NCBI RefSeq assembly: GCF_037892605.1
Contig: NZ_JBBKTU010000001.1
Span: 372,001-436,000 of the forward strand
DNA length: 64,000 bases
Direction of reading: 5' to 3'
From: Lacibacter sp. H407
GTDB lineage: Bacteria; Bacteroidota; Bacteroidia; Chitinophagales; Chitinophagaceae
In this document: positions 1 through 64,000 of the stretch, in pieces
How the letters are laid out: each line of letters opens with the position of its first letter
Numbering within the stretch: the first letter of the stretch is position 1
Notes under the pieces: model-generated
The model's database searches: none
What the model saw: the letters and a program-made list of their open reading frames with translations, nothing else
What the model was told of the DNA's origin: nothing
Program-made: the position numbers and the translations under genes

Positions 1-621
1 ATGAAGATATTGCTTTCTGATGCCGGTAAGCGATACAACAGAGAATGGATCTTTCGTCACTTTACTTACGAATTCACAAACGCTAATGCATATGCGATTA
101 CCGGGAACAATGGTTCGGGTAAATCAACATTGCTGCAGGTAATTGCCGGTGCCGTTCAACATTCAGAAGGCATAATTGATTTTTCCGATGCTGATAAAAA
201 AATTGTACCCGAACATCACCATCAACATCTCGGCATTGCCGCTCCTTACCTGGAACTGCCGGAAGAAATGACCTTGCATGAATTTCTGTCGTTTCATCAT
301 TCATTCAAACCTTTTTTATCATCGTTGTCTGTTGACAGTATTATTCACTTGCTGGGTTTAGAGAAAGCAAAAGAAAAGCAACTCCGCAATTTCAGTAGTG
401 GTATGAAACAACGGGTAAAACTGGCACAGGCCATATTGAGTGATGTACCTGTGGTATTACTCGACGAACCCTGCACCAATTTAGATGCAGATGGCATTTC
501 ATTATACCATCGATTGATCAACCAACATTGCAGCAACCGTTTGGTGATCGTAAGCAGTAATGATGAAGTGGAATACAACTTCTGCAATTACAAAGTCAGT
601 ATCATGGATTATAAACAATAA
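1..621 (+). CDS. ABC transporter ATP-binding protein
   Basis: This is a stand-alone nucleotide-binding subunit of 206 residues that would power an ABC transporter. Walker A is GNNGSGKS at residues 35-42, the signature NFSSGMKQR lies near 130-138, and Walker B VVLLDEP is at about 151-157. The length fits a single-domain ATPase of the ABC-2 or CcmA type. No permease is seen downstream, so its partner is probably upstream, outside the window. The reading frame starts on the first base of the window with ATG, which looks like a natural N-terminus (MKILLSDAGKRY), but an upstream start cannot be excluded. The substrate cannot be told. Confidence 0.85.
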   Translation: MKILLSDAGKRYNREWIFRHFTYEFTNANAYAITGNNGSGKSTLLQVIAGAVQHSEGIIDFSDADKKIVPEHHHQHLGIAAPYLELPEEMTLHEFLSFHHSFKPFLSSLSVDSIIHLLGLEKAKEKQLRNFSSGMKQRVKLAQAILSDVPVVLLDEPCTNLDADGISLYHRLINQHCSNRLVIVSSNDEVEYNFCNYKVSIMDYKQ

Positions 622-625
622 GCAC

Positions 626-946
626 ATGTATTTCCATCATCTCAACTCCATTCCATCGAAAGAAATGTTCCCCGGTTATAACGGTAAGTTTGTGCACACC
701 GGCACATCCACTGTTGCGTTTTGGGATATTACCGCCAACTCTCCTATCCCAGAGCATTCGCATGTTCATGAACAGATCATGCATGTAGTAGAAGGTGAAT
801 TTGAATTAACGGTTGATGGAACAACAGAAGTATTAACGGCCGGTGCTGTTGTAACCATTCCCGGAAATGTAAAACATGGCGGTCGATCACTTACCAATTG
901 CAAAGTGATTGATGTGTTTATGCCGGAGAGAGAAGAATATAAATAA
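626..946 (+). CDS. Cupin-domain protein
   Basis: This is a small single-domain cupin of 106 residues. The first metal-binding motif is visible as PEHSHVHEQIMHVVEGEFE and the second region as TIPGNVKHGG, so the usual His/Glu metal ligands appear to be present. I chose the ATG at 626, four bases after the previous stop, because the longer frame from 560 would overlap the ABC gene and adds a non-cupin extension. Co-transcription with the ABC gene is likely. Small cupins of this type bind a metal and a small ligand or act as isomerases or dioxygenases; the substrate is unknown. Confidence 0.8.
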   Translation: MYFHHLNSIPSKEMFPGYNGKFVHTGTSTVAFWDITANSPIPEHSHVHEQIMHVVEGEFELTVDGTTEVLTAGAVVTIPGNVKHGGRSLTNCKVIDVFMPEREEYK

Positions 947-986
947 TGCTTGGTTTTTACCTTACATTTTAAATTGCTGTTTTTTT

Positions 987-1099
987 ACTCCGTAGGAGTC
1001 ACCGGTTTATAGAATTCCCAATCACAAAGTGGCATAGCTCCGGAGGAGCTTCCTGTTTCTAAAAACATCTCTCACAATGGGTCCGGCTCCGTATGAGCC
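987..1099. repeat. REP-like palindromes downstream of the RAYT gene
   Basis: Three short palindromes lie side by side: ACTCCGTAGGAGT (987-999), AGCTCCGGAGGAGCT (1036-1050) and GGCTCCGTATGAGCC (1085-1099). The last two are each followed by TCCTGTT. The third sits only five bases beyond the stop codon of the RAYT gene. They are probably REP elements mobilised or recognised by that transposase. Confidence 0.75.
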
Positions 1100-1104
1100 T
1101 CCTG

Positions 1105-1584
1105 TTACATCTCCAAAAATTCAAACAGGTATTGCTCCTCAAACGGGATTTGAAATTTATCAAGAAATGCAAGGTATTCCTGCTGAAATGTTTTCTTTTG
1201 ATGATGTTGCTCCTGATTCATTACATATTTGGCAACTGTATCAATTTGCGAATGGCCATATGAAAATACACCGTATCCTTCCTGCCAATTAAACTTATGT
1301 TTCAGCCATGACTTGTCATTCAAAAAATCATTACTGGCAACTTTAATTTCTTTTACAAAGTCCGAGATCGACAACACCGGTTTAAACCCTACGAACAAAT
1401 GTGCATGATCCGGCATACAATGAACGGCGATCATTTTTGCTTTTCGGTTTTGCACCAGGCCCGTCATGTATTTGTGTAATTCTTCTTTGTGCTCTTTTGG
1501 GATAAGACTTTGTCTGTGTTTAACAGCAAATACAAACTGGAGATAAATTTGGGAATAGGTATTTGGCATATAAATGTTTTTCAA
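1105..1584 (-). CDS. REP-associated tyrosine transposase (RAYT), IS200/IS605 Y1 family
   Basis: This 159-residue protein is a Y1 HUH-type single-strand transposase. The HUH motif is at H60-A61-H62 in HCMPDHAHLFV, and the likely catalytic tyrosine is Y120 in DTVAKYVMNQEQHH. Length and order of motifs match the Y1_Tnp family. No tnpB gene follows and there are no insertion-sequence ends. Instead the gene is bracketed by short palindromes on both sides, the hallmark of RAYTs, which are domesticated transposases linked to REP sequences. The frame looks intact. It is probably a single-copy chromosomal gene rather than an active IS. Confidence 0.9.
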   Translation of the reverse strand: MKNIYMPNTYSQIYLQFVFAVKHRQSLIPKEHKEELHKYMTGLVQNRKAKMIAVHCMPDHAHLFVGFKPVLSISDFVKEIKVASNDFLNDKSWLKHKFNWQEGYGVFSYGHSQIDTVAKYVMNQEQHHQKKTFQQEYLAFLDKFQIPFEEQYLFEFLEM

Positions 1585-1591
1585 ATCAGGA

Positions 1592-1776
1592 GACTCCTAT
1601 GGAGTCGTCTCACCGATAATAAATGTTCTAGAAACAGAATGTTCCTACTGAACGAATTATCGAAAACACTATTATCACCGAAACTGTTCTATTCTAGTAG
1701 AGTCGCCCCGTCAGCAGTTTTCCGTTAAAGAATTCAACACAGAGAATGCATAGCTCAGTATAAGCCTCTTGTTTCC
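1592..1776. repeat. REP-like palindromes upstream of the RAYT gene
   Basis: GACTCCTATGGAGTC (1592-1606) begins eight bases before the RAYT start and is a perfect 6-bp stem with loop TAT. A degenerate unit at 1729-1776 (AGAATTC, then TAGCTC..TAAGCC, then CTTGTTTCC) repeats the layout of 1011-1060 (AGAATTC, TAGCTCCGGAGGAGCT, TCCTGTTTC), so the gene is framed by direct copies of one repeat unit. The 1607-1728 stretch holds only weaker relatives such as TCTAGTAGAGTC. Confidence 0.65.
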
Positions 1777-2994
1777 CTACCCCCTGCTTGCAATCAACAA
1801 ATTCAAATCGGTGTACTTCAGATCAAAACGTTGACTGAGATAAAAATTGGTGAGTGATCCTTTGAAAAGATAAATGCCATTGCGGATATTCAGTTTGTGC
1901 CAGAGTAATTTTTCCAATCCACCTTCATCGGCTATTTCGAGTAACAACGGCATCAATACATTGCTGATAGCGGTTGAGGCTGTACGTGCAAAACCGCTGG
2001 GAATATTCGGAACACAGTAATGGATAACGCCATGTTTGATAAAAATGGGACTTTCGTGACTGGTGACTTCACTCGTTTCAAAACAACCACCACGGTCAAT
2101 ACTAACGTCAACGATCACACTACCTGGCCGCATCTGTGCTACCATTTCGTCGGATACTACAATAGGACTTCGTGCACCACCAATGGATGATAACGCACCT
2201 ACTGCCACATCACAAGTCTTCAATTGCTTCGCTAATATTTTCGGTTCAACAACGGATGTCCACATACGATGACCGATAGCCGTTTGCATTCGCTTCAGCT
2301 TATAAATATTATTATCAAACACCTTTACACTTCCACCCATGGCCAATGCAGTTCGGGCTGCATATTCACCCACAATACCGGCACCGATGATAATGACTTT
2401 TGTTGGCGGTATACCACTGATTCCACCCAGCAATACGCCCTTTCCGTTATTGAAACTGCTGAGGTATTGTCCGGCGATCAACATCACCGCACTGCCGGCA
2501 ATTTCACTCATGCTCCGAACAATAGGGTTATGCCCGGAATCATCCTTTAAATTCTCAAACGATAAGGCCGTGATCCGTTTTTCCATCATCCCTTCCAGTA
2601 TCTCCGGTTTCATCACCGCAATATGGATCGGCGAAATAATGGTTTGTCCGGCTTTCAGCAACTCCAGTTCTTCTTCACATACGGGTGCTGATTTGATGAG
2701 TATATCGCACTGATACACTTCCTTGCGGTCGTAAGCGATCTTTGCACCGGCTTCGCTATAATCTTTATCAGTAAAATGGGAACCCTCGCCAGCCAGGTAT
2801 TCGATCATCACCCGATGACCATTGCTCACCAGCACACTTACGGCTTCGGGTGTAAGGGCGATCCGGTTTTCCTGAAACATTTGCTCACGGGGAATGCCAA
2901 TAAACAATTGGGCTCCTTTCGGCTTAATATCTAATTTTTCTTCTAAGGTTTCGTAGCTGAACGATGCACTTACAATTGGTTTCGATAAAGCCAT
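1777..2994 (-). CDS. ald: Alanine dehydrogenase
   Basis: This 405-residue protein belongs to the alanine dehydrogenase/PntA family, which interconverts L-alanine and pyruvate plus ammonia with NAD. Substrate-site residues of the family are recognisable: R44 in QENRIALTPE, K101 in ILIKSAP and H124 in SPIHIAV. The Rossmann motif GAGIVG is at 204-209. The segment VDVSIDRGGCFETSE corresponds to the conserved aspartate-containing signature. It is about 35 residues longer than the classical enzyme, with extra residues at the N-terminus (MALSKPIVSASFSYETLEEK) and the C-terminus, which is common in Bacteroidota homologues as I recall. It lies 47 bases from tsaE on the same strand. A transhydrogenase alpha subunit is less likely because no PntB follows. 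Confidence 0.88.
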   Translation of the reverse strand: MALSKPIVSASFSYETLEEKLDIKPKGAQLFIGIPREQMFQENRIALTPEAVSVLVSNGHRVMIEYLAGEGSHFTDKDYSEAGAKIAYDRKEVYQCDILIKSAPVCEEELELLKAGQTIISPIHIAVMKPEILEGMMEKRITALSFENLKDDSGHNPIVRSMSEIAGSAVMLIAGQYLSSFNNGKGVLLGGISGIPPTKVIIIGAGIVGEYAARTALAMGGSVKVFDNNIYKLKRMQTAIGHRMWTSVVEPKILAKQLKTCDVAVGALSSIGGARSPIVVSDEMVAQMRPGSVIVDVSIDRGGCFETSEVTSHESPIFIKHGVIHYCVPNIPSGFARTASTAISNVLMPLLLEIADEGGLEKLLWHKLNIRNGIYLFKGSLTNFYLSQRFDLKYTDLNLLIASRG

Positions 2995-3041
2995 ACAATC
3001 ACTGCCTGGTTGATTTTTTAGAAAGTACTCAAATTACAAAA

Positions 3042-3461
3042 CTACTTTGGAACTTGGATGGTTAATCTTCGGCTGTCGCTGTCAATTACCTCAAGATGAA
3101 GATAGACGGTATCGGGAGGAAAGAGGGCGGGCGTTTTGTCGGGCCATTCCACCAAACAAAGTTCATCGCTGTACAACACATCTTCTACACCTGCCTGAAT
3201 AGCTTCATTTTCATCTTTGATCCGGTATAGATCGAGATGATAAATTGTTTGCCCCTCTTTTGTTTGGTATTGGTTGATGATGGAAAACGTAGGACTGCCT
3301 ACCGCATCTTTCACCTCCAACACATCACACAACGCATGTATAAAAGTGGTTTTACCGCTGCCCATGGGCGCATCGAATGCCCATACTTTGTACTGTTTGC
3401 AAAGCTGCCAAACTTCTTTTGCTGTTGTATGAATTGTATGTTTTGTAAATGTGCGTTGCAC
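3042..3461 (-). CDS. tsaE: tRNA threonylcarbamoyladenosine biosynthesis ATPase TsaE
   Basis: TsaE is the P-loop ATPase that works with TsaB and TsaD to make t6A at position 37 of ANN-decoding tRNAs. Walker A is APMGSGKTT near residues 31-39; the family blocks SPTFSIINQY, HLDLYRI and LVEWP follow. A longer frame opens with TTG at 3485, but that codon lies inside the TATCTTTG promoter element (3483-3490), so it should not be transcribed; I prefer GTG at 3461, giving 139 residues. The gene is divergent from copA with very short spacing. tsaB and tsaD are not in the window. Confidence 0.9.
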   Translation of the reverse strand: MQRTFTKHTIHTTAKEVWQLCKQYKVWAFDAPMGSGKTTFIHALCDVLEVKDAVGSPTFSIINQYQTKEGQTIYHLDLYRIKDENEAIQAGVEDVLYSDELCLVEWPDKTPALFPPDTVYLHLEVIDSDSRRLTIQVPK

Positions 3462-3482
3462 TGTTAAAATGAATAGTGGTTG

Positions 3483-3490
3483 CAAAGATA
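3483..3490 (-). promoter_or_regulatory. Bacteroidota -7 promoter element for tsaE
   Basis: Read on the minus strand this is TATCTTTG, an exact match to TAnnTTTG. It ends 21 bases before the chosen GTG start. No clear -33 element is seen. It decides against the longer TTG-initiated frame. Confidence 0.6.
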
Positions 3491-3493
3491 TTG

Positions 3494-3525
3494 ATTGATG
3501 TGCTTTTACTTCCGTCGTAAATTTG
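3494..3525 (+). promoter_or_regulatory. Promoter of copA
   Basis: ATTG (3494-3497), a 20-base spacer and TAAATTTG (3518-3525) match the Bacteroidota consensus TTTG-N(17-23)-TAnnTTTG with one mismatch in the -33 box. Only four bases separate it from the ATG at 3530, so the transcript is probably leaderless or nearly so. Its -33 box lies next to the tsaE -7 box. Confidence 0.6.
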
Positions 3526-3529
3526 TACT

Positions 3530-5767
3530 ATGGAAACAGTGAATTGGAAAGTAGATGGAATGACCTGTACCAATTGCGCCCTCACCATTAATAAATTCCT
3601 GGAAAAAGAAGGAATGAAAAATGTGAAGGTGAATCCGGTAACAGGCGAAGTGATGTTTGATAGTGTTGATGGAAACGGAATCGATAAGATAGAAAAAGGG
3701 ATCGAGTCGCTTGGCTATCAGGTGGCAGAAAAGAATGGTGTATCAACCAAACAAACAGATAAAGAGCCGATGAATAAATTTCTTCGGTATGTATTGCTGT
3801 GCGCTCCGTTTACATTGATCTTAATGCTCCATATGTTTGAAGGTTGGGTTCATTTGCATTGGCTGATGAATCCTTGGGTGCAGTTGGGTTTATGTTTACC
3901 GGTATATGTGATCGGGATGAGTTTTTTTGGACGAAGTGCCATTAAAAGTATCCGCAACGGAATGCCCAATATGAATGTATTGGTGGCAGTGGGCGCAACG
4001 GCCGCATTTGTATACAGTTTGTATGGTACACTTACAGGACAAGCCGAAGAGTACATGTTTTATGAAACGGCGGCAACAATCATTACACTTGTTTTCTTTG
4101 GTAACTATTTAGAAGATGCATCGGTGCAGCAAACACAACGGGCACTTAACAGTTTGGCAAAAAGCCAAAAGGTAATGGCCAATATGATTGCGTTTGACGA
4201 TCAGCATCAGGAACAAATTTTTCCGGTTGAAAATACCGTGTTGCATGTAGGTGATCTCATCCTTATTAAAAGCGGCGAACAAATACCGGCCGATTGTAAA
4301 ATATTATGGGGTGAAGCAACCGTAAATGAAGCAATTATTACCGGTGAGAGTTTACCTCTTACGAAAAAACAAAAAGATCAACTCATCGGTGGAAGTATAT
4401 TGGTGGATGGTACTGTAAAAGCACAGGTAACTGCTGCTGCGAAGGATTCTGTACTGGCCAATATTGTAAACCTTGTGAAACAGGCACAGGGTGAAAAACC
4501 TCCTGTACAACAAATGGCCGATAAGATCAGCGCCATTTTTATTCCTGTTGTTTTAGGTATTGCAGTATTAACGCTTGCAGTGAACTGGATCATATTAAAA
4601 GAATTTACACCGGCGTTGATGCGGAGTATTGCTGTGTTGGTGATTGCTTGCCCGTGTGCAATGGGATTAGCTACACCTGCTGCAATTGCTGTGGGGTTAG
4701 GTCGTGCTGCAAAAAATGGTGTGCTGTTCCGCAATTCAAAAAGTTTAGAGCTGTTTAAAAATATTACACAGGTTGTATTCGATAAAACAGGAACGCTTAC
4801 TACCGGAAAGTTTGTATTGGCCGATTATAAGATTGTGAATGATGAATGGGTAATGGGAAATACACAATTGGCAATGAGCAATAGTCAATCGTCAAACAAC
4901 AGTTCAACCAATAATACTACGACTTCAACAGCGGAGTCTCCCACTCAACACTCACTACTCACCACTCACGAATTTCAACGTATCGTTTACTCATTGGAGA
5001 AATATTCCAATCATCCGATTGCAGCTTGTATTACCACTTCCTGGAAAACAAATAAAGATGAGCGATGGGCTTCCATTGAAGAGATCAAAGGATTCGGAAT
5101 GAAAGCTGTAACAAAAGATGGTGTGGAATGGATCGCCGGTTCGTACAAAGCGGCTGCAAACCTTACAACCGACGAAACACACAATGTGTATGTATTACGA
5201 AACGGAGTCTTGATTGGATGGGTTGACGTGAAAGATGAAGTACGTGAAGAAGCTACCGGTATTATTCAATATCTGAAAAGCAAAAACATCAAAACCATTT
5301 TATTGAGTGGTGATCGGAAAGCAAAGTCCGAAGCGATTGCCAAACAGTTAGGGATAGACGAAGTTATTGCGGAGCAAACACCGGAGCAGAAACTCGCAAC
5401 CATCGATCAATTGAGTAAAACAACTCCAACAGCAATGGTGGGCGATGGTATTAATGATGCACCTGCATTGGCAAAAGCAACCATTGGTATATCGTTGAGC
5501 GAAGCTTCGCAGGTGGCCATGCAAACAGCTGATGTGGTATTAATGAATCATGGATTAAAAAATCTGCCTCTTTCATTGGGCTTGGGAAAACATACGTTTC
5601 TAACAATCAAGCAGAATCTGTTCTGGGCATTCTTTTACAATATCATCGCTATTCCCGTTGCCGCTTTTGGTTTATTAACGCCCACGTTTGGTGCATTGGT
5701 GATGGGACTGAGTGATGTGGTATTAGCAATCAACAGTGTGCGGTTGTTTGTGAAGAAAGTGGTTTAA
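3530..5767 (+). CDS. copA: Copper-translocating P1B-type ATPase with an in-frame repeat insertion
   Basis: This inner-membrane pump exports Cu(I). One N-terminal heavy-metal domain carries C13-x-x-C16 in GMTCTNC. TGES (actuator) is at 271-274, the ion-binding CPC motif at 374-376, the phosphorylated aspartate of DKTGTLT at 418, and GDGINDAP from 638. Length is 745 residues. An unusual low-complexity stretch of roughly 45 residues, rich in Ser, Asn and Thr, sits at about 437-480 inside the nucleotide-binding domain, between TTGKFVLADYK and RIVYSLEKYSNHP, which are normally close together. Its DNA (4841-4970) resembles the intergenic word repeats of this genome. The frame is intact, so the pump is probably functional. 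No copper regulator is adjacent. Confidence 0.93.
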   Translation: METVNWKVDGMTCTNCALTINKFLEKEGMKNVKVNPVTGEVMFDSVDGNGIDKIEKGIESLGYQVAEKNGVSTKQTDKEPMNKFLRYVLLCAPFTLILMLHMFEGWVHLHWLMNPWVQLGLCLPVYVIGMSFFGRSAIKSIRNGMPNMNVLVAVGATAAFVYSLYGTLTGQAEEYMFYETAATIITLVFFGNYLEDASVQQTQRALNSLAKSQKVMANMIAFDDQHQEQIFPVENTVLHVGDLILIKSGEQIPADCKILWGEATVNEAIITGESLPLTKKQKDQLIGGSILVDGTVKAQVTAAAKDSVLANIVNLVKQAQGEKPPVQQMADKISAIFIPVVLGIAVLTLAVNWIILKEFTPALMRSIAVLVIACPCAMGLATPAAIAVGLGRAAKNGVLFRNSKSLELFKNITQVVFDKTGTLTTGKFVLADYKIVNDEWVMGNTQLAMSNSQSSNNSSTNNTTTSTAESPTQHSLLTTHEFQRIVYSLEKYSNHPIAACITTSWKTNKDERWASIEEIKGFGMKAVTKDGVEWIAGSYKAAANLTTDETHNVYVLRNGVLIGWVDVKDEVREEATGIIQYLKSKNIKTILLSGDRKAKSEAIAKQLGIDEVIAEQTPEQKLATIDQLSKTTPTAMVGDGINDAPALAKATIGISLSEASQVAMQTADVVLMNHGLKNLPLSLGLGKHTFLTIKQNLFWAFFYNIIAIPVAAFGLLTPTFGALVMGLSDVVLAINSVRLFVKKVV
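4841..4970 (+). repeat. Low-complexity repeat insertion inside copA
   Basis: The DNA is built of short variant words, first GGCAATGAGCAATAGTCAAT and then ACTCAACACTCACTACTCAC and further ACTCAC copies. It encodes Ser/Asn/Thr-rich residues absent from the usual P1B ATPase alignment at this point. The ACTCAC/ACTCAT words also occur in pyrD and at 49771-49830. Confidence 0.6.
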
Positions 5768-5774
5768 CCACTTT
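5756..5774 (+). terminator. Palindrome at the copA stop codon, possible terminator
   Basis: AAAGTGGTTTAACCACTTT is a perfect palindrome that contains the copA TAA stop and ends in a short T run. The stem is short, so termination is uncertain. Confidence 0.35.
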
Positions 5775-5850
5775 TCTAAATACTGCCAATAAAGACTTCA
5801 AAAAAGTCAGGGAGATCGCATCGATCATCATTACTTTGTAGTGTTTCCAA

Positions 5851-7755
5851 ATGGACAATTTAGAAAACATATTATCCCAATACTGGGGTTACGACAGCTT
5901 TCGCCCTTTACAGAAAGAGATTATTGAATCTGTACTTCAGGGGAAGGATACACTTGCCCTGCTACCAACCGGCGGCGGTAAAAGTATTTGCTATCAGGTA
6001 CCTGCATTGGCAAAAGACGGAATGTGTATTGTAATATCGCCGTTGATCGCCTTAATGAAAGATCAGGTAGAAGCATTGCATCGAAAAGATATCAGGGCAG
6101 CAGCCATTTACACGGGAATGCCTTTCCCACAGGTAAAAGATATTTTACAAATGGCGGTGAATGATCAACTGAAGTTTCTTTATGTATCACCCGAACGGTT
6201 GGAAACAAAACTCTTCCTTGAATACTTGCCGGGTATGAATGTGCAACTGATTGCTGTGGATGAAGCGCATTGCATTTCACAATGGGGTTATGATTTCCGT
6301 CCGTCATATTTAAAAATAAAAGAACTACGTAGTGAGTTACGGAACGTTCCTCTGTTAGCAGTAACAGCATCTGCTACACCTGTTGTGCAGGACGATATCT
6401 GTAACCAACTTCAGTTTCGCAATCATCATATTTACAAAGGCTCTTTCCTGCGGCCGAATGTATCGTTCAGTGTGTTTAAAGTAGAAAGCCGCATCAATAA
6501 AATCATACAGATACTTTCGAATGTGCAGGGCTGTGCCATTGTGTATTGCAAGAGCCGGAAGATGACACAGGAGACCGCACAATTATTACAATTGCAGCAT
6601 ATTTCTGCCGACTATTATCATGCAGGTTTATCGAATGATGAGCGTAGTAAACGACAGGAAGCCTGGCTGCAAAACCAAACCCGGGTAATTGTTTGTACCA
6701 ATGCATTTGGAATGGGAATCGACAAGCCTGATGTGCGTGTAGTAATTCATCATGACATGCCCGACTGTCTGGAGAATTACTACCAGGAAGCCGGACGTGC
6801 AGGGAGAGATGGACAAAAATCCTATGCCGTTTTATTGTACGAAGAAAAAGATCTCACAGACTTGGCCAATGCATCGGCGATTCGTTTTCCATCCATTGCT
6901 GAAGTAAAAAAAGTATATCAATGTTTGGTGAACTATTTGCAACTGCCGAGTGGAAGTGGTGAATTGATCTGGATGGATTTTGATCTGCAGGATTTTGTAA
7001 GAACGTTTAAACTGAACATGCATACAGCTGTGTATGCACTTAAAACACTGGAGCAGGAAGGCTGGATCAACTATGCTGAACAGATATTCTTGCCGGCGAA
7101 AGTTGTTTTCACCGCCAATAAAGATCGCATTGCTGAATTTGAACAACAGCATCCACAACTGGAGCCATTCATCAAAGCATTACTCCGCAACTATGGGGGC
7201 ATCTTTGATATGGAATCGTTCATATCAGAAAAACAATTGGTGAGCATTGTAAAAACTGATCTTGAGATTGTGAAACAGGCATTGCTGCAATTACATCAGC
7301 ACGGCATCATTCACTATTCGCCGCAAAAAGACAATGCTCAACTACAGTTCAGTGAAAACCGACCGGCAGTAGACGATCTGTTCATCAACCCGCATAACCG
7401 TTTGCAGCGTAAAGAGCAATTCGAATTAAGGGTAAAAGCGATGCTCAACTATGTAAACGATGAAAGCAGTTGCCGCAGCAAAATAATCGGTAATTACTTT
7501 GGCGATGCGGCCATTGTTGATTGCGGCGTATGCGATGTATGCTTACGCAAAAAAGGAAACGATCTTACTACCGCAGAGTTTGAACGAATCCGTTTGTTCT
7601 TAACAGAAAAAGCAAGCGGTAATGGTGTTGTACTTAAAGATCTGTTGACAAAAATGGGAAGTAAACAAAAAGAACGTGTTTGGAAAGTGATCGACCATTT
7701 GGTGGCGGAAGAAAAAATTACATTGAGCAAAGAAGGGTTGATGAAAATAAAATGA
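5851..7755 (+). CDS. recQ: ATP-dependent DNA helicase RecQ
   Basis: RecQ is a 3'-5' superfamily 2 helicase used in recombination and replication repair. Motif I TGGGKS is at residues 40-45, the DEAH box starts at D137 (VDEAHCISQWGYDFRPSY), motif VI appears as QEAGRAGRDG, and the zinc-binding cysteines of the RecQ-Ct domain are seen in SSCRSK and DCGVCDVC near 540-565. At 634 residues it ends soon after the winged-helix region, so an HRDC domain seems absent or reduced. A weak TAnnTTTG-like box TTACTTTG (5831-5838) lies 12 bases upstream of the ATG. The gene is monocistronic and converges on susD. Confidence 0.93.
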   Translation: MDNLENILSQYWGYDSFRPLQKEIIESVLQGKDTLALLPTGGGKSICYQVPALAKDGMCIVISPLIALMKDQVEALHRKDIRAAAIYTGMPFPQVKDILQMAVNDQLKFLYVSPERLETKLFLEYLPGMNVQLIAVDEAHCISQWGYDFRPSYLKIKELRSELRNVPLLAVTASATPVVQDDICNQLQFRNHHIYKGSFLRPNVSFSVFKVESRINKIIQILSNVQGCAIVYCKSRKMTQETAQLLQLQHISADYYHAGLSNDERSKRQEAWLQNQTRVIVCTNAFGMGIDKPDVRVVIHHDMPDCLENYYQEAGRAGRDGQKSYAVLLYEEKDLTDLANASAIRFPSIAEVKKVYQCLVNYLQLPSGSGELIWMDFDLQDFVRTFKLNMHTAVYALKTLEQEGWINYAEQIFLPAKVVFTANKDRIAEFEQQHPQLEPFIKALLRNYGGIFDMESFISEKQLVSIVKTDLEIVKQALLQLHQHGIIHYSPQKDNAQLQFSENRPAVDDLFINPHNRLQRKEQFELRVKAMLNYVNDESSCRSKIIGNYFGDAAIVDCGVCDVCLRKKGNDLTTAEFERIRLFLTEKASGNGVVLKDLLTKMGSKQKERVWKVIDHLVAEEKITLSKEGLMKIK

Positions 7756-7761
7756 GCAAAA

Positions 7762-7789
7762 AAAGCACGCTGTTGGTACAACGTGCTTT
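7762..7789. terminator. Bidirectional terminator between recQ and the susD gene
   Basis: AAAGCACG (7762-7769) pairs with CGTGCTTT (7782-7789) around a 12-base loop. On the minus strand it is followed by a run of seven T residues, so it mainly ends the SusCD transcript; the plus-strand tail is CTTCTTTC. Confidence 0.75.
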
Positions 7790-7810
7790 CTTCTTTCAAT
7801 AGAAAAATAA

Positions 7811-9187
7811 TTATCCTCCTGTATAAATATCCCAGTTAAGATCGGCCTGTGGTTTCGGGAATTGTGTAAACACAGCTCCCTGATCGGCTGCAACGGGTAT
7901 CTCATTCATCCGGTCGTAACGGCGGGTATCGATCCAGCGATGACCCCAAGGTTCGGCCCATAATGAATAGCGACGCTGATACAGAATTTCACTGATCAAT
8001 GCGGCTTGCGTTTGTGCGCCACCGTAACCTCCAATACCGGCGGCATTACGAATAACATCTATAGCAGCAACAGCCAAAGCAGGTTGATTGAGTTGCGCAT
8101 GAGCTTCTGCTTTTATTAAGATCAACTCCTCATTTTTAATAAACGGTATAGCAGTTGTGTTCGAAGCCCAACGCCGATCCTGGTGCGTGCCAAACAATGT
8201 ACCTGCGTCTGTTGACACACTTGCAGAAGTAGTACGTTGAAAGAATTTAGCAGCAACACGTGCATCGTTTGGTGTAGCATCAGCCAACATAGAAGGATGT
8301 ACAACGATGATGGTACTGAGACTTGCATCTAACACATAAAATAATGGATTGAATACATCAGGAGCAGCGCCATAAGTATGCGCCGGGCCGGCAGTTAAAT
8401 TTCCGGCTAAATTCATGAACGATGCATTAGCAGCATCCAACGCTCCTTGCCAATCTTTACGGTAAATGGCTAATCTTGCTGCAATGGCACGGTTTACTTT
8501 TTTCAGTCCATCAATATTATTGAAGCCCGTCCATCCTGAAGTAAGCGTAAAAGGAAAGGCAGTGCCCGCTGCATTTAAATCAGCAAATCCTTCATCCAAT
8601 ACTCCTTTGATATATGTTAACGCATCCTGGTAAGGAACAAAATCCCCCGGATTTAGTGGATCTTCAATATCAACACGTACGCCATTATTATACAAAAAAT
8701 TAGCAGGGATCATGAATTGATAACCCATGATCGTTTTAGCAAATCCTGTTACAGCTTTCTTTTCCTGTTCCGAAAGTACAGCTGTATTTGCAACAGCATT
8801 CCGTAATACAATCGCTTGCCTGATAGCCTGATAAGGTGAAGCATAAGCAGCTCCGCCTGTTGCCCCGAAACCAAAATAAGCCGCATCGGGTCTGCGTCCA
8901 CTTTGTCCCAGCCAATCAGTTTGAAAACGGGGATCTGATGCATTGAAATACCAGATCTCTCTGCCAAAAGTTCCAAACGCTGCGGTTACTGTAAACAGAT
9001 AATCACGATGGCGTGACTCAAGTCCGGTAATTAAAAATTGAATCTGTGCACGGGAAGCATTATTCGACACACTTCCTACAGATGGATTGTTTGGATCGGC
9101 TACTTCTTCCAGCTTTAGCGGATTACATCCAACCATCGAAAGAAGGGCAATGCTTCCAAGAAATGATTTTATGAATTTATATTTCAT
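7811..9187 (-). CDS. SusD/RagB family nutrient-binding outer-membrane lipoprotein
   Basis: This 458-residue protein should be the surface-exposed binding lid of a SusCD transporter. The signal peptide ends in a lipobox LSMVGC with Cys21 as the lipidated residue. The helical, TPR-like SusD body is suggested by segments such as GLKKVNRAIAARLAIYRKDW, and the C-terminal part has the usual ELILIKAEAHAQL and YQRRYSLWAEPWGHRWIDTRR, followed by the NEIP region. It is encoded 18 bases downstream of the SusC gene and shares its transcript. No glycoside hydrolase, peptidase or sigma/anti-sigma pair is adjacent, so the imported nutrient is unknown. Confidence 0.92.
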   Translation of the reverse strand: MKYKFIKSFLGSIALLSMVGCNPLKLEEVADPNNPSVGSVSNNASRAQIQFLITGLESRHRDYLFTVTAAFGTFGREIWYFNASDPRFQTDWLGQSGRRPDAAYFGFGATGGAAYASPYQAIRQAIVLRNAVANTAVLSEQEKKAVTGFAKTIMGYQFMIPANFLYNNGVRVDIEDPLNPGDFVPYQDALTYIKGVLDEGFADLNAAGTAFPFTLTSGWTGFNNIDGLKKVNRAIAARLAIYRKDWQGALDAANASFMNLAGNLTAGPAHTYGAAPDVFNPLFYVLDASLSTIIVVHPSMLADATPNDARVAAKFFQRTTSASVSTDAGTLFGTHQDRRWASNTTAIPFIKNEELILIKAEAHAQLNQPALAVAAIDVIRNAAGIGGYGGAQTQAALISEILYQRRYSLWAEPWGHRWIDTRRYDRMNEIPVAADQGAVFTQFPKPQADLNWDIYTGG

Positions 9188-9205
9188 ACGATAGTATTTA
9201 GTTTT

Positions 9206-12199
9206 TTAGAAGTCAAGGTTAATATGAAAGAAAATGCGACGTGTTGTAGGATAAGGACCTACGTCAACATTACCCGCTACTGATTGTGCCCCAAACGTAG
9301 ATGTTTCAGGATCGTAACCTTCATACTTTGTAATGAGGAATACGTTGTTACCTGATGCGCCAATACGAATCCGGTCAACAAAACCATTAAACCATTTATT
9401 AACGGATGTTTTTGGAACGTTATAATACAAACCGATCTCTCTCATTTTAAAGAAGCTGGCATCCTGAACCCAACGACCTGCATTGTTATAAGGGGCCGGT
9501 GGACGCTGGCGACCATTTGGTATACCGTCTTTGTCATCATCATCAAACCAACCATCTGTTGTGCCTCCTGAGTCTGTCAAAAAGCTGGACAGGTTAATAT
9601 TATCTCCACCGTTTCTCCATTCCCACATCATACTTAAATCAAAATTTTTAAGGAAGCTTACTGTGTTAAACCAAGACATTGTAAACTTAGGTTGATTTTG
9701 TCCCCACACTGTAAATACACCCGGAGTAACTGCGGGAGATCCAACTATTGTTAGTGGACTTACACCTTGCTGAATAAGATATGTTCCCAAACCTGTTCCA
9801 AATGCACCGGTGAGATAAGAAGGAATGCCAAGTTTTTTTACAATCACATCATTCTTCCACCACATCAAACGGGAGAACCAGCGGATATTTGATTTTTGAA
9901 TAACAGTTCCGGATAAAGCCAGCTCTATTCCTTTATTTTCAAGTTCAGCTTCATTACTTGGAACTGTATTTACACCTACTGCCGGTGACAGATTAAGATT
10001 CTGAATATTATTTGCAGTGGTCTTGATATAATATGTTGCTTCTAATGCAAAACGATTTTTGAAAAAACCCGCATCAATACCAAATTCAATTTCACGTGCA
10101 GTTTCAGGACGTATTGCGGTATTACCAATTTGAGTGGAAACAACAGAACCGAGTAACCCTCCAATATTTGTACCTGTTAACGGAGTAAAGATGGAGCCAA
10201 AACCAACGGGACCAGCTGTTTCACCGTATGCAATACGTGGTTTTAATTGATTGATGAATCCAACATTCCAAAAATCAAAATTAGTTAGGTTTATTGCCAA
10301 CGATGCTTTTGGAAATGCATAGAACTTATTGATATCGCCATTGAGTGTTGATTTATCAAAACGCACACCAACTGTTCCAACAACTTTATCGTCCCAGTTA
10401 ACTTCTTCCTGTGCAAAAATACCAGCCTCTCTTATTCTGCTGTCAAATTGCTGATCTACTTGTTGAACTGTCGCCTGCTGCACATTCGTTTGTTTTGGTG
10501 CTAACCCACGACCTCTGAGAAAAATGCCGCTGTTATCAAATTCCAAACGAACCACACCGGCCTGTGTTGTAAAATTGAAACTCTTAACGGTGATGTTATG
10601 CACCAATGCAGCCTGTATATTTTTATTAAAGCTTTCTTGCCGGCCATGTAACACATCGCCGGGGTTTGCCTGTGCACGTTGAAACTGCAAGTCTTCAGGG
10701 AGATGAATGAGTGTTGTATTCTGCAAATAATCGATACCTCCTGTTATACTGAGCTTCAGTTCTGAATTTGTACGATTTAAAATTTGCCAGTTCAATGTAC
10801 CGGACTGAATAAAACGATTGACCAATGAATTGTTTGTTGCTTTATCAGTTACTGCTAATGGATTCTCTCTTGGCCCGCCATAATCTACATCCGGGTAAAT
10901 TCCTGCAGCACTTGGACGCAGATCAAAGTAGTTAGGAATATAAGCGATGTTATATCCAATAGAAGCGCCTGTATTGTTCTGGTTACCTGTAAATCCACGA
11001 TCTGTATTAGAACGTACAAAGTTTGAATTAACAGAGAAGCTTAAACGTTGGCTTATTTTATGATCAATATTTGCACGGATCGAATAACGCTCAAATCCTG
11101 TACGGCGAATGATCCCTTCTTCATTGGTAAGAACTCCGCCAATATAGAACTTCGTTTTATCTGTACCACCCGATAAACTTAATCGTGTATTTGAAAGCGT
11201 GGCAGTGTTTCCGTAAAACAAATCTTCGAAATCAAAAAACTGACCGGTGCTTTGCGCCTGTTGAAAACGAGCCAACTCAGTTGCCCGTTTGGTTGGATTT
11301 GTGAAAAAGAAATTGATCTTATCTACACTCCAGCTATCGGTACCCAATAAACGTAGTGGGCGACCAAAACCAATATCCTGTCCGAAACTGATCGCTGTTT
11401 TACCGGTAGCACCTTTTTTAGTGGTGATGATAATTACACCAGCATTGGCACGTGTACCATAAATAGCAGCGGCAGATGGACCCTTCAATACTTCAATAGA
11501 TTGTATATCGTTGGGATTAATATCTGCTAAGCGATTAGATCCATCATCTTGTGCAGGTGCGCCGGCGCCAGCCGCAGCACCACTTACAGTTGCACGGCCG
11601 GTACGTTGGAAGGAGTTGTTGATATAAACACCGTCCATGATAATCAACGGTTGTGATGCACCCACCAGCGATGACACGCCACGTAACTGAATCGACAAGC
11701 CACCACCGGGCGCACCACCATTCATACGAATGTTTGCACCGGGCACTTTACTGTATAATGCACCGTCGGTTGTTTGAATTTGCGTTGTGCCGGTTAATTC
11801 TTTTGAATTAATGGATGTAACAGCATTTGCGAGGTTACTTCTTTTAACAGAGGAAGCCAAACCTGTTACAACTACCTCTTCAAGATTCAATGCATCCGTT
11901 TTCAGTGCTACATCAACAGATGAACTGCTGCTTGTAACATTCACTGATTGTGACATGAAGCCTACCAAAGAAATAACAAGTGTAACAGATTTGTTGTCGG
12001 GAACAGCGAGGCTGAATGTCCCATCGGTACCCGTTACAGTTCCAATTCTTGTTCCTTTGATTTGAACACTTACATTCGGTAATGGTTCATTCCGGGCATC
12101 GTCAGTAATTTTTCCCTTAACGGTGTACTGGCTAAAGCCGGCAGTGGAGAATAGCAGGAACAGCAATAGCTGTCCAAGCCTTTGCACAGATTTTCTCAT
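9206..12199 (-). CDS. SusC/RagA family TonB-linked outer-membrane transporter
   Basis: This 997-residue protein is the TonB-dependent barrel partner of the SusD lipoprotein. I chose the ATG at 12199, which gives a proper signal peptide (MRKSVQRLGQLLLFLLFS..GFSQ); the longer frame to 12268 adds a non-signal extension. Order of parts: signal peptide, carboxypeptidase-regulatory-like domain (YTVKGKITDDARNEPLPNVS), TonB-box region (LEEVVVTG), plug with SIEVLKGPSAAAIYGTRA, then a 22-strand-type barrel ending in FFHINLDF, an aromatic C-terminus typical of outer-membrane proteins. Substrate is unknown because the pair stands without degradative enzymes. Confidence 0.93.
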   Translation of the reverse strand: MRKSVQRLGQLLLFLLFSTAGFSQYTVKGKITDDARNEPLPNVSVQIKGTRIGTVTGTDGTFSLAVPDNKSVTLVISLVGFMSQSVNVTSSSSSVDVALKTDALNLEEVVVTGLASSVKRSNLANAVTSINSKELTGTTQIQTTDGALYSKVPGANIRMNGGAPGGGLSIQLRGVSSLVGASQPLIIMDGVYINNSFQRTGRATVSGAAAGAGAPAQDDGSNRLADINPNDIQSIEVLKGPSAAAIYGTRANAGVIIITTKKGATGKTAISFGQDIGFGRPLRLLGTDSWSVDKINFFFTNPTKRATELARFQQAQSTGQFFDFEDLFYGNTATLSNTRLSLSGGTDKTKFYIGGVLTNEEGIIRRTGFERYSIRANIDHKISQRLSFSVNSNFVRSNTDRGFTGNQNNTGASIGYNIAYIPNYFDLRPSAAGIYPDVDYGGPRENPLAVTDKATNNSLVNRFIQSGTLNWQILNRTNSELKLSITGGIDYLQNTTLIHLPEDLQFQRAQANPGDVLHGRQESFNKNIQAALVHNITVKSFNFTTQAGVVRLEFDNSGIFLRGRGLAPKQTNVQQATVQQVDQQFDSRIREAGIFAQEEVNWDDKVVGTVGVRFDKSTLNGDINKFYAFPKASLAINLTNFDFWNVGFINQLKPRIAYGETAGPVGFGSIFTPLTGTNIGGLLGSVVSTQIGNTAIRPETAREIEFGIDAGFFKNRFALEATYYIKTTANNIQNLNLSPAVGVNTVPSNEAELENKGIELALSGTVIQKSNIRWFSRLMWWKNDVIVKKLGIPSYLTGAFGTGLGTYLIQQGVSPLTIVGSPAVTPGVFTVWGQNQPKFTMSWFNTVSFLKNFDLSMMWEWRNGGDNINLSSFLTDSGGTTDGWFDDDDKDGIPNGRQRPPAPYNNAGRWVQDASFFKMREIGLYYNVPKTSVNKWFNGFVDRIRIGASGNNVFLITKYEGYDPETSTFGAQSVAGNVDVGPYPTTRRIFFHINLDF

Positions 12200-12282
12200 G
12201 CGTAATTGGTTTTGATTGTAAAAAATAAAACCAACAACCCGATCAGCCGATAGATAAATAGCAAGCAATCGTTCCTCTGTCC

Positions 12283-12302
12283 ACTGACCACAGGTTGTCA
12301 GT
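12283..12302 (-). promoter_or_regulatory. Inverted repeat upstream of the susC gene
   Basis: On the minus strand the sequence is ACTGACAACCTGTGGTCAGT, a 6-bp inverted repeat with an 8-base spacer, about 84 bases before the SusC start. It could be an operator or a leader hairpin. The rest of 12200-12496 shows no further gene; no exact TAnnTTTG box was found for susC. Confidence 0.3.
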
Positions 12303-12496
12303 TTTCATTAAAGCAAAATAGTAAATCCCTTGCAGTCGTTTATAAGAATTGAGTCTTTTTTATCGACAAGGGAGCCACTGATTTAAAGTTAAGACACGGG
12401 GTATCTGAAAGTCGCTGCATATACCTGAACAACAGCTGTACACCGCCGAAAACGCAGCAATTCTGTTTAAAAAAAAGTATGTCTAATGAGTAATCT

Positions 12497-14062
12497 TTAA
12501 AACCAACCCGTTTTTTTCTTTTTGGTTGTTCTTCCACCCAGGCCCAGTGCACCCAATAAACTTCGTGTAATAATACTGGCAGCTGTACGGCCCACTTGTT
12601 TTACCGTTGGGTTATCAAAAAATGTTTCCTCTTTTTTGGCAGGTCGCTTCTTTTCTTCTTTTTCTTCAGCTTTCGATTCTTCAGCTGCTTTTGTTTTTTC
12701 AGCTGCTTCTTCCAGCTTAGCAGTAATTATTTCATGCGCACTTTCACTGTCGATGGTTTCGGCATATTTCTTTACCAATTTACTTTTGGCAACAAGAGTA
12801 TCTACTTCTGCATCGGTTAACACATCCATGCGGCTGCGGGGGGCTACCAGCATTGTATGTACCAATGGCGTAGGAATTCCTTTCTCATTTAACAAGGTAA
12901 CAAAGGCTTCTCCAATCCCTAACTGTGTGAGTAATTCATCCACATCATAATATTCAGTTTCTGGATAATTCTCTGCGGCTTGTTTAATTACTTTCCGATC
13001 GGCTGCTGTAAAGGCACGCAAGGCATGCTGCACTTTTAAACCTAATTGTGATAATACACTGGCAGGTACATCCTGCGGGTTTTGTGTACAAAAGAAAATA
13101 CCTACTCCTTTTGAACGGATGAGTTTGATCACGGTTTCAATTTGCTGCAATAATGCTTCATTGGCTTCCTGGAAAACAAGATGTGCTTCATCAATAAACA
13201 ACACCAGCTTAGGTTTATCCATATCGCCTTCTTCGGGCAGTGTTGCATATAGTTCTGCTAATAAACTCAACATGAAAGTCGAGAACAGTTTTGGACGGTC
13301 CTGCAACTCCATCACCCGTAAAATACTGATCATACCACGCCCATCATCACTGATTCGCATCAAATCATCTACTTCAAAACTGGGTTCACCAAAAAACGCA
13401 TCGGCACCTTGTTGCTGCAGTTCAATTACTTTGCGCAGAATAGTACCGGTTGAGGATGTTGATATTTTACCGTAATCTTTTTCTATTGTTGATTTCCCTT
13501 CATCACTGATGTACTGAATGATTTTGATAAAATCTTTCAGATCCAGTAACGGCATTTTGTTATCATCGCAAAACTTAAAGATCATGGCAACAATTCCCTG
13601 TTGCGTATCATTCAATCCTAAAATTTTTGAAAGCAGGATGGGACCGAACTCACTTACGGTGGCCCGTAGCCGCACTCCTTTCCCATCATCACTCAAGGTC
13701 ATCAACTCAACCGGAAAAGCTGCGGGTTTGTATTCGCCTCCCATCAATTGAATACGCTCTTCAATTTTTGAATTCGAAGCACCGGCTGCAGCAATACCGC
13801 TGAGGTCGCCTTTAATATCCATCAACACAACAGGAATACTTGCATCACTCAAACCTTCAGCAATAACCTGCAATGTTTTTGTTTTACCAGTACCGGTTGC
13901 CCCTGCGATCAATCCATGTCGGTTCATCGTCTTTAAAGGCAATAACACTTCGGCTCCCTGCACCACCTGTTTATCGAACATACCTACACCCAAACGAAAT
14001 GATTCGCCTTTGAATGTGTAACCCTGTTGTACTGCCTGTAAAAAAAGTTCCTTACTTGCCAT
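12497..14062 (-). CDS. HerA-like ATPase of the DUF853 (YjgR) family
   Basis: This 521-residue cytoplasmic ATPase belongs to the HerA/FtsK-like superfamily. Walker A is GATGTGKT at 54-61, followed by VVLMDIKGDLSGIA; Walker B is LVLFIDEAHLVF near 285-295, and FFCTQNPQDVP follows as the sensor-like motif. It carries a Lys/Glu/Ala-rich linker near 440-480 and a C-terminal ASIITRSLLGALGLGG segment before a basic end, as in YjgR homologues. Role is not established; HerA relatives translocate DNA. No nuclease partner (NurA, SIR2, DUF4297) is adjacent, which argues against a defence role. It is monocistronic, with a TATCTTTC box at 14077-14084 on the minus strand. Confidence 0.85.
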   Translation of the reverse strand: MASKELFLQAVQQGYTFKGESFRLGVGMFDKQVVQGAEVLLPLKTMNRHGLIAGATGTGKTKTLQVIAEGLSDASIPVVLMDIKGDLSGIAAAGASNSKIEERIQLMGGEYKPAAFPVELMTLSDDGKGVRLRATVSEFGPILLSKILGLNDTQQGIVAMIFKFCDDNKMPLLDLKDFIKIIQYISDEGKSTIEKDYGKISTSSTGTILRKVIELQQQGADAFFGEPSFEVDDLMRISDDGRGMISILRVMELQDRPKLFSTFMLSLLAELYATLPEEGDMDKPKLVLFIDEAHLVFQEANEALLQQIETVIKLIRSKGVGIFFCTQNPQDVPASVLSQLGLKVQHALRAFTAADRKVIKQAAENYPETEYYDVDELLTQLGIGEAFVTLLNEKGIPTPLVHTMLVAPRSRMDVLTDAEVDTLVAKSKLVKKYAETIDSESAHEIITAKLEEAAEKTKAAEESKAEEKEEKKRPAKKEETFFDNPTVKQVGRTAASIITRSLLGALGLGGRTTKKKKTGWF

Positions 14063-14132
14063 GGTTGAAATTTATTGAAAGATAAGAATAAGAATAAAAA
14101 ACTCTTCGTCTATAAAAATACCTGTTTGTGGT

Positions 14133-14232
14133 ATTGACAATGGTTTTATTGCAGAATACTTTTACAGCTCAAGCATTAATTTTCTCAGTGATCGTTATTA
14201 TCAATACCGCATTTCTATGCGGTATTCTTTTT
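14133..14232 (+). ncRNA. Candidate small RNA 1: promoter plus intrinsic terminator, no reading frame
   Basis: ATTG (14133-14136), 20 bases, then TACTTTTA (14157-14164) resemble a Bacteroidota promoter with one mismatch in each box. About 40 bases later AATACCGCAT (14203-14212) and ATGCGGTATT (14217-14226) form a perfect 10-bp stem with loop TTCT, followed by CTTTTTT. The predicted RNA is about 60 nt. The T run is on the plus strand only, so it does not serve the flanking minus-strand genes. Confidence 0.5.
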
Positions 14233-14263
14233 TACAAGCGGGAACCAACACCCGAAAAGTAGT

Positions 14264-14471
14264 ATTGCAATCAATCAAAGCAGCTTTTACTTTTGTGGAA
14301 CACTTTAGCAAGTTAGTTTTTATGAAACTGTTTCTGCACCTTATCAATCAATAAGATTTTTTATCGCTGACATGTGCTCAACACCTTAACAGATACAGTT
14401 TCATTTTCTTTTTCACGTTGGTTCCTTATCTATAATGGGCATCCTGTTTTCACGGGATGCTTTTTTTATAA
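14264..14471 (+). ncRNA. Candidate small RNA 2: promoter plus intrinsic terminator
   Basis: ATTG (14264-14267), a 20-base spacer and TACTTTTG (14288-14295, exact TAnnTTTG) form a promoter. The transcript would run about 165 nt to a terminator, GGCATCC..GGGATGC near 14439-14461 followed by TTTTTTT. The only short frame is a ten-codon one at 14322-14354 (MKLFLHLINQ), probably chance. The terminator reaches the 3' end of the opposite groES-like gene, so the RNA could also overlap it antisense. Confidence 0.5.
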
Positions 14472-14846
14472 CTCCTCTTCCCTCTCCAGCATCAGAATAG
14501 CGCTTTGCGGAACAATAAAATATTTATCTCCTTCATAGATCACTTCGGTGGCGCCGCTCATTAAAAAAATTGCCAGATCACCTTCCCGTGCCTGCAGCGG
14601 CACATACTTTACCTGTTCGTCTTCACTTTTCCATGGCTCATCATCAACCGGCATGGGTATGGCATACCCGGGACCGGTTTTGATCACGTACCCTTGCTGT
14701 ACTTTATCCTTTTCCTGCACACCCGGCGGCAGGTATAAACCGCTGGCCGTACGTTCGTCGGGTTTACTGGGTTTGATCAACAGACGATCACCAATTACAA
14801 TGAGCTTTTTAAACCGGTTATCGGAGGTAAAACGCATAAAATTCAT
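14466..14846 (-). CDS. GroES-like co-chaperone, stand-alone
   Basis: This 126-residue protein has the Cpn10 fold motifs: IGDRLLIKPSKPDERTASGLYLPP near residues 18-41, the VQQGYVIKTGPG strand and a C-terminal EGDKYFIVPQSAILMLE. It is about 30 residues longer than GroES, with an N-terminal extension and an insertion (PMPVDDEPWKSEDEQVKYVPL) where the GroES roof loop would be. No groEL gene is adjacent, so it is probably a second, divergent Cpn10-like protein rather than the main GroES. An exact -7 box lies seven bases before the ATG. Confidence 0.75.
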   Translation of the reverse strand: MNFMRFTSDNRFKKLIVIGDRLLIKPSKPDERTASGLYLPPGVQEKDKVQQGYVIKTGPGYAIPMPVDDEPWKSEDEQVKYVPLQAREGDLAIFLMSGATEVIYEGDKYFIVPQSAILMLEREEEL

Positions 14847-14853
14847 TTAGCAG

Positions 14854-14861
14854 CAAAAATA
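14854..14861 (-). promoter_or_regulatory. -7 promoter element of the groES-like gene
   Basis: Minus-strand TATTTTTG is an exact TAnnTTTG. A TTG lies 23 bases upstream (plus-strand CAA at 14885-14887). The gap to the ATG is seven bases. Confidence 0.55.
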
Positions 14862-15007
14862 ACACGAAACAGGAAAGCTGATTGCAACCCCAGTGTACTT
14901 TTGCTGCTCTTACAAGAGTTGGCGTACTTCCTTTAACAAAATATTATTCCCTGAAAGAAGTTGCTACAAAAGGTTTTATCTTTATTTGTCAATATAAATA
15001 AGAAACA

Positions 15008-15706
15008 ATGGAAGAAGCTAAATCAAAAGTATTGTTAGTTGAAGACGACAGCAGTTTTGGAAATGTGTTAAAGAATTACCTGGAGCTGAATGATTTTGAT
15101 GTAACACTGGAGCGTGATGGCCGTTTGGGCTTAGCTGCATTTCAACGTGAGAAGTACGATATCTGTTTACTGGATGTAATGATGCCACATGTAGATGGCT
15201 TTACATTGGCTGAAGATATTCGTGATATTGATCCTGATGTTCCGTTGTTTTTTCTCAGTGCAAAAACAATGAAGGATGATATTTTAACCGGCTACAAACT
15301 GGGTGCTGATGATTATATCACCAAGCCATTCGATAGTGAAGTGTTGTTGATGAAGATCAAAGCCATCCTGAAACGTAACGAAGAAACAAAACAGGAAACG
15401 GAGAATAAAGAGTTTGATCTGGGGCAATATCATTTCAATCCCAAATTGCGTGAACTCACGATTGAAGGAAAAACCAATACACTCTCTCCTAAAGAAAGTG
15501 AATTGTTACGCATGTTGTGTGAATATAAAAATGACCTGTTGCCAAGAGAAACAGCGTTGAAACGCATTTGGGGCAGCGATACCTATTTCAACGGCCGCAG
15601 CATGGATGTGTACATTGCCAAGCTTCGGAAATATTTGAAAGAAGATCCAAAAGTGGAGATCGTAAATATTCACGGTAACGGTTTCCGTTTAGTTGAATCA
15701 GAATAA
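15008..15706 (+). CDS. OmpR/PhoB-type response regulator, no kinase nearby
   Basis: This 232-residue protein has an N-terminal receiver domain with the acidic pair E12-D13/D14, the phosphoryl-acceptor D56 in DICLLDVMMP and the conserved Lys near 106 in YITKPFD. A C-terminal winged-helix DNA-binding domain follows, with LSPKESELLRMLCE and SMDVYIAKLRKYL, ending in IVNIHGNGFRLVE. No histidine kinase gene is adjacent, so its partner is elsewhere. The layout resembles RprY-type regulators of Bacteroidetes, but the regulon cannot be read from the sequence. It is a single-gene unit ended by a strong bidirectional hairpin shared with engB. Confidence 0.9.
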   Translation: MEEAKSKVLLVEDDSSFGNVLKNYLELNDFDVTLERDGRLGLAAFQREKYDICLLDVMMPHVDGFTLAEDIRDIDPDVPLFFLSAKTMKDDILTGYKLGADDYITKPFDSEVLLMKIKAILKRNEETKQETENKEFDLGQYHFNPKLRELTIEGKTNTLSPKESELLRMLCEYKNDLLPRETALKRIWGSDTYFNGRSMDVYIAKLRKYLKEDPKVEIVNIHGNGFRLVESE

Positions 15707-15725
15707 AGAGGATTTAGCAATAAAC

Positions 15726-15755
15726 AAAAAGAGAGATGATATTATCTCTCTTTTT
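15726..15755. terminator. Bidirectional terminator between the response regulator and engB
   Basis: AAAAAGAGAGAT (15726-15737) pairs with ATCTCTCTTTTT (15744-15755) around GATATT, with A and T runs on both sides, so it can terminate both converging genes. Confidence 0.85.
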
Positions 15756-16388
15756 TTATTTGAACTCAACGCTTTTGTTTGCTTCATCAATAAACGCCAG
15801 TATTTCTTTCCGGCCTCTGTACTTCACCGCCGACGATACAAAATATGGCGGCAGTTCAGACCAATCTGCACCTAACGCATACAAAAATGCTTTTACACTG
15901 GCAGCCACTTCTTTCTGTGTACTCTTATCAGCTTTGGTAAATACGATCGCAAACGGAATTTTCCATTCGCCTAGTTGATTGATAAAGCTGATATCGATTT
16001 CCTGCGGCGTATGACGGCTGTCGATCAATACAAACAAGTTCACCAGATTTTCACGCTTGCGGATATAATTCTCGATCATCTTGATCCACTGCTTCCGTTT
16101 GCCCAACGCCACTTTTGCATAGCCATAACCGGGCAAATCGACGAGGTACCAGTCGTGTACCTTATGTGTTTTCACATCAATACTTTCGATCAAAAAATGA
16201 TTGATCATTTGTGTTTTACCCGGCGAAGCACTTGTTTTTGCCAGCTTAGTATTGTTGCAAATCATGTTAATGAGCGATGATTTGCCAACATTACTACGGC
16301 CAATAAAGGCATATTCCCGTTTTTCGGGGCTGGGACACTGTTCAACACTTGGACTGCTGATAACGTATGTGGCTGATTTAATATTCAC
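15756..16388 (-). CDS. engB: Ribosome biogenesis GTPase EngB (YihA/YsxC)
   Basis: EngB is a small GTPase needed for assembly of the large ribosomal subunit. The 210-residue protein shows G1 GRSNVGKS at 30-37, the switch-II motif DLPGYGYAK, G4 TKAD in FAIVFTKADKS and a G5-like SSAVKYRG. The start codon is GTG at 16388; a -7-like box TATCTTGC on the minus strand ends four bases upstream of it, which supports this start. It is divergent from ubiE. Length and motif spacing are normal for the family. Confidence 0.93.
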   Translation of the reverse strand: MNIKSATYVISSPSVEQCPSPEKREYAFIGRSNVGKSSLINMICNNTKLAKTSASPGKTQMINHFLIESIDVKTHKVHDWYLVDLPGYGYAKVALGKRKQWIKMIENYIRKRENLVNLFVLIDSRHTPQEIDISFINQLGEWKIPFAIVFTKADKSTQKEVAASVKAFLYALGADWSELPPYFVSSAVKYRGRKEILAFIDEANKSVEFK

Positions 16389-16392
16389 GGCT

Positions 16393-16400
16393 GCAAGATA
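16393..16400 (-). promoter_or_regulatory. -7-like element of engB
   Basis: Minus-strand TATCTTGC, one or two changes from TAnnTTTG, followed by AGCC and the GTG start. The wider TATCTT..GCAGCC pattern recurs before pyrD. Confidence 0.4.
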
Positions 16401-16468
16401 GTTTTAAAAGGTTAAAGGTTAAGGGGAACACATAACTCTTAACTCATAACCCATAACAGTTCCCTCCT

Positions 16469-16476
16469 TACCTTTG
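16469..16476 (+). promoter_or_regulatory. -7 promoter element of ubiE
   Basis: TACCTTTG is an exact TAnnTTTG match and ends six bases before the ATG at 16483, so the mRNA should be leaderless or nearly so. A TTG at 16474 lies inside the box and is therefore not the start. Confidence 0.6.
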
Positions 16477-16482
16477 CGCTCC

Positions 16483-17229
16483 ATGGCAGAACAATATTCA
16501 CACGACAAGGTAGTACCCGATGCAGGCTCCTCACAAAGCAAAAAGAAACAGGTGGCAGAGATGTTTGATGACATTGCTCCCCGTTACGATTTTCTGAATC
16601 GTTTTCTTTCGGCCGGTATTGATACGGGCTGGCGCCGAAAAGCATTGGCCAAATTGAAAGATCTGCAGCCGAAACTGATGCTGGATGTGGCTACCGGAAC
16701 CGGTGATGTAGCGATTATGGCAGCCAAACAATTACAGCCCGAAAAAATTATTGGTATTGATATTAGTGAAGGAATGCTGGAAGGCGGTCGTGTAAAGGTG
16801 AAAGCCAAGGGATTAGAGACAGTAATTGAGCTGAGAAGCGGCGATAGTGAAACAATAAACTTTCCCGATAACACGTTTGATGCAGTAACTGTAGCGTTTG
16901 GTGTACGGAATTTCGAAAACCTTGAAAAAGGCATCAGTGAAATTTACCGTGTGTTGAAACCGGGTGGTCGTTTGGTGGTGCTGGAATTTTCGAAGCCCAA
17001 ACTGCCGGGTGTATTACAAGCTTACAATCTCTATATGGGATTGGTGGCACCACAGGTTGCCGGCGCATTCAGTAAAAACAAAAAAGCCTATCAATATCTA
17101 AACAACAGCATCAAAGCATTTCCGGAAGGAAACAATTTTGTGGCGGTGCTGGATAAAACAGGATTTACAAAAACTTCATGCAAACCTCTTACGCTTGGCA
17201 TATGCAGTATTTATTGCGGCGACAAATAA
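16483..17229 (+). CDS. ubiE: Demethylmenaquinone methyltransferase
   Basis: This 248-residue SAM-dependent enzyme methylates demethylmenaquinone in the last step of menaquinone synthesis (also named MenG). Family signatures are visible: MFDDIAPRYDFLNRFLSAGID near the N-terminus, SAM motif I LDVATGTGDVA, and the second signature RVLKPGGRLVVLEFSKP. The first ATG after the promoter is at 16483. Its 3' end overlaps the start of the next gene by 28 bases in another frame, which implies translational coupling. Bacteroidota normally use menaquinone only, so the menaquinone role is preferred over the ubiquinone role. Confidence 0.93.
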   Translation: MAEQYSHDKVVPDAGSSQSKKKQVAEMFDDIAPRYDFLNRFLSAGIDTGWRRKALAKLKDLQPKLMLDVATGTGDVAIMAAKQLQPEKIIGIDISEGMLEGGRVKVKAKGLETVIELRSGDSETINFPDNTFDAVTVAFGVRNFENLEKGISEIYRVLKPGGRLVVLEFSKPKLPGVLQAYNLYMGLVAPQVAGAFSKNKKAYQYLNNSIKAFPEGNNFVAVLDKTGFTKTSCKPLTLGICSIYCGDK

Positions 17230-17918
17230 TCGTTACCCTGTTTCTGTTTACTTGTGTTGTAACGGCAATTGCACAACGGGAAACCAATTTGCCCAACCAT
17301 GAGCAGAAGTCTTACTATTTTGGTATTACACTGAGCGGTAACAGTTCATATTTTCAGATGAACCATCATCCGAAATTTTTACAGGACGATAGTGTATCCA
17401 CCGTTAGTTCTGTAAGCCGTGGTGGTTTTGGATTAGGCTTGTTGGGTACATTGCGCCTCGTGAATCATTTGGAAGCACGAATTAACCCACAACTGATCTT
17501 TGCTACCCGTGGTATCAATTACTACATGAACTATCCATTGGTGGGTGAAGAAAAATGGCAGCAGAAAAATATTGAAAGTATTTATATCAGCTTACCGTTG
17601 CAATTAAAGTTCAGCAGCGACCGCATTGATAATTTTCGAGTTTATATTCTTGGCGGCGGCAAATATGAATATGATTTGGCCAGTAACAGTCAGGCCCGCC
17701 GGGCAGAAGATCTTGTAAAATTAAATCGTGCTGCTTTGGGTTACGAAGCCGGACTTGGTTTCAACTTCTACTTCCCTACGTTTATTTTTAGTCCTGAAAT
17801 TAAATTCAGCAACAGCTTTCAGAATGTACACAGCCGGGATGCAAATTTGATTCACTCAAATGTGATTGACCGGATTCAGGCAAGAATGATTGTGTTTAGC
17901 ATCCATTTGGAAGGATAA
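17202..17918 (+). CDS. porT: PorT/SprT-type outer-membrane protein, T9SS component candidate
   Basis: This 238-residue protein has a signal peptide (MQYLLRRQIIVTLFLFTCVVTAIAQ) and alternating-residue strands typical of an eight-stranded barrel, for example LGLLGTLRLVNHLEARINPQ and GYEAGLGFNFYFPTF. I chose ATG 17202 because it starts the signal peptide; a frame from 17178 also exists. It overlaps ubiE. As I recall, porT/sprT lies next to ubiE in other Bacteroidota, and PorT is required for type IX secretion. A T9SS-sorted protein is encoded at 53361-54941, so the system should operate in this cell. The name rests on context and overall pattern. Confidence 0.72.
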   Translation: MQYLLRRQIIVTLFLFTCVVTAIAQRETNLPNHEQKSYYFGITLSGNSSYFQMNHHPKFLQDDSVSTVSSVSRGGFGLGLLGTLRLVNHLEARINPQLIFATRGINYYMNYPLVGEEKWQQKNIESIYISLPLQLKFSSDRIDNFRVYILGGGKYEYDLASNSQARRAEDLVKLNRAALGYEAGLGFNFYFPTFIFSPEIKFSNSFQNVHSRDANLIHSNVIDRIQARMIVFSIHLEG

Positions 17919-17931
17919 GAGAAATAGAAAC

Positions 17932-18105
17932 ACTGATAAAACTGATTGGACTGATCTTCACTGATTTCACTTTGTTTCCTTTGTGCTATTCATTGTGTTC
18001 TTTGTGCTATTAAGTAACACAATGAACACAAAGTTTTCACTAAATACACGAATAAAAATCAGCTCTGATCCGTTCCATCTGTGTGATCTGTGACTCTATC
18101 CCTCA
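17932..18105. repeat. Composite intergenic repeat, copy 1
   Basis: ACTGAT recurs at 17932, 17941, 17950 and 17960 (9-10-base period), followed by CTTTGTG-type words and an 11-bp inverted repeat, TTCATTGTGTT (17989-17999) with AACACAATGAA (18016-18026). The remainder to 18105 has CTGTGTGATCTGTGA words. It fills the whole space between two converging genes. A second copy lies at 22641-22770. Confidence 0.65.
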
Positions 18106-19821
18106 TCAATAATCATACTCCCGGAACCACAAATTCATCCGCACACCTAACCCAAGCATGGTGGTATTTTGTGCAGCTTCATTTCCTTTGGTAAATCGAC
18201 GAAACAACAGATTCGCATCAATAAAAATATTCTCGTAGATCTCGTAGCTGGCTAAGAAGAGTGCATTGATACCGGTGCTCTTTACACCATTGCCCAACGC
18301 ATACCCATAGTTACTGCTGCGGCCATCAGTATTCAATCGAAAAATATCTGAACCCGAGTTGCGGCCACTGGCACTATCCAATCCCTGCTTCCAGTAGATC
18401 AAACGACCGGTTAAATTCAGTTTGCCGATTGGCTGATAACGTACCATGGCAATTACTTCGCTGAAGTTTGCACCTAACTGATGCGCCAATGGCTGGTTGT
18501 AATGCGTGTAGCTCGATACTGAATCAAAATGCGAATACGTAAATGGACGAACACTGTTCCATTCCAACTGCAGATCAAGATTGTTTACATTGGCTACATC
18601 AATATACTTCAACCCAAGCTGTGTTCCGGTTTTGTTACCCCACCAACTGCGGTCTTTGCGTAACTCAGCAAAATTGAATTCATCAATGATCAATTGTCCG
18701 TACAACTGTACACGCTTGAACAGGTTTGCCTTAAAATCAGCACCCACCATCGCATTATCACTGCTTCCTAAATTTCCTTCTACAGTACGGTAAAAAATGA
18801 TTGGATTCATATATCCAAATTCAAACTTATCCTTGCGGCCAAATACAACACCTTCAAACAAACCTACATTCAACCACGGCATTACATTCATACTCAAATG
18901 ATGCATGGCTGCATACTTCTTAGGCACCAGATTATTATTATTGTTGCTTTTCCCTTCACTGTGCAATTCCATGAACAGGTTCTGGTAATTGAATTTCCAG
19001 ATGCGTGTGTTGAGTTTTACAAATAACTGGTTACCTGCAAACTCACTCAACATTAAACTACGGTAACCATTGCCGATAAAATTGCGGTCGTAACCGATCT
19101 GGAAGTTGATATACTTTGCAGCATTGAAAGTGAATGAACCCCGTGCATCAAAATAATCAACACCGGTTTGTTTAAATGTCTTATAAAAATTTGCACCGGG
19201 CACTGCCGCTAAACTATCAACCCAATTCTGCACAAACAACGGCCCACGCTCCTGCACATCCATTGCCATGGCACTAAATCCAACCCGTTGCCCAATGTTA
19301 CCACGCACATTCAAACCACGTTGGTTGATGAAAATGTTCTGATCGGTATTATTCAATTCAACTGATTGACGATAACTGATCATTGGATTGATGGCAATAA
19401 AAAAATCATCACCATACTTTTCAATAAAACTGGCGGGCGTTTTATAAAAATGCTTGAGGAATGGTTTTTTACTTTTAAACACACTGCGATCGCCTTTTAC
19501 CCACTCCTGGTTGTTGAGATACAGACTGTGCAGATTGTATTGATCGGCCTTGCTTAACCGGAGCGCTGTATCCTGGTTATAAAATAAGGGTGTGTGCGCC
19601 AGCATCGAATCGGCCTTGGCACCCAGCCATTGCACAGCATAACGACGGTCGTATGGCTTTGTGGAGGTGAAATTAAGATCGCTCACATGACCGGTTTTCA
19701 ATTCAAGCCGGTCAATAAAATGAAGGTGTTTCGATTGCTGCTGCATGTACGTACTTTGCGCAGCGGAAAAAAAGGGTATAGCAAGTAACGCTAACCATAG
19801 ACTGCATTTGCTAAATTGCAT
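18106..19821 (-). CDS. Outer-membrane protein, RemB/Wzi-like
   Basis: This 571-residue exported protein starts at ATG 19821 with signal peptide MQFSKCSLWLALLAIPFFSAAQ. Long runs of amphipathic strands (NFQIGYDRNFIGNGYRSL, LGLKYIDVANVNNLDLQLEW) and an aromatic C-terminus (MNLWFREYDY) indicate a barrel. The N-terminal periplasmic-like part and the motif FIGNGYRSLMLSEF remind me of the capsule-assembly Wzi-like group that includes the gliding protein RemB of Flavobacterium. That assignment comes from memory of the family and is not proved here. It is transcribed alone and converges on porT. Confidence 0.6.
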   Translation of the reverse strand: MQFSKCSLWLALLAIPFFSAAQSTYMQQQSKHLHFIDRLELKTGHVSDLNFTSTKPYDRRYAVQWLGAKADSMLAHTPLFYNQDTALRLSKADQYNLHSLYLNNQEWVKGDRSVFKSKKPFLKHFYKTPASFIEKYGDDFFIAINPMISYRQSVELNNTDQNIFINQRGLNVRGNIGQRVGFSAMAMDVQERGPLFVQNWVDSLAAVPGANFYKTFKQTGVDYFDARGSFTFNAAKYINFQIGYDRNFIGNGYRSLMLSEFAGNQLFVKLNTRIWKFNYQNLFMELHSEGKSNNNNNLVPKKYAAMHHLSMNVMPWLNVGLFEGVVFGRKDKFEFGYMNPIIFYRTVEGNLGSSDNAMVGADFKANLFKRVQLYGQLIIDEFNFAELRKDRSWWGNKTGTQLGLKYIDVANVNNLDLQLEWNSVRPFTYSHFDSVSSYTHYNQPLAHQLGANFSEVIAMVRYQPIGKLNLTGRLIYWKQGLDSASGRNSGSDIFRLNTDGRSSNYGYALGNGVKSTGINALFLASYEIYENIFIDANLLFRRFTKGNEAAQNTTMLGLGVRMNLWFREYDY

Positions 19822-19950
19822 GCGGTTGTGTTTTAATGGTAAAAATAAGTTATACCAACGATACATGCGGACAATGTGTGGACGAATTCAAAAAACCGGA
19901 TGTATGTCAGTTTCACATCAACCAAATTGAATGATTCATTACTTGATATT

Positions 19951-21294
19951 ATGCAAAATTATCTGTTGAAAAATTGTTTATTGGTCAATGAAGGGAAGAT
20001 TACAGCCGCCGATGTGCTCATTAAGAACGGACGGATCGAAAAGATTGCCTCCTCTATTACAGGCGATGCTGCTGTTACAGAAATAGACGCCGAGGGAAAA
20101 TATTTGTTGCCCGGCGCTATTGACGACCAGGTACATTTTCGTGAACCGGGGTTGACACATAAAGCAAACATTCATTCCGAAGCAAAAGCAGCTGTTGCCG
20201 GAGGCGTTACTTCGTTTATGGAAATGCCCAATACCATTCCCAATGCACTGAACCTCGAGTTACTGGAAGATAAATACAAGATCGCCTCGCAAACTTCGTT
20301 AGCGAACTATTCGTTTTACATGGGCACCAGCAATACAAGTGCTGATGATACATTGAAAGCAAATGATTTCAAAAACAGCATTTGCGGCATCAAGATATTT
20401 ATGGGTGCAAGCACCGGGAATATGCTGGTCGATAACTACAACACACTTGATAAAGTGTTTCGTGAAAGTGAAATGCTGATAGCTACCCATTGCGAAAGTG
20501 AAAGCATCATTAAAGAAAATTATGAGCGACTCAAAGCACTGAAGGGAGAATTATCACCTGCTGATCATCCATTGGTACGTGATGAAAATGGTTGTTACGA
20601 ATCTTCATTGATGGCGATACAAATTGCCCGACAATACAACACCCGTTTACATATTCTGCACATCAGCACAGCAAAAGAACTGGACTTGTTTGGAAATATG
20701 ATGCCGTTGAAAGAAAAACGAATTACGAGTGAAGTATGTGTGCATCACCTGCATTTTACGGCTGATGATTATACAACACTTGGCTATCGCATTAAATGCA
20801 ACCCGGCCATCAAAGCAAAAGAAAACAAAGAAGCATTGTGGAAAGCATTGCTTGATGATCGTATCGATGTAATTGCAACCGATCATGCACCCCATACATG
20901 GGAAGAAAAACAAGGCTCGTATGAAAATGCACACGCCGGATTACCATTGGTACAACATCCGCTGTTGCTGATGCTTCATTATTACAAAGAAGGCCGCATT
21001 TCGTTGGAGCGAATTGTTGAGAAGATGAGTCATGCAGTAGCTGATTGTTTCCAGATCAAGGAGCGGGGTTATATCCGTGAAGGTTATTTTGCCGATCTGG
21101 TATTGGTTGATTTAAACAATCCATCAACCGTAACCAAAGAAAACCTACTTTACAAATGTGGCTGGAGTCCGTTAGAAGGGTTTACATTTCCTGCCAGCAT
21201 CACACATACATTTGTAAATGGTCATTTAGTTTATGGAAATGGACGTATTGATGAATCACAGATGGGACAACGAATCTTATTTGACAGGAATTAA
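19951..21294 (+). CDS. pyrC: Dihydroorotase
   Basis: Dihydroorotase closes N-carbamoyl-L-aspartate to dihydroorotate in pyrimidine synthesis. The 447-residue protein starts at ATG 19951 (MQNYLLKNCLLVNEG), typical for amidohydrolases; a frame from 19876 adds an unrelated leader. The metal region reads DDQVHFREPG with Q60-V61-H62, so the first His of the usual HxH pair is Gln, as I recall for Bacteroides-type dihydroorotases. The carboxylated lysine is probably in GIKIFMGAS, further ligands in ATHCE and LHILHIST, and the last Asp in TDHAPH (311-315). It precedes a MutS-like gene by 21 bases. Confidence 0.9.
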   Translation: MQNYLLKNCLLVNEGKITAADVLIKNGRIEKIASSITGDAAVTEIDAEGKYLLPGAIDDQVHFREPGLTHKANIHSEAKAAVAGGVTSFMEMPNTIPNALNLELLEDKYKIASQTSLANYSFYMGTSNTSADDTLKANDFKNSICGIKIFMGASTGNMLVDNYNTLDKVFRESEMLIATHCESESIIKENYERLKALKGELSPADHPLVRDENGCYESSLMAIQIARQYNTRLHILHISTAKELDLFGNMMPLKEKRITSEVCVHHLHFTADDYTTLGYRIKCNPAIKAKENKEALWKALLDDRIDVIATDHAPHTWEEKQGSYENAHAGLPLVQHPLLLMLHYYKEGRISLERIVEKMSHAVADCFQIKERGYIREGYFADLVLVDLNNPSTVTKENLLYKCGWSPLEGFTFPASITHTFVNGHLVYGNGRIDESQMGQRILFDRN

Positions 21295-21315
21295 TTTTTA
21301 CACGACAGTATAATC

Positions 21316-22632
21316 TTGGAAATAGATAAAGTAACATACTACGACCTCTCCATCTTCAACAGTGAAGAGGAATACTCGCTGCTGCACCGTATTAACTTCT
21401 GCAATACGTTTGGCGGTAAACAGAAACTGGAATACCTGTTAACGCATCCGCATCATAACCTGAAGAAGATCGTTGACACACAACAAACACTTCTGCAGAT
21501 CGGCGAAGTAATTACACAATGGCCAACAGAAATTACCAATGGAACTATTCTCATGCTGGAGAAGTTCTATGGTTATCCGTTTGATAAAATACCCGACAGC
21601 TATTCACCCATCCCGGCATTTTTATACAAAGTATTCGATGCACCCGATTATCGTTTGGTGCGTTATACTGTTGGACATTTTGTAGATTTTCTGAGAGGAA
21701 TGTACAAGCTGCAACAATTGCTGGAAAAAGATAACGCCTCTCCTATTCTTCAGTTCATGTTGCAAGACATCAGAAAACTGATGAAGCATCCGTTGATACA
21801 GGAAATGACCGGGCTTCCTGCAACCGGAAAGCTGAGTACACAAAAATTATTGCGGTTTGGTAATTTTCTGCGGAACGAATATAAATCACAAGCAGAGCTG
21901 TTGATCGATATTTATCATAAGCTGGATGCGTATTACAGTATGGCGAAGGCAGTGCTTCATTTCAATCTTCATTTCCCGCAAATGAAAGAAACGGATGAGC
22001 CGTTGATACAAGCAAAAGGTTTGTACCATTTATTATTGCAAACACCCGTGGCATACGACATTACCTTAAATCCGCAAACCAACTTCTTGTTTTTGACCGG
22101 TGCTAATATGGCAGGTAAAAGCACATTTATTAAGTCGGTGGGTTGCGCTGTGTACATGGCACATTTGGGAATGGGAGTTCCTGCAGCATCAATGGAATTA
22201 AGTTTGTTTGACGGCTTATTGAGTAATATTCAGGTGCAGGATAATATTGTAAAAGGCGAAAGCTATTTCTACAACGAAGTGCAACGCATCAAGAATACTG
22301 TATTGAAAATAACAGATGGGCGAAAATGGCTGGTGTTGATCGATGAATTGTTTAAAGGAACCAATATACAGGATGCCATGCATTGCAGCGCCGCTGTGAT
22401 CAAGGGATTATTAAAGATCAAAAGCTCATTATTTATTCTCTCAACACATTTGTATGAAATTGGTGAAGAGTTGAAACCCTATTCCAACATTTCATTCCGC
22501 TATTTTGAAACAACGGCTACTGATGAGCAACTGCAATTCAGTTATCAATTAAAAGAAGGAATCAGCAACGACCGCTTTGGTTATTTGATTCTGAAACGGG
22601 AGAAGGTGGTGGAGATGCTGGAGAAGTTGTAA
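21316..22632 (+). CDS. MutS-family ATPase lacking the mismatch-recognition domain
   Basis: This 438-residue protein contains only the clamp/lever and ATPase parts of MutS. Walker A is GANMAGKS at 262-269 and Walker B VLIDELFKGTN near 340-350, followed by LSTHLYEIGEEL. The N-terminal mismatch-binding and connector domains of MutS and the Smr domain of MutS2 are missing. It is therefore one of the short MutS-related proteins common in Bacteroidota; DNA binding is likely but its process is unknown. The start is TTG at 21316 with no nearby ATG, so the N-terminus is uncertain. It may be co-transcribed with pyrC. Confidence 0.8.
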   Translation: MEIDKVTYYDLSIFNSEEEYSLLHRINFCNTFGGKQKLEYLLTHPHHNLKKIVDTQQTLLQIGEVITQWPTEITNGTILMLEKFYGYPFDKIPDSYSPIPAFLYKVFDAPDYRLVRYTVGHFVDFLRGMYKLQQLLEKDNASPILQFMLQDIRKLMKHPLIQEMTGLPATGKLSTQKLLRFGNFLRNEYKSQAELLIDIYHKLDAYYSMAKAVLHFNLHFPQMKETDEPLIQAKGLYHLLLQTPVAYDITLNPQTNFLFLTGANMAGKSTFIKSVGCAVYMAHLGMGVPAASMELSLFDGLLSNIQVQDNIVKGESYFYNEVQRIKNTVLKITDGRKWLVLIDELFKGTNIQDAMHCSAAVIKGLLKIKSSLFILSTHLYEIGEELKPYSNISFRYFETTATDEQLQFSYQLKEGISNDRFGYLILKREKVVEMLEKL

Positions 22633-22640
22633 AAGAATAG

Positions 22641-22782
22641 AGTCGCAGACGACACTGATACAGCTGATTCTCGCCGATTTTTTCTTCGTGTACTTTGTGA
22701 AATCTTTGTTCACTTTGTGCTACTAATTTATACCACTAAGAACACGAAGCAACTCACAAAGACCTCAAAGGAATTACAGATT
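22641..22782. repeat. Composite intergenic repeat, copy 2
   Basis: ACTGAT (22654), GCTGAT (22663) and GCCGAT (22673) at 9-10-base steps are followed by CTTTGTG words and CACTAAGAACACGAAG, the same order as at 17932-18026. It ends just before the ATG of the next gene and creates a spurious in-frame extension from 22717. Confidence 0.6.
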
Positions 22783-23946
22783 ATGAAAAAATTCTTCATC
22801 CGTATAACAATCATTATTGCAGTTGTATTAACCAGCTACTTCATCTGGTCGTACACCGGTCGTGCAAAAGAAAAGGAAACCGGCTGGAGTAAAATGCCTG
22901 AGCTGAAACCACGTTTTGAATTTATAGAAGCAGGTGTTGACAGTGGCAAAGGAAACATCATCGGCATACAACCTTACCTTACGGAAGTAAACTATTCAAC
23001 CGCTTTTAATTTTGAAACATCACTCCGTTTTTATTTTGAACAACTGAAACGTGAAAATAAACTCACCGATAAATCAATTGTGGTATTGCCTGAATACATT
23101 GGTACATGGTTGGTAGCTGCTAACGAAAAAGAAAAAGTATACAAGGAGCCAAGTATAGAAAAAGCAATGACGACAATGGTTCGATCGAACCTGTTCAGTT
23201 TTCTATATGGCTATCTAAATTCACCTGCAAAAGACAAATCGACGTACGCTATTTTTCATCTCAAAGCAGAAAAAATGGCGAAGCAATATCAACAGACATT
23301 TTCATTGTTGGCAAAAGAATACAACTGTACCATTGTTGCAGGTTCCATTTTATTACCTGCTGCATCGATCAGCACCACAGGAGAATTGGTAATTGAAAAA
23401 AAGGGCGAACTGTATAACACATCGGTTGTATTTGGAAATGATGGCAAGATACTTCCGCCATTGATCAGAAAACAATTTCCGATCGATGAAGAACTTGGTT
23501 TTACACATGCTGCTGATTCATTACAACAACCCATTTTCGCAACCAAAGCCGGGAGAATGGCTGTGTTGATTTGTGCCGACAGCTGGTATCCGCAGGCATA
23601 TGCAAATCTCACCAACAAAGCTGATTTTATAGTAGTACCATCACTTGGCGGGAAGGACAGTATTTGGTCAGCCGCATGGCAAGGTTACAACGGATCGAAA
23701 GCACCTGCCGATGTTGACACAACCGACTACAAGAAAATTACAGAAGGCGATGCCTGGCTCAAATACGGCATGGGCACACATGCTCTTAAAGCAAACATCC
23801 ATTACGGATTGAACCTATTTTTCACTGGCAGTTTGTGGAATATGCAACCGCAGGGAAGAGTGCTACTCTTGCAAAACGATTCTACCTCTGTATTACCACC
23901 TGCAGTTGGTAAAGGAAGAATTGTATGTTTGTGGCTGAATAAATAA
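22783..23946 (+). CDS. Membrane-anchored carbon-nitrogen hydrolase (nitrilase superfamily)
   Basis: This 387-residue protein begins at ATG 22783 with one N-terminal membrane segment (FFIRITIIIAVVLTSYFIWSY) that places the enzyme outside the cytoplasm, either anchored or exported. The nitrilase catalytic triad can be read: E104 in VVLPEYIGTW, K230 in LIRKQFPIDEE and C264 in VLICADSWYP. Such enzymes cleave or transfer amide or nitrile groups. The apolipoprotein N-acyltransferase Lnt shares the domain but has several membrane spans, so this is not Lnt. The substrate is unknown. The upstream frame from 22717 is repeat DNA and was left out. Confidence 0.82.
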   Translation: MKKFFIRITIIIAVVLTSYFIWSYTGRAKEKETGWSKMPELKPRFEFIEAGVDSGKGNIIGIQPYLTEVNYSTAFNFETSLRFYFEQLKRENKLTDKSIVVLPEYIGTWLVAANEKEKVYKEPSIEKAMTTMVRSNLFSFLYGYLNSPAKDKSTYAIFHLKAEKMAKQYQQTFSLLAKEYNCTIVAGSILLPAASISTTGELVIEKKGELYNTSVVFGNDGKILPPLIRKQFPIDEELGFTHAADSLQQPIFATKAGRMAVLICADSWYPQAYANLTNKADFIVVPSLGGKDSIWSAAWQGYNGSKAPADVDTTDYKKITEGDAWLKYGMGTHALKANIHYGLNLFFTGSLWNMQPQGRVLLLQNDSTSVLPPAVGKGRIVCLWLNK

Positions 23947-23975
23947 GTATCGCCAACTTCCTATAAACCTGTTGT

Positions 23976-24320
23976 ATGTATATGCCACAAGCCAAATCAA
24001 CAGCTATTTTTATTTTTCATTTGATCATTACGATCGGTGCTTATTTTGTTCCGTTTCTGATATCCTGGCAAATTGCGGTTCCTGTATTTGTTGCAATCAT
24101 TCTTCAACATGCAATTTTTGGACGCTGCCTGCTCAATGCAAAACACGGCTTGTCTGAGAACGATGGCAGCACTTTTTATTCAGTTTTATTGGAGCGGCTG
24201 GGGTTTCAGCCAAACAAAGAAAAGGTAAGGTTTTTTGTACGGAAACTATTGTACAGCATACTTGCTATTGTTACACTTATTTGGCAGGTATTGCTGGGCA
24301 ATCAACCGTTGTGGTTTTAA
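23976..24320 (+). CDS. Small membrane protein, unknown function
   Basis: I do not recognise this 114-residue protein. It shows two adjacent hydrophobic segments (about residues 9-29 and 32-47), a short polar loop containing GRCLLNAKHGLSENDGSTFYS, and a third hydrophobic segment near 90-108. It lies 29 bases after the nitrilase gene on the same strand and may be co-transcribed. The loop Cys and the pattern are reminiscent of small DUF-type inner-membrane proteins, but no function is implied. Confidence 0.6.
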   Translation: MYMPQAKSTAIFIFHLIITIGAYFVPFLISWQIAVPVFVAIILQHAIFGRCLLNAKHGLSENDGSTFYSVLLERLGFQPNKEKVRFFVRKLLYSILAIVTLIWQVLLGNQPLWF

Positions 24321-24398
24321 ATGAATATTCATTTGTTGCCGCTTCTCGCATAAAAAAATTATTTTTAACACACTCATTTAAAAACATCAACCATCTAC

Positions 24399-25940
24399 AT
24401 GCTCGTTAAAACCTTTGGAAGCGCTGTGTACGGAGTAAATGCTATTACCATTACGGTTGAGGTGAATGTAAGCGGCGGACAAAAGTTTTTCATGGTTGGC
24501 TTGCCCGATAGTGCTGTAAAAGAAAGTGAGCAACGTATTGAAAGTGCATTGAAGAATACCGGACATTTTTTCCCTCGCACCAAAGTGATCGTTAACCTTG
24601 CTCCTGCGGATATTCGTAAAACCGGAACTGCATTTGACCTGCCCATTGCCATGGGTATTCTGGGAGCAACAGAACAACTTCCCAATCCTGAACGACTGTA
24701 TGATTATGTGATCATGGGTGAATTGAGTTTAGACGGAAGTATTCAATCGATCAAAGGCGCATTACCCATTGCCATACAGGCACGCAAAGAAAATTTTAAA
24801 GGATTGATTGTTCCTAAACAAAATGCAAAAGAGGCGGGCATGGTGAATAACCTCAATGTATATGGTGTGGAACACATCAACGATGTGATTGGTTTTTTCA
24901 ATGACGAAACAACATTGCAACCAACGGTTGTTAATACAAGAGAAGAATTTTTTAACGCACAATATGAATTTGAATTTGACTTCAGTGATGTAAAAGGGCA
25001 AAGCAATATTAAACGTGCTTTGGAAATTGCAGCAGCCGGTAGTCACAATGCAATACTCATTGGACCGCCCGGTGCAGGCAAAACGATGCTGGCAAAACGA
25101 TTGCCCACTATTCTGCCACCATTAAGTTTGCAGGAAGCATTGGAAACAACTAAGATCCATAGTGTAGCAGGTAAACTTCCGGAGAATGCAACACTCATTT
25201 CAAAACGTCCGTTTCGGTCACCGCATCATACAATTTCGGACGTCGCTTTGGTCGGGGGTGGTACAAACCCACAACCGGGCGAAATTTCATTGGCGCATAA
25301 TGGTGTTTTATTTTTAGATGAGCTACCTGAATTTAAACGAACGGTGTTGGAAGTAATGCGTCAACCAATGGAAGAACGTCGTGTCACTATTTCAAGAGCA
25401 AAGATCGCAATTGATTTTCCTGCATCGTTCATGCTCATCTCATCCATGAATCCCTGCCCTTGCGGCTTTTATAATCATCCGGAAAAAGAATGTACCTGTC
25501 CGCCGGGGGCTGTGCAGAAATATCTGAATAAAATTTCAGGTCCTTTGTTAGATCGAATTGATCTGCATGTAGAAGTAACACCTGTTCCTTTCAGTGAGCT
25601 ATCGAGGGTTGAGAATAGTGAAGTAAGTGCGGTTATACGTGACCGTGTAATTGCTGCCAGGGAAATACAGGCCGAACGATACAAAGATGTGGAAGGCATT
25701 TATGCCAATGCACAAATGAGCAGTAAACAGCTGAAGGAAATTTGTGTGATCTCGCAGGCGGGTCAAACATTATTAAAAGCAGCAATGGATAAATTGAATT
25801 TGAGTGCACGGGCCTATGATCGTATTTTAAAAGTAAGTCGTACCATTGCCGATCTTGCACAAAGCTCAGACATAAAAGTGGAACACCTTGCCGAAGCCAT
25901 TCAATACAGGAGCCTCGACAGGGAGGGATGGGCAGGATAA
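24399..25940 (+). CDS. comM: YifB-family Mg-chelatase-like AAA+ ATPase ComM
   Basis: This 513-residue protein has the ComM layout: an N-terminal Lon-like/ChlI domain (MLVKTFGSAVYGVNAITITVEV region), the AAA+ module with Walker A GPPGAGKT near residue 220 and Walker B GVLFLDELPEF, then the NPCPCGF..CTCPPGAVQKYLNKISGPLLDRID block and a C-terminal Mg_chelatase_C domain (LSARAYDRILKVSRTIADL). In Vibrio and Haemophilus, ComM is a hexameric branch-migration helicase that extends integration of single-stranded DNA during natural transformation; the role here is inferred from family. The next gene starts 12 bases downstream. Confidence 0.93.
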   Translation: MLVKTFGSAVYGVNAITITVEVNVSGGQKFFMVGLPDSAVKESEQRIESALKNTGHFFPRTKVIVNLAPADIRKTGTAFDLPIAMGILGATEQLPNPERLYDYVIMGELSLDGSIQSIKGALPIAIQARKENFKGLIVPKQNAKEAGMVNNLNVYGVEHINDVIGFFNDETTLQPTVVNTREEFFNAQYEFEFDFSDVKGQSNIKRALEIAAAGSHNAILIGPPGAGKTMLAKRLPTILPPLSLQEALETTKIHSVAGKLPENATLISKRPFRSPHHTISDVALVGGGTNPQPGEISLAHNGVLFLDELPEFKRTVLEVMRQPMEERRVTISRAKIAIDFPASFMLISSMNPCPCGFYNHPEKECTCPPGAVQKYLNKISGPLLDRIDLHVEVTPVPFSELSRVENSEVSAVIRDRVIAAREIQAERYKDVEGIYANAQMSSKQLKEICVISQAGQTLLKAAMDKLNLSARAYDRILKVSRTIADLAQSSDIKVEHLAEAIQYRSLDREGWAG

Positions 25941-25952
25941 GTAAACATCGTT

Positions 25953-26756
25953 ATGCTTGATTTTTATCTTTTAATTCCTTGTTACAACAATACGGAGGGC
26001 CTTATCCACTCTCTCAGTTCGGTTGAGTATCCAAAAGAAAAATTCAAGGTGCTGGTAGTGGACGATGGTAGCAACATTCCGGTTAGTACAGCCAGTTTTC
26101 CTGAAGCATTTCTTCAAAAACAGAACATAGAAATTATACGACTGCCGGAAAATAAAGGAATTACGTTTGCTTTAAACAGCGGCCTCAAATATATTCTTGA
26201 AAAAAACGATGCGCTGTTTACAGCACGTTTAGATTGTGGTGATACTTGTACCCCCGACCGATTCTACAAACAGATTCAATTTTTAAGTGTAAACACTTAT
26301 GTAGGCCTACTTGGATCACTTTGTTTGTTTATTGATCGAAAAAAAAATATTCAATTCCGTTATACAGCAAAGCAAAATCATCAGGATATTCTTCGTGAAA
26401 TGCATTGGAAATGCAGCTTCATTCACCCCACAGTTATTTTCAGAAACAGTGCATTGAAAGAAACCAATTTATATCCCTATAACTTCCCTTATGCTGAAGA
26501 TTATGCACTCTTTTTTGAACTCGCAAAAAAGCATGAAACCCATATCCAGCAAGAGTTTCTGGTTGAAAGTGAATTAACTACAAGCGGCATCTCTGTAAAA
26601 AAGAGACAAGAACAAATTCAATCAAAAATCCGCATCATCAAATCGTTTGGATCAATTAAATCATTAATTTACATTGGTCTACTCAGACAATATTTTTTCG
26701 CTTTGCTTCCGTATAAAATTATTATCCGCATCAAACGGATTGTTTTTCCACATTAA
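25953..26756 (+). CDS. Glycosyltransferase family 2
   Basis: This 267-residue GT-A fold enzyme opens with the strand FYLLIPCYNNTEGL and the nucleotide-sugar motif VVDDGSN; the DxD-like site is probably RLDCGD near residues 90-95, followed by PDRFYKQIQFL. A C-terminal helix-rich stretch (SLIYIGLLRQYFFALLPYK) may contact the membrane. It follows comM by 12 bases but in function belongs with the polysaccharide locus that begins 157 bases further on. The acceptor and sugar cannot be told. Confidence 0.85.
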   Translation: MLDFYLLIPCYNNTEGLIHSLSSVEYPKEKFKVLVVDDGSNIPVSTASFPEAFLQKQNIEIIRLPENKGITFALNSGLKYILEKNDALFTARLDCGDTCTPDRFYKQIQFLSVNTYVGLLGSLCLFIDRKKNIQFRYTAKQNHQDILREMHWKCSFIHPTVIFRNSALKETNLYPYNFPYAEDYALFFELAKKHETHIQQEFLVESELTTSGISVKKRQEQIQSKIRIIKSFGSIKSLIYIGLLRQYFFALLPYKIIIRIKRIVFPH

Positions 26757-26780
26757 GAAATTGTTTGCTCGTTAAAATTT

Positions 26781-26840
26781 ATAAGTGTGCATTCTGAGCG
26801 ATAAGTGTGCACTCGAATAATATTCTAACAAATACCTTTG
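26781..26840 (+). promoter_or_regulatory. Promoter of the polysaccharide operon with tandem operator repeats
   Basis: TACCTTTG (26833-26840) is an exact -7 box. Upstream, ATAAGTGTGCA occurs twice (26781-26791 and 26801-26811) with a 20-base period, so both copies face the same side of the helix and the second covers the -33 position. No good -33 box is seen, which suits an activator-dependent promoter. Confidence 0.5.
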
Positions 26841-26860
26841 CAGCGGTTTATACGATTGGC

Positions 26861-26878
26861 TTGTCAGACTTCTGACAA
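26861..26878 (+). promoter_or_regulatory. Perfect palindrome in the 5' leader of the polysaccharide operon
   Basis: TTGTCAGACTTCTGACAA is an 8-bp inverted repeat with a 2-base centre, 20 bases downstream of the -7 box and 35 bases before the first start codon. A two-base loop is poor for RNA, so a protein-binding operator is more likely. Confidence 0.45.
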
Positions 26879-26913
26879 ACAATTTAAACCTGAGAAAAAA
26901 TACAATATCTGTA

Positions 26914-27990
26914 ATGAGAATTGTTCATGTAGTAGAGCCATTTGCATCGGGCGTTGTAACCTTTGTAAAATCACTGGTAGAGCATCTGCCGGAAGATTAT
27001 CATATTGTTATACATGGCGAACGGCAGGAAGTAATGGAACGTGCTGAGGTAAAAAAACTTTTCCCACCCCACCAGGTAAAATTCATTCATTGGAAATCGG
27101 CCCAAAGAGGTCTTCATTTGGTAAAAGATACCAGAGCCTTATTTGAGCTGTACAATATTTTGAAGCGTTTCCGCACGGCTGATGTTGTACATCTCCATTC
27201 ATCGAAAAGTGGATTTATTGGAAGGCTGGCCTGCCGTTGGTTAAAGATCAGGAATGTGATTTATACACCAAATGGTGCGCCCTTTCTTATGCAGCAGGGG
27301 AAATTTAAACAATTATTATACAAACAACTTGAACTCATTGGTCATTCTTTTGGAGGCAAGGTTGTTTGTGTATCTGCATCAGAAGCTGATGCGTACAAAC
27401 AATTGGGTATCGATGCCTCATATATCAACAACGGCACTACCCTGCCGTTTGTGAGTACTAAACTTTTTACTTCAACTACTGATCAGAACAAATTCATTAT
27501 TGCTTTTTCAGGTCGCATACTGGCACAAAAAAATCCGAGACGTTTTAATGAGATCGCTCAGCAGTTTTTGAATTATTCAAATGTTGAATTTGTCTGGATC
27601 GGTGATGGTGAAGAAAAAGATCTACTTACCTCTCCTAATATTCGCATAACTGGATGGCTTACGGAAGATGAAGTGAAGAGCGAATTAGCAAAAGCTTCCC
27701 TGTATTTATCAACTGCAGATTACGAAGGACTGTCTTTTGGGGTTTTGGAAGCAATGGCGCTTGGCAAACCGTTGATCTTATCGAACTGTACAGGAAATAA
27801 AGACATTATCCGTTATGGTGTAAATGGCGATCTGTTTGAAACTACAGCACAGGCATGTACGCAGATCTTCTATTACATCAACAATCCATTTATGTTGGAT
27901 GCCATGGGCAGTTATTCGAAAGATCTATGCAAAACAGAGTTCAATGCAGCCAGCAGTGCAGGCAACTATCGTATTGCTTATACCTATTAA
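26914..27990 (+). CDS. Glycosyltransferase family 4, first gene of the polysaccharide operon
   Basis: This 358-residue GT-B enzyme has the glycine-poor first strand MRIVHVVEPFASGVVTFVKSL, the segment VVHLHSSKSGFIGRLA and the C-terminal nucleotide-sugar motif DYEGLSFGVLEAMALGKP with the E-x7-E spacing of GT4 retaining enzymes. It resembles enzymes that transfer a first or second sugar to a lipid carrier or chain. It is followed after 17 bases by a coiled-coil gene. The leader of 70 bases carries the palindrome described at 26861. Confidence 0.88.
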   Translation: MRIVHVVEPFASGVVTFVKSLVEHLPEDYHIVIHGERQEVMERAEVKKLFPPHQVKFIHWKSAQRGLHLVKDTRALFELYNILKRFRTADVVHLHSSKSGFIGRLACRWLKIRNVIYTPNGAPFLMQQGKFKQLLYKQLELIGHSFGGKVVCVSASEADAYKQLGIDASYINNGTTLPFVSTKLFTSTTDQNKFIIAFSGRILAQKNPRRFNEIAQQFLNYSNVEFVWIGDGEEKDLLTSPNIRITGWLTEDEVKSELAKASLYLSTADYEGLSFGVLEAMALGKPLILSNCTGNKDIIRYGVNGDLFETTAQACTQIFYYINNPFMLDAMGSYSKDLCKTEFNAASSAGNYRIAYTY

Positions 27991-28007
27991 ACCAGTAAGG
28001 CACCAAT

Positions 28008-28397
28008 ATGGATACGCAACAAAACAAACAATCAGATCAAGGTAAACTGATCGCATTACCCGGCAACCTCACCGAACTTCAATTAGAAGATCTGTTACGC
28101 CAGGTTTACAGTCATTTACTTTCGGAAAATGAATATAAACGTGAGCGGATCGAAGAGTTGATCAAACGTTTAAAAGATCTCGAAGCTAAACTTGCTGAGG
28201 AAGAGCACGAGAAAAAACAACTTCACAAAACATTAAGTGAAGAAAACAAAAAACAGGAAGGCACGAAACAACTGATCAATAAACTACTGGAAGATATCAG
28301 GAGATATCAGAATGATATTGAGTGGTATAAGCGGACATATGAGAAGAGGAGTTTTTTAGGCGTTTTAAGGCAGAAATTCTGGGATAAAAGAAAATAG
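28008..28397 (+). CDS. Coiled-coil protein with a C-terminal EWYxxTYExRS tail
   Basis: I do not recognise this 129-residue protein. Residues 35-100 are charged heptads that should form a coiled coil (RIEELIKRLKDLEAKLAEEE, then KKQLHKTLSEENKK). The C-terminus reads DIEWYKRTYEKRSFLGVLRQK. A comparable tail, aromatic EWY or NFY then x3-YE, closes the proteins at 34447-35511 and 37974-38849 in the same operon. It has no signal peptide or membrane segment. It could be a scaffold or chain-length ruler for the glycosyltransferases; this is a guess from context. Confidence 0.6.
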   Translation: MDTQQNKQSDQGKLIALPGNLTELQLEDLLRQVYSHLLSENEYKRERIEELIKRLKDLEAKLAEEEHEKKQLHKTLSEENKKQEGTKQLINKLLEDIRRYQNDIEWYKRTYEKRSFLGVLRQKFWDKRK

Positions 28398-28420
28398 TAC
28401 ACGTCTTCAATATATAAGAA

Positions 28421-28990
28421 ATGGAATTTAAAGTTGAAAAAACAGAAATCAGAGATCTTTTAATTATTACACCGGAAGTATTTCAGGATGACAGAGGTTT
28501 CTTTACAGAAACATACCGAAAGGACAAATTTGATGCTTTTGGTCTTGATGCAACATTCGTTCAGGACAATCACTCTCGCTCAATAAAAAATGTTGTAAGA
28601 GGATTGCATTTTCAATGGGATCCTCCAATGGGTAAACTAATGAGAGTAACACAGGGCGCAGCTTTTTTAGTTGCCGTTGATATTCGTATAGGATCCCCCA
28701 CATTTGGTAAATGGAAAGGAGTTGAGGCTTCAGTAGAAAATCGTAAGATGGTATACGCTCCAGCAGGTTTTGCAAGAGGATTTTGCGTAGTAAGTGACTT
28801 TGCAGAAATACAATATAAATGTACAGGTGTGTACACAAGTACAAAAGCAGAATCCGGGATTTTATGGAATGACCCTGCCATTGGTATTGAATGGCCAGTA
28901 TCGAATCCAATTCTTTCTAAAAAAGATGAAGAAGCACAAACACTGGAGCAATGGATAAATAACCCTGAGGCTAAAAATTTTATTTACTAA
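28421..28990 (+). CDS. rfbC: dTDP-4-dehydrorhamnose 3,5-epimerase family protein
   Basis: RmlC-type cupin epimerase of 189 residues acting on a nucleotide 4-keto-6-deoxy-hexose in the cytoplasm. Residues matching the catalytic set are present: H63 in RGLHFQ, K72 in GKLMRV, Tyr132 or Tyr138 and D169 in LSKKDEE. The block usually GFAHGF reads GFARGF, so the conserved His near 119 is Arg. With rmlA and rmlB absent from the locus, the precise product could be L-rhamnose or a related 6-deoxy sugar. It is followed by two SDR enzymes with gaps of 26 and 4 bases. Confidence 0.82.
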   Translation: MEFKVEKTEIRDLLIITPEVFQDDRGFFTETYRKDKFDAFGLDATFVQDNHSRSIKNVVRGLHFQWDPPMGKLMRVTQGAAFLVAVDIRIGSPTFGKWKGVEASVENRKMVYAPAGFARGFCVVSDFAEIQYKCTGVYTSTKAESGILWNDPAIGIEWPVSNPILSKKDEEAQTLEQWINNPEAKNFIY

Positions 28991-29016
28991 TATTCAAATG
29001 ATAATTATTTAGAAAA

Positions 29017-29970
29017 ATGAGAATACTAATTGCAGGTGGTGCGGGTTATGTAGGATCAGCTCTTATTCCCAAATTACTGGAGAGGGGGTATGTTGTAGAT
29101 GTTATTGACTTGCTTTGGTTCGGTAACAATTTACCTCCTGATGTGAGAGTTTTGCAAAAGGATATTTTTGAGTTGAACGAGAACGAATTGAAAGAGTACG
29201 ACCAAGTAATGTTTCTTGCTGGTCTTTCAAACGACCCGATGGCTGAATTTTCACCAGCCAAAAACTTTATTTACAATGCTTCTTCCCCTTCTTATCTAGC
29301 TTATATCGCCAAACGTGCCGGAGTAAAGAAATTTATTTATGCCAGCTCATGTTCTGTATATGGTTATACTGTGAATGAGCTGTATGATGAAACTGCACCT
29401 GCAGTTTCAAATTATCCATACGGAATTTCAAAATTGCAGGGCGAAGAGGGCGTGCTCGGTATGGCTGATAAAGATTTTTCAGTAATCTGTTTTCGTAAAG
29501 GCACCGTAAGCGGCTATAGCCCTAGAATGCGGCTCGACCTTATTGTAAATACAATGTTTAAGACAGCTTTGCAAACCGGCGAAATTATTGTAAACAACCC
29601 ATCCATCTGGCGCCCTATTCTTAGTATTGAAGATGCGGTAAGTGGTTACATCCGTGCTATTGAAAGCTCTGATGGTATTACAGGCGTATTTAATTTATCC
29701 AGCGGAAACTATACAGTTGGCGAAGTGGCAGACCTTGTAAAAGAGGCAATAGAAAAAAAATTGGGTAAACAAGTCAAATTAAACATTAAGAACATTAAAG
29801 ATTTCAGAAACTATAAAGTTTCCAATGAAAAAGCGGTAACAACATTAAGTTTTAAACCTAAACATGATGTAACTGCAATTTTAGACAACTTGATTGTGAA
29901 CATGGATAAGTTTACAGACTTTGACAATCCCAACTACTACAATATTCACATATTCAAACAGTTAAACTAA
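29017..29970 (+). CDS. NAD-dependent epimerase/dehydratase (extended SDR)
   Basis: This 317-residue enzyme has the Rossmann glycine motif GGAGYVGSAL near residues 7-16, the catalytic Ser/Tyr/Lys set in SSCSVYG and YPYGISK, and a C-terminal substrate domain with WRPILSIEDAVSGYIRAIE. It does not show the typical RmlB signature, and looks closer to the GalE/WcaG-like nucleotide-sugar epimerases or reductases. Placed between RmlC-like and RmlD-like genes it probably changes the configuration of the same sugar nucleotide. Exact reaction unknown. Confidence 0.8.
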   Translation: MRILIAGGAGYVGSALIPKLLERGYVVDVIDLLWFGNNLPPDVRVLQKDIFELNENELKEYDQVMFLAGLSNDPMAEFSPAKNFIYNASSPSYLAYIAKRAGVKKFIYASSCSVYGYTVNELYDETAPAVSNYPYGISKLQGEEGVLGMADKDFSVICFRKGTVSGYSPRMRLDLIVNTMFKTALQTGEIIVNNPSIWRPILSIEDAVSGYIRAIESSDGITGVFNLSSGNYTVGEVADLVKEAIEKKLGKQVKLNIKNIKDFRNYKVSNEKAVTTLSFKPKHDVTAILDNLIVNMDKFTDFDNPNYYNIHIFKQLN

Positions 29971-29974
29971 AATA

Positions 29975-30835
29975 ATGAAAATAGCCGTCATCGGTTCAAA
30001 CGGGCAATTAGGTAGTGATCTAATTCAAGTACTTTCTAAACAAGATCATGAGGTTATTGGTTTGACACATACTGAAATTGAGATTTCCAATATTGATAGT
30101 GTGAATAACACATTGAAGTCAATTAAACCTGATTTCATTATAAATACAGCAGCTTACCATGTTGTTCCTGAAGCGGAAAAATTCCCTCATGAAGCATTTA
30201 GGGTTAATGGATCGGGCGTACTTAATCTTGCAAAAATTTGTGCTAGCGAAAACATCAAGCTTGTACATTATAGTACAGACTATGTATTTGATGGACTAAA
30301 AAAAACGGCCTATACAGAAATTGACACCCCCAATCCCTTAAATGTTTATGCTAATACCAAATTAGCTGGAGAACATTTTGCACGAAACTATTGCGACTCA
30401 GCATACGTAGTTCGTGTATCTGGAATTTATGGTTCAGTTCCATGCAGAGCTAAAGGAGGGAATTTCATCACGACAATGATTAAGCTAGCGAAAGAAAAAC
30501 CTGAAGTAAGAGTTGTAAGTGATGAAATATTAACACCTACTTCAACTCTTGAAATTGCTAAAAATACCGCTGAACTTATTAAAACAGATGCATTTGGACT
30601 ATATCACATGACTTGTGAAGGAGAGGTTTCCTGGTATGAGTTTGCAAGAGCAATTTGGGACACATTGGATTTAAAGACCCCTTTATTACCAGCCAGTGTT
30701 AGGGATTTTCCGTTAGTTGTTAAAAGACCTTTCTATTCCGTCTTAGAGAACAACAATCTTAATCAATTAAGCATAAATAAGATGCCTACATGGAAACAGG
30801 CTCTGACTTCCTTTTTAACAAAGGAATTCAAATAA
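29975..30835 (+). CDS. rfbD: dTDP-4-dehydrorhamnose reductase family protein
   Basis: RmlD-type SDR of 286 residues that reduces the 4-keto group of the epimerised sugar nucleotide. The NAD(P) motif is GSNGQLGSDL at residues 7-16, STDYVFDG contains the catalytic Thr/Ser region, and the YxxxK pair is in NVYANTKLAGE. The C-terminal half has YHMTCEGEVSWYEFARAIWD, as in RmlD. It follows the SDR gene by four bases, so the three sugar genes form one unit. The final sugar is probably L-rhamnose or a close relative, in line with the RgpF-type genes downstream. Confidence 0.85.
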   Translation: MKIAVIGSNGQLGSDLIQVLSKQDHEVIGLTHTEIEISNIDSVNNTLKSIKPDFIINTAAYHVVPEAEKFPHEAFRVNGSGVLNLAKICASENIKLVHYSTDYVFDGLKKTAYTEIDTPNPLNVYANTKLAGEHFARNYCDSAYVVRVSGIYGSVPCRAKGGNFITTMIKLAKEKPEVRVVSDEILTPTSTLEIAKNTAELIKTDAFGLYHMTCEGEVSWYEFARAIWDTLDLKTPLLPASVRDFPLVVKRPFYSVLENNNLNQLSINKMPTWKQALTSFLTKEFK

Positions 30836-30871
30836 GATTCCCTTTAATAGCAGATTTTAATTGACTTGAAA

Positions 30872-31642
30872 ATGTCGAATAACGAAATGGAATATACTGG
30901 AGAAAGATATGTACCAGAGTTATCTGCTGCAAAAATTAGCTACGAGCATTGGCATCGATACTTTTTTGCCGGCCGTTTTTGCAACCAAAAAAAGGTATTG
31001 GATATCGCAAGTGGCGAAGGTTTTGGATCAGCCTTCTTAGCAAAATCAGCCACTTCAGTAATCGGCGTTGACGTGTCTGAAGAAGCGATTAATCATGCAA
31101 ACGAAAAGTACAGGATTCAGAATTTACAATTCCTGAAATCCAACGCTACACAACTGCCTTTTAATGACAACTTCTTTGATGTTATCGTCTCGTTTGAAAC
31201 ACTTGAGCATATTAACGAAGTGGATCAACAGTTATTTCTTAGCGAAGTTTCAAGAACTATTTGTCAGGATGGCTTATTGATTATCTCAACTCCAAACAAA
31301 AAAGTCTATTCAGATGAAGCTAATTACTCAAACCCCTATCATTTAGCTGAATTTTATAGAAAAGATTTTGAACTATTTCTAAGGCAGTTCTTTCCTAATG
31401 TTTCATTTTTTGAACAACAAATAATTGGTGGCAGTGAAATATCTAATGGAGATGATACGATATATACTATAGACCATCTTCATATGGGTGCAAATGAATA
31501 TAAGCCAGGGAGAGCTGATTCTAAAAAAGAAAAAGAATATCTCATTGCAGTCTGTTCTAAAGAAACGCTTCCTTCTCTCCAGGGTAGCATTTTGTTAGAT
31601 GATGATAATAGCCTTATAAATCAATATCAAAAACCACACTAA
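30872..31642 (+). CDS. SAM-dependent methyltransferase, class I
   Basis: This 256-residue Rossmann-type methyltransferase has the opening EYTGERYVPE seen in enzymes of polysaccharide loci, SAM motif I VLDIASGEGFGS, motif II GVDVSEEAI and the post-motif FFDVIVSFETLEHI. I use ATG 30872; a TTG six bases earlier is an alternative. It probably methylates a sugar of the chain or its end, as chain-terminating methyltransferases do in ABC-exporter O-antigen systems. The sequence is clearly AT-rich compared with genes outside the locus. Confidence 0.82.
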   Translation: MSNNEMEYTGERYVPELSAAKISYEHWHRYFFAGRFCNQKKVLDIASGEGFGSAFLAKSATSVIGVDVSEEAINHANEKYRIQNLQFLKSNATQLPFNDNFFDVIVSFETLEHINEVDQQLFLSEVSRTICQDGLLIISTPNKKVYSDEANYSNPYHLAEFYRKDFELFLRQFFPNVSFFEQQIIGGSEISNGDDTIYTIDHLHMGANEYKPGRADSKKEKEYLIAVCSKETLPSLQGSILLDDDNSLINQYQKPH

Positions 31643-31666
31643 TTTCTTATTTAAGAAACATTACCC

Positions 31667-34441
31667 ATGTCGATTAATTTTAAGCCGGAAATATTAAAAG
31701 CAACAGAGAGCAAAGCAGATTTTGATATTAAATTTCGAAATGAATCGAATTTAACAGCCCAATTATGTGTCTTTTCATCCTATAGTTTTACTGGAGAAAT
31801 TGATGAATACATTTATTACTATTTGCAGCAATTAAAAAAAGCAGGGTTTTCAATTGCATTTGTATCTACAAGTAAATTATCAAATAAGTGTATTAACATT
31901 CTTAGCGAATACGCCTTCCTAATAATTGAAAGAAAAAACACGTGTCCTGATTTTGGATCTTGGAAAATTGCATTGGAAATTCTAAACTTCCCACAGAATT
32001 TTGATGCAATTCTGCTGGCAAATGACAGTGTCTTTGGGCCTTTGTATGAGTTGCCTCCAATCATTAAATCCATGAAAAAGCGATTTGACATTTGGGGAAT
32101 GACAGCAAGCCTTGAAATCGAATACCATTTACAAAGCTATTTTCTATATTTTTCAAAAAAGGTTATTCAAAGCAGTCATTGGAAAAGCTTCTGGCAAAAT
32201 ATCGATACCACACTCACCAAAACACAGGTTATAGGCCTTTATGAAGTGGGGCTCTCGAAGCATTTCTTGTCGGCAAATTTCAGCTTAGGTTCATACACTG
32301 ATGTTGAAATATTAAGCAAAAGCCATCGTAATGGAGAAAAATACTTGAATCCAACTTTAGGCTTTTGGCGTTTGTTAATTGAACGCTTTGAATTCCCGTT
32401 TCTTAAGAGAGAAGTACTCATTAAAGAAGATATTGACAAAATTTACTGGCAAAGAGGATTATATGTTAACACAGGAAATTGGAAGAGTATAATCAAAAAA
32501 AATACAAACTACCCAGTAGAAAAAATTGATTCCTTTTTGAAAGAGTATTACGAAGTAAAAAAAGAAAATAATACAGACTATATCCTTCAAAAACGCAAGT
32601 TTTTGTTTCTTACACATAACATTGAAATAGGAGGGGCGCAGCGAGTGCTGCTGAACTTTCTAAAATGGCTGAAAACTAATACTGACATCCCTTTCGAAAT
32701 TATAGTTTGCAGAGAAGGCCGACATGATTTACTGACAGAATTTTCTACTTTTGGAAATTTGACATTTTTCTACTCACTTTCAAACATTGAAAAAAATAGT
32801 ATTAAAAACAGGCTTATCAGTGAAAATATTTCTCTGATTTTTTCAAATACTATGGTTAATGGGGAAGCAATGAAGTTTTTGTCATTTCTTGAAGTCCCCA
32901 AAATCATTTTTGTTCATGAGCTTTCATATGTGCTCAATCAGTTCTCCTCAATAACAGATAATCTTGATTGGTTTCGTACTGAGGTAGAACACTTTATTTG
33001 CTGTGCCGAATCTGTGCAAAAGAACTTAATTAATTTCTTACAACTAGAACCTGCAAAGACAAGTGTTATTAACGAGTTCATTGATATACAAGAAAATGAT
33101 TTACAGTCTGACAACACAGAAAATTTACGAAAAGAATTAAACATACCGAATGATGCCTTCGTAATAGGCATGTCCGGGACTTTTGAATGGCGGAAATCAG
33201 CAGACTTGTTGCCAATTATTGGAATGAGCATCTGTAATAAAGCTGAAAATATTCATATAGTTTGGCTAGGTGCCGATAAAACCTGCCAACTATACAATGA
33301 CATTTCTTTAGAAATAAACAAAACCAACTTTAAAAGTAAAATCCATTTGATCGAAAAACAACACGACTCTCAACCTTATTTTAAGTTGTTCAATGTTTTT
33401 TTAATGATCTCGAGGGAGGACCCTTTCCCACTTGTAAACCTTGAAAGTGGTGCTATGGGAACACCCGTTATCTGTTTTGAAAATACAGGTGGTTCTGAGG
33501 AATATGTGAAGCTTGGCACTGGTCACTCCGTTCCATATCTAGATATTCCTTCGTTGGTATCTAAAGTAATGGACTATTACCAAAATCCACATTTGTTGAA
33601 AAATGAAAGATCAAAAATTTCCTCAATCGTAAAACAAAACTTTTCAACTGAAATTCTGGCTCCAAAAGTTTTGAACGTTATTTCAAAAGAGTATGATATT
33701 ACTGAGCTTGCACTTATAAAAGAACCATCTGTAACAATTCTTACACATATCTTTTTCGATCATACCTGGGAGGAAATAAAAACAAGTATCAGGCATTTCG
33801 ACAGAGGTAATAATCATTTTTTATTTAGCATCAGTGAGGTCTGTATAAATAAGGATGCGATTATTTCTGACATAAAAAGAACTTTTAGAAACTCATACGT
33901 TATTGTTACCTCAAACGTTGGCCGTGACATTGGAAGTAAGTTTGCACTCATCGAATTATACTTAATGCTTGGCATTAATAGTAGTTACTTGATCTTTCTG
34001 CATGACAAGCAGAGCCTCCATACATTGGTTGGTGATTCTTGGAAGAAAAATCTTTTTAAAATATTAGACCCCAACAACTATAGAAGTATTATATCCCTTT
34101 TTGAAACCGAAAACGCAGGCATCATAGGTGCAAAAGAGCATTTCATTAATGAATATAATCCGCAAACAGAAACGTTTAGACATAATAATGATCTTTCAAA
34201 GGAGTACCTGAAAAATTACAAAATTCAAATTAATGACTATGAATATATTTCAGGTACGATTTATTGGTTAAAATCTTCGATAATAAAAGATTTCTTTACC
34301 ACGCATAATCCAATTAACCTTCGACATGAACTCGAATCAGGCAACGTTCTTGATGAGAAGGTTAGCACGAAAGTTCATACGTGGGAACGTATGTTTTGTT
34401 GGATTACAAAAAATTCAGGACACACTATAAAAGGCATTTAA
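31667..34441 (+). CDS. RgpF-type protein split around a family 4 glycosyltransferase
   Basis: This 924-residue protein has three parts. Residues 1-290 match the N-half of rhamnan synthesis F proteins (TCPDFGSWKIALEIL, ILLANDSVFGPLYELP, IWGMTASLEIEYHLQSYFLYF). Residues 305-685 form a GT-B enzyme (FLFLTHNIEIGGAQRVLLNF, SREDPFPLVNLESGAMGTP). Residues 690-924 match the C-half of RgpF (VTILTHIFFD, NVGRDIGSKFALIE, FLHDKQSLHT, ISGTIYWLKSS, HTWERMFCW). The paralogue at 36425-37969 joins the two RgpF halves directly. Both end in IKGI. RgpF of Streptococcus mutans adds side-chain linkage to a rhamnan; here transfer of two different sugars by one protein is likely. Confidence 0.82.
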   Translation: MSINFKPEILKATESKADFDIKFRNESNLTAQLCVFSSYSFTGEIDEYIYYYLQQLKKAGFSIAFVSTSKLSNKCINILSEYAFLIIERKNTCPDFGSWKIALEILNFPQNFDAILLANDSVFGPLYELPPIIKSMKKRFDIWGMTASLEIEYHLQSYFLYFSKKVIQSSHWKSFWQNIDTTLTKTQVIGLYEVGLSKHFLSANFSLGSYTDVEILSKSHRNGEKYLNPTLGFWRLLIERFEFPFLKREVLIKEDIDKIYWQRGLYVNTGNWKSIIKKNTNYPVEKIDSFLKEYYEVKKENNTDYILQKRKFLFLTHNIEIGGAQRVLLNFLKWLKTNTDIPFEIIVCREGRHDLLTEFSTFGNLTFFYSLSNIEKNSIKNRLISENISLIFSNTMVNGEAMKFLSFLEVPKIIFVHELSYVLNQFSSITDNLDWFRTEVEHFICCAESVQKNLINFLQLEPAKTSVINEFIDIQENDLQSDNTENLRKELNIPNDAFVIGMSGTFEWRKSADLLPIIGMSICNKAENIHIVWLGADKTCQLYNDISLEINKTNFKSKIHLIEKQHDSQPYFKLFNVFLMISREDPFPLVNLESGAMGTPVICFENTGGSEEYVKLGTGHSVPYLDIPSLVSKVMDYYQNPHLLKNERSKISSIVKQNFSTEILAPKVLNVISKEYDITELALIKEPSVTILTHIFFDHTWEEIKTSIRHFDRGNNHFLFSISEVCINKDAIISDIKRTFRNSYVIVTSNVGRDIGSKFALIELYLMLGINSSYLIFLHDKQSLHTLVGDSWKKNLFKILDPNNYRSIISLFETENAGIIGAKEHFINEYNPQTETFRHNNDLSKEYLKNYKIQINDYEYISGTIYWLKSSIIKDFFTTHNPINLRHELESGNVLDEKVSTKVHTWERMFCWITKNSGHTIKGI

Positions 34442-34446
34442 TTAAT

Positions 34447-35511
34447 ATGGTATCAAACTACCTTTTTTTTATTGAGCAACCGATTGAATTTCTTTTATCC
34501 GAACATAAAAAGGAAAAAAAAGAATATATATTCCCAATTACAAAGGACCTCCTTTCCGATAAAGCATTCTTGTTTAAAAAGTTATACAACTCAGAAACAA
34601 GATTTTGTTTCTGTATAACTAAAGACATTTTAAATCCCAGCGTTATAACCAAAGAATACCTAGTTAGCTTTCTGGTGCTTTTTGCGTTTTTACCAAATTA
34701 TGCACGATATAGGCAAAACTATTTATTCTTTTTTGATGAAGAAGTGTCTTCAGAAAGAGAGTTTCGGCGGCAAAAAGAAGAATTGCTGAATACGCTCCGC
34801 TTGCAGGGCATCAAAAACATTATTACAACGGATCTTGATAAAAAGAAACGAGTAGTAAATGCTGATAAAAAAAGCTTATGTATTACTAATGAAGCATTTA
34901 GCCAATATATTACATCATCGGATAAAGGAATTGTTTCGCAAGACTTAATAAAGAAAATCATATCGCCTGACAGCATAGAAAAAAAATGGATAATTCATAT
35001 TGAATCATCATCTGACTATACCACTAAGAATCAACTAGCCGATCACTTTTCTTCTTTGGTTTCACAGATAAATCCTGTTGTATTTAAGTTATTATCCTTG
35101 TATGAAAACGCTGATGATCTTAAAGCCAAATTCGAATTTGAAAAAAGCGCATTACAAATCAAACTAGATAATACCAATGACAACTTGAAAGTTTTACGTA
35201 ACAATTCTTTGTGGTATGTTTATGAATATGACAAGGTTATTCGTGAAATCGATCATCTAAGAAGGCATGTAGAAAATAATGGGAGTACTCCAGCTTTTGT
35301 GCATGTAGAAGCGCCAATAATTGCGAATGATTTCAACCAAAACTCCTTTGAATTAAAAACCAGGCTTGATGAGGTAGTAAAAAACAGAGATACGATTCTT
35401 GAGTGGTATATGAAAGAATACGAGGTACTACCAGTTTGGTATAAAAGAGTTGGTCATTTAATAAAAGCTGCAACCGGGAAAAGAACATTCAAATCTCTAT
35501 TTACTAAGTAA
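34447..35511 (+). CDS. RgpF-partner protein A, unknown function
   Basis: This 354-residue protein starts at ATG 34447, five bases after the RgpF stop; a frame from 34381 would overlap that gene. It has an N-terminal alpha/beta half (YLFFIEQPIEFLLSEH, RFCFCITKDILNPS, YLFFFDEEVSSE), a coiled coil near 220-270 and a tail ILEWYMKEYEVLPVWYKR followed by GHLIKAATGKRTFKSLF. The tail and overall plan recur in 37974-38849. The N-half recalls, in much weakened form, GH99-like (WbsX) domains found in Bacteroidota glycan loci; this is inference. No signal peptide or membrane span is present. Confidence 0.65.
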   Translation: MVSNYLFFIEQPIEFLLSEHKKEKKEYIFPITKDLLSDKAFLFKKLYNSETRFCFCITKDILNPSVITKEYLVSFLVLFAFLPNYARYRQNYLFFFDEEVSSEREFRRQKEELLNTLRLQGIKNIITTDLDKKKRVVNADKKSLCITNEAFSQYITSSDKGIVSQDLIKKIISPDSIEKKWIIHIESSSDYTTKNQLADHFSSLVSQINPVVFKLLSLYENADDLKAKFEFEKSALQIKLDNTNDNLKVLRNNSLWYVYEYDKVIREIDHLRRHVENNGSTPAFVHVEAPIIANDFNQNSFELKTRLDEVVKNRDTILEWYMKEYEVLPVWYKRVGHLIKAATGKRTFKSLFTK

Positions 35512-35530
35512 TTATTTATTGGAAATACTC

Positions 35531-36340
35531 ATGACCAGAGAAGAAAAACTTTTGTATAAGATTGACAAAACCTTGCTTGGTGTTGAAATTGGCCCAAGCC
35601 ATAACCCTATTGCTCCAAAAAAATCTGGATTCAACGTTCATATCATTGATCATATGAACAAAGACGAACTTATTAAAAAATACAAAGATCACAATGTAGA
35701 TCTTTCGAATATTGAGGAAGTAGATTTTGTATGGAAAGGGGAATCATATTCTGAGTTAACCAGAAGAAGTAAATCCTACTCTTGGATACTGGCATCGCAT
35801 GTAATTGAGCATACGCCAGATATTATATCATTCCTAAACGAATGTGATGCGATTTTAAAAGAAAACGGGGTCTTGTCCCTTGCCATTCCCGATGTTCGAT
35901 ATTGCTTCGACTATTTTCGGCCTATTACCGGCGTTTCTAAAGTAATAGATGCCTATTTGCACAAAAACAAAATCCACACTCCCGGTACAGCAGCTGAATA
36001 TTTTCTGAATTTTGCAAAAAGAGATGGGAATATTTCTTGGTTTGAGGGATATAGAGGAGAATTAGCACTCGAATTCTCAATAGAGGATGCCTACAATCAG
36101 ATGAATGCAGTGATAAGAGATAAAATATACCTTGATTTACATTCATGGTGTTTTACTCCAACATCATTCAGGCTTTTAATACAAGACTTGAATTCGCTTG
36201 GTCTAATTAATCTTAAAGAGGTGTCCTTCTTTCCCTCGGAAGGATGTGAGTTTTTTATCAAACTTAGCAGAGAAGGAACGGGATATTTAACAAATCGGAT
36301 AGACGCACTTAAGACAATAAAAGCAGAATTATCAATTTAG
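35531..36340 (+). CDS. Methyltransferase-domain protein
   Basis: This 269-residue protein shows a class I methyltransferase layout: GVEIGPSHNPIAPKK takes the place of the SAM motif I, then HIIDHM as acidic loop, SWILASHVIEHTPD as the motif after strand 4, and LKENGVLSLAIPD as motif III. The glycine motif is unusual (EIGPSHNP) but common in proteins of glycan loci. I use ATG 35531; a TTG 12 bases earlier is possible. It sits between the two RgpF/partner pairs, so it probably methylates or caps the same chain. Confidence 0.75.
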   Translation: MTREEKLLYKIDKTLLGVEIGPSHNPIAPKKSGFNVHIIDHMNKDELIKKYKDHNVDLSNIEEVDFVWKGESYSELTRRSKSYSWILASHVIEHTPDIISFLNECDAILKENGVLSLAIPDVRYCFDYFRPITGVSKVIDAYLHKNKIHTPGTAAEYFLNFAKRDGNISWFEGYRGELALEFSIEDAYNQMNAVIRDKIYLDLHSWCFTPTSFRLLIQDLNSLGLINLKEVSFFPSEGCEFFIKLSREGTGYLTNRIDALKTIKAELSI

Positions 36341-36424
36341 ATAACTACAACTATTGTACATTATAAAAACTTCATACTTTGAAATGCGAAATAAAATTTC
36401 TGCATTTGACATAAAATACATTTA

Positions 36425-37969
36425 ATGCAAAGTCATTCTAAAATATGCTTATTTGTACACTACAATCGTCGAAGTGAAATATCTGACTATGTATTAATTT
36501 TCTTAAAGTCACTTTCTACATTACACTATAGAATACTGCTTTTGTCAAATTCCGAGATTTCTGAGCACAGTAGAACAAGGGTTGAAAAGGAAATACCTAA
36601 CTGCCGTTTTTTTTTGCGGGAAAATAAAGGCGCTGATTTTGGTGCATGGAGCTGGGCATTTGCAAACAATCTTATACCAAAAGATACAGACTATCTACTA
36701 TTAGCTAATGACAGTGTCATTGGCCCTTTTTTCAATTTAGCCTACCACTTTGAATCCATGTACAAGGACGATCAATCTGATTTTTGGGGATTAACTGACA
36801 ACTTTCAAGGGGCATGGCATATACAATCGTATTTTTTACTGTTGAATAGGCAGGTTTTACAATCGCATGCCTTCCAAAAAGTATTCTCTCAGAATTTTAA
36901 TAATAAAACAAAGCTTGAAATTATTAAGGATGGTGAAGTAAGGCTAAGTCAGGAATTGATTGCTGCAGGGTTTAAAGGGAGGGCTTTGTTTCCTTATGAA
37001 GATCTCGATTCTGAAAAAGACAGTGTGTTTAGTCAGAATTCAACTCATTTCTATTGGGATACGCTAATAACCAAATTTAAATACCCATTTCTAAAACGTG
37101 ACCTGCTGCTACAAAATCCTGAAAACATTCGCAATCTAAACTCAGTATTTCACGTAGTTCGGAAAGTTTCCGATTTCAATACAGAATTGATAAAATCAGT
37201 TATAGTAAATAGTTTAGAGCCCACATCGCCAGTCACAGTACCGGATAAAAAAATCAGTATATTATGTCATCTTTATTATCCTCATAGTATCTATTACTTC
37301 CTTTCAAAGCTCTCTATCTTAAAATCGTTTAAAGCCGATTTTTATTTTAACCTTTCAGATGGATTAATGTATGACGAAGATTTTATAGATGTCCTTACCC
37401 GATCTTTCTCAGGATCAGTAATTTTACACACTCCAAACAAAGGACGGGACATCGGGGGGAAGTTTGCTCTGATTGATGCAATGTTAAAGTCCGAAAACAA
37501 AACAGATTATACTTTAATCATTCATGATAAGCTTAGCCCGCACACACCAACAGGAAAAACCTGGCGAGATAAACTTTTTAAAGTGATTGAGCCGGAAAGA
37601 ATTGAGATTGTCCTATCAGAGTTTGAAGCAAATAAAAAAACAGGCATTATAGGCACTAAAGATTTTGTAAAAACTGAATTCAACCCCGATAAAAAAGAAT
37701 TTGATTGTACAAGTAATGATATCCTCTTACAAAAGCTGAAAGACTATAAGCTTCACCCAAAAGACTTCAACTTCATTGCAGGCACCATTTTTTGGATACG
37801 AAGTTCAGTTTTAGAATCATTCTTTACCGAACACAAGCCTCTTGCGATCAGAAAAGATTTTGAAACTGGCAATGCACTTGACTTTACCAAAGGAACATTA
37901 ATACATGCATGGGAACGATTATTTACGATGATCTCGACATCACAAGGCTATAAAATTAAAGGCATTTAA
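36425..37969 (+). CDS. Rhamnan synthesis F (RgpF) family protein
   Basis: This 514-residue protein is a complete RgpF-type sequence. The N-half has ENKGADFGAWSWAFANN, LLLANDSVIGPFFNL and FWGLTDNFQGAWHIQSYF; the C-half has ISILCHLYYP, NKGRDIGGKFALIDAM, LIIHDKLSPHTPTGKTWR, FIAGTIFWIRSS and HAWERLFTMI. It ends in IKGI like the 924-residue paralogue. RgpF acts in formation of rhamnose-glucose polysaccharide in streptococci; here it should transfer a sugar to the rhamnose-containing chain in the cytoplasm. The gap of 84 bases upstream is AT-rich without an exact -7 box. The partner gene follows after four bases. Confidence 0.85.
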   Translation: MQSHSKICLFVHYNRRSEISDYVLIFLKSLSTLHYRILLLSNSEISEHSRTRVEKEIPNCRFFLRENKGADFGAWSWAFANNLIPKDTDYLLLANDSVIGPFFNLAYHFESMYKDDQSDFWGLTDNFQGAWHIQSYFLLLNRQVLQSHAFQKVFSQNFNNKTKLEIIKDGEVRLSQELIAAGFKGRALFPYEDLDSEKDSVFSQNSTHFYWDTLITKFKYPFLKRDLLLQNPENIRNLNSVFHVVRKVSDFNTELIKSVIVNSLEPTSPVTVPDKKISILCHLYYPHSIYYFLSKLSILKSFKADFYFNLSDGLMYDEDFIDVLTRSFSGSVILHTPNKGRDIGGKFALIDAMLKSENKTDYTLIIHDKLSPHTPTGKTWRDKLFKVIEPERIEIVLSEFEANKKTGIIGTKDFVKTEFNPDKKEFDCTSNDILLQKLKDYKLHPKDFNFIAGTIFWIRSSVLESFFTEHKPLAIRKDFETGNALDFTKGTLIHAWERLFTMISTSQGYKIKGI

Positions 37970-37973
37970 CGTC

Positions 37974-38849
37974 ATGTATCTACATTCATACTTTCTATAC
38001 GACATATCAGATGTTAAATGTTCGCTCCATTTAAATCTGCCAAATGAGTATCATTTTTGCTTTAAAATAACTGATCAAAATTTATCCTCACTACCCTTTT
38101 TTTACACGCATCTTTTGCATTCATCAATAAAGCCGGGGTTCTGTTTTCATATTGACATTAAAGAAAAAAAAGTGGAAGAGATCAATCAGTTTATTCAGGA
38201 ATATCTCATTCCTTCTTTTTTTCACTACCAATATAAATACGATAGCTTTTCCTCTCCCTTTATTTTAGCTAGTGCTTCCACAAGTTCAAATGCTCCTTTT
38301 CTTTCCATATTAAATTGCGCAGGCAGAGAACAGGGCTTTCCCAATATTTCCCCTCTTACTGTAAAAAAATATCATCTCATTAGTACTCTGAACGCAGATG
38401 ATAAAACTGTAGTTGAGCATTATGCGAATACACTAATGAAAATAAAAGATTTTAATGAACCGATTTTTTTTCAAATCAATTCTATAGATGAAATATCTCC
38501 TTTTCTCTTAAAATTGAATAGAGCTGAAATTATATTGGCAGCTAAACACCATCAGTTAATGCAATTTTTTATAGATTACACCAAACTTTATGAAGACAGA
38601 AGGCAATTGTCATTTCAAAATGGTGTTTTAGCCCAGTCATTGGAGTCACTAAGCAAATACGGTTCAGATATTAATGAACCTGGCTCTTTTTATAAAAAGA
38701 AAATTGCAGACATTGTTAACTTTTATAAAAATGAATATGAAATTCTTCCTCTTTGGTATAAGCGCCTGGGACATATCCTAAAAGTTATTACAGGCAAACG
38801 GACCTTTCGATCACTCTATGATGACAATTCAAAAAAATACAAGCTGTGA
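37974..38849 (+). CDS. RgpF-partner protein B, paralogue of protein A
   Basis: This 291-residue protein of unknown function ends with IVNFYKNEYEILPLWYKR, then GHILKVITGKRTFRSLY, nearly the same tail as partner A. The N-half has comparable blocks (YHFCFKITDQNLSS, FCFHIDIKEKKVEEINQFI, EYLIPSFFHYQYKY, SPFILAS) that look like eroded GH99-like WbsX segments. The middle differs strongly from A. Both partners directly follow an RgpF gene with gaps of four or five bases, so they are probably translated with it and act with it. The stop codon overlaps the GTG start of the next gene. Very AT-rich (13 G+C in 60 at 38461-38520). Confidence 0.65.
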   Translation: MYLHSYFLYDISDVKCSLHLNLPNEYHFCFKITDQNLSSLPFFYTHLLHSSIKPGFCFHIDIKEKKVEEINQFIQEYLIPSFFHYQYKYDSFSSPFILASASTSSNAPFLSILNCAGREQGFPNISPLTVKKYHLISTLNADDKTVVEHYANTLMKIKDFNEPIFFQINSIDEISPFLLKLNRAEIILAAKHHQLMQFFIDYTKLYEDRRQLSFQNGVLAQSLESLSKYGSDINEPGSFYKKKIADIVNFYKNEYEILPLWYKRLGHILKVITGKRTFRSLYDDNSKKYKL

Positions 38850-41005
38850 AGTACTGGCTACTAACAACAGAATATCCTCCATTCTTTGGAGGAGGTATCA
38901 GCACCTACTGTTATCATACAGCAAAAATGCTGGAGCAACAGGCACATACAGTTTCTGTTTTTGTAAACGATGCAACTGCTCTGAATACTACCATCGTTAA
39001 CGATGGTAGTATCAGGATTATTCGTTTCAACGCTACAGCTACAAAGTCATCTGAATTTCTAGGACATGTTACAAATATCAGTTACGAATTTGCCCACATT
39101 TTAAAAGAGTTTATTGAGCAAGAAGGTAAACCAGACATAATAGAATCCCAGGAATACCTTGGCATTGCGTACTATCTTTTACAATTTAAACATCTTGGTT
39201 ACGCATGGTGCAAAGATGTGCCGGTAATTATTACGATGCATTCTCCATCTTTCCTTTACATGGAGTATAATCACGTTTCTGAATTCAGATACCCAAATTA
39301 CTGGATCTGTGAAATGGAAAGGTTTTGTTTGCAAGCAGCTGATCATGTTATTTCACCAAGCCAATTTATGATTGATGAGCTTAGCAAAAGGTTCACCCTG
39401 AATCATACAAATATTTTTGTTATTCCAAACCCATACACATTTCAGGAACAACAATTTACTATTGATGGCGGGAATGAAATTATTTTTTTTGGCAAACTCA
39501 CTGTTCAAAAAGGAATACTGCAATTACTATACTACTTTAAGCAACTTTGGGATAACGGTTTTCAAAGACCACTGATCTTAATAGGTGGACAGGATATTGT
39601 ATACCATCCTGAAGGCTTGTCAATGGGTGCAATCGTTCGAAAAAAGTACAGATCTTATATTAACTCAGGCTTACTTAAACTTGAAGACAGGATTGAACCA
39701 TCAGCAGTTGAAAAACGTCTGGTAAAAGCAGAAGTTGTCATTGTCCCAAGCAATAACGACAACTTGCCCTATGTTACTGCAGAAATGATGAGTTTAGGAA
39801 AAATTGTCCTGGTATCAGAACAGGGTGGGCACCGTGAAGTAGTTGAAAACGCAATAAGTGGTTTTATTTTCGACCATGAAAAAGCAGGCTCATTTCAACA
39901 GCAATTAACTACTATCCTTGGACTTGATAAGCAAAAGAAACTGGAGATTGGTAGCAGAGCACAGAAAAGAATCAGCGAATATTTCGGCTATCAAAAAGTT
40001 TATGAAAATAAAAAACAAATCATTGATCGTGTTATTCTCCAAAGGAGTTATAAAAAAAAGTTTCCATATATTCGGATTAAACAGGATATTTCAAGAATTG
40101 ACAATATTCCAAAGGGCAATAAAGAACTATCGGTCGTAGTCCCTTTTTATAATATGGGACGTTTCCTGGATGAAACAATTCGTTCGATCAAAAACAGCTC
40201 TTGTAAAGTCCATGAAATTATAATTGTTAACGATGGCAGTACGGAAGAAGAAAGCATTCAAAAACTAAACACTTACAGATCTGAAGCTGGGGTAGTTGTC
40301 ATTGACACAGTTAACACAGGTGTTGGCGCAGCCAGAAATATAGGAATTAAAGCCGCTAGTGGTGAATATATTGCTGTGCTTGATGCAGATGACATTGTTG
40401 AACCCGACTACTACGCAACTGCAGCAAGAATATTGTCAACTTATGAGAATGTACATTTTGTTGGTTGCTGGACCCGCTACTTTGAAAACTCAGATAAAAT
40501 ATGGCCAACATTTTCACCAGAGCCGCCATTAATTTTGTACCACAATCTTATCAATTCCAGTGCACTAGTTTTTAAAAAAGAGAGTATTATAGCAGCAGGT
40601 TTATATGATACAAAAATGACTTTTGCAGGCCTTGAAGATTACGCATCAGTTGTCTCCATGCTTGCTTCAGGTTATGGTGGAGTAGTTATACCTGAACCAC
40701 TATTCCGATATAGGGTTCGTAACAATTCAATGATTCGGGATGTTTCCAAGGACAAGAAAAATCTGCTTGTACAGTACATCAGCAATAAGTTTAGTTCTTT
40801 TTACAGTAATTATGGCTACGAGTTGGTTAATCTCTATAATACAAATGGTTCTGGTGTTCAACACGATAACCCCTCGTTAGACTATCATCTTTCTGACAAG
40901 ATTCCTTTCTTAGGAAAGCATTCGCAAAAAGTTATAAAACTCATAAAGCGAAACAGACATACAAAAAACATTGCTTATCAATTATACCGGTTTCTAAAAA
41001 AATAA
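38846..41005 (+). CDS. Bifunctional glycosyltransferase, GT4-GT2 fusion
   Basis: This 719-residue protein joins two enzymes. Residues 1-400 form a GT-B family 4 domain (LLTTEYPPFFGGGISTYCYH, IIFFGKLTVQKGI, VPSNNDNLPYVTAEMMSLGK). Residues about 428-640 form a GT-A family 2 domain (LSVVVPFYNMGRFLDETIRS, IIVNDGSTEEE, LDADDIVEPDYY with DADD near 513-516, TFAGLEDYASV). A short C-terminal tail follows. It starts with GTG overlapping the previous stop (GTGA), so translation is coupled. Such fusions often build a repeating disaccharide by adding two sugars in turn; that is inference. Confidence 0.86.
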   Translation: MKYWLLTTEYPPFFGGGISTYCYHTAKMLEQQAHTVSVFVNDATALNTTIVNDGSIRIIRFNATATKSSEFLGHVTNISYEFAHILKEFIEQEGKPDIIESQEYLGIAYYLLQFKHLGYAWCKDVPVIITMHSPSFLYMEYNHVSEFRYPNYWICEMERFCLQAADHVISPSQFMIDELSKRFTLNHTNIFVIPNPYTFQEQQFTIDGGNEIIFFGKLTVQKGILQLLYYFKQLWDNGFQRPLILIGGQDIVYHPEGLSMGAIVRKKYRSYINSGLLKLEDRIEPSAVEKRLVKAEVVIVPSNNDNLPYVTAEMMSLGKIVLVSEQGGHREVVENAISGFIFDHEKAGSFQQQLTTILGLDKQKKLEIGSRAQKRISEYFGYQKVYENKKQIIDRVILQRSYKKKFPYIRIKQDISRIDNIPKGNKELSVVVPFYNMGRFLDETIRSIKNSSCKVHEIIIVNDGSTEEESIQKLNTYRSEAGVVVIDTVNTGVGAARNIGIKAASGEYIAVLDADDIVEPDYYATAARILSTYENVHFVGCWTRYFENSDKIWPTFSPEPPLILYHNLINSSALVFKKESIIAAGLYDTKMTFAGLEDYASVVSMLASGYGGVVIPEPLFRYRVRNNSMIRDVSKDKKNLLVQYISNKFSSFYSNYGYELVNLYNTNGSGVQHDNPSLDYHLSDKIPFLGKHSQKVIKLIKRNRHTKNIAYQLYRFLKK

Positions 41006-41007
41006 TT

Positions 41008-41805
41008 ATGCTTCTAAAAATTGTAAAAGATTGGGTTAGCAGTAACAATAAACTTGAAAGAATTTGGCTTCTTGCTAAGATTGAGTTTAAATTGAGGTAC
41101 TATGAAAACAAACTGGGTTTGCTTTGGGCACTACTTAAACCCATCATGGACATTTGTATTTACTATGTTGTTTTTAAAATTGTTATGAAATCCGATGTGC
41201 CTGCATTTGCTTCATTTCTTTTTATTGGTCTCATAATCTGGAACTTTTTTGTAGAATCTACATCTGGAACCATACAAATTCTTAATACAAAAAAATACTT
41301 GTACGAATACAGTAACATGAATAAGCTGGAGATCTATATTTCTACCTTAATGAGTAATGCAATAGGTTTTTTCTTCAATTTCCTAATGTTTTTACTTTTC
41401 TATAATTTTCTTGAAAAAGATTCTGTTGGCATAAGCATTCAGAACATTTGGATAGTTGTAATCTTTCTCAACCTTTTCATTCTTTCACTGGGAGTATCAC
41501 TTATACTCTCTAATATTTACATTATCGCAAAAGATATTTCGCAAATCTGGCTGGTATTTACAAGCTTTCTTTTTTTCTTATCGCCTATTTTTTACAGCTT
41601 AAAAGTATTTAAAGAGGCGTTGCCTTCATTTGATTACGGCAACCCTGTTGCCGGGCTCATTATCAATGCTAGAAAAATAATGATGGAAAAAAGTTCGCCT
41701 GATTTCACTCTACTTGTCTGGGATTTGGCCTATGCATTGTTTCTGTTTCTTTTAGGATTAGTAGTATTAAACAAACTTGGTTCAAAAGCTGCTGAAAAAC
41801 TTTAA
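41008..41805 (+). CDS. wzm: ABC-2 type polysaccharide export permease (Wzm-like)
   Basis: This 265-residue integral membrane protein has about six hydrophobic spans and the ABC-2 opening motif LAKIEFKLRYYENKLGLLWA followed by LLKPIMDICIYYVVFKIV. It is the channel subunit of an O-antigen or teichoic-acid type exporter that moves a lipid-linked glycan across the inner membrane. It lies two bases after the fusion glycosyltransferase and ten before the ATPase. The homologue in the streptococcal rhamnan system is RgpC, which suits the two RgpF-type genes upstream. Confidence 0.9.
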   Translation: MLLKIVKDWVSSNNKLERIWLLAKIEFKLRYYENKLGLLWALLKPIMDICIYYVVFKIVMKSDVPAFASFLFIGLIIWNFFVESTSGTIQILNTKKYLYEYSNMNKLEIYISTLMSNAIGFFFNFLMFLLFYNFLEKDSVGISIQNIWIVVIFLNLFILSLGVSLILSNIYIIAKDISQIWLVFTSFLFFLSPIFYSLKVFKEALPSFDYGNPVAGLIINARKIMMEKSSPDFTLLVWDLAYALFLFLLGLVVLNKLGSKAAEKL

Positions 41806-41815
41806 ATAACAAACT

Positions 41816-42550
41816 ATGGAAAAAGTGATCGCATTGAGCGCAAAAAATATCAGTAAGACATTTGAAATATCAGAGGATAGTCACAATACCGTAAAACACA
41901 GATTGTTTAACTTATTCAATCCTCCCAGAAGAAAAAAAATACCTGCGTTAAAAATGACCTCGTTCGAGATCAATAAAGGCGAATGTGTGGGATTGTTAGG
42001 ACGAAACGGATGTGGCAAATCAACACTCGTAAAATTATTAGCAGGCGTATATCCTACCGATACAGGCTATGTAAAAATAAACGGCAGCACCATGCTCATG
42101 AATCTAGGTGTAGGTATGAGCCATGAACTGACTGCAAGGGAAAATATTTATGTGTCGGGTTCTGTATTAGGAATGAAGATCAAAGAGATTGATGCCATCT
42201 TTGATACGATCGTTGATTTTGCCGAGCTGCGTGAGTTCATTGATACAAAGATCAAGTATTTCTCATCTGGTATGGTTGCCCGTCTTGGATTCTCTATTGC
42301 AGTAAATGCTGGTGCAGACATTATGTTCCTAGATGAAATTTTTGCGGTAGGCGATATGAAGTTCCAGGAAAAAGCGATCAAGGTTTTTGAAAGTTCCTGG
42401 ATACAAGGAAAAACAGTTGTTCTTGTTAGTCACTCAATGGATACAATCCAGAAATACTGCAGTCGTGCCGGTTTTATGAAAAACGGCGAAATGGTCTACT
42501 TCGGCAATACTGAAAAAGCAATCGAACTCTACATGGCCGATAATCAATAA
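41816..42550 (+). CDS. wzt: Polysaccharide export ATPase (Wzt-like) without glycan-binding domain
   Basis: This 244-residue ATPase pairs with the preceding permease. Walker A is GRNGCGKS at 62-69, the signature YFSSGMVARLGFSIAV and Walker B IMFLDEIFAVGD are typical of the O-antigen/teichoic-acid export group. The protein stops soon after the ATPase domain, so the C-terminal carbohydrate-binding domain that reads chain-end caps in E. coli O8/O9a Wzt is absent. Chain-length control must use another mechanism, as in RgpD or TagH-short systems. Its stop codon is only four bases from that of the opposing ligase gene. Confidence 0.9.
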   Translation: MEKVIALSAKNISKTFEISEDSHNTVKHRLFNLFNPPRRKKIPALKMTSFEINKGECVGLLGRNGCGKSTLVKLLAGVYPTDTGYVKINGSTMLMNLGVGMSHELTARENIYVSGSVLGMKIKEIDAIFDTIVDFAELREFIDTKIKYFSSGMVARLGFSIAVNAGADIMFLDEIFAVGDMKFQEKAIKVFESSWIQGKTVVLVSHSMDTIQKYCSRAGFMKNGEMVYFGNTEKAIELYMADNQ

Positions 42551-42554
42551 TCGG

Positions 42555-43844
42555 CTATGTATTTCTTTTTGTTGCAGCGATGAAGGAGAAAAAGAAGCTC
42601 GTGATCATACAACCAAAGCTTCGGCCAAGATATACTTCGAAGATCATCGAAACGATAAAGGCAGTTACAACAAACAGATCGAACATGTTCTGCCGCTTCA
42701 GCACATGAAGAAGCGGTAACAGCACAAACCCTAGCAGGAAAAGAAAAAGTCCTCCTATACCGAATGTGAGCAACGCATCGAGGTAACTGTTGTGTACGTT
42801 CTTGTTTGTTTGAATGGCCATGGTGAAATTCTTTTCACGGTAAACGGCCTGCAATTGATCGACCCGATCGCCAATACCTGTTCCGGTTAACAGATTTTTT
42901 TGAGCAAGCTCCCAACCACAATTCCATAGTGCCAACCGTGTGTTGGCGCCATTCCACTGTTCTTCACTGAGCTTCATATCATAATGACTCTCGGCCCCTG
43001 TATTTCCAAATTGATAGTTTGTAATCGTCAGCTCTTTAAACCGCTGAATCGTTTTTGGAAAAAACTTAAAGAGTATGAACGCTCCGATAAACATCCCAAG
43101 CAGCAGCGTAAAGCCTTCGAGATATTTCCGCTTTCGAATAATGTAATAAACGGCATAAAAGAACAATCCACCATACAACAAGATCATGGCCGAGCGGCTG
43201 GCGAGTAAAAAATGATAGCCGAACAAAATAACAATAGCCAGGTAGATCAACCCGGGAATTGTGATCAACGATGATTTTTTTGCAAGCAGATAAATAAATC
43301 CAACAATCGATAGATTCACCAGCATGGCTACATAGATCGACTGCTGGCCAAAGTGAACAGTCAAACTATCGTTGTACATAAATCCGGAATTACCGCTCTC
43401 AGCATATTGCGAAAAGGATAAGCCAAGACTTACAATTGCTACAATGCTGATAATTGAAGCAATACACAATATAATACGGTCACGTAACTCATTACTGATA
43501 ACAATGGTTCCAAGTGCGATCGGAAACAAGAGCAGGGGCAGCCGTATCAGCAATTGAGCAATCGCTTCGTCTTTATTTACCGAAAACAGTGTGCTGATCA
43601 CATGCAATAAGTAGTACGCAATCAGTAACATTACAAACGTTCGGTTTTTCAACAGGGCTACCTTTTCTTTGACTGAATTAAATGAAAACGAAAACAAAAC
43701 AAGAATTCCCAATAATGAATTTGAAAGCACAGGTGCCCGTGGAATAAAAATAATGATGAAGAAAGTAAAGAGAAGCCAATACAATACCTTTTCACGTTTA
43801 GTGAAAAGCTTACTTTCTGTATCTAATAAAAACAATGCTTTCAT
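42555..43844 (-). CDS. O-antigen ligase/polymerase family membrane protein
   Basis: This 429-residue protein has about ten to twelve hydrophobic spans and a large periplasmic loop in the C-half containing NTRLALWNCGWELAQKNLLTG and IQTNKNVHNSYLDALLTFG, the Wzy_C/WaaL pattern with the conserved HNSYLD His. SRSAMILLYGG precedes the loop. Since the locus exports through an ABC transporter, which needs no Wzy polymerase, a ligase that joins the finished chain to lipid A core or another carrier is more likely. It is encoded on the opposite strand and meets wzt tail to tail. Confidence 0.8.
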   Translation of the reverse strand: MKALFLLDTESKLFTKREKVLYWLLFTFFIIIFIPRAPVLSNSLLGILVLFSFSFNSVKEKVALLKNRTFVMLLIAYYLLHVISTLFSVNKDEAIAQLLIRLPLLLFPIALGTIVISNELRDRIILCIASIISIVAIVSLGLSFSQYAESGNSGFMYNDSLTVHFGQQSIYVAMLVNLSIVGFIYLLAKKSSLITIPGLIYLAIVILFGYHFLLASRSAMILLYGGLFFYAVYYIIRKRKYLEGFTLLLGMFIGAFILFKFFPKTIQRFKELTITNYQFGNTGAESHYDMKLSEEQWNGANTRLALWNCGWELAQKNLLTGTGIGDRVDQLQAVYREKNFTMAIQTNKNVHNSYLDALLTFGIGGLFLFLLGFVLLPLLHVLKRQNMFDLFVVTAFIVSMIFEVYLGRSFGCMITSFFFSFIAATKRNT

Positions 43845-44037
43845 GCGAAAATATATCCGTTAAAATTACAGGTAATTAAAGCTGCCTGCATACTATTTAA
43901 GTAATGATACTATCCGGTTTTATCAGCAACCAAATCGAACATGCAGCTACGCTTCAGTTCTTATTCTTTAAAATCATTTTCTTTTTCACTTATCTTTAAC
44001 ATATAAAGCCCAAAAAATAGAGCAGCACCCGGCAAAT

Positions 44038-45102
44038 ATAATTTTTGATTGTGAACGCATGAAATATCCCAATACCGGGATCTATCATTACTGCAAACAA
44101 CTTAGCAAAGCACTGATTCAACAGCAACAACCCACCTACCCTACGCTTACGCTTTACATACCTCCTTCAGAAAGGCAGTTAGCAGAACAGGCCGATAAGT
44201 ACATCCTTCAAAGCTCGTGGCATAAACTGCATCATCCTGTCACACAAAAAAATCAACTATGGCATGGTACATACCAAGGCAGCAACTACTACCCGACCAG
44301 TAAGCAGGTAAAAAAACTACTCACCATCCATGATCTCAATTTTTTATACGATGAAGCCAAAGGCCCTGAGAAACAAAAACGATATTTAAAAAAAGTACAA
44401 ACGCTCATCGATCGGTCCGATCAACTCACAGTAATATCATCATTTACATTACAGTGTATCCGGGAACACCTGAACATTGATCATGTACCTGTACAGGTAA
44501 TTTACAACGGTTGCAACGTCCCCGCCATTACAGATGGGAGTCAACGTCCATCGTTTATTCAAACAGACAGACCTTATATTTTTTCCATTGGCACTATTAC
44601 AAAAAAGAAATATTTCCATACCCTTCCTGCATTATTGGTTGGCAATGATCACCATCTTGTAATTGCCGGCATTACACAGGATCATCATTACCTTGAAGAA
44701 ATAAAAGCAGCAGCAAAAAAAGCAGGTGTGGCCGACAGAATGATCATTCCCGGCGCTGTTACTGAAAGTGAAAAATGGTGGTTACTTGAACACATGACTG
44801 CATTTGTGTTTCCGTCTATTTCGGAAGGTTTCGGACTACCGGTAGTAGAAGCTATGCATTTTGGAAAACCGGTGATCCTTTCAACGCACACCTGTCTTCC
44901 TGAAATTGGATCCAATGCTGCTTATTACTTTAACTCATTTGATCCGGAAGACATGCAGCAAACTTTACAACAAGCGTTGCAACATTTCAATGCAAACCCA
45001 CAACAACAGGAAATTGTAAAACAACGGGCTGCTTTTTTTAAATGGGAAGATGCTGCCCGGCAGTATTGGGAATTATATACAAAATTACTTCCGGCAGAAT
45101 AA
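44038..45102 (+). CDS. Glycosyltransferase family 4 with uncertain non-ATG start
   Basis: The GT-B enzyme shows LWHGTYQGSNYYP, FSIGTITKKKYFHTL and the C-terminal motif FPSISEGFGLPVVEAMHFGKP. The first in-frame ATG is at 44059 (MKYPNTGIYHYCKQLSKALI, 347 residues), but the codons just before it read NIIFDCER, which is the normal first beta strand of this family (typically M-x-IxFDCERMKYPNTG). No ATG, GTG or TTG precedes it in frame nearby; ATA 44038 or ATT 44041 would fit. I annotate the longer form with 44059 as fallback. It is the first of two plus-strand glycosyltransferase genes. Confidence 0.75.
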   Translation: MIFDCERMKYPNTGIYHYCKQLSKALIQQQQPTYPTLTLYIPPSERQLAEQADKYILQSSWHKLHHPVTQKNQLWHGTYQGSNYYPTSKQVKKLLTIHDLNFLYDEAKGPEKQKRYLKKVQTLIDRSDQLTVISSFTLQCIREHLNIDHVPVQVIYNGCNVPAITDGSQRPSFIQTDRPYIFSIGTITKKKYFHTLPALLVGNDHHLVIAGITQDHHYLEEIKAAAKKAGVADRMIIPGAVTESEKWWLLEHMTAFVFPSISEGFGLPVVEAMHFGKPVILSTHTCLPEIGSNAAYYFNSFDPEDMQQTLQQALQHFNANPQQQEIVKQRAAFFKWEDAARQYWELYTKLLPAE

Positions 45103-45143
45103 TTGCCTGTTGTATACACAGTTTACTACTGCAACTGAACGAA

Positions 45144-46205
45144 ATGAATGTACTGATTATTGAAGTTGGCGGATCGCATATTGAATGTGTACACAGCATG
45201 GTGCATTACCTGCACATGAAAAACAATTCGGTGTTCGTTGCCTGCAATGAAAAGTTAGTTGCTTCAGTTGCTGAGCGGGAAAAAATTGTTGCTTTACTGG
45301 AACTTCCTGACAGACCAACAAATAAGCAGCATTTGCGAATTGCATATCAGCTACGCAAGTTTATTATCAAAAATAAAATCCAGGCAGTTGTGTTCAATAC
45401 AACAGAAATTACCATTGTGCGTAACCTGCTGCTGTTATTGCCCCGGCTCAACTATACGGGCATAGTACACAATGCAAAGCGGCTTGAAAAAAGCTTTACG
45501 TTTACAAAGATCATCAGCCGGAAGATGAAGAAATTTTTTGTTCTGGGCGATTACCTGATCAGTAAGCTGCATCCGCATCATCAATTTCAGATTGAAAGTT
45601 TTTATCCCGTTTATTTTCCAGCTGTTACAACGCTCAATCCTATAAAACCGCCAAATGAATGCTGGATAACGATACCCGGAGAAGTATTTACAACCCGGAG
45701 AGATTATCTTGCTCTTATCAATGAGGTGGAGAATAGCAACCAGCTTGCAGAGAATATTAAATTTATTCTGCTTGGCTACAATCACCTGGATGAAGAAACA
45801 AACAAGCTGCTAAACAGCTCACCGCAATTAAAAAAACATTTTGTTACGTTCGATCATTACCTGAGCTACGATCTCTTTCACTCCTATATTCAGCAGTCAG
45901 ATTATATTCTTCCACTTCTAAAGGCAGACGACGATGGCTTTTATGGTTCCGGCAGAATTTCCGGATCATTTAATCTTGGCCTCGGTTATCAACTCCCGTT
46001 TTTTCTGCCGGATAATTATCAGGAGAACCAGGATATTGCACCATACAGTATATACTACAACAATATGCAGCACCTGCTTGCACTAATTCAACAAACTGAA
46101 GCTGATCAAACCAGAAAGGAAAAACTGGTACAAACTTATAAAGCAGGTAAATTCAATAACGAGCAATTGCTGGCTGATAAAGTGCACCATTTCATTACCT
46201 CTTGA
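45144..46205 (+). CDS. Glycosyltransferase-like protein, probable GT-B fold
   Basis: This 353-residue protein starts at ATG 45144 (MNVLIIEVGGSHIECVHSMV), 41 bases after the previous stop. Alternating beta-alpha segments and blocks such as KFFVLGDYLISKLHP, NIKFILLGYNH and QQSDYILPLLKADDDGFYGSGRISGSFNLGLGYQLP resemble the C-terminal nucleotide-sugar region of GT-B enzymes, though the usual E-x7-E motif is not clear. It is probably a glycosyltransferase of a rarer family in the same operon as 44038-45102. Longer frames upstream overlap the previous gene. Confidence 0.65.
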   Translation: MNVLIIEVGGSHIECVHSMVHYLHMKNNSVFVACNEKLVASVAEREKIVALLELPDRPTNKQHLRIAYQLRKFIIKNKIQAVVFNTTEITIVRNLLLLLPRLNYTGIVHNAKRLEKSFTFTKIISRKMKKFFVLGDYLISKLHPHHQFQIESFYPVYFPAVTTLNPIKPPNECWITIPGEVFTTRRDYLALINEVENSNQLAENIKFILLGYNHLDEETNKLLNSSPQLKKHFVTFDHYLSYDLFHSYIQQSDYILPLLKADDDGFYGSGRISGSFNLGLGYQLPFFLPDNYQENQDIAPYSIYYNNMQHLLALIQQTEADQTRKEKLVQTYKAGKFNNEQLLADKVHHFITS

Positions 46206-46304
46206 TCTATCGATATGTACAACTTAGAGTAGTTTCAATTTGATACGGTAATTGCGTTTTTACAACAGATGAATGTGAAACATGTACACATGCTTGCAAA
46301 CGGC

Positions 46305-47186
46305 TTACTTTATTCTGATTATTTTTGAATTGCTGAATGCAAATGGTCGTACGCCGGTTAATTTTTCGATGAAAGCAAGCAGCTTCATACGGGGCGATAA
46401 TTTTTTCTTGTTTACATCCAATACCACCTCCCAGTTTTTTGAAGCAATACGTTCTTTCATCACAATTGGGTGCTCTCCCTCAAATTTCCGGATCGAATCA
46501 AATTCATTAAAATCAAATACCTGGTTCCGTTGCTTAAACTCATTCACAACCGCATCATCATCACTGTAAAAAACAAGGGTGTTATCCATTTTTCGCTTCA
46601 TCTGCTCCGGGCTTTTTACCCAGCCGTAATGATATACTTCCGCTGCAACCGGCACTACGTTTAATTTTTTATCGCCTCTGCGAAAACCCTGTGCATCTCG
46701 GTAAGAAGTAATGGTTTTGTCGTTTTTCACTATCCTTACTTCACTTTTATACCACTTGCGGCTGTCGCCTACATAATCATACGTTCCATAAAAATGTAAA
46801 TACTGAAACAACAGTCCGTCAACTCGTGGCTCATGACAATATTTTTCTGCTGTTGACCGGATAACGCTGTGATATTTTTCATGGATCACTTCATCGGCCT
46901 GTATGTAAAAGATCCAATCGGTGTCAGCCGAAACCTGTCGCATCACCTTATCGGTTTCCAATGCATACACCACACCACCTTTACGCAAACTCATGTCCCA
47001 TGTTGAATACACAATCTTCAATTTATCCGATTGAATCGAGCGGATCAATCCATCCGTATCATCATCGCCTTTATCAATACTAACGATCATTTCATCCACC
47101 ACAGGTAAAATAGAACGGATGGCTTCCACCACCGGGAAGTCGTTTAATACAGCATTGCGGATAATGGTAACTCCGGTAATCTTCAT
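46305..47186 (-). CDS. Glycosyltransferase family 2
   Basis: This 293-residue enzyme starts at ATG 47186 (MKITGVTIIRNAVLNDFPVV). It has the GT-A pattern of the subgroup that begins GVTIIRNA: acidic donor-site motif VSIDKGDDDTDG, IFYIQADEVIHEKY with the metal-binding QADE, and VYHYGWVKSPEQMKRK near the acceptor site. It converges on the preceding gene and is divergent from the ABC exporter gene. The family includes enzymes that act on LPS core sugars, so a role in core or capsule synthesis is plausible. Confidence 0.82.
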   Translation of the reverse strand: MKITGVTIIRNAVLNDFPVVEAIRSILPVVDEMIVSIDKGDDDTDGLIRSIQSDKLKIVYSTWDMSLRKGGVVYALETDKVMRQVSADTDWIFYIQADEVIHEKYHSVIRSTAEKYCHEPRVDGLLFQYLHFYGTYDYVGDSRKWYKSEVRIVKNDKTITSYRDAQGFRRGDKKLNVVPVAAEVYHYGWVKSPEQMKRKMDNTLVFYSDDDAVVNEFKQRNQVFDFNEFDSIRKFEGEHPIVMKERIASKNWEVVLDVNKKKLSPRMKLLAFIEKLTGVRPFAFSNSKIIRIK

Positions 47187-47404
47187 AACTGAGAATATCT
47201 TCAAAGAACCGATTTTTTTCGATACAAAGCAGCTCACATGGCTGCCACCGATCTCTGCCAAGCGGAAACCAATACGGTTGGATGTGGCAGTTCTTGTGAA
47301 TCATTTACGGCTTTCAGAAAAAATCCGCAGGCTGTTTCCTGCAAACTTGTCTTATTTTTAAAGATGGTGTAAACTTTGACCTTCTTCAGCCTTTACCATT
47401 TATT

Positions 47405-49210
47405 ATGAAACTTCTCATCAAATATTTAACCCCTTACAAGGGACTTGTTGCACTAACGATGGCGCTGGCCGCTATCAATATCGGTTTTTCATTGATCGAT
47501 CCTATTCTGTTTGGCAAGCTGATCAATCTTGCCAACCAACATCAGGGTATTGAAAAACCACCTACTTCAAATTTTGACTGGAACCGTTTTTTTACTTCGT
47601 TTAGCTGGAAAGAACCGGGTGTATTTTTTGTACTGACCATGTCAATTTCAGTAGCTATGGTGAGTCGGATCGCCAAAGCCTTCCAGGATTATTTTCAGAA
47701 TCTTACTACGCAGAAATTCGGTACGAAAGTTTTTACTGATGGATTACAACATGCCATGAAGCTACCTTACCAGGATTTTGAAGATCAACGAAGTGGTGAA
47801 ACACTTTCGATCTTAACCAAAGTAAGAACTGACACAGAGAAATTTGTATCGGCCTTTATCAATATTCTGTTCCCCGTTATCATTGGCATTCTCATCGTTT
47901 CCATTTACGCTTCGAGCATTCACTGGTCACTTCCGTTTATTTACTTTGGCGGCATTATTTTATTGGTCATCATTTCCAATGCGCTCAGTAAAAAAGTAAA
48001 AGCGGTACAAAAAACCATTGTAGCGCAAACCACGCAACTGGCTGGTGCCACCACCGAATCGTTACGTAATATTGAACTGGTAAAAAGTTTAGGATTAACC
48101 GAACAGGAAGTATCCCGTTTAAATAAAAACACGTTTAAAATACTTGGGCTTGAACTCACCAAAGTAAAACGCATCCGAAGCATCAGTTTTATACAGGGAA
48201 CATTTGTAAACACATTGCGCCAGGTTATCTTGTTTATGCTCATGTGGACGATCTTTCATGGTAGAATGGATGCAGGCCAGTTGGTAACCATGCAGATATT
48301 TTCCTTCTTTGTATTTGGGCCATTGCAGGAAATTGGCAATATTCTTCTCTCCTATCGTGAAGCGGAAGCAAGCATTACCAATTTTCACAAGCTGATGGAA
48401 AAGAAACCGGAAGCAACTCCCCGCAATCCATTACATCTCGGCAACATCGAAACCCTGCAATTCAACAATGTTTCATTCAAACATCAAACAGCGGGACAAA
48501 ATGCCATTACTTCCATCAATTTCAATGTAAAGGTGGGCGAAACCGTTGCTTTTGTTGGTCCATCGGGTTCAGGCAAAACAACGTTGATGAAATTGCTGGT
48601 AGGATTGTATCGTCCACAGCAAGGAAGCATTTTATACAATGGCATGGATGAAAACTCCATCAACTTCGAAGACCTGCGTAACCAAATCGGTTTTGTAACG
48701 CAGGATACGCAATTGTTCAGCGGCACGATCAAAGAAAACCTGATGTTTGTAAATCCATCCGCAACAGATGAAGAGTTAACCGATGTGTTGAACAAAGCAA
48801 GTTGCCAGCGATTGTTAGCCAAAGCAGAAAAAGGGTTGGAAACAATGATCGGTGAAGGTGGATTGAAATTGAGTGGCGGTGAAAAACAACGCTTGTCGAT
48901 TGCACGTGCCTTGTTACGCAAACCAAGACTTCTGATCTTTGATGAAGCAACTTCTGCACTTGACTCCATTACAGAAGAAGAAATTACAACTACTATACGG
49001 GATATTTCATCTGAAAAAAATCAGATCAGTATTTTAATTGCACACAGGCTGAGTACCATTATGCATGCCGACCGCATCTACGTGTTGGAAGGAGGAGATG
49101 TAGTTGAAACAGGATCGCACCACGAATTACTGGAAGAGAAAGGATTGTACTACGCAATGTGGCGACAGCAAATTGGTGAGCGCAAAAAACTGGTGGCTGC
49201 TACCAGTTAG
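47405..49210 (+). CDS. ABC exporter, fused permease and ATPase (MsbA-like)
   Basis: This 601-residue half-transporter has an N-terminal six-span membrane domain (about residues 10-330) and a C-terminal ATPase: Walker A GPSGSGKTT from 385, signature LSGGEKQR from 489, Walker B LLIFDEAT near 510-517 and the H-loop IAHRLST. It would work as a homodimer in the inner membrane. The layout is that of MsbA-type lipid or drug exporters; its position beside glycan genes agrees with a lipid-linked substrate but does not prove it. A strong terminator follows. Confidence 0.88.
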   Translation: MKLLIKYLTPYKGLVALTMALAAINIGFSLIDPILFGKLINLANQHQGIEKPPTSNFDWNRFFTSFSWKEPGVFFVLTMSISVAMVSRIAKAFQDYFQNLTTQKFGTKVFTDGLQHAMKLPYQDFEDQRSGETLSILTKVRTDTEKFVSAFINILFPVIIGILIVSIYASSIHWSLPFIYFGGIILLVIISNALSKKVKAVQKTIVAQTTQLAGATTESLRNIELVKSLGLTEQEVSRLNKNTFKILGLELTKVKRIRSISFIQGTFVNTLRQVILFMLMWTIFHGRMDAGQLVTMQIFSFFVFGPLQEIGNILLSYREAEASITNFHKLMEKKPEATPRNPLHLGNIETLQFNNVSFKHQTAGQNAITSINFNVKVGETVAFVGPSGSGKTTLMKLLVGLYRPQQGSILYNGMDENSINFEDLRNQIGFVTQDTQLFSGTIKENLMFVNPSATDEELTDVLNKASCQRLLAKAEKGLETMIGEGGLKLSGGEKQRLSIARALLRKPRLLIFDEATSALDSITEEEITTTIRDISSEKNQISILIAHRLSTIMHADRIYVLEGGDVVETGSHHELLEEKGLYYAMWRQQIGERKKLVAATS

Positions 49211-49254
49211 TGAAAAAGGCAGGTAACCTTTCTATAAAAAATTGAAACTATTTA

Positions 49255-49291
49255 CACGGGCCAAGGTTTGAAACTTTGGCCCGTGCTTTTT
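49255..49291 (+). terminator. Intrinsic terminator after the ABC exporter
   Basis: CACGGGCCAA (49255-49264) pairs with TTGGCCCGTG (49276-49285), extended by two pairs, with a short loop and then CTTTTT. Strong stem of 12 pairs. Confidence 0.9.
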
Positions 49292-49317
49292 GTCACATAT
49301 AGTAACTATTCGTTGGC

Positions 49318-49325
49318 TACCTTTG
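49318..49325 (+). promoter_or_regulatory. -7 promoter element of the DUF983 gene
   Basis: TACCTTTG is an exact TAnnTTTG, 14 bases before the ATG at 49340. It lies directly after the ABC exporter terminator. Confidence 0.6.
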
Positions 49326-49339
49326 CAAAAAATCAGAAC

Positions 49340-49768
49340 ATGAGTGCATCAAAGCCACGACCGAACTATTTCTGGAGCATGCTTTCCATGCATTGCCCAC
49401 GATGCAGAAGAGGGAAATTGTTCAAAGATCACAGCGCTTATAATTTCAAACACACGTTCAGCATGCACGATGAATGTCCTGTATGCAAACAAAAATTTGA
49501 TATGGAGCCAGGCTTTTGGTATGGAACAGGTTATGTAAGCTATGCGCTAACAGTTGCTATTTCTGTTGCAACATTTGTTGCATGGTGGGTATTGGTCGGC
49601 GTTTCGTTTAGCGATAACCGTGTATTCTGGTGGCTGGGCATCAATTCTGTTCTATTGCTGATATTGCAACCCTGGCTGATGCGTTTAAGCAGGGCCATTT
49701 ATCTCTATTTCTTTGTGCGCTATAATGAAGATTACGAAACATCGGAGCCACAGACGTTTGATTATTAA
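49340..49768 (+). CDS. DUF983 family membrane protein
   Basis: This 142-residue protein starts at ATG 49340, after the promoter box; a frame from 49268 would begin within the terminator. Two cysteine pairs, HCPRCRRGKLF and ECPVCKQKF, suggest a zinc ribbon at the N-terminus, followed by EPGFWYGTGYVSYALT, the family hallmark, and two membrane spans (about 67-90 and 98-118). Function of DUF983 is unknown to me. It is a single-gene unit converging on the DUF2721 gene across a large hairpin repeat. Confidence 0.85.
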   Translation: MSASKPRPNYFWSMLSMHCPRCRRGKLFKDHSAYNFKHTFSMHDECPVCKQKFDMEPGFWYGTGYVSYALTVAISVATFVAWWVLVGVSFSDNRVFWWLGINSVLLLILQPWLMRLSRAIYLYFFVRYNEDYETSEPQTFDY

Positions 49769-49770
49769 GA

Positions 49771-49830
49771 TGAGTAATGAATGATGAGTGGAAAACTTTA
49801 CCACTCATAACGGGTCATTCATTATTCGTC
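49771..49830. repeat. Long inverted repeat of the TGAGT/ACTCA word family
   Basis: TAATGAATGATGAGTGG (49775-49791) pairs with CCACTCA (49801-49807) and, after a 7-base bulge, TCATTCATTA (49815-49824), giving a 17-bp interrupted stem. There is no T run, so it is probably a mobile intergenic repeat rather than a terminator. It reaches into the last codons of the DUF2721 gene. Confidence 0.6.
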
Positions 49831-50256
49831 GTCCAGAAAATGTTTTAACAGGCTGGGGCGTTTCAATTCCATATCGCTCAACTCAAGGTCGATGGCCTTT
49901 GTGCTGAGAAAAATTTCCAATAATGAAAAAATCAGCGACGCCAGTAAACTCAATAAGCTAAAGGCAAATACCCACTTGGCTGCGCTGTCAAAACCACGAA
50001 ATATCAAGTACATACACACCACACACAACAGAAAACTAAGTACACCCAACGCCTGCATATTCCTGATCATACTGATGCGTGTACGCACATTGCTGATTTG
50101 TTTGTGAATCATTCCGGTATCTTCTTCCTTTACATATTCATCATGCAGTTTACGAACCAGCGATGCCAATGCCAGAAAGCGATTGGTGTACGCCAGCATC
50201 AGTAACGTAATGGCAGGAAATAATAAAGCAGGTGTGGTGATGGATAACTCATTCAT
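49822..50256 (-). CDS. DUF2721 family membrane protein
   Basis: This 144-residue protein has three hydrophobic segments: LSITTPALLFPAITLLMLAY at the N-terminus, ALGVLSFLLCVVCMYLIF near 70-87 and WVFAFSLLSLLASLIFSLLEIF near 95-116. The opening TPALLFPAITLLMLAYTNRF and the pattern NVRTRISMIRNMQALGV are typical of DUF2721 proteins. Function is unknown. It is encoded alone; the last few codons lie within the word repeat at 49771-49830. Confidence 0.8.
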   Translation of the reverse strand: MNELSITTPALLFPAITLLMLAYTNRFLALASLVRKLHDEYVKEEDTGMIHKQISNVRTRISMIRNMQALGVLSFLLCVVCMYLIFRGFDSAAKWVFAFSLLSLLASLIFSLLEIFLSTKAIDLELSDMELKRPSLLKHFLDDE

Positions 50257-50286
50257 ACCTTAAAAGTAATCAAGTGTTGCAAAACG

Positions 50287-50308
50287 AAAAAGCCGCATTG
50301 CTGCGGCC
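50287..50308 (-). terminator. Terminator of the lipoprotein gene
   Basis: GCCGCA (50292-50297) and TGCGGC (50302-50307) form a stem with a 4-base loop; on the minus strand it is followed by TTTTTCG. It ends the 50331-53262 transcript. Confidence 0.8.
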
Positions 50309-50330
50309 TTAAAAATAATATCGATTGCAA

Positions 50331-50876
50331 TTATTGAATCACAACAGGAAATGTAACTTCAACATCGGTTTCGCCCTTTGAAATCAAATCGCCTAAGGCT
50401 TTTACACCGGGCTTATGTTTCAGTGTGATCTTTACTGAACCTCCGCTGTTGGTACCGGCCACCCAGTTCGATGTAATGCCCAATGGCAATCCGCCGGCAT
50501 CTGTATTTAAGCCATTAATGGTAAGTGCTGCAGTTGTTACTTCGTAATAGACCTGGTGATCGGCTCCTTCTGCATTCACTTCAGTTGTAATATTCTCCGC
50601 CGGTGTTTTGCTTTCATCCAGAAACTCGATCGCACAGGCATACGTTGTATTTGGTGAAATTGAAATGGTATTGATCTGTGGTGCATTACCACCGGGTCCA
50701 TCAACATCTTTCCATGTAAATGTTTGCGTTGCACCACCGGCCGCTGTTAATTTTACATTCACGGTTGTGATCAGTTCTTCTTCATTTTCTTCTTCGTTGT
50801 TTTTCTTTTTACAACCTGCGAGTATCAGTCCGCCAAGCATAACTACCGCTAAAAATTTCAAGTGCTTCATTTTCAT
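50331..50876 (-). CDS. Lipoprotein paired with the TonB receptor
   Basis: This 181-residue protein has a lipoprotein signal (MKMKHLKFLAVVMLGGLILAGC) with Cys22 as lipid anchor, then a charged linker KKKNNEEENEEEL and a beta-rich domain (VNVKLTAAGGATQTFTWKD, VKITLKHKPG). I do not recognise the domain by name. It is encoded 22 bases downstream of a TonB-dependent receptor gene and very likely acts with it at the outer membrane, perhaps as a surface ligand-binding partner. Confidence 0.7.
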   Translation of the reverse strand: MKMKHLKFLAVVMLGGLILAGCKKKNNEEENEEELITTVNVKLTAAGGATQTFTWKDVDGPGGNAPQINTISISPNTTYACAIEFLDESKTPAENITTEVNAEGADHQVYYEVTTAALTINGLNTDAGGLPLGITSNWVAGTNSGGSVKITLKHKPGVKALGDLISKGETDVEVTFPVVIQ

Positions 50877-50898
50877 AAAATTTAGTTGAATGATTGAT

Positions 50899-53262
50899 TT
50901 ATGATTTGTGTGTATGTTTCAGATCAAATGGAATGCGTACACGAAGCGAAATATTCCGTCCCATTTCATCACTGAAATAACGGAACGCATTCATATAATC
51001 TCTGTAAGCTTTATTTGTAAGATTGGTAACCGATAATATAAAGCTCCAGTTGCTATGTTTCATTTTCAATTTTGTTCCTGCCTCAAATGCAAGCAAAAAA
51101 TAAGCCGGTGGCGGATTAAGATAATCGGATTGCTTGATAGATGTGCCGGGCACTTCAATGTTTCCGGTTGAAGGAACTCTTGTTTGCTCCAATACCCATG
51201 TACTGCTGATGCTTACATAACTATCATTCACTTTCCTTGCATTGCCGAAATTATATTCAACAGCTGCTTCGTACCTGTCTGATGGCATCTGGATCAACCA
51301 TTGCTTTTTTTGTTTATCCCATGCACGTAACAATGATGCTTTTACGGAAGCTGCTACGTGTGCATCAAATTGATAGGCTGCAGAAAAATCCAATCCGCTT
51401 AACCGTGCATTGGTTTGTGTATACCGAAACGATGGAAATGCTCCTCGAATAGTTAACTCCGGAGGAAACGTTGGTTCAAGAAAAATAAATCCATCGATCC
51501 GTTTCAGATAAACACCCGCATCAATATCCCATTTGCTGTTGTTGAACAAGAGGTTTGCTGCAATGTTGTTTGAACGCTCTGGTGTAAGATTGGGATCACC
51601 TTTTTCAATACGTGCAGCGCCATGATGCAATCCATCTGCATACAATTCATTCACCTGTGGTGCACGCCACGCAGTAGATGCATTTACTGTTACACGAAAA
51701 GCAGGAACAAAGCGATAGTTGAAACCAATATTCCCGGATGCATTGTTGAACAGCCTGTCGGGATAGGTATTTACCTGCCCGTTATCGGTTGTATTAAAAA
51801 TTGATTTACGATCGAAGCGGATACCTGCTTCAAGGTCCAGTTTATTCTTTGTCCATTTTTCAATCACAAACAATCCCGCATTGGTTGATTCGTAATTGGG
51901 AATAAATAAACGACGCTCGTAACTATTGTTCTGATACATGAACGAACCACCAATTGTTCCTCTGAATGCGCCGGTATTAAAATGATCCCATACTACTTCT
52001 GCCAAACCTGTTCCAATTGTTAAGTCCAGCTGTGGTGCATTGCTGCTGCTGGCAAATCGTTTTTGATCAAACTCCTGGCGGTTGTTGTACTGACCTGATA
52101 CAACAAGATTCAGCCGACCAATAGTTCCTGTATTTCTCCATGCTTTGAATTTCAACAACTGGTGTTGAATGGATTGATAAGGCCTGTCTATGTTATACGA
52201 AAAACCTACCTCTTTAATATAATCAGGTGGATCTTTTGCCAGAATCGCATTCCACAGATCCGTTACATTACCAATATGTGAACCTGCAAAAATGCCCAGC
52301 TTTGTATTGAACTGCGAATAAAATAATTCAGCACCACGGTCTTGTTTTTTCCATCCTGCCGTAACAGAAAAATTATATTCTTCATTGGCTGAATTTGCCA
52401 ACCAGTAATTCGGTGTGCGTGCATACCCGCCACGTTTAGCAGTTCCCTGTAAACGCCAGCTAAAAGCAGGACGTTTGGCACTATTGCCTTCGATCATAGC
52501 CGATAAAACACCCATCCTGTTATTGGTGAAAAACGAAGTATTGATCTCGCCGCCAATACCCGGATCGAACCGCAACAATTTCGGCTCAACCAATATTACA
52601 CCTGCAATAGCATCGGCACCGTAACGAATAGCAGACGCACCTTTGATTACAGAAATACGATTGGCAATGAACGGATCAATTTCAGGCGCATGTTCATTAC
52701 CCCATTGTTGTGCTTCCTGACGTACACCATTGTTTAAGATGAGTACACGGTTGCTATGCAAGCCATGAATGACCGGTTTGTAAATATTGGCACCTGTTTG
52801 TAATACGCTTACACCACTTATTTTTTTGATTGATTCTGCCAAACTTAATCCACGTGTTGCTTCGAGTGCTTTACCCTTTATTTCACTAACAGGAATTACA
52901 TTTTTTGATGATTGATCGCCACGCACCACCACTTCACTCAACTCAGTTACCGCATGCGCCAGATCAATATCCGTTTCCAGATCTGCTTTAAGATGAATAT
53001 GTTTTTCAGCAGGAATACAACCGGCATGTGTAATTTCTACTGTATATGTTCCGGGACAAAGACCTTTGAAAACAAAGAATCCATCCTTATCAGATATTTG
53101 AGTAAGCTTCAACTCTTTGATCAGGATCACCGCTTCATCCAAATGTTCTTTTGTTTCGGCATCATTGATATGACCTGACAGTGTAAGTGTGCATTGAGCA
53201 TGCATTTGCTGCAAACACAACATAAAAATCAGTGAGAGGAAAATACGGCTCATTTGAAACAT
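50899..53262 (-). CDS. TonB-dependent outer-membrane receptor, ZnuD-like pattern
   Basis: This receptor of about 787 residues begins with a signal peptide (SRIFLSLIFMLCLQQMHAQ); start ATG 53262 or 53253, the longer frame to 53289 would lie in the promoter region. A carboxypeptidase-regulatory-like domain (LSGHINDAETKEHLDEAVIL) precedes the plug (LSEVVVRG, VIHGLHSNRVLILNNGVRQE, ASAIRYGADAIAGVI) and a barrel ending in RVRIPFDL with a His-containing tail. It is not SusC-like and has no SusD. The plug motif with QQWGNEHAPEID resembles metal receptors of the ZnuD group as I recall, so zinc or another metal is a guess. Confidence 0.8.
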   Translation of the reverse strand: MFQMSRIFLSLIFMLCLQQMHAQCTLTLSGHINDAETKEHLDEAVILIKELKLTQISDKDGFFVFKGLCPGTYTVEITHAGCIPAEKHIHLKADLETDIDLAHAVTELSEVVVRGDQSSKNVIPVSEIKGKALEATRGLSLAESIKKISGVSVLQTGANIYKPVIHGLHSNRVLILNNGVRQEAQQWGNEHAPEIDPFIANRISVIKGASAIRYGADAIAGVILVEPKLLRFDPGIGGEINTSFFTNNRMGVLSAMIEGNSAKRPAFSWRLQGTAKRGGYARTPNYWLANSANEEYNFSVTAGWKKQDRGAELFYSQFNTKLGIFAGSHIGNVTDLWNAILAKDPPDYIKEVGFSYNIDRPYQSIQHQLLKFKAWRNTGTIGRLNLVVSGQYNNRQEFDQKRFASSSNAPQLDLTIGTGLAEVVWDHFNTGAFRGTIGGSFMYQNNSYERRLFIPNYESTNAGLFVIEKWTKNKLDLEAGIRFDRKSIFNTTDNGQVNTYPDRLFNNASGNIGFNYRFVPAFRVTVNASTAWRAPQVNELYADGLHHGAARIEKGDPNLTPERSNNIAANLLFNNSKWDIDAGVYLKRIDGFIFLEPTFPPELTIRGAFPSFRYTQTNARLSGLDFSAAYQFDAHVAASVKASLLRAWDKQKKQWLIQMPSDRYEAAVEYNFGNARKVNDSYVSISSTWVLEQTRVPSTGNIEVPGTSIKQSDYLNPPPAYFLLAFEAGTKLKMKHSNWSFILSVTNLTNKAYRDYMNAFRYFSDEMGRNISLRVRIPFDLKHTHKS

Positions 53263-53263
53263 G

Positions 53264-53279
53264 GTTGCAAAAATGCAAC
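53264..53279 (-). promoter_or_regulatory. Palindrome over the -7 region of the TonB receptor gene
   Basis: GTTGCAAAAATGCAAC holds a 6-bp inverted repeat with a 4-base spacer. On the minus strand it covers CATTTTTG, one change from TAnnTTTG, directly before the ATG at 53262. A repressor bound here would block the promoter; a Fur-family metal repressor is one option. Confidence 0.4.
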
Positions 53280-53360
53280 AAAGTTTCAAATTTGAAAAAT
53301 CTATTTTAAAAAAGGGAGGATGAGGCTGAAATTTTCACAAATCGTTATTTAGGATATTGC

Positions 53361-54941
53361 TTACCGCACCTTCAGCATGGGTTTCACCTGCTGTGTGCTT
53401 CCGTTCTGGAAACGCATATAATACACACCGGCAGGAAGTGTATACGAATCGAAGCTGATTTGATATTTCCCTGCACTGTAAGTTCGGTCGACCGGTGTAG
53501 TAAGTACACGACCAAGGGCGTCCATGATCTGTACCAATGTATGTCCGCCTTTGGTTGTAAAACTTATGGTGGTGGTTGATGTAAACGGATTTGGATAGTT
53601 GGAGATCAACGTAACACCTGCATTACGGTTATCATCTACATTCGTTAATACACAATTACCATTTGCACACAAACCAAGTTGCTGAAAATTTTGCAACATG
53701 ATCGTTTCAAGCGTTGTATTATCAACACAAAACCAGTTTTGCAAAATGGTAGCATACACGCTGCGAAAATCGTATTGCATTGGTATATTATCATTTACCG
53801 CTGCAGTTACCGGTATAGTTGGGTTTACACCCGTGATGCCAGGATTTACTTTGCTGCCAAATACAAACAAAGGTGCAGCAGCTCCATGATCGGTTCCTGT
53901 ACTTGCGTTCGATTTTATTCTTCGGCCAAACTCACTAAACGTCATACCTAATACACGGTCTTCAATACCTAATCCCTGCAGATCATCCTGAAACGCTTTC
54001 ACCGCATCGCTTAACCGCTGCATCAACGTTGCATGATTGCCGGTAGATGTATCACCTGTATTGGTTTGTGCTGAGTGCGTATCGAATCCACCCATACTTA
54101 CCATGTACACTCTTGTTTTCAATCCACCTTTAATTAACCGGGCAACAATTTTTAATTGGTCGGCCAATGTATTGGTAGTTGGATAAGTTCCCTGTGTTGG
54201 CACAGCAGCAGCCGCTGCAGAAATTCGTGATGAATATTGATTGGATTGTTTGGCCACTAAACGTACATACTGCAATGCATTGCCTGCTTTTGTTGCGGGT
54301 GCCGGATCCTCTATACCATTGATGAGATTATAAAAATTAGTAGCACTTGAAATGCTGATGCCCATGTTTACACTCGGACCCTGAAATGCTAATGATGCAG
54401 AAGAGCCGATCTGTATGCCCAATGGATCGGGCATGGTTGTATTGGGATAACCGACAGGATAATTAGCAAACTGATCGTTGAGATAACGACCTGCCCAACC
54501 GGAATACAATTGCTCATCACTATCACTCGCACTCATCCAGATATCGGTTGCACGGAAATGCGAAAAGTTTGGATTCGGATAACCAACGGCCTGTACTAAA
54601 CGAAGTTTACCATTGTTGTACATGGTTTGCAAACCCGTCATGGAAGAATGTAAGCCGACTGTGTTCGTACCGTTTAAGGTGAGCACTTTGTTTTGCGGTA
54701 TCGCAATATTTGTCCTTGCATTGTAATAGTTGCTGTATTGATCGAGTGGTATCACCATGTTCAATCCATCGTTACCGCCATTGAGTTGTATGATCACCAA
54801 TACACGATCTGTTTCAACATAGGTATTTAGCAATGCAGCCATTACCGGGTTATCACCCAACACACGGATCGAAAAATTATCGATGATGGACGGCAGTATA
54901 GCTGCAGGTATTGTATTTTGTAAAAAGTCTCTGCGTTTCAT
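53361..54941 (-). CDS. DUF1501 family exported protein with T9SS sorting domain
   Basis: This 526-residue protein starts with a twin-arginine-like leader (MKRRDFLQNTIPAAIL). The DUF1501 (sulfatase-like) body includes VLVIIQLNGGNDGLNMVIPL, GFDTHSAQTN and GMTFSEFGRRIKSNASTGTDHGAA, motifs reminiscent of alkaline phosphatase-type metal sites. The last 85 residues are a type A T9SS sorting domain (ISNYPNPFTSTTTISF, IMDALGRVL, GVYYMRF). It should cross the outer membrane through the type IX system. It is 17 bases downstream of the DUF1800 gene, its standard partner. Substrate unknown. Confidence 0.88.
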   Translation of the reverse strand: MKRRDFLQNTIPAAILPSIIDNFSIRVLGDNPVMAALLNTYVETDRVLVIIQLNGGNDGLNMVIPLDQYSNYYNARTNIAIPQNKVLTLNGTNTVGLHSSMTGLQTMYNNGKLRLVQAVGYPNPNFSHFRATDIWMSASDSDEQLYSGWAGRYLNDQFANYPVGYPNTTMPDPLGIQIGSSASLAFQGPSVNMGISISSATNFYNLINGIEDPAPATKAGNALQYVRLVAKQSNQYSSRISAAAAAVPTQGTYPTTNTLADQLKIVARLIKGGLKTRVYMVSMGGFDTHSAQTNTGDTSTGNHATLMQRLSDAVKAFQDDLQGLGIEDRVLGMTFSEFGRRIKSNASTGTDHGAAAPLFVFGSKVNPGITGVNPTIPVTAAVNDNIPMQYDFRSVYATILQNWFCVDNTTLETIMLQNFQQLGLCANGNCVLTNVDDNRNAGVTLISNYPNPFTSTTTISFTTKGGHTLVQIMDALGRVLTTPVDRTYSAGKYQISFDSYTLPAGVYYMRFQNGSTQQVKPMLKVR

Positions 54942-54958
54942 TGAATCAGATTTTTGGA

Positions 54959-56644
54959 TTAAGCCAACTGGTATTCAGCAAGATTCATGCAATACTTAAA
55001 CAAGCCACGTAAACGGGTATTCACAATATTGAAATTCGTTGTTGTGGGCGATCCGATATAAATATTCCATGCATTGCTCCAATAGTAATCCTGATCTTGC
55101 CCGGTTAACAGAAAATCTTTTTTCAGCTGATCTTTTGATTGCTGCGTAATGGGTATCTGGAACAGCACTTCAAACAACTCGTTGATGAGTGCGTTTGGAT
55201 CAGCAGGGTTGCTGAGCTTCTTGGTAAACTCTACGGCATCGATCACTATCTTTTTTCCACTGCGTGAATAACCATTTCCGATCATCAGATCACTAAATTG
55301 ATTTCGCTTGGGCAGTGTATCTGTATTCACCCATATCTCATAATACTGCGGCACCTGGTAATAAGCGGGCCAACCTGCTACACTTGGCGGGTCGCCAATG
55401 TTTTGTTGATTCGTTGCTGCAACCGTCATAATATAATTCCACATACCATATGCATCTGCATAAAATGAAACCGCATCTGGAAAAACAACTTCCCATTCTC
55501 TGCACAATGCAACCGCATGATCAATGGGTGATTTTATCATCGCTCCCTGATTCATTACATCAAAAAAATGTTCGCTTTTGAGTAAGGCTTGCAGTGCCGG
55601 TTTTATTTCCCAATTGTTGGTACGTAATAGTAACGCCAATGGTTCGATCACGTTTGTTTCTGCAGCAGCATCAATATCATAATGCACAAAAAAGCGATAG
55701 AGTTTTTTTGCCATGAAGCGTGACACTTCAACATTCTTTGCAAAGATCATATTCAGCAGATCATCTAATTCGAGATCACCTGCTGTTGTTCCTGTTCTTC
55801 CGGTAATAACCGTATTACCAAAAAAAGAAGAAAATGTTTTGTTAGTTGAATCGTGGCGTGACGAAGTGAAATAGGATGGAAATGTATTCACATTACTATC
55901 AACACGCCATCCCGTAAGCACTTTTGCCGCAGCCTTTACATCCGCCTCCGAATAATTTGGATTGTTTTCTTTTCCCAATGTAAACAACTCCTGTAACTCA
56001 CGACTGTAGTTTTCATCAGGAGCACTGGCGGTATTTAATCTTCCATTCAGGTAAATAAGCATTGCCGGATCAAGTGTAATATCCCGCACCAGCTGTTTAA
56101 AATTACCCAATGCTTTTGTGCGCAAAAGATTTGCATGTTTGTATAAAAAGTTAGCATTACCTACATCCACCGTTTCTGTTGCAAAGTGATTATGCCAAAA
56201 CAGGGTCATCTTTTCACGTATACTCCTGTCTTGCTGCAGCATACAACCGATCCACCATTTTTTGAATGAGGCTCTGCGCCGGCTTTGAATGGTACCATCA
56301 TTATTCACATTGCTGATCCAGGTTGCTCCATTGGCGACATCGTTATCGGGAGTTGTTACACCCGTTACACCATCATACTCTTTTACCGGCGGTGCAGGTA
56401 ACGGATCAACAGGATTTAATAATTCATCTACAGCTTCATTCATGGTTTTAGCTGCGAAATAGCTGATATCACTTAGGCGTGAGCCAAACATTGTTCGTTT
56501 GAGCAGGTGGGTAACTTCTGTTTTGGTCCAGGCACCGGTATAAATAGTGAGGTCGGTTGTAGTGCGCCCAGCAACGGGTTTGGGTTTTACAACAGCAACC
56601 TGTTGCGTTTTTTTCTTTGCAGTAAGAAATGCTCTGCGATCCAT
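54959..56644 (-). CDS. DUF1800 family protein
   Basis: This 561-residue protein shows the DUF1800 pattern: VTHLLKRTMFGSRLSDISYF near the start, MTLFWHNHFAT, LLRTKALGNFKQLVRDITLDPAMLIYLNG, YSRELQELFTLG, AAKVLTGWRV and VAGWPAYYQVP. It begins MDRRAFLTAKKK, a short basic leader with twin arginine but without a clear signal peptide. DUF1800 and DUF1501 genes occur in pairs in many bacteria, and here they form a two-gene operon. The biochemical role of the pair is not known to me. Confidence 0.88.
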   Translation of the reverse strand: MDRRAFLTAKKKTQQVAVVKPKPVAGRTTTDLTIYTGAWTKTEVTHLLKRTMFGSRLSDISYFAAKTMNEAVDELLNPVDPLPAPPVKEYDGVTGVTTPDNDVANGATWISNVNNDGTIQSRRRASFKKWWIGCMLQQDRSIREKMTLFWHNHFATETVDVGNANFLYKHANLLRTKALGNFKQLVRDITLDPAMLIYLNGRLNTASAPDENYSRELQELFTLGKENNPNYSEADVKAAAKVLTGWRVDSNVNTFPSYFTSSRHDSTNKTFSSFFGNTVITGRTGTTAGDLELDDLLNMIFAKNVEVSRFMAKKLYRFFVHYDIDAAAETNVIEPLALLLRTNNWEIKPALQALLKSEHFFDVMNQGAMIKSPIDHAVALCREWEVVFPDAVSFYADAYGMWNYIMTVAATNQQNIGDPPSVAGWPAYYQVPQYYEIWVNTDTLPKRNQFSDLMIGNGYSRSGKKIVIDAVEFTKKLSNPADPNALINELFEVLFQIPITQQSKDQLKKDFLLTGQDQDYYWSNAWNIYIGSPTTTNFNIVNTRLRGLFKYCMNLAEYQLA

Positions 56645-56747
56645 AAGGCAGTTGGTTTAGAATAGAAATCCTGAATTAGAACGTTTTAAGGTACAAAAGT
56701 TTAATGAGGAGAATAAAAAATAGTACGGAGGATATCTACCATAAAAA

Positions 56748-56768
56748 ATCCCGCCAAAAAGGCGGGAT
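56748..56768. terminator. Terminator after the thiolase gene
   Basis: ATCCCGCC (56748-56755) pairs with GGCGGGAT (56761-56768) around AAAAA; on the minus strand it is followed by TTTTTT. It ends the thiolase transcript. Confidence 0.9.
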
Positions 56769-56795
56769 CATTTGCTTTTATTACGATTGCATCAT

Positions 56796-57974
56796 TTACA
56801 TAATATTCTCAATAATTCCTGCAATGCCTTGTCCACCTCCAACACAGGCCGTTACAATGCCATATTTTTTATTGAGTCGTTTCATATCCTGTGTGATCTG
56901 GATGGTCAATTTTGCACCGGTGCAACCTAACGGATGGCCTAATGCAATAGCACCTCCATTGATATTTACAATATCAGGATTAAGATTGAGCGTACGAATT
57001 ACTGCCAACGCCTGCGAAGCAAAGGCTTCATTCAATTCAAACAGATCAATATCATTCAAATTCATATTCGCCTGTTTCAATACTTTAGGCACTGCTTCAA
57101 CAGGGCCAATACCCATAATGCGTGGATGCACACCTGCAGAAACACAATTTACCAAACGTGCAATTGGTTTTAATCCCAATTGATTCACCAAACGTTCACT
57201 CATCACTATTACAAACGCAGCACCATCACTTGTTTGTGATGAGTTACCTGCAGTTACTGTTCCGTTCACTGCAAAGGCCGGTTTCAACTTTGCTAACGAT
57301 TCTGTGTTGGTATCTGCACGCACACCTTCATCTGTATCGATCACATAATTTTTTGTTTGTTTTTTTCCTTTTGCATCAAGCGATACTTCTTCAACATTAA
57401 TTGGAAGTATGCCGCCTTTGAAATAACCATTTTCAATAGCCGCTTTCGCTTTCATATGAGAGTTGTATGCAAACAGATCCTGGTCTTCACGATTTACATT
57501 GTATTCTTTTGCTACTGCTTCGGCTGTTAAGCCCATACTCAAATAATAATCAGGTTCATCTTTTGCAATGGAATAAGCAGGCACAGTTTTCCAACCTGCA
57601 GTTGGCACCATACTCATGCTTTCGGTTCCGCCGGCAATAATACATTCGGCCATGCCCATCCTGATCTTTGAAGTGGCAATAGCAATTGTTTCCAAGCCGC
57701 TGGCGCAATAACGGTTCACCGTCATACCCGGTGCATGAAAACCGACAGCTCGTGCAGCAATAATGCGGCCCACCTGTAACCCTTGCTCTGCTTCGGGTAC
57801 AGCATTTCCTACAATTACATCATCTACCTGCTTTGGATCGAGCTGCGGCACACTTGCCAGCAATCCTTTGATAACATCAATTGCCAGGTCATCGGGTCTT
57901 GTAAACCGGAATCCGCCACGTTTTGACTTGCCCACTGCTGTGCGGTAACCCGCTACGATATATGCTTCCTGCAT
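56796..57974 (-). CDS. Acetyl-CoA C-acyltransferase (thiolase)
   Basis: This 392-residue thiolase cleaves 3-ketoacyl-CoA in beta-oxidation or condenses acetyl-CoA. The nucleophile is C90 in NRYCASGLETIA; the second signature NINGGAIALGHPLGCTGAK holds the catalytic His, and CVGGGQGIAGI near the C-terminus holds the proton-donor Cys. The FadA-type extension NEAFASQALAVIR is also present. It is encoded alone, without fadB or an acyl-CoA dehydrogenase nearby, so degradative and biosynthetic roles cannot be separated; the sequence is closer to the degradative FadA style by my reading. Confidence 0.9.
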   Translation of the reverse strand: MQEAYIVAGYRTAVGKSKRGGFRFTRPDDLAIDVIKGLLASVPQLDPKQVDDVIVGNAVPEAEQGLQVGRIIAARAVGFHAPGMTVNRYCASGLETIAIATSKIRMGMAECIIAGGTESMSMVPTAGWKTVPAYSIAKDEPDYYLSMGLTAEAVAKEYNVNREDQDLFAYNSHMKAKAAIENGYFKGGILPINVEEVSLDAKGKKQTKNYVIDTDEGVRADTNTESLAKLKPAFAVNGTVTAGNSSQTSDGAAFVIVMSERLVNQLGLKPIARLVNCVSAGVHPRIMGIGPVEAVPKVLKQANMNLNDIDLFELNEAFASQALAVIRTLNLNPDIVNINGGAIALGHPLGCTGAKLTIQITQDMKRLNKKYGIVTACVGGGQGIAGIIENIM

Positions 57975-58073
57975 AGTAATATTTTTAGGTTCAATCGTTA
58001 AATAGTTGTTTATGCAACTTTCTAGTTCAAAGTTAAGGTTTCAAAAGAAATATCACCAAATCATTGCTGTTAA

Positions 58074-58103
58074 TTTGTGATCGGCTTTTGGGGTTTATCT
58101 TCG
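58074..58103 (+). promoter_or_regulatory. Promoter of pyrD
   Basis: TTTG (58074-58077), an 18-base spacer and TATCTTCG (58096-58103) match the Bacteroidota consensus with one change. The ATG at 58109 is five bases downstream, again a leaderless arrangement. Confidence 0.55.
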
Positions 58104-58108
58104 CAGCC

Positions 58109-59218
58109 ATGTACAAGTTGATTCGTTCGTTTTTCTTTTTGTTTGATGCAGAGAAAGTTCACTACTTCGCCATGAATGCGCTGCATTTCTTCTGTTCGAT
58201 AGGATTCATCAGAAAACTGTTAGCCAACAATTTTCAACCAACAGCAAAAGGCCTCGCTGTTGAAAAATGGGGATTGGAATTTAAAAATCCGGTTGGCCTT
58301 GCAGCAGGTTTTGATAAAAATGCAAAATACCTGCGGGAGTTGGAAGTGCTTGGTTTTGGTTTTGTGGAAATAGGAACCGTTACACCCAAACCTCAGGATG
58401 GCAATGATACACCACGCCTCTTTCGTTTACCGAAAGATAAAGCCATCATCAACCGCATGGGTTTTAATAATGAAGGAGTGAAAGTGGTGGCACAGCGGTT
58501 GAAGGAATGGCGTTCGAAAAACGAAGTACGAAATACAAAGTACGATGGCAGCAAAACGCAACTCACCACTCATTATTCATCACTCATCATCGGCGGTAAC
58601 ATCGGTAAAAACAAAGTAACGCCGAATGAAGATGCATGGAAAGATTATGAGATCTGTTTTAATGAACTGTTTGATTACGTCGATTATTTTGTGGTGAATG
58701 TAAGCAGCCCGAATACACCCGGCTTGCGTGAGCTGCAAGAAAAAGATTCGCTGCATAAAATTTTATCACATCTGCAAACGCTGAGAGCTGCACGTTTAAA
58801 ACTAAAAGCAGAAGAACATATACAAAAACCGATCCTGTTGAAAATTGCACCCGACTTAACTCAATCGCAGCTGGATGATGTAATTGATCTGGCAAGAGAA
58901 ATTCAACTTGATGGATTGGTGGCGAGTAATACAACCATCAGTCGGGAAGGACTTACCACCGATGCTTCTGTTGTAACGGCCATTGGTGCAGGTGGCCTCA
59001 GTGGTTTGCCAGTGAAGCAACGCAGTACAGAAATTGTACAGTACATTGCACAAAAATTAAAAGGCGAGGTACCTGTTATGGCAAGTGGTGGAGTTTTCAC
59101 TGCGGCCGATGCAAAAGAAAAACTAAATGCAGGTGCAGCGTTGGTGCAGGTGTGGACAGGTTTTATTTATGAAGGCCCAGCAATCGCAAAGAAAATTTGT
59201 AACAACTTACATCAATAA
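58109..59218 (+). CDS. pyrD: Dihydroorotate dehydrogenase (quinone), class 2, with in-frame insertion
   Basis: PyrD oxidises dihydroorotate to orotate and passes electrons to menaquinone at the inner membrane. The 369-residue protein starts at ATG 58109 after the promoter; the N-terminal helix MYKLIRSFFFLFDAEKVHYF is the membrane-binding part of class 2 enzymes. FMN and active-site blocks are NPVGLAAGFDKNAKYL, INRMGFNNEG, GNIGKNK, NVSSPNTPGLRELQ and SNTT. Around residues 134-159 an extra stretch (RSKNEVRNTKYDGSK, then TQLTTHYSS) interrupts the usual link before IIGGNIGKNK; its DNA consists of short word repeats. The frame is open, so function is probably kept. Confidence 0.92.
   Translation: MYKLIRSFFFLFDAEKVHYFAMNALHFFCSIGFIRKLLANNFQPTAKGLAVEKWGLEFKNPVGLAAGFDKNAKYLRELEVLGFGFVEIGTVTPKPQDGNDTPRLFRLPKDKAIINRMGFNNEGVKVVAQRLKEWRSKNEVRNTKYDGSKTQLTTHYSSLIIGGNIGKNKVTPNEDAWKDYEICFNELFDYVDYFVVNVSSPNTPGLRELQEKDSLHKILSHLQTLRAARLKLKAEEHIQKPILLKIAPDLTQSQLDDVIDLAREIQLDGLVASNTTISREGLTTDASVVTAIGAGGLSGLPVKQRSTEIVQYIAQKLKGEVPVMASGGVFTAADAKEKLNAGAALVQVWTGFIYEGPAIAKKICNNLHQ
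58510..58590 (+). repeat. Word-repeat insertion inside pyrD
   Basis: The DNA contains CGAAGTACGAAATACAAAG followed by TACGA, then ACTCACCACTCATTATTCAT and CACTCATCAT. The second half shares its words with the intergenic hairpin at 49771-49830 (CCACTCA, TCATTCATTATTC) and with the copA insertion. Confidence 0.6.
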
Positions 59219-59275
59219 GTAATTGGCAAGATGATTTGCCTGTTGCTTTTTGCAAATTGACAATTCAGGAAAAAA

Positions 59276-60082
59276 ATGGAACATCTTTTTACGTCAGAGA
59301 GTATTATCAGTTTTATCGTTCTTGTTGTGCTGGAAGTAGTGCTGGGTATAGATAATGTAATTTTTGTAAGTATTATTCTCAACCGTTTAAAATCGATCAA
59401 AGATCAGAAGCGGGCACGCCGGTTGTGGATGATCACCGGTATTCTTTCCCGCAGTTTATTGCTGATGGGTTTAGGATGGTTGCTGACGCAAAAAGGAAAA
59501 GCAGTATTTACCATTGCAGGAAAAGGATTTGACCTTGCAAGTTTAGTAATGCTCGCCGGAGGTTTATTTCTTATTTATAAATCGGTTCACGAAATACATC
59601 AAAAGCTGGAAGGGGAAGATCCGAACCAGGATCCCAAAAATGCAAAAGGCATTTCGTTTGGTCAGGCCATTGGTCAAATCATATTGATCGATGCGGTGTT
59701 CTCATTCGATAGCATTATTACTGCCGGTGGTACAGCAAAGCATGTTGAGATCATGATTGCTGCTGTAGTAATTGCCATGACGGTGATGTTTTTGTTCAGT
59801 CCAAAAATTGCAGGTTTTATTCATCAGCATCCTACATTGAAAATGCTTGCACTCTCCTTTCTTGTAATGATCGGTTTAAGTTTAGTAATTGAAGGATGGA
59901 ATGCAGAAGCTGCTCACGAATTACATTTGAAAAATTATATCTACTTCGGTATGGCGTTCTCCTTTGCTGTGGAAATGCTCAACATGGTAATGCGCAAACG
60001 TGTATCGAAAAAGAATGTAGTGAAATTAAATGAGCCCGTGTTGCAACCGAAAGAAGAAGGTTATGATGACATGGCGAAATAA
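59276..60082 (+). CDS. TerC family integral membrane protein
   Basis: This 268-residue protein has seven or so membrane spans and the TerC core: VVLEVVLGIDNVIFVSIIL in the first span and IILIDAVFSFDSIITAGG in a later span, each with the conserved acidic residues. Recent work on family members links them to metal (manganese) export, which would be the first guess for this one; older tellurite-resistance annotation comes from plasmid operons that are not present here. A charged middle loop (EGEDPNQDPKNAKG) and tail follow. It is transcribed alone after pyrD, with a strong terminator. Confidence 0.88.
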   Translation: MEHLFTSESIISFIVLVVLEVVLGIDNVIFVSIILNRLKSIKDQKRARRLWMITGILSRSLLLMGLGWLLTQKGKAVFTIAGKGFDLASLVMLAGGLFLIYKSVHEIHQKLEGEDPNQDPKNAKGISFGQAIGQIILIDAVFSFDSIITAGGTAKHVEIMIAAVVIAMTVMFLFSPKIAGFIHQHPTLKMLALSFLVMIGLSLVIEGWNAEAAHELHLKNYIYFGMAFSFAVEMLNMVMRKRVSKKNVVKLNEPVLQPKEEGYDDMAK

Positions 60083-60102
60083 AGAATTGCATAAATAAAC
60101 AG

Positions 60103-60134
60103 AAAGGCGCACTGGTTATTCAGTGACGCCTTTT
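60103..60134. terminator. Terminator after the TerC gene
   Basis: GGCGCACTG pairs with CAGTG-A-CGCC (one bulged A) around GTTATT, and TTTTTT follows on the plus strand. The minus strand has a weaker T-rich tail, so it may also end the 60150-61067 gene. Confidence 0.85.
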
Positions 60135-60149
60135 TTATTTAAAAAAATA

Positions 60150-61067
60150 CTATTCAATTCCCCGCTCTGCATCAGTACCATAAACAAAATAGACCCCTCT
60201 ATTAAAACCACCTGAAGACGTTGCTCTTGTTTGAATAAAGTTGCATAAGTTAATTCCATCACAGTTTAAATTAAATAGAATTGAACCAGGCTCCATATCT
60301 AGGTATCTAATTGCAAAATCTCTATATGTAAGCACCCCTTCCAGTGCAATATTAAATGCAAACACCAGTTTGCTGGAACTACGTTCAACAATCCTGAGAT
60401 TTCTAAGAATGCTGTTAGTTATAGTGTTTCCATTATTTTTTATACCTCTCACCAAGTGTAAACGGTGGCCTTCAAAAGTCACTCTTATTTCTGTGCCAAG
60501 TGCTTCAGCCGTGCCTGCCGTTACAGTTCTACCCCCTGCTGTAAATAAGCTTTGAAATAATATTCTTGCATTTTGCTGAAGGTTTAATGTAAAAGTGCTT
60601 TCATCTGTACCAAGAAGCGATGGACGTATTAACCTCACTGTTCGGTTGCCGGCAGCAGCAGACGGACTGATCGTTAACTCAAAATAAATCCAGGATTTTT
60701 GAGTAGATAATCCCCTACCATCTACTCCTTTCGAAATAATTCTTGACAGTGTAACTCCTGTTCCGCTCACAACAATCCTATTTGTAAGATCTAACCAGTC
60801 TTTTTGTGCAATGAGTAAAATTAATTTTTCTGAAGTTGAACCAAAAGCAGTAAATGCATTAACAGTATTACCAGAACCTGTAATACGATAATTGCGATCG
60901 AACGGGCCTACCACTTCTCCTGTAGAAGTATAATACGGCCGTTTCACAATCTGATGACTTTCCGGAGTTCCGCTTGCAAAAGCCTGCCGGGAGTATAAAG
61001 ACTGAGCGTTGACATAACTGCAGGTAAATGAGAATATAGACAAGATCAAAATAATTCGCTGTTTCAT
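60150..61067 (-). CDS. Secreted protein of unknown function
   Basis: This 305-residue protein has a signal peptide (MKQRIILILSIFSFTCSYVNAQ). The rest is beta-rich with repeated Ser/Thr segments, for example NRIVVSGTGVTLSRIISKG and IYFELTISPSAAAGNRTVRL, which look like immunoglobulin-like or IPT-type sandwiches, but I cannot name the family. Two cysteines in NLNCDGINLCNF near the C-terminus could pair. It is the last gene of a minus-strand cluster of exported proteins, 25 bases after the 184-residue gene. Confidence 0.6.
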   Translation of the reverse strand: MKQRIILILSIFSFTCSYVNAQSLYSRQAFASGTPESHQIVKRPYYTSTGEVVGPFDRNYRITGSGNTVNAFTAFGSTSEKLILLIAQKDWLDLTNRIVVSGTGVTLSRIISKGVDGRGLSTQKSWIYFELTISPSAAAGNRTVRLIRPSLLGTDESTFTLNLQQNARILFQSLFTAGGRTVTAGTAEALGTEIRVTFEGHRLHLVRGIKNNGNTITNSILRNLRIVERSSSKLVFAFNIALEGVLTYRDFAIRYLDMEPGSILFNLNCDGINLCNFIQTRATSSGGFNRGVYFVYGTDAERGIE

Positions 61068-61092
61068 ACAAAGTGATTTAGGGATTTAGAAA

Positions 61093-61647
61093 TTAACCAC
61101 CAATGTTTATGCATTGATTACGTACTGTTAAAACTGCTGTTACTTGTCTATTACCAATTTGAATACTGCCGGTAAATACTTTGCCTCCATTTGGTATGGT
61201 TGCAGATAATTCCCGCAATGGAATATCTGTTGTTAAAATACCCGACTTTAGATACAGACTGGTTGCCAGACGGCCGGTTGTAGGATTAAGAAATCCCCCA
61301 AATGTGGTTACTACTCCTGTATTTGATCTTACAATCATTGGCGTTAAATCAATCTTTGAACAGGTTATTAGCTGAGGTATTAATGGTGCGCCTGTATAAG
61401 TAGTTATTACATCTGATGTGGTTTCATGTACAACCATCGTTAATGTGGCCATTGCTGTATAAACATCGCAAGACCCCGGTCTATTCTTGATATAATCAAA
61501 AATATAGCGGTACTCTGCCTTTGCAAGAGTAGAACAGTCGAACACAGTTTTCAACAACCTGCTTGACTCAGAAGTTAAAGTAGGGGTTTGTGCATGCAAT
61601 TGCATACTTGCAATTACTAAAGTAATAGAAAAGAATACTTTTTTCAT
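61093..61647 (-). CDS. Secreted protein of unknown function
   Basis: This 184-residue protein has a signal peptide (MKKVFFSITLVIASMQLHAQ) and no domain I recognise. Four cysteines are present in the mature part (VFDCST, GSCDVY, ITCSKID, NQCINIGG), which could form two disulfides in the periplasm or outside the cell. Short beta-strand segments dominate. It lies between the SGNH hydrolase gene (195 bases upstream) and another secreted protein gene, so it probably shares their function or regulation. Confidence 0.6.
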   Translation of the reverse strand: MKKVFFSITLVIASMQLHAQTPTLTSESSRLLKTVFDCSTLAKAEYRYIFDYIKNRPGSCDVYTAMATLTMVVHETTSDVITTYTGAPLIPQLITCSKIDLTPMIVRSNTGVVTTFGGFLNPTTGRLATSLYLKSGILTTDIPLRELSATIPNGGKVFTGSIQIGNRQVTAVLTVRNQCINIGG

Positions 61648-61795
61648 AATACTGTTTTAATTTGATGAAATTGTAGAATTGTATAAAGCAGAAAATAGTT
61701 ATGCTATCATTTCACATTATAACAACTGTTTACTTGTTACAACTGACAGCGATCACAATAGTTTTTATTCATAATAGGTGTTATCCCATCTAAAT

Positions 61796-61850
61796 ATGCA
61801 ATTGATACCACAGGTATAAAACCTGTAAAATTTCAGTTTGTATCAAAAAT
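61796..61850 (-). pseudogene. Degenerate copy of the 3' end of the barrel gene
   Basis: This 55-base stretch matches 63494-63548, the last codons of the barrel gene, at 48 of 55 positions by hand count. Read on the minus strand in the same frame it gives FDTN, a stop, then NFTGFIPVVSIA, against FDKNWKFTGFIPVVSIA in the intact gene; the Trp codon has become TGA. The stop codon of the SGNH gene lies inside it. It looks like the remnant of a tandem duplication. Confidence 0.65.
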
Positions 61851-63432
61851 TCAAATTCTGCAACTTACTCGGATCAATGTTAAGTTTAACAGGATCTAAA
61901 GCTACTCTGTACTTCAACAGACTATTTGTTAGCTGAGATTGGGTTGACATAATTGTGGTTAATTTTGATACCATTGCTTTAAACTCCATTTCTGCTATGG
62001 CTTTTTCTTTTGCCGCAGCAATTGCCCTCGCCTTTGCATCCGCAATAAACGCTGTATGTACATTCGTAATACTTGTTAAAAGCTGATTATATAATTTATC
62101 TCTGTAAATTTCCCTGAAGCCTGTAGCATTTGGGTGCATGGTACCAAACTTATCGCCCTGCCTTGCAAGTGACTGGGAGAGAGAGTTTACATAACCTTCG
62201 CAATTGCAGATTCCATTTCGCAAAGCTTCATTAGATACATCCACAAAATCCCACCCGTGCAATGCAGCAGCTACCGCAACAGCTTTATTCAACGGAGCCA
62301 AAAACCGATCATAAATAAATTTCCAGTCTGTTTCGTTTAAATTATTCTCGGCTGTCCAGCAAAGTCGTTTGTCGGAAACAATTCCAGGCATACAAAAATT
62401 CGCATCAAAGCCCCCGCCTGGTAAAGGATTACCAGTTATTACATTGGGATAGTTAAACCAAACAACTCTTCCAACGTCTACTTTTGATTGCAGATAAGTC
62501 TTAAACAAAAGGAAATTATCCGGAAGACGTGTAAATGCAGTTTGTACTCTAGACATTAACTCCTGATCATTTTTAAACTCTGAAAAAACAGAAGTTAATC
62601 CCTGCACAACAACATCTCCAAATCCCAAATCATTTCCACCTCCGTCAGATAATAAAATATCCAAACCATCATAACCTTTGGCCCTTAACCAAGCTGTTAC
62701 AAGATCAACCTGTAAACCTTGCTTGGTTCCTGCAGAAGGGTTTTTCTCATCTTTTAATTGAGCATTCTGATAAAAGTCTGTAAGTTTCGCACCACTGCAT
62801 GTAACATTGATATAATCAATTTCAATACGTTTACGTTCTACTTTCAATTTCCGCACAGCCAACTCACCTCCGCCATTTGCAGAACGATGACAAGGATCAT
62901 TCAACCATGCACTGCCTTTAGCACCTTCGCCAGACGCATACGAATCTCCCAATAAAGCGATCGTTAATGGCCTTGGCATAACAAAACTCAATACTCTTCC
63001 ATTGCTGATGGTTAAGGAACTGGTGGCACCTGAAGGGGTGTGCGTTCGAGCCCATGAATAAAACAGCTTTGTACCTTTTGAAAAAACTCTTTCTCTTGAA
63101 TTGATAGCCGGCCTCCCACTATGCGGGAAGATGACCACAGCTTCAACCTTTCCATCAATAACAGCACCAACCTGTGTAGTAACTGATTCAAAATACTTAG
63201 TGGGATCCCGACGGGCAAGATCAAATGCATTAGCGACAGCAATAGAATCTGTACCATACACTACACTGATGCGCACCTGAGAAACCGAAAGACCTCTTAA
63301 ATCAACAATAGCCGAAGCAAAACGCTCACCAGGTGCCAGAGGAGCTTTCAAAGAAGTAAAGAACTGCGCATGCACACTTTGATAAAATAAGAATGCTGCT
63401 AAAAATAAAACAGGCATTGTAAGCTTGTTCAT
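61843..63432 (-). CDS. Secreted SGNH/GDSL hydrolase
   Basis: This 529-residue protein has a signal peptide (MNKLTMPVLFLAAFLFYQSVHAQ), an N-terminal beta-rich region and a SGNH esterase domain. Block I is GDSYASGEG near residue 160 with the nucleophile Ser; the GGGNDLGFGD motif gives the oxyanion Asn (block III) and TMHPNATGF gives the catalytic His with the preceding residues (block V). A helical, alanine-rich tail (AKARAIAAAKEKAIAEMEFK) closes it. It probably cleaves an ester outside the cell, such as an acyl or acetyl group on a glycan. Its stop codon lies in the barrel remnant. Confidence 0.85.
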   Translation of the reverse strand: MNKLTMPVLFLAAFLFYQSVHAQFFTSLKAPLAPGERFASAIVDLRGLSVSQVRISVVYGTDSIAVANAFDLARRDPTKYFESVTTQVGAVIDGKVEAVVIFPHSGRPAINSRERVFSKGTKLFYSWARTHTPSGATSSLTISNGRVLSFVMPRPLTIALLGDSYASGEGAKGSAWLNDPCHRSANGGGELAVRKLKVERKRIEIDYINVTCSGAKLTDFYQNAQLKDEKNPSAGTKQGLQVDLVTAWLRAKGYDGLDILLSDGGGNDLGFGDVVVQGLTSVFSEFKNDQELMSRVQTAFTRLPDNFLLFKTYLQSKVDVGRVVWFNYPNVITGNPLPGGGFDANFCMPGIVSDKRLCWTAENNLNETDWKFIYDRFLAPLNKAVAVAAALHGWDFVDVSNEALRNGICNCEGYVNSLSQSLARQGDKFGTMHPNATGFREIYRDKLYNQLLTSITNVHTAFIADAKARAIAAAKEKAIAEMEFKAMVSKLTTIMSTQSQLTNSLLKYRVALDPVKLNIDPSKLQNLNF

Positions 63433-63479
63433 GGTATTATATTTTTGGGGGTTGACATTAATTTATTGTTGAGTTGGGC

Positions 63480-64000
63480 CTACCGCATTAAACATGCAAT
63501 TGATACCACCGGTATGAACCCTGTAAACTTCCAGTTCTTATCAAAAATGCCACGCATACCATAGTTCAATACCACATTACGGTTCATGCGCCAATCGCCG
63601 CCAATGGCAATGGTATTAGGCTGCACGATATTCCACTTAACAGAATTACCCACTACCTCAAATCCGTCAGGCGATTCAAATACTTTTGACAATGCTTCAA
63701 CCGGTGTACGTAAGCCTTTTCTTTCATATAAAAATTCTGCAAAAAAGGTAAAATAGGAACCTCCGTAGCGTAGGTTAAGCCCGGCCGTTAGTAATGTATT
63801 ATCTGCTACTGCAACCTGCGTTAACTCATCGCCGGTTGATGTATTACGAACTTGAAAATTCAGTTCTTCCTGATACCAGCTGTTGCGCACTAATCCGGAG
63901 AGCAGCCATTTTTTTCCCATACCAATACTGAAGTTTGCCCAGCCGGCCCATGCCGTACTTCGGTTTAACCGAAGTGATTTAAGAGACCCGCTGCTATCGG
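63480..64000 (-). CDS. Outer-membrane barrel protein, 5' part beyond the window
   Basis: The frame stays open to the window edge (first full codon GAT at 63998), so only the C-terminal 173 residues are seen. Alternating hydrophobic strands such as STAWAGWANFSIGMGKKWLL, LLTAGLNLRYGGSYFTFFAE and NVVLNYGMRGIFD indicate a beta barrel, and ATG 63920 is an internal methionine rather than the start. It lies 47 bases upstream of the SGNH gene on the same strand and heads the visible part of the exported-protein cluster. A decayed copy of its 3' end lies at 61796-61850. Confidence 0.7.
   Translation of the reverse strand, partial: DSSGSLKSLRLNRSTAWAGWANFSIGMGKKWLLSGLVRNSWYQEELNFQVRNTSTGDELTQVAVADNTLLTAGLNLRYGGSYFTFFAEFLYERKGLRTPVEALSKVFESPDGFEVVGNSVKWNIVQPNTIAIGGDWRMNRNVVLNYGMRGIFDKNWKFTGFIPVVSIACLMR

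Follow-up and report, generated by a model that had tools for sequence, protein, structure and literature searches.

What is the unannotated gene that follows each of the two RgpF-type genes in a polysaccharide operon of Lacibacter sp. H407? Both pairs lie in a 64,000-nucleotide stretch of this genome (contig NZ_JBBKTU010000001.1, positions 372,001 to 436,000), which is called the window below. The original prediction described two RgpF genes with a partner immediately behind each, and all four genes were found as described, with gaps of 5 and 4 bp. The IKGI end of both RgpF proteins, the quoted tail sequences of both partners (exact in each) and the methyltransferase-like gene between the two pairs were also seen in the sequence. 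The genes concerned are as follows, in window positions.

28008-28397, plus strand: 129-aa protein, largely helical as read from sequence, with a second type of tail (type B) at its end; no Pfam match
28421-28990, plus strand: RmlC-like dTDP-4-dehydrorhamnose 3,5-epimerase (PF00908, E 2e-63)
29975-30835, plus strand: RmlD-like dTDP-rhamnose reductase (PF04321, E 1.5e-87)
31667-34441, plus strand: RgpF1, 924 aa, with RgpF N-half, inserted GT4 domain and RgpF C-half (about 33707-34441); PF05045 in two stretches with PF00534/PF13439 between, and BLAST with RgpF2 across both halves
34447-35511, plus strand: partner 1, 354 aa, with WbsX-like degenerate N-domain, helical spacer and type-A tail (sequence and family profile comparison)
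35389-35508, plus strand: type-A tail of partner 1 (tail HMM)
35519-36340, plus strand: methyltransferase-like gene between the two pairs, 273 aa (PF08241 just above the cut-off, PF13489 just below)
36425-37969, plus strand: RgpF2, 514 aa, with N-half and C-half (about 37235-37969), predicted tandem GT-A-like (PF05045 over residues 1-503, AF2 model, Foldseek)
37974-38849, plus strand: partner 2, 291 aa, with WbsX-like degenerate N-domain, helical spacer and type-A tail (sequence, profile comparison, low-confidence AF2 model)
38709-38825, plus strand: type-A tail of partner 2 (tail HMM, E 4.3e-26)
38846-41005, plus strand: GT4-GT2 glycosyltransferase (Pfam)
41008-41805, plus strand: Wzm-type ABC permease (PF01061)
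41816-42550, plus strand: Wzt-type ATPase, 244 aa (ABC/P-loop matches only)
42555-43844, minus strand: O-antigen ligase-like protein (PF04932, E 4e-19)

RgpF1 and RgpF2 matched PF05045 with E-values of 2e-47 and 6.8e-45 (162.4 and 154.1 bits, where the cut-off is 25), and they were the sole two RgpF matches in the genome. The family covered both halves of the proteins, and RgpF2 over its full length; the GT4 domain that Pfam matched between the halves of RgpF1 (residues 321 to 646) was absent from the earlier description. The AF2 model of RgpF2 (pLDDT 86, pTM 0.83) predicted two GT-A-like domains. Among its best Foldseek matches in the PDB were LARGE1, K4 chondroitin polymerase and heparosan synthase 2, which we take to be tandem GT-A polymerases (E 1.7e-9 to 1.9e-8, probability 1.00), but the whole-length TM-scores were just 0.21-0.30, so the two domains of RgpF2 are probably arranged otherwise than in these enzymes. 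A PDB sequence search with RgpF2 gave nothing useful. The sugar added by the module may be rhamnose, for which the RmlC-like and RmlD-like genes nearby are only suggestive. Both window proteins share PF05045 with the streptococcal RgpF of rhamnan synthesis, but RgpF1 has the GT4 insert, most relatives of the window genes hold the C-half only, a constant tailed partner is present, and the locus is ABC-exported and O-antigen-like, with a ligase.

The partner had been suggested to be a fixed companion of RgpF, and we found no exception in either direction. Of the tail carriers that have no enzyme domain, 21 are distinct, and each of them sat directly behind an RgpF C-half, at a spacing of -11 to +32 bp depending on the start chosen (18 loci, the two window pairs and the split L047, all re-checked); partner homologues living mostly away from RgpF genes, the case named as speaking against the pair, did not appear. 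The reverse search with an RgpF C-half model in 294 Chitinophagaceae genomes gave 14 strong genes in 13 genomes, every one with a partner, and since 13 of the 14 were rows of the model, this search adds only that no unpartnered C-half turned up. A scan of 84,980 species with the exact pattern [EN]YExLP[LVS]WY, which remote forms elsewhere may escape, gave 18 loci that all bear Bacteroidota taxon names (Sabulibacter was checked), and this agrees with the suggested Bacteroidota-specific pair. For 17 of the 21 partners, a GT4-GT2 gene started no more than 170 bp away, and four of the 21 were not directly followed by one. Wzm or Wzt was present at 29 of 31 loci. The best reading is that the RgpF GT-A-like module and a constant non-catalytic companion form one unit, in which the partner would physically bind RgpF.

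The two genes could also be neighbours only, which determine one sugar linkage together and have no mutual contact, with the tail anchoring each protein independently. Such loci exchange cassettes, and co-inheritance by itself yields correlated trees. In favour of one unit, the distances among partner N-domains correlated with those among RgpF C-halves (r 0.64, p 0.0002), and the partial correlation was 0.60-0.64 when one export-side gene was controlled for; the values for either protein against Wzt, Wzm or GT4-GT2 were 0.08-0.34. The correlation with the export genes was weak, with p < 0.04 in five of six comparisons, which means that part of the co-divergence of partner and RgpF is shared locus history. 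This analysis was set up for window pair 2 plus 15 loci, and 15 of these 16 pairs were used, as L036 fell out with its export genes at or beyond the stretch end, and window pair 1, L047, L052, L093 and L099 were left out. However, neither gene was met alone (21/21 and 14/14), the two overlap or lie very close together, and their intact relatives are joined covalently, so we regard mere neighbourhood as quite unlikely.

An old duplication of the two-gene unit had been proposed as the origin of the two pairs. The alignment of the two window partners reached E 1e-14, chiefly in the tail, with a second stretch in the N-domain at E 0.005. In the C-half tree (which lacks the L098 C-half), the C-half of RgpF2 was sister to that of another organism at 100/97, and grouping the C-halves of RgpF1 and RgpF2 together was rejected (AU p 0.027); for the C-half, a recent local duplication was rejected on these results. 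The proposal is thus unlikely on the RgpF C-half side, while the clade of the two window partners gave AU p 0.16, the partners being too diverged to decide (the split L047 partner was excluded from partner alignments and tree). Judged from these trees, local duplication of the two-gene unit appears unlikely.

The profile of the partner N-domain matched the WbsX profile (PF14307) with a score of 42.9, E 1.4e-5 and 80%, over only 62-86 columns in the central part of the domain. As a control, 300 column shuffles were set up, and the 295 that gave output reached at most 17.9, while the reversed profile gave 14.5. Compared with 18 ORF clusters, the N-domain profile ranked the partners' own cluster first and the two WbsX clusters next (88% and 9%), and none of the remaining 15 exceeded 0.7%. 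A unique origin of the partner was ruled out by the WbsX match, and a repeat of RgpF, GT4, GT2 or ABC parts by the values of at most 1.3% for 10 control profiles. The WbsX HMM built without partners matched one of 21 partners (that of L043, E 0.003), PF14307 matched none of 20 partners up to E 10, and Pfam, NCBIfam and PHROGs gave no informative match. The WbsX motifs NEWxEG, ANENW, GFTEW and WDN, a choice of ours that drew on the alignment, occurred in 0 of 20 partners and in 17-21 of 30 WbsX sequences, some of which are truncated or diverged; for a fifth motif, GKP-V/L, the counts were one of 20 partners and 17 of the 30 WbsX sequences. The AF2 model of the partner was poor (pLDDT 62); the helical spacer of about 40-60 residues was read from it, and a Foldseek search with this low-confidence model found no match, nor did a PDB sequence search with WbsX give anything useful. 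On these profile comparisons, the partner N-domain is a homologue of the central part of the WbsX domain, with the signature motifs lost. The idea of an addition made for RgpF only was not supported, as the N-domain resembles WbsX, an already known neighbour of RgpF.

Intact WbsX and an RgpF C-half were found in one ORF at L034 and L052, and among the plasmid records, all 25 listed of 110 matched hold one place that spans both; an RgpF C-half with a WbsX-type companion thus occurs on plasmids of many Proteobacteria as well as at these two loci. Compared with these fusions, the partner here is a separate and truncated gene that lacks the signature motifs and has gained a spacer and a tail. The order is also reversed, as WbsX stands before the C-half at L034 and L052 but the partner after it here, and the partner-linked C-halves form a separate clade (20 split from five fused C-halves at 100/100). 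In literature searches we found nothing pairing RgpF or WbsX/glycoside hydrolase family 99-like proteins with a pseudoenzyme or with Chitinophagaceae; the listed hits for WbsX were mostly filaria antigens of similar name, and none of the papers listed for Lacibacter polysaccharides dealt with Lacibacter.

The partner might instead be a working, strongly diverged glycosyltransferase responsible for a second sugar, its tail being no more than a membrane anchor. The annotation of WbsX names it a glycosyltransferase family, PMC13391952 reports wbsX mutations in O-antigen-altered, phage-resistant Burkholderia gladioli, and the partners lie in glycan loci in a pair that resembles the two-enzyme WbsX-RgpF fusion. 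But the WbsX motifs are missing from all 20 partners, only Y87 and G121 (P0002 numbering) are near-invariant in the N-domain, and a mean N-domain identity of 15% is unusual for an active enzyme, so catalysis by the partner seems unlikely.

The tail HMM, built on eight tails, matched in 21 of 294 Chitinophagaceae genomes, and 14 of these lay outside the seven model-source genomes, which indicates that the tail is shared beyond chance. After removal of weak matches (E about 0.008-0.023), which were type-B tails, there were 33 type-A carriers: 21 partners, 11 glycosyltransferases and one RgpF N-half protein. All 11 glycosyltransferases were confirmed by Pfam and have no RgpF C-half before them; six stand directly before GT4-GT2 and five do not. 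The tail is therefore no RgpF-only addition either, since 11 of the 33 carriers are glycosyltransferases without RgpF. The type-A tail is basic and conserved, with a mean identity of 66% versus 15% in the partner N-domain. Its hydrophobic moment was 0.47-0.74, with 2 to 15% of permutations equally high (seven tails), so amphipathicity is modest. Among the papers listed in a literature search, none was by its title about such C-terminal tails. Most likely, the tail serves to attach the RgpF module to the machinery for assembly and export at the inner membrane (GT4-GT2, Wzm, Wzt), and it may contact the membrane itself.

WbdD, too, has its parts in the order N-domain, helical spacer, C-terminal tail, and it likewise belongs to a glycan locus with ABC export. 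In PMC11231755, WbdD of Klebsiella and E. coli is a helical protein whose membrane-near C-terminal part recruits the polymerase (WbdA), and the partner could similarly be a coiled-coil chain-length ruler or terminator that brings the polymerase to the membrane by its C-terminus; the likeness lies in the idea of such recruitment, which the partner's tail might share. However, the partner has no methyltransferase or kinase domain, its spacer is short, and a domain search of the 244-aa Wzt found no C-terminal carbohydrate-binding domain, so that a terminal cap is apparently not recognised. We consider a WbdD-like role quite unlikely.

We lean, with some reserve, towards the partner as a non-catalytic, WbsX-derived adaptor that binds the RgpF module and docks it through the shared tail to GT4-GT2/Wzm/Wzt. 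The companion would be a worn-down WbsX (GH99-like) domain followed by the helical spacer and the conserved basic tail. Elsewhere among bacteria, this C-half has an intact WbsX fused to it or next to it, and the WbsX part here seems to have retained its seat on RgpF while its chemistry was lost. The tail, borne directly by several stand-alone glycosyltransferases of the same locus type, would then do the docking. In support, the RgpF N-half at L038 is a separate protein (excluded from one data set, A6), and it bears two tails of its own. Counting against this reading are the poor partner model, the missing Pfam match and narrow profile match to WbsX, the modest amphipathicity of the tail, the reversed gene order relative to the fusions, and the five of 11 glycosyltransferase carriers and four of 21 partners that no GT4-GT2 gene directly follows. 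If true, this would be an example of a catalytic fusion partner turned adaptor, one could read from sequence which glycosyltransferases are part of the same ABC-exported polysaccharide factory, membrane holding of such enzymes would be narrowed to 30-40 residues, and the unannotated partners would gain a likely origin. More tentatively, and with odds slightly below even, a few interchangeable docking tails (types A and B) might build modular polysaccharide factories into which any tailed catalyst can be plugged, the tailless RgpF GT-A module having been given a tailed pseudoenzyme from its former WbsX fusion partner.

The two RgpF genes and two partners of the original prediction were all present in the window (genome size 4.87 Mb) as described there.

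31667-34441: RgpF1, matching PF05045 in two stretches with GT4 between them
34447-35511: partner 1
36425-37969: RgpF2, matching PF05045 end to end
37974-38849: partner 2

The locus around the pairs is of the O-antigen type, with RmlC-like, RmlD-like and methyltransferase-like genes, GT4-GT2, Wzm, Wzt and an O-antigen-ligase-like gene. Its borders were alike in five same-genus genomes (window 24399-43844 and the fetched genome stretches, or loci, L019, L021, L022 and L024), with GT4 and a type-B tail protein at one end and Wzm/Wzt at the other, while the inner genes differed, a pattern of serotype-like exchange. Outside the locus, the window, L021, L022 and L024 carried a gene which we take to be comM-like.

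The type-A tail, the conserved basic C-terminal segment of the partners, was searched with a 40-column model, which matched 21 of 294 Chitinophagaceae genomes, and a pattern scan of 84,980 species gave 18 loci. After copies and weak type-B matches had been removed, there were 33 distinct carriers in 31 loci: 21 partners, 11 glycosyltransferases and one RgpF N-half protein (L038), which has two type-A tails. The proposed position of partner homologues directly after RgpF held for all 21 partners, the carriers without an enzyme domain, each of which was directly preceded by an RgpF C-terminal half (C-half); no credible Pfam domain was found in the 20 partners scanned (all but the split L047 one). 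The tail itself is not limited to the RgpF context: it also ends 11 glycosyltransferases (L044 [same as L021], L039, L040, L049, L095, L024, L045, L051, L092, L094 and L097), all with a glycosyltransferase domain above the Pfam cut-off, and the C-half HMM had no match in the 2.5 kb upstream of any of them. Tandem type-A tails were seen at the C-terminus of three carriers (L024 7448-9859, L095 8451-11594 and L038 1972-3822). The partner in L047 (7220-8138, same as L087), a MAG, was broken into two overlapping ORFs, which is a frameshift or an assembly error.

RgpF as a family, scored by the Pfam model, occurs in few genomes: 7 of 298 in the order and 10 of 395 in the phylum. A search of 294 genomes with a model of the C-half subfamily found 13 genomes with strong matches, 14 genes in all and each with a partner, and one weak 41-residue match in a fourteenth genome; 13 of the 14 strong matches were rows of the model, so the value of this search is that no unpartnered gene turned up. 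Partnerless RgpF genes with wider flanks (L032, L033 and L034) fell outside the partner-linked tree branch, and the partner HMM found no partner on the short stretches L053-L060.

Pfam, NCBIfam and PHROGs gave no credible family for the partners. The profile of 20 partner N-domains matched that of 30 WbsX (PF14307) sequences (E 1.4e-5, score 42.9, probability 80%), as it did a first set of 9 (E 9.5e-6, 83%). The controls scored lower, with a maximum of 1.3% for 10 control profiles and of 0.6% for 295 shuffles, and 0.2% for the profile reversed. When ORFs of the fetched loci were grouped into 18 clusters, the best match was the partners' own cluster, followed by intact WbsX (E 3.5e-6, 88%) and then by a diverged second WbsX cluster (E 0.0035, 9%), with the others at most 0.7%; the WbsX HMM matched 18/18 and 10/10 members of the two WbsX clusters, some of which are rows of that HMM. 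Built without partners, the same HMM found one partner, that of L. luteus, in the same region (E 0.003). Since the WbsX motifs were missing from 20/20 partners and the profile matched, the partner, judged by sequence, is WbsX-like or WbsX-derived, not WbsX itself. The low-confidence partner model showed four strand-helix alternations, a long helix and then shorter helices across the tail, and we read this predicted fold as fitting the middle of a GH99-like barrel; the relation of WbsX to GH99 is itself presumed, partly from annotations.

Among the loci scanned, intact WbsX was fused to the RgpF C-half in one ORF only in L034 and L052, and L052 held both the intact fusion and a split degenerate pair (2763-5537, 6468-8084). 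The fusion matched 110 of 72,556 plasmid records; in all 25 records listed among these matches, several being strains of one species, one place covered 73-78% of the fusion and spanned both domains. The annotation was GH99-like in 20 of the 25 listed, two of which had GH99-like and rhamnan-synthesis-F as separate adjacent genes. A passage of PMC13391952 describes altered O antigen in Burkholderia gladioli accompanied by mutations in a gene called wbsX.

The predicted structure of RgpF2 was good (pLDDT 86, pTM 0.83), and its best PDB matches were LARGE1, heparosan synthase 2, GlyE and K4 chondroitin polymerase, with the TDP-rhamnose enzyme RmlT lower, all with low TM-scores across the whole length; we take these to be of the GT-A type and three of the set to have two GT-A domains. 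Between the two RgpF halves there is only faint similarity (E 5e-4, 32%), comparable to that between the N-half and a GT2 profile (E 4.5e-4, 33%). The C-half often stands alone and keeps invariant G-D-G-K, D-K-S and E-R positions, from which we infer an active GT-A-like module. According to a 2019 text (PMC6802508), it was not known exactly what the streptococcal backbone enzymes, those of RgpF type included, do.

Tree analysis placed 20 partner-linked C-halves apart from five fused ones (100/100), with the RgpF2 C-half sister to that of L047 (100/97) and the RgpF1 C-half without supported placement. Duplication of a two-gene unit, as first proposed, is unlikely for the C-halves, since a tree constrained to keep the window copies together was rejected (p 0.027); with the partners the same constraint was not rejected (p 0.16). 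The RgpF and partner trees had four groups in common (L050/L093/L099, 96/94; L046/L035/L036/L100, 92/92; L037/L091, 100/100; L042/L043/L048, 93/97), and a group of window copy 2, L041 and L038 was absent there yet not rejected (p 0.37). The partner tree had many long branches, its end branches being about threefold longer (median 1.62 vs 0.55), and despite this the tail held at 66% identity. Distances of partner and C-half correlated at 0.64, those within the export side at 0.37-0.63 and those between the two linked sets at 0.08-0.34; the pair therefore behaves like a cassette exchanged as one unit.

The tail is the conserved part and sits on unrelated catalysts; every C-half met in the partner-linked branch has its tail supplied by a second protein, and in L038, where the RgpF halves are on two proteins, both receive tails. 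Such a distribution would suit a docking device, and the tail may dock the RgpF module, with the membrane, GT4-GT2 or Wzm/Wzt as candidate contacts. It is basic and moderately amphipathic. GT4-GT2 started within 170 bp after the stop codon of 17/21 partners and 6/11 glycosyltransferase carriers, in two of these six being shorter (L094 and L097; 528 and 555 aa). A Wzm or Wzt homologue was in the stretch at 29/31 loci (L036 and L093 scored by partial Wzm at the stretch end, the L052 copy on the other strand) and absent from it in L095 and L099 (a 3.7-kb contig). WbdD is a precedent, in systems of this kind, for recruitment through a C-terminal region close to the membrane (PMC11231755).

The type-B tail, DIEWYKRTYExRSLLGxxKxK, forms the C-terminus of a small protein (108-157 aa) encoded near the locus start (window 28008-28397) and of several larger mid-locus proteins, and also occurs inside large proteins (further examples in L023, L092, L040, L094, L047 and L093). 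It was found in 20/31 type-A loci, many stretches stopping short of the locus start, and in the phylum sample in 1/247 genomes, the window's own.
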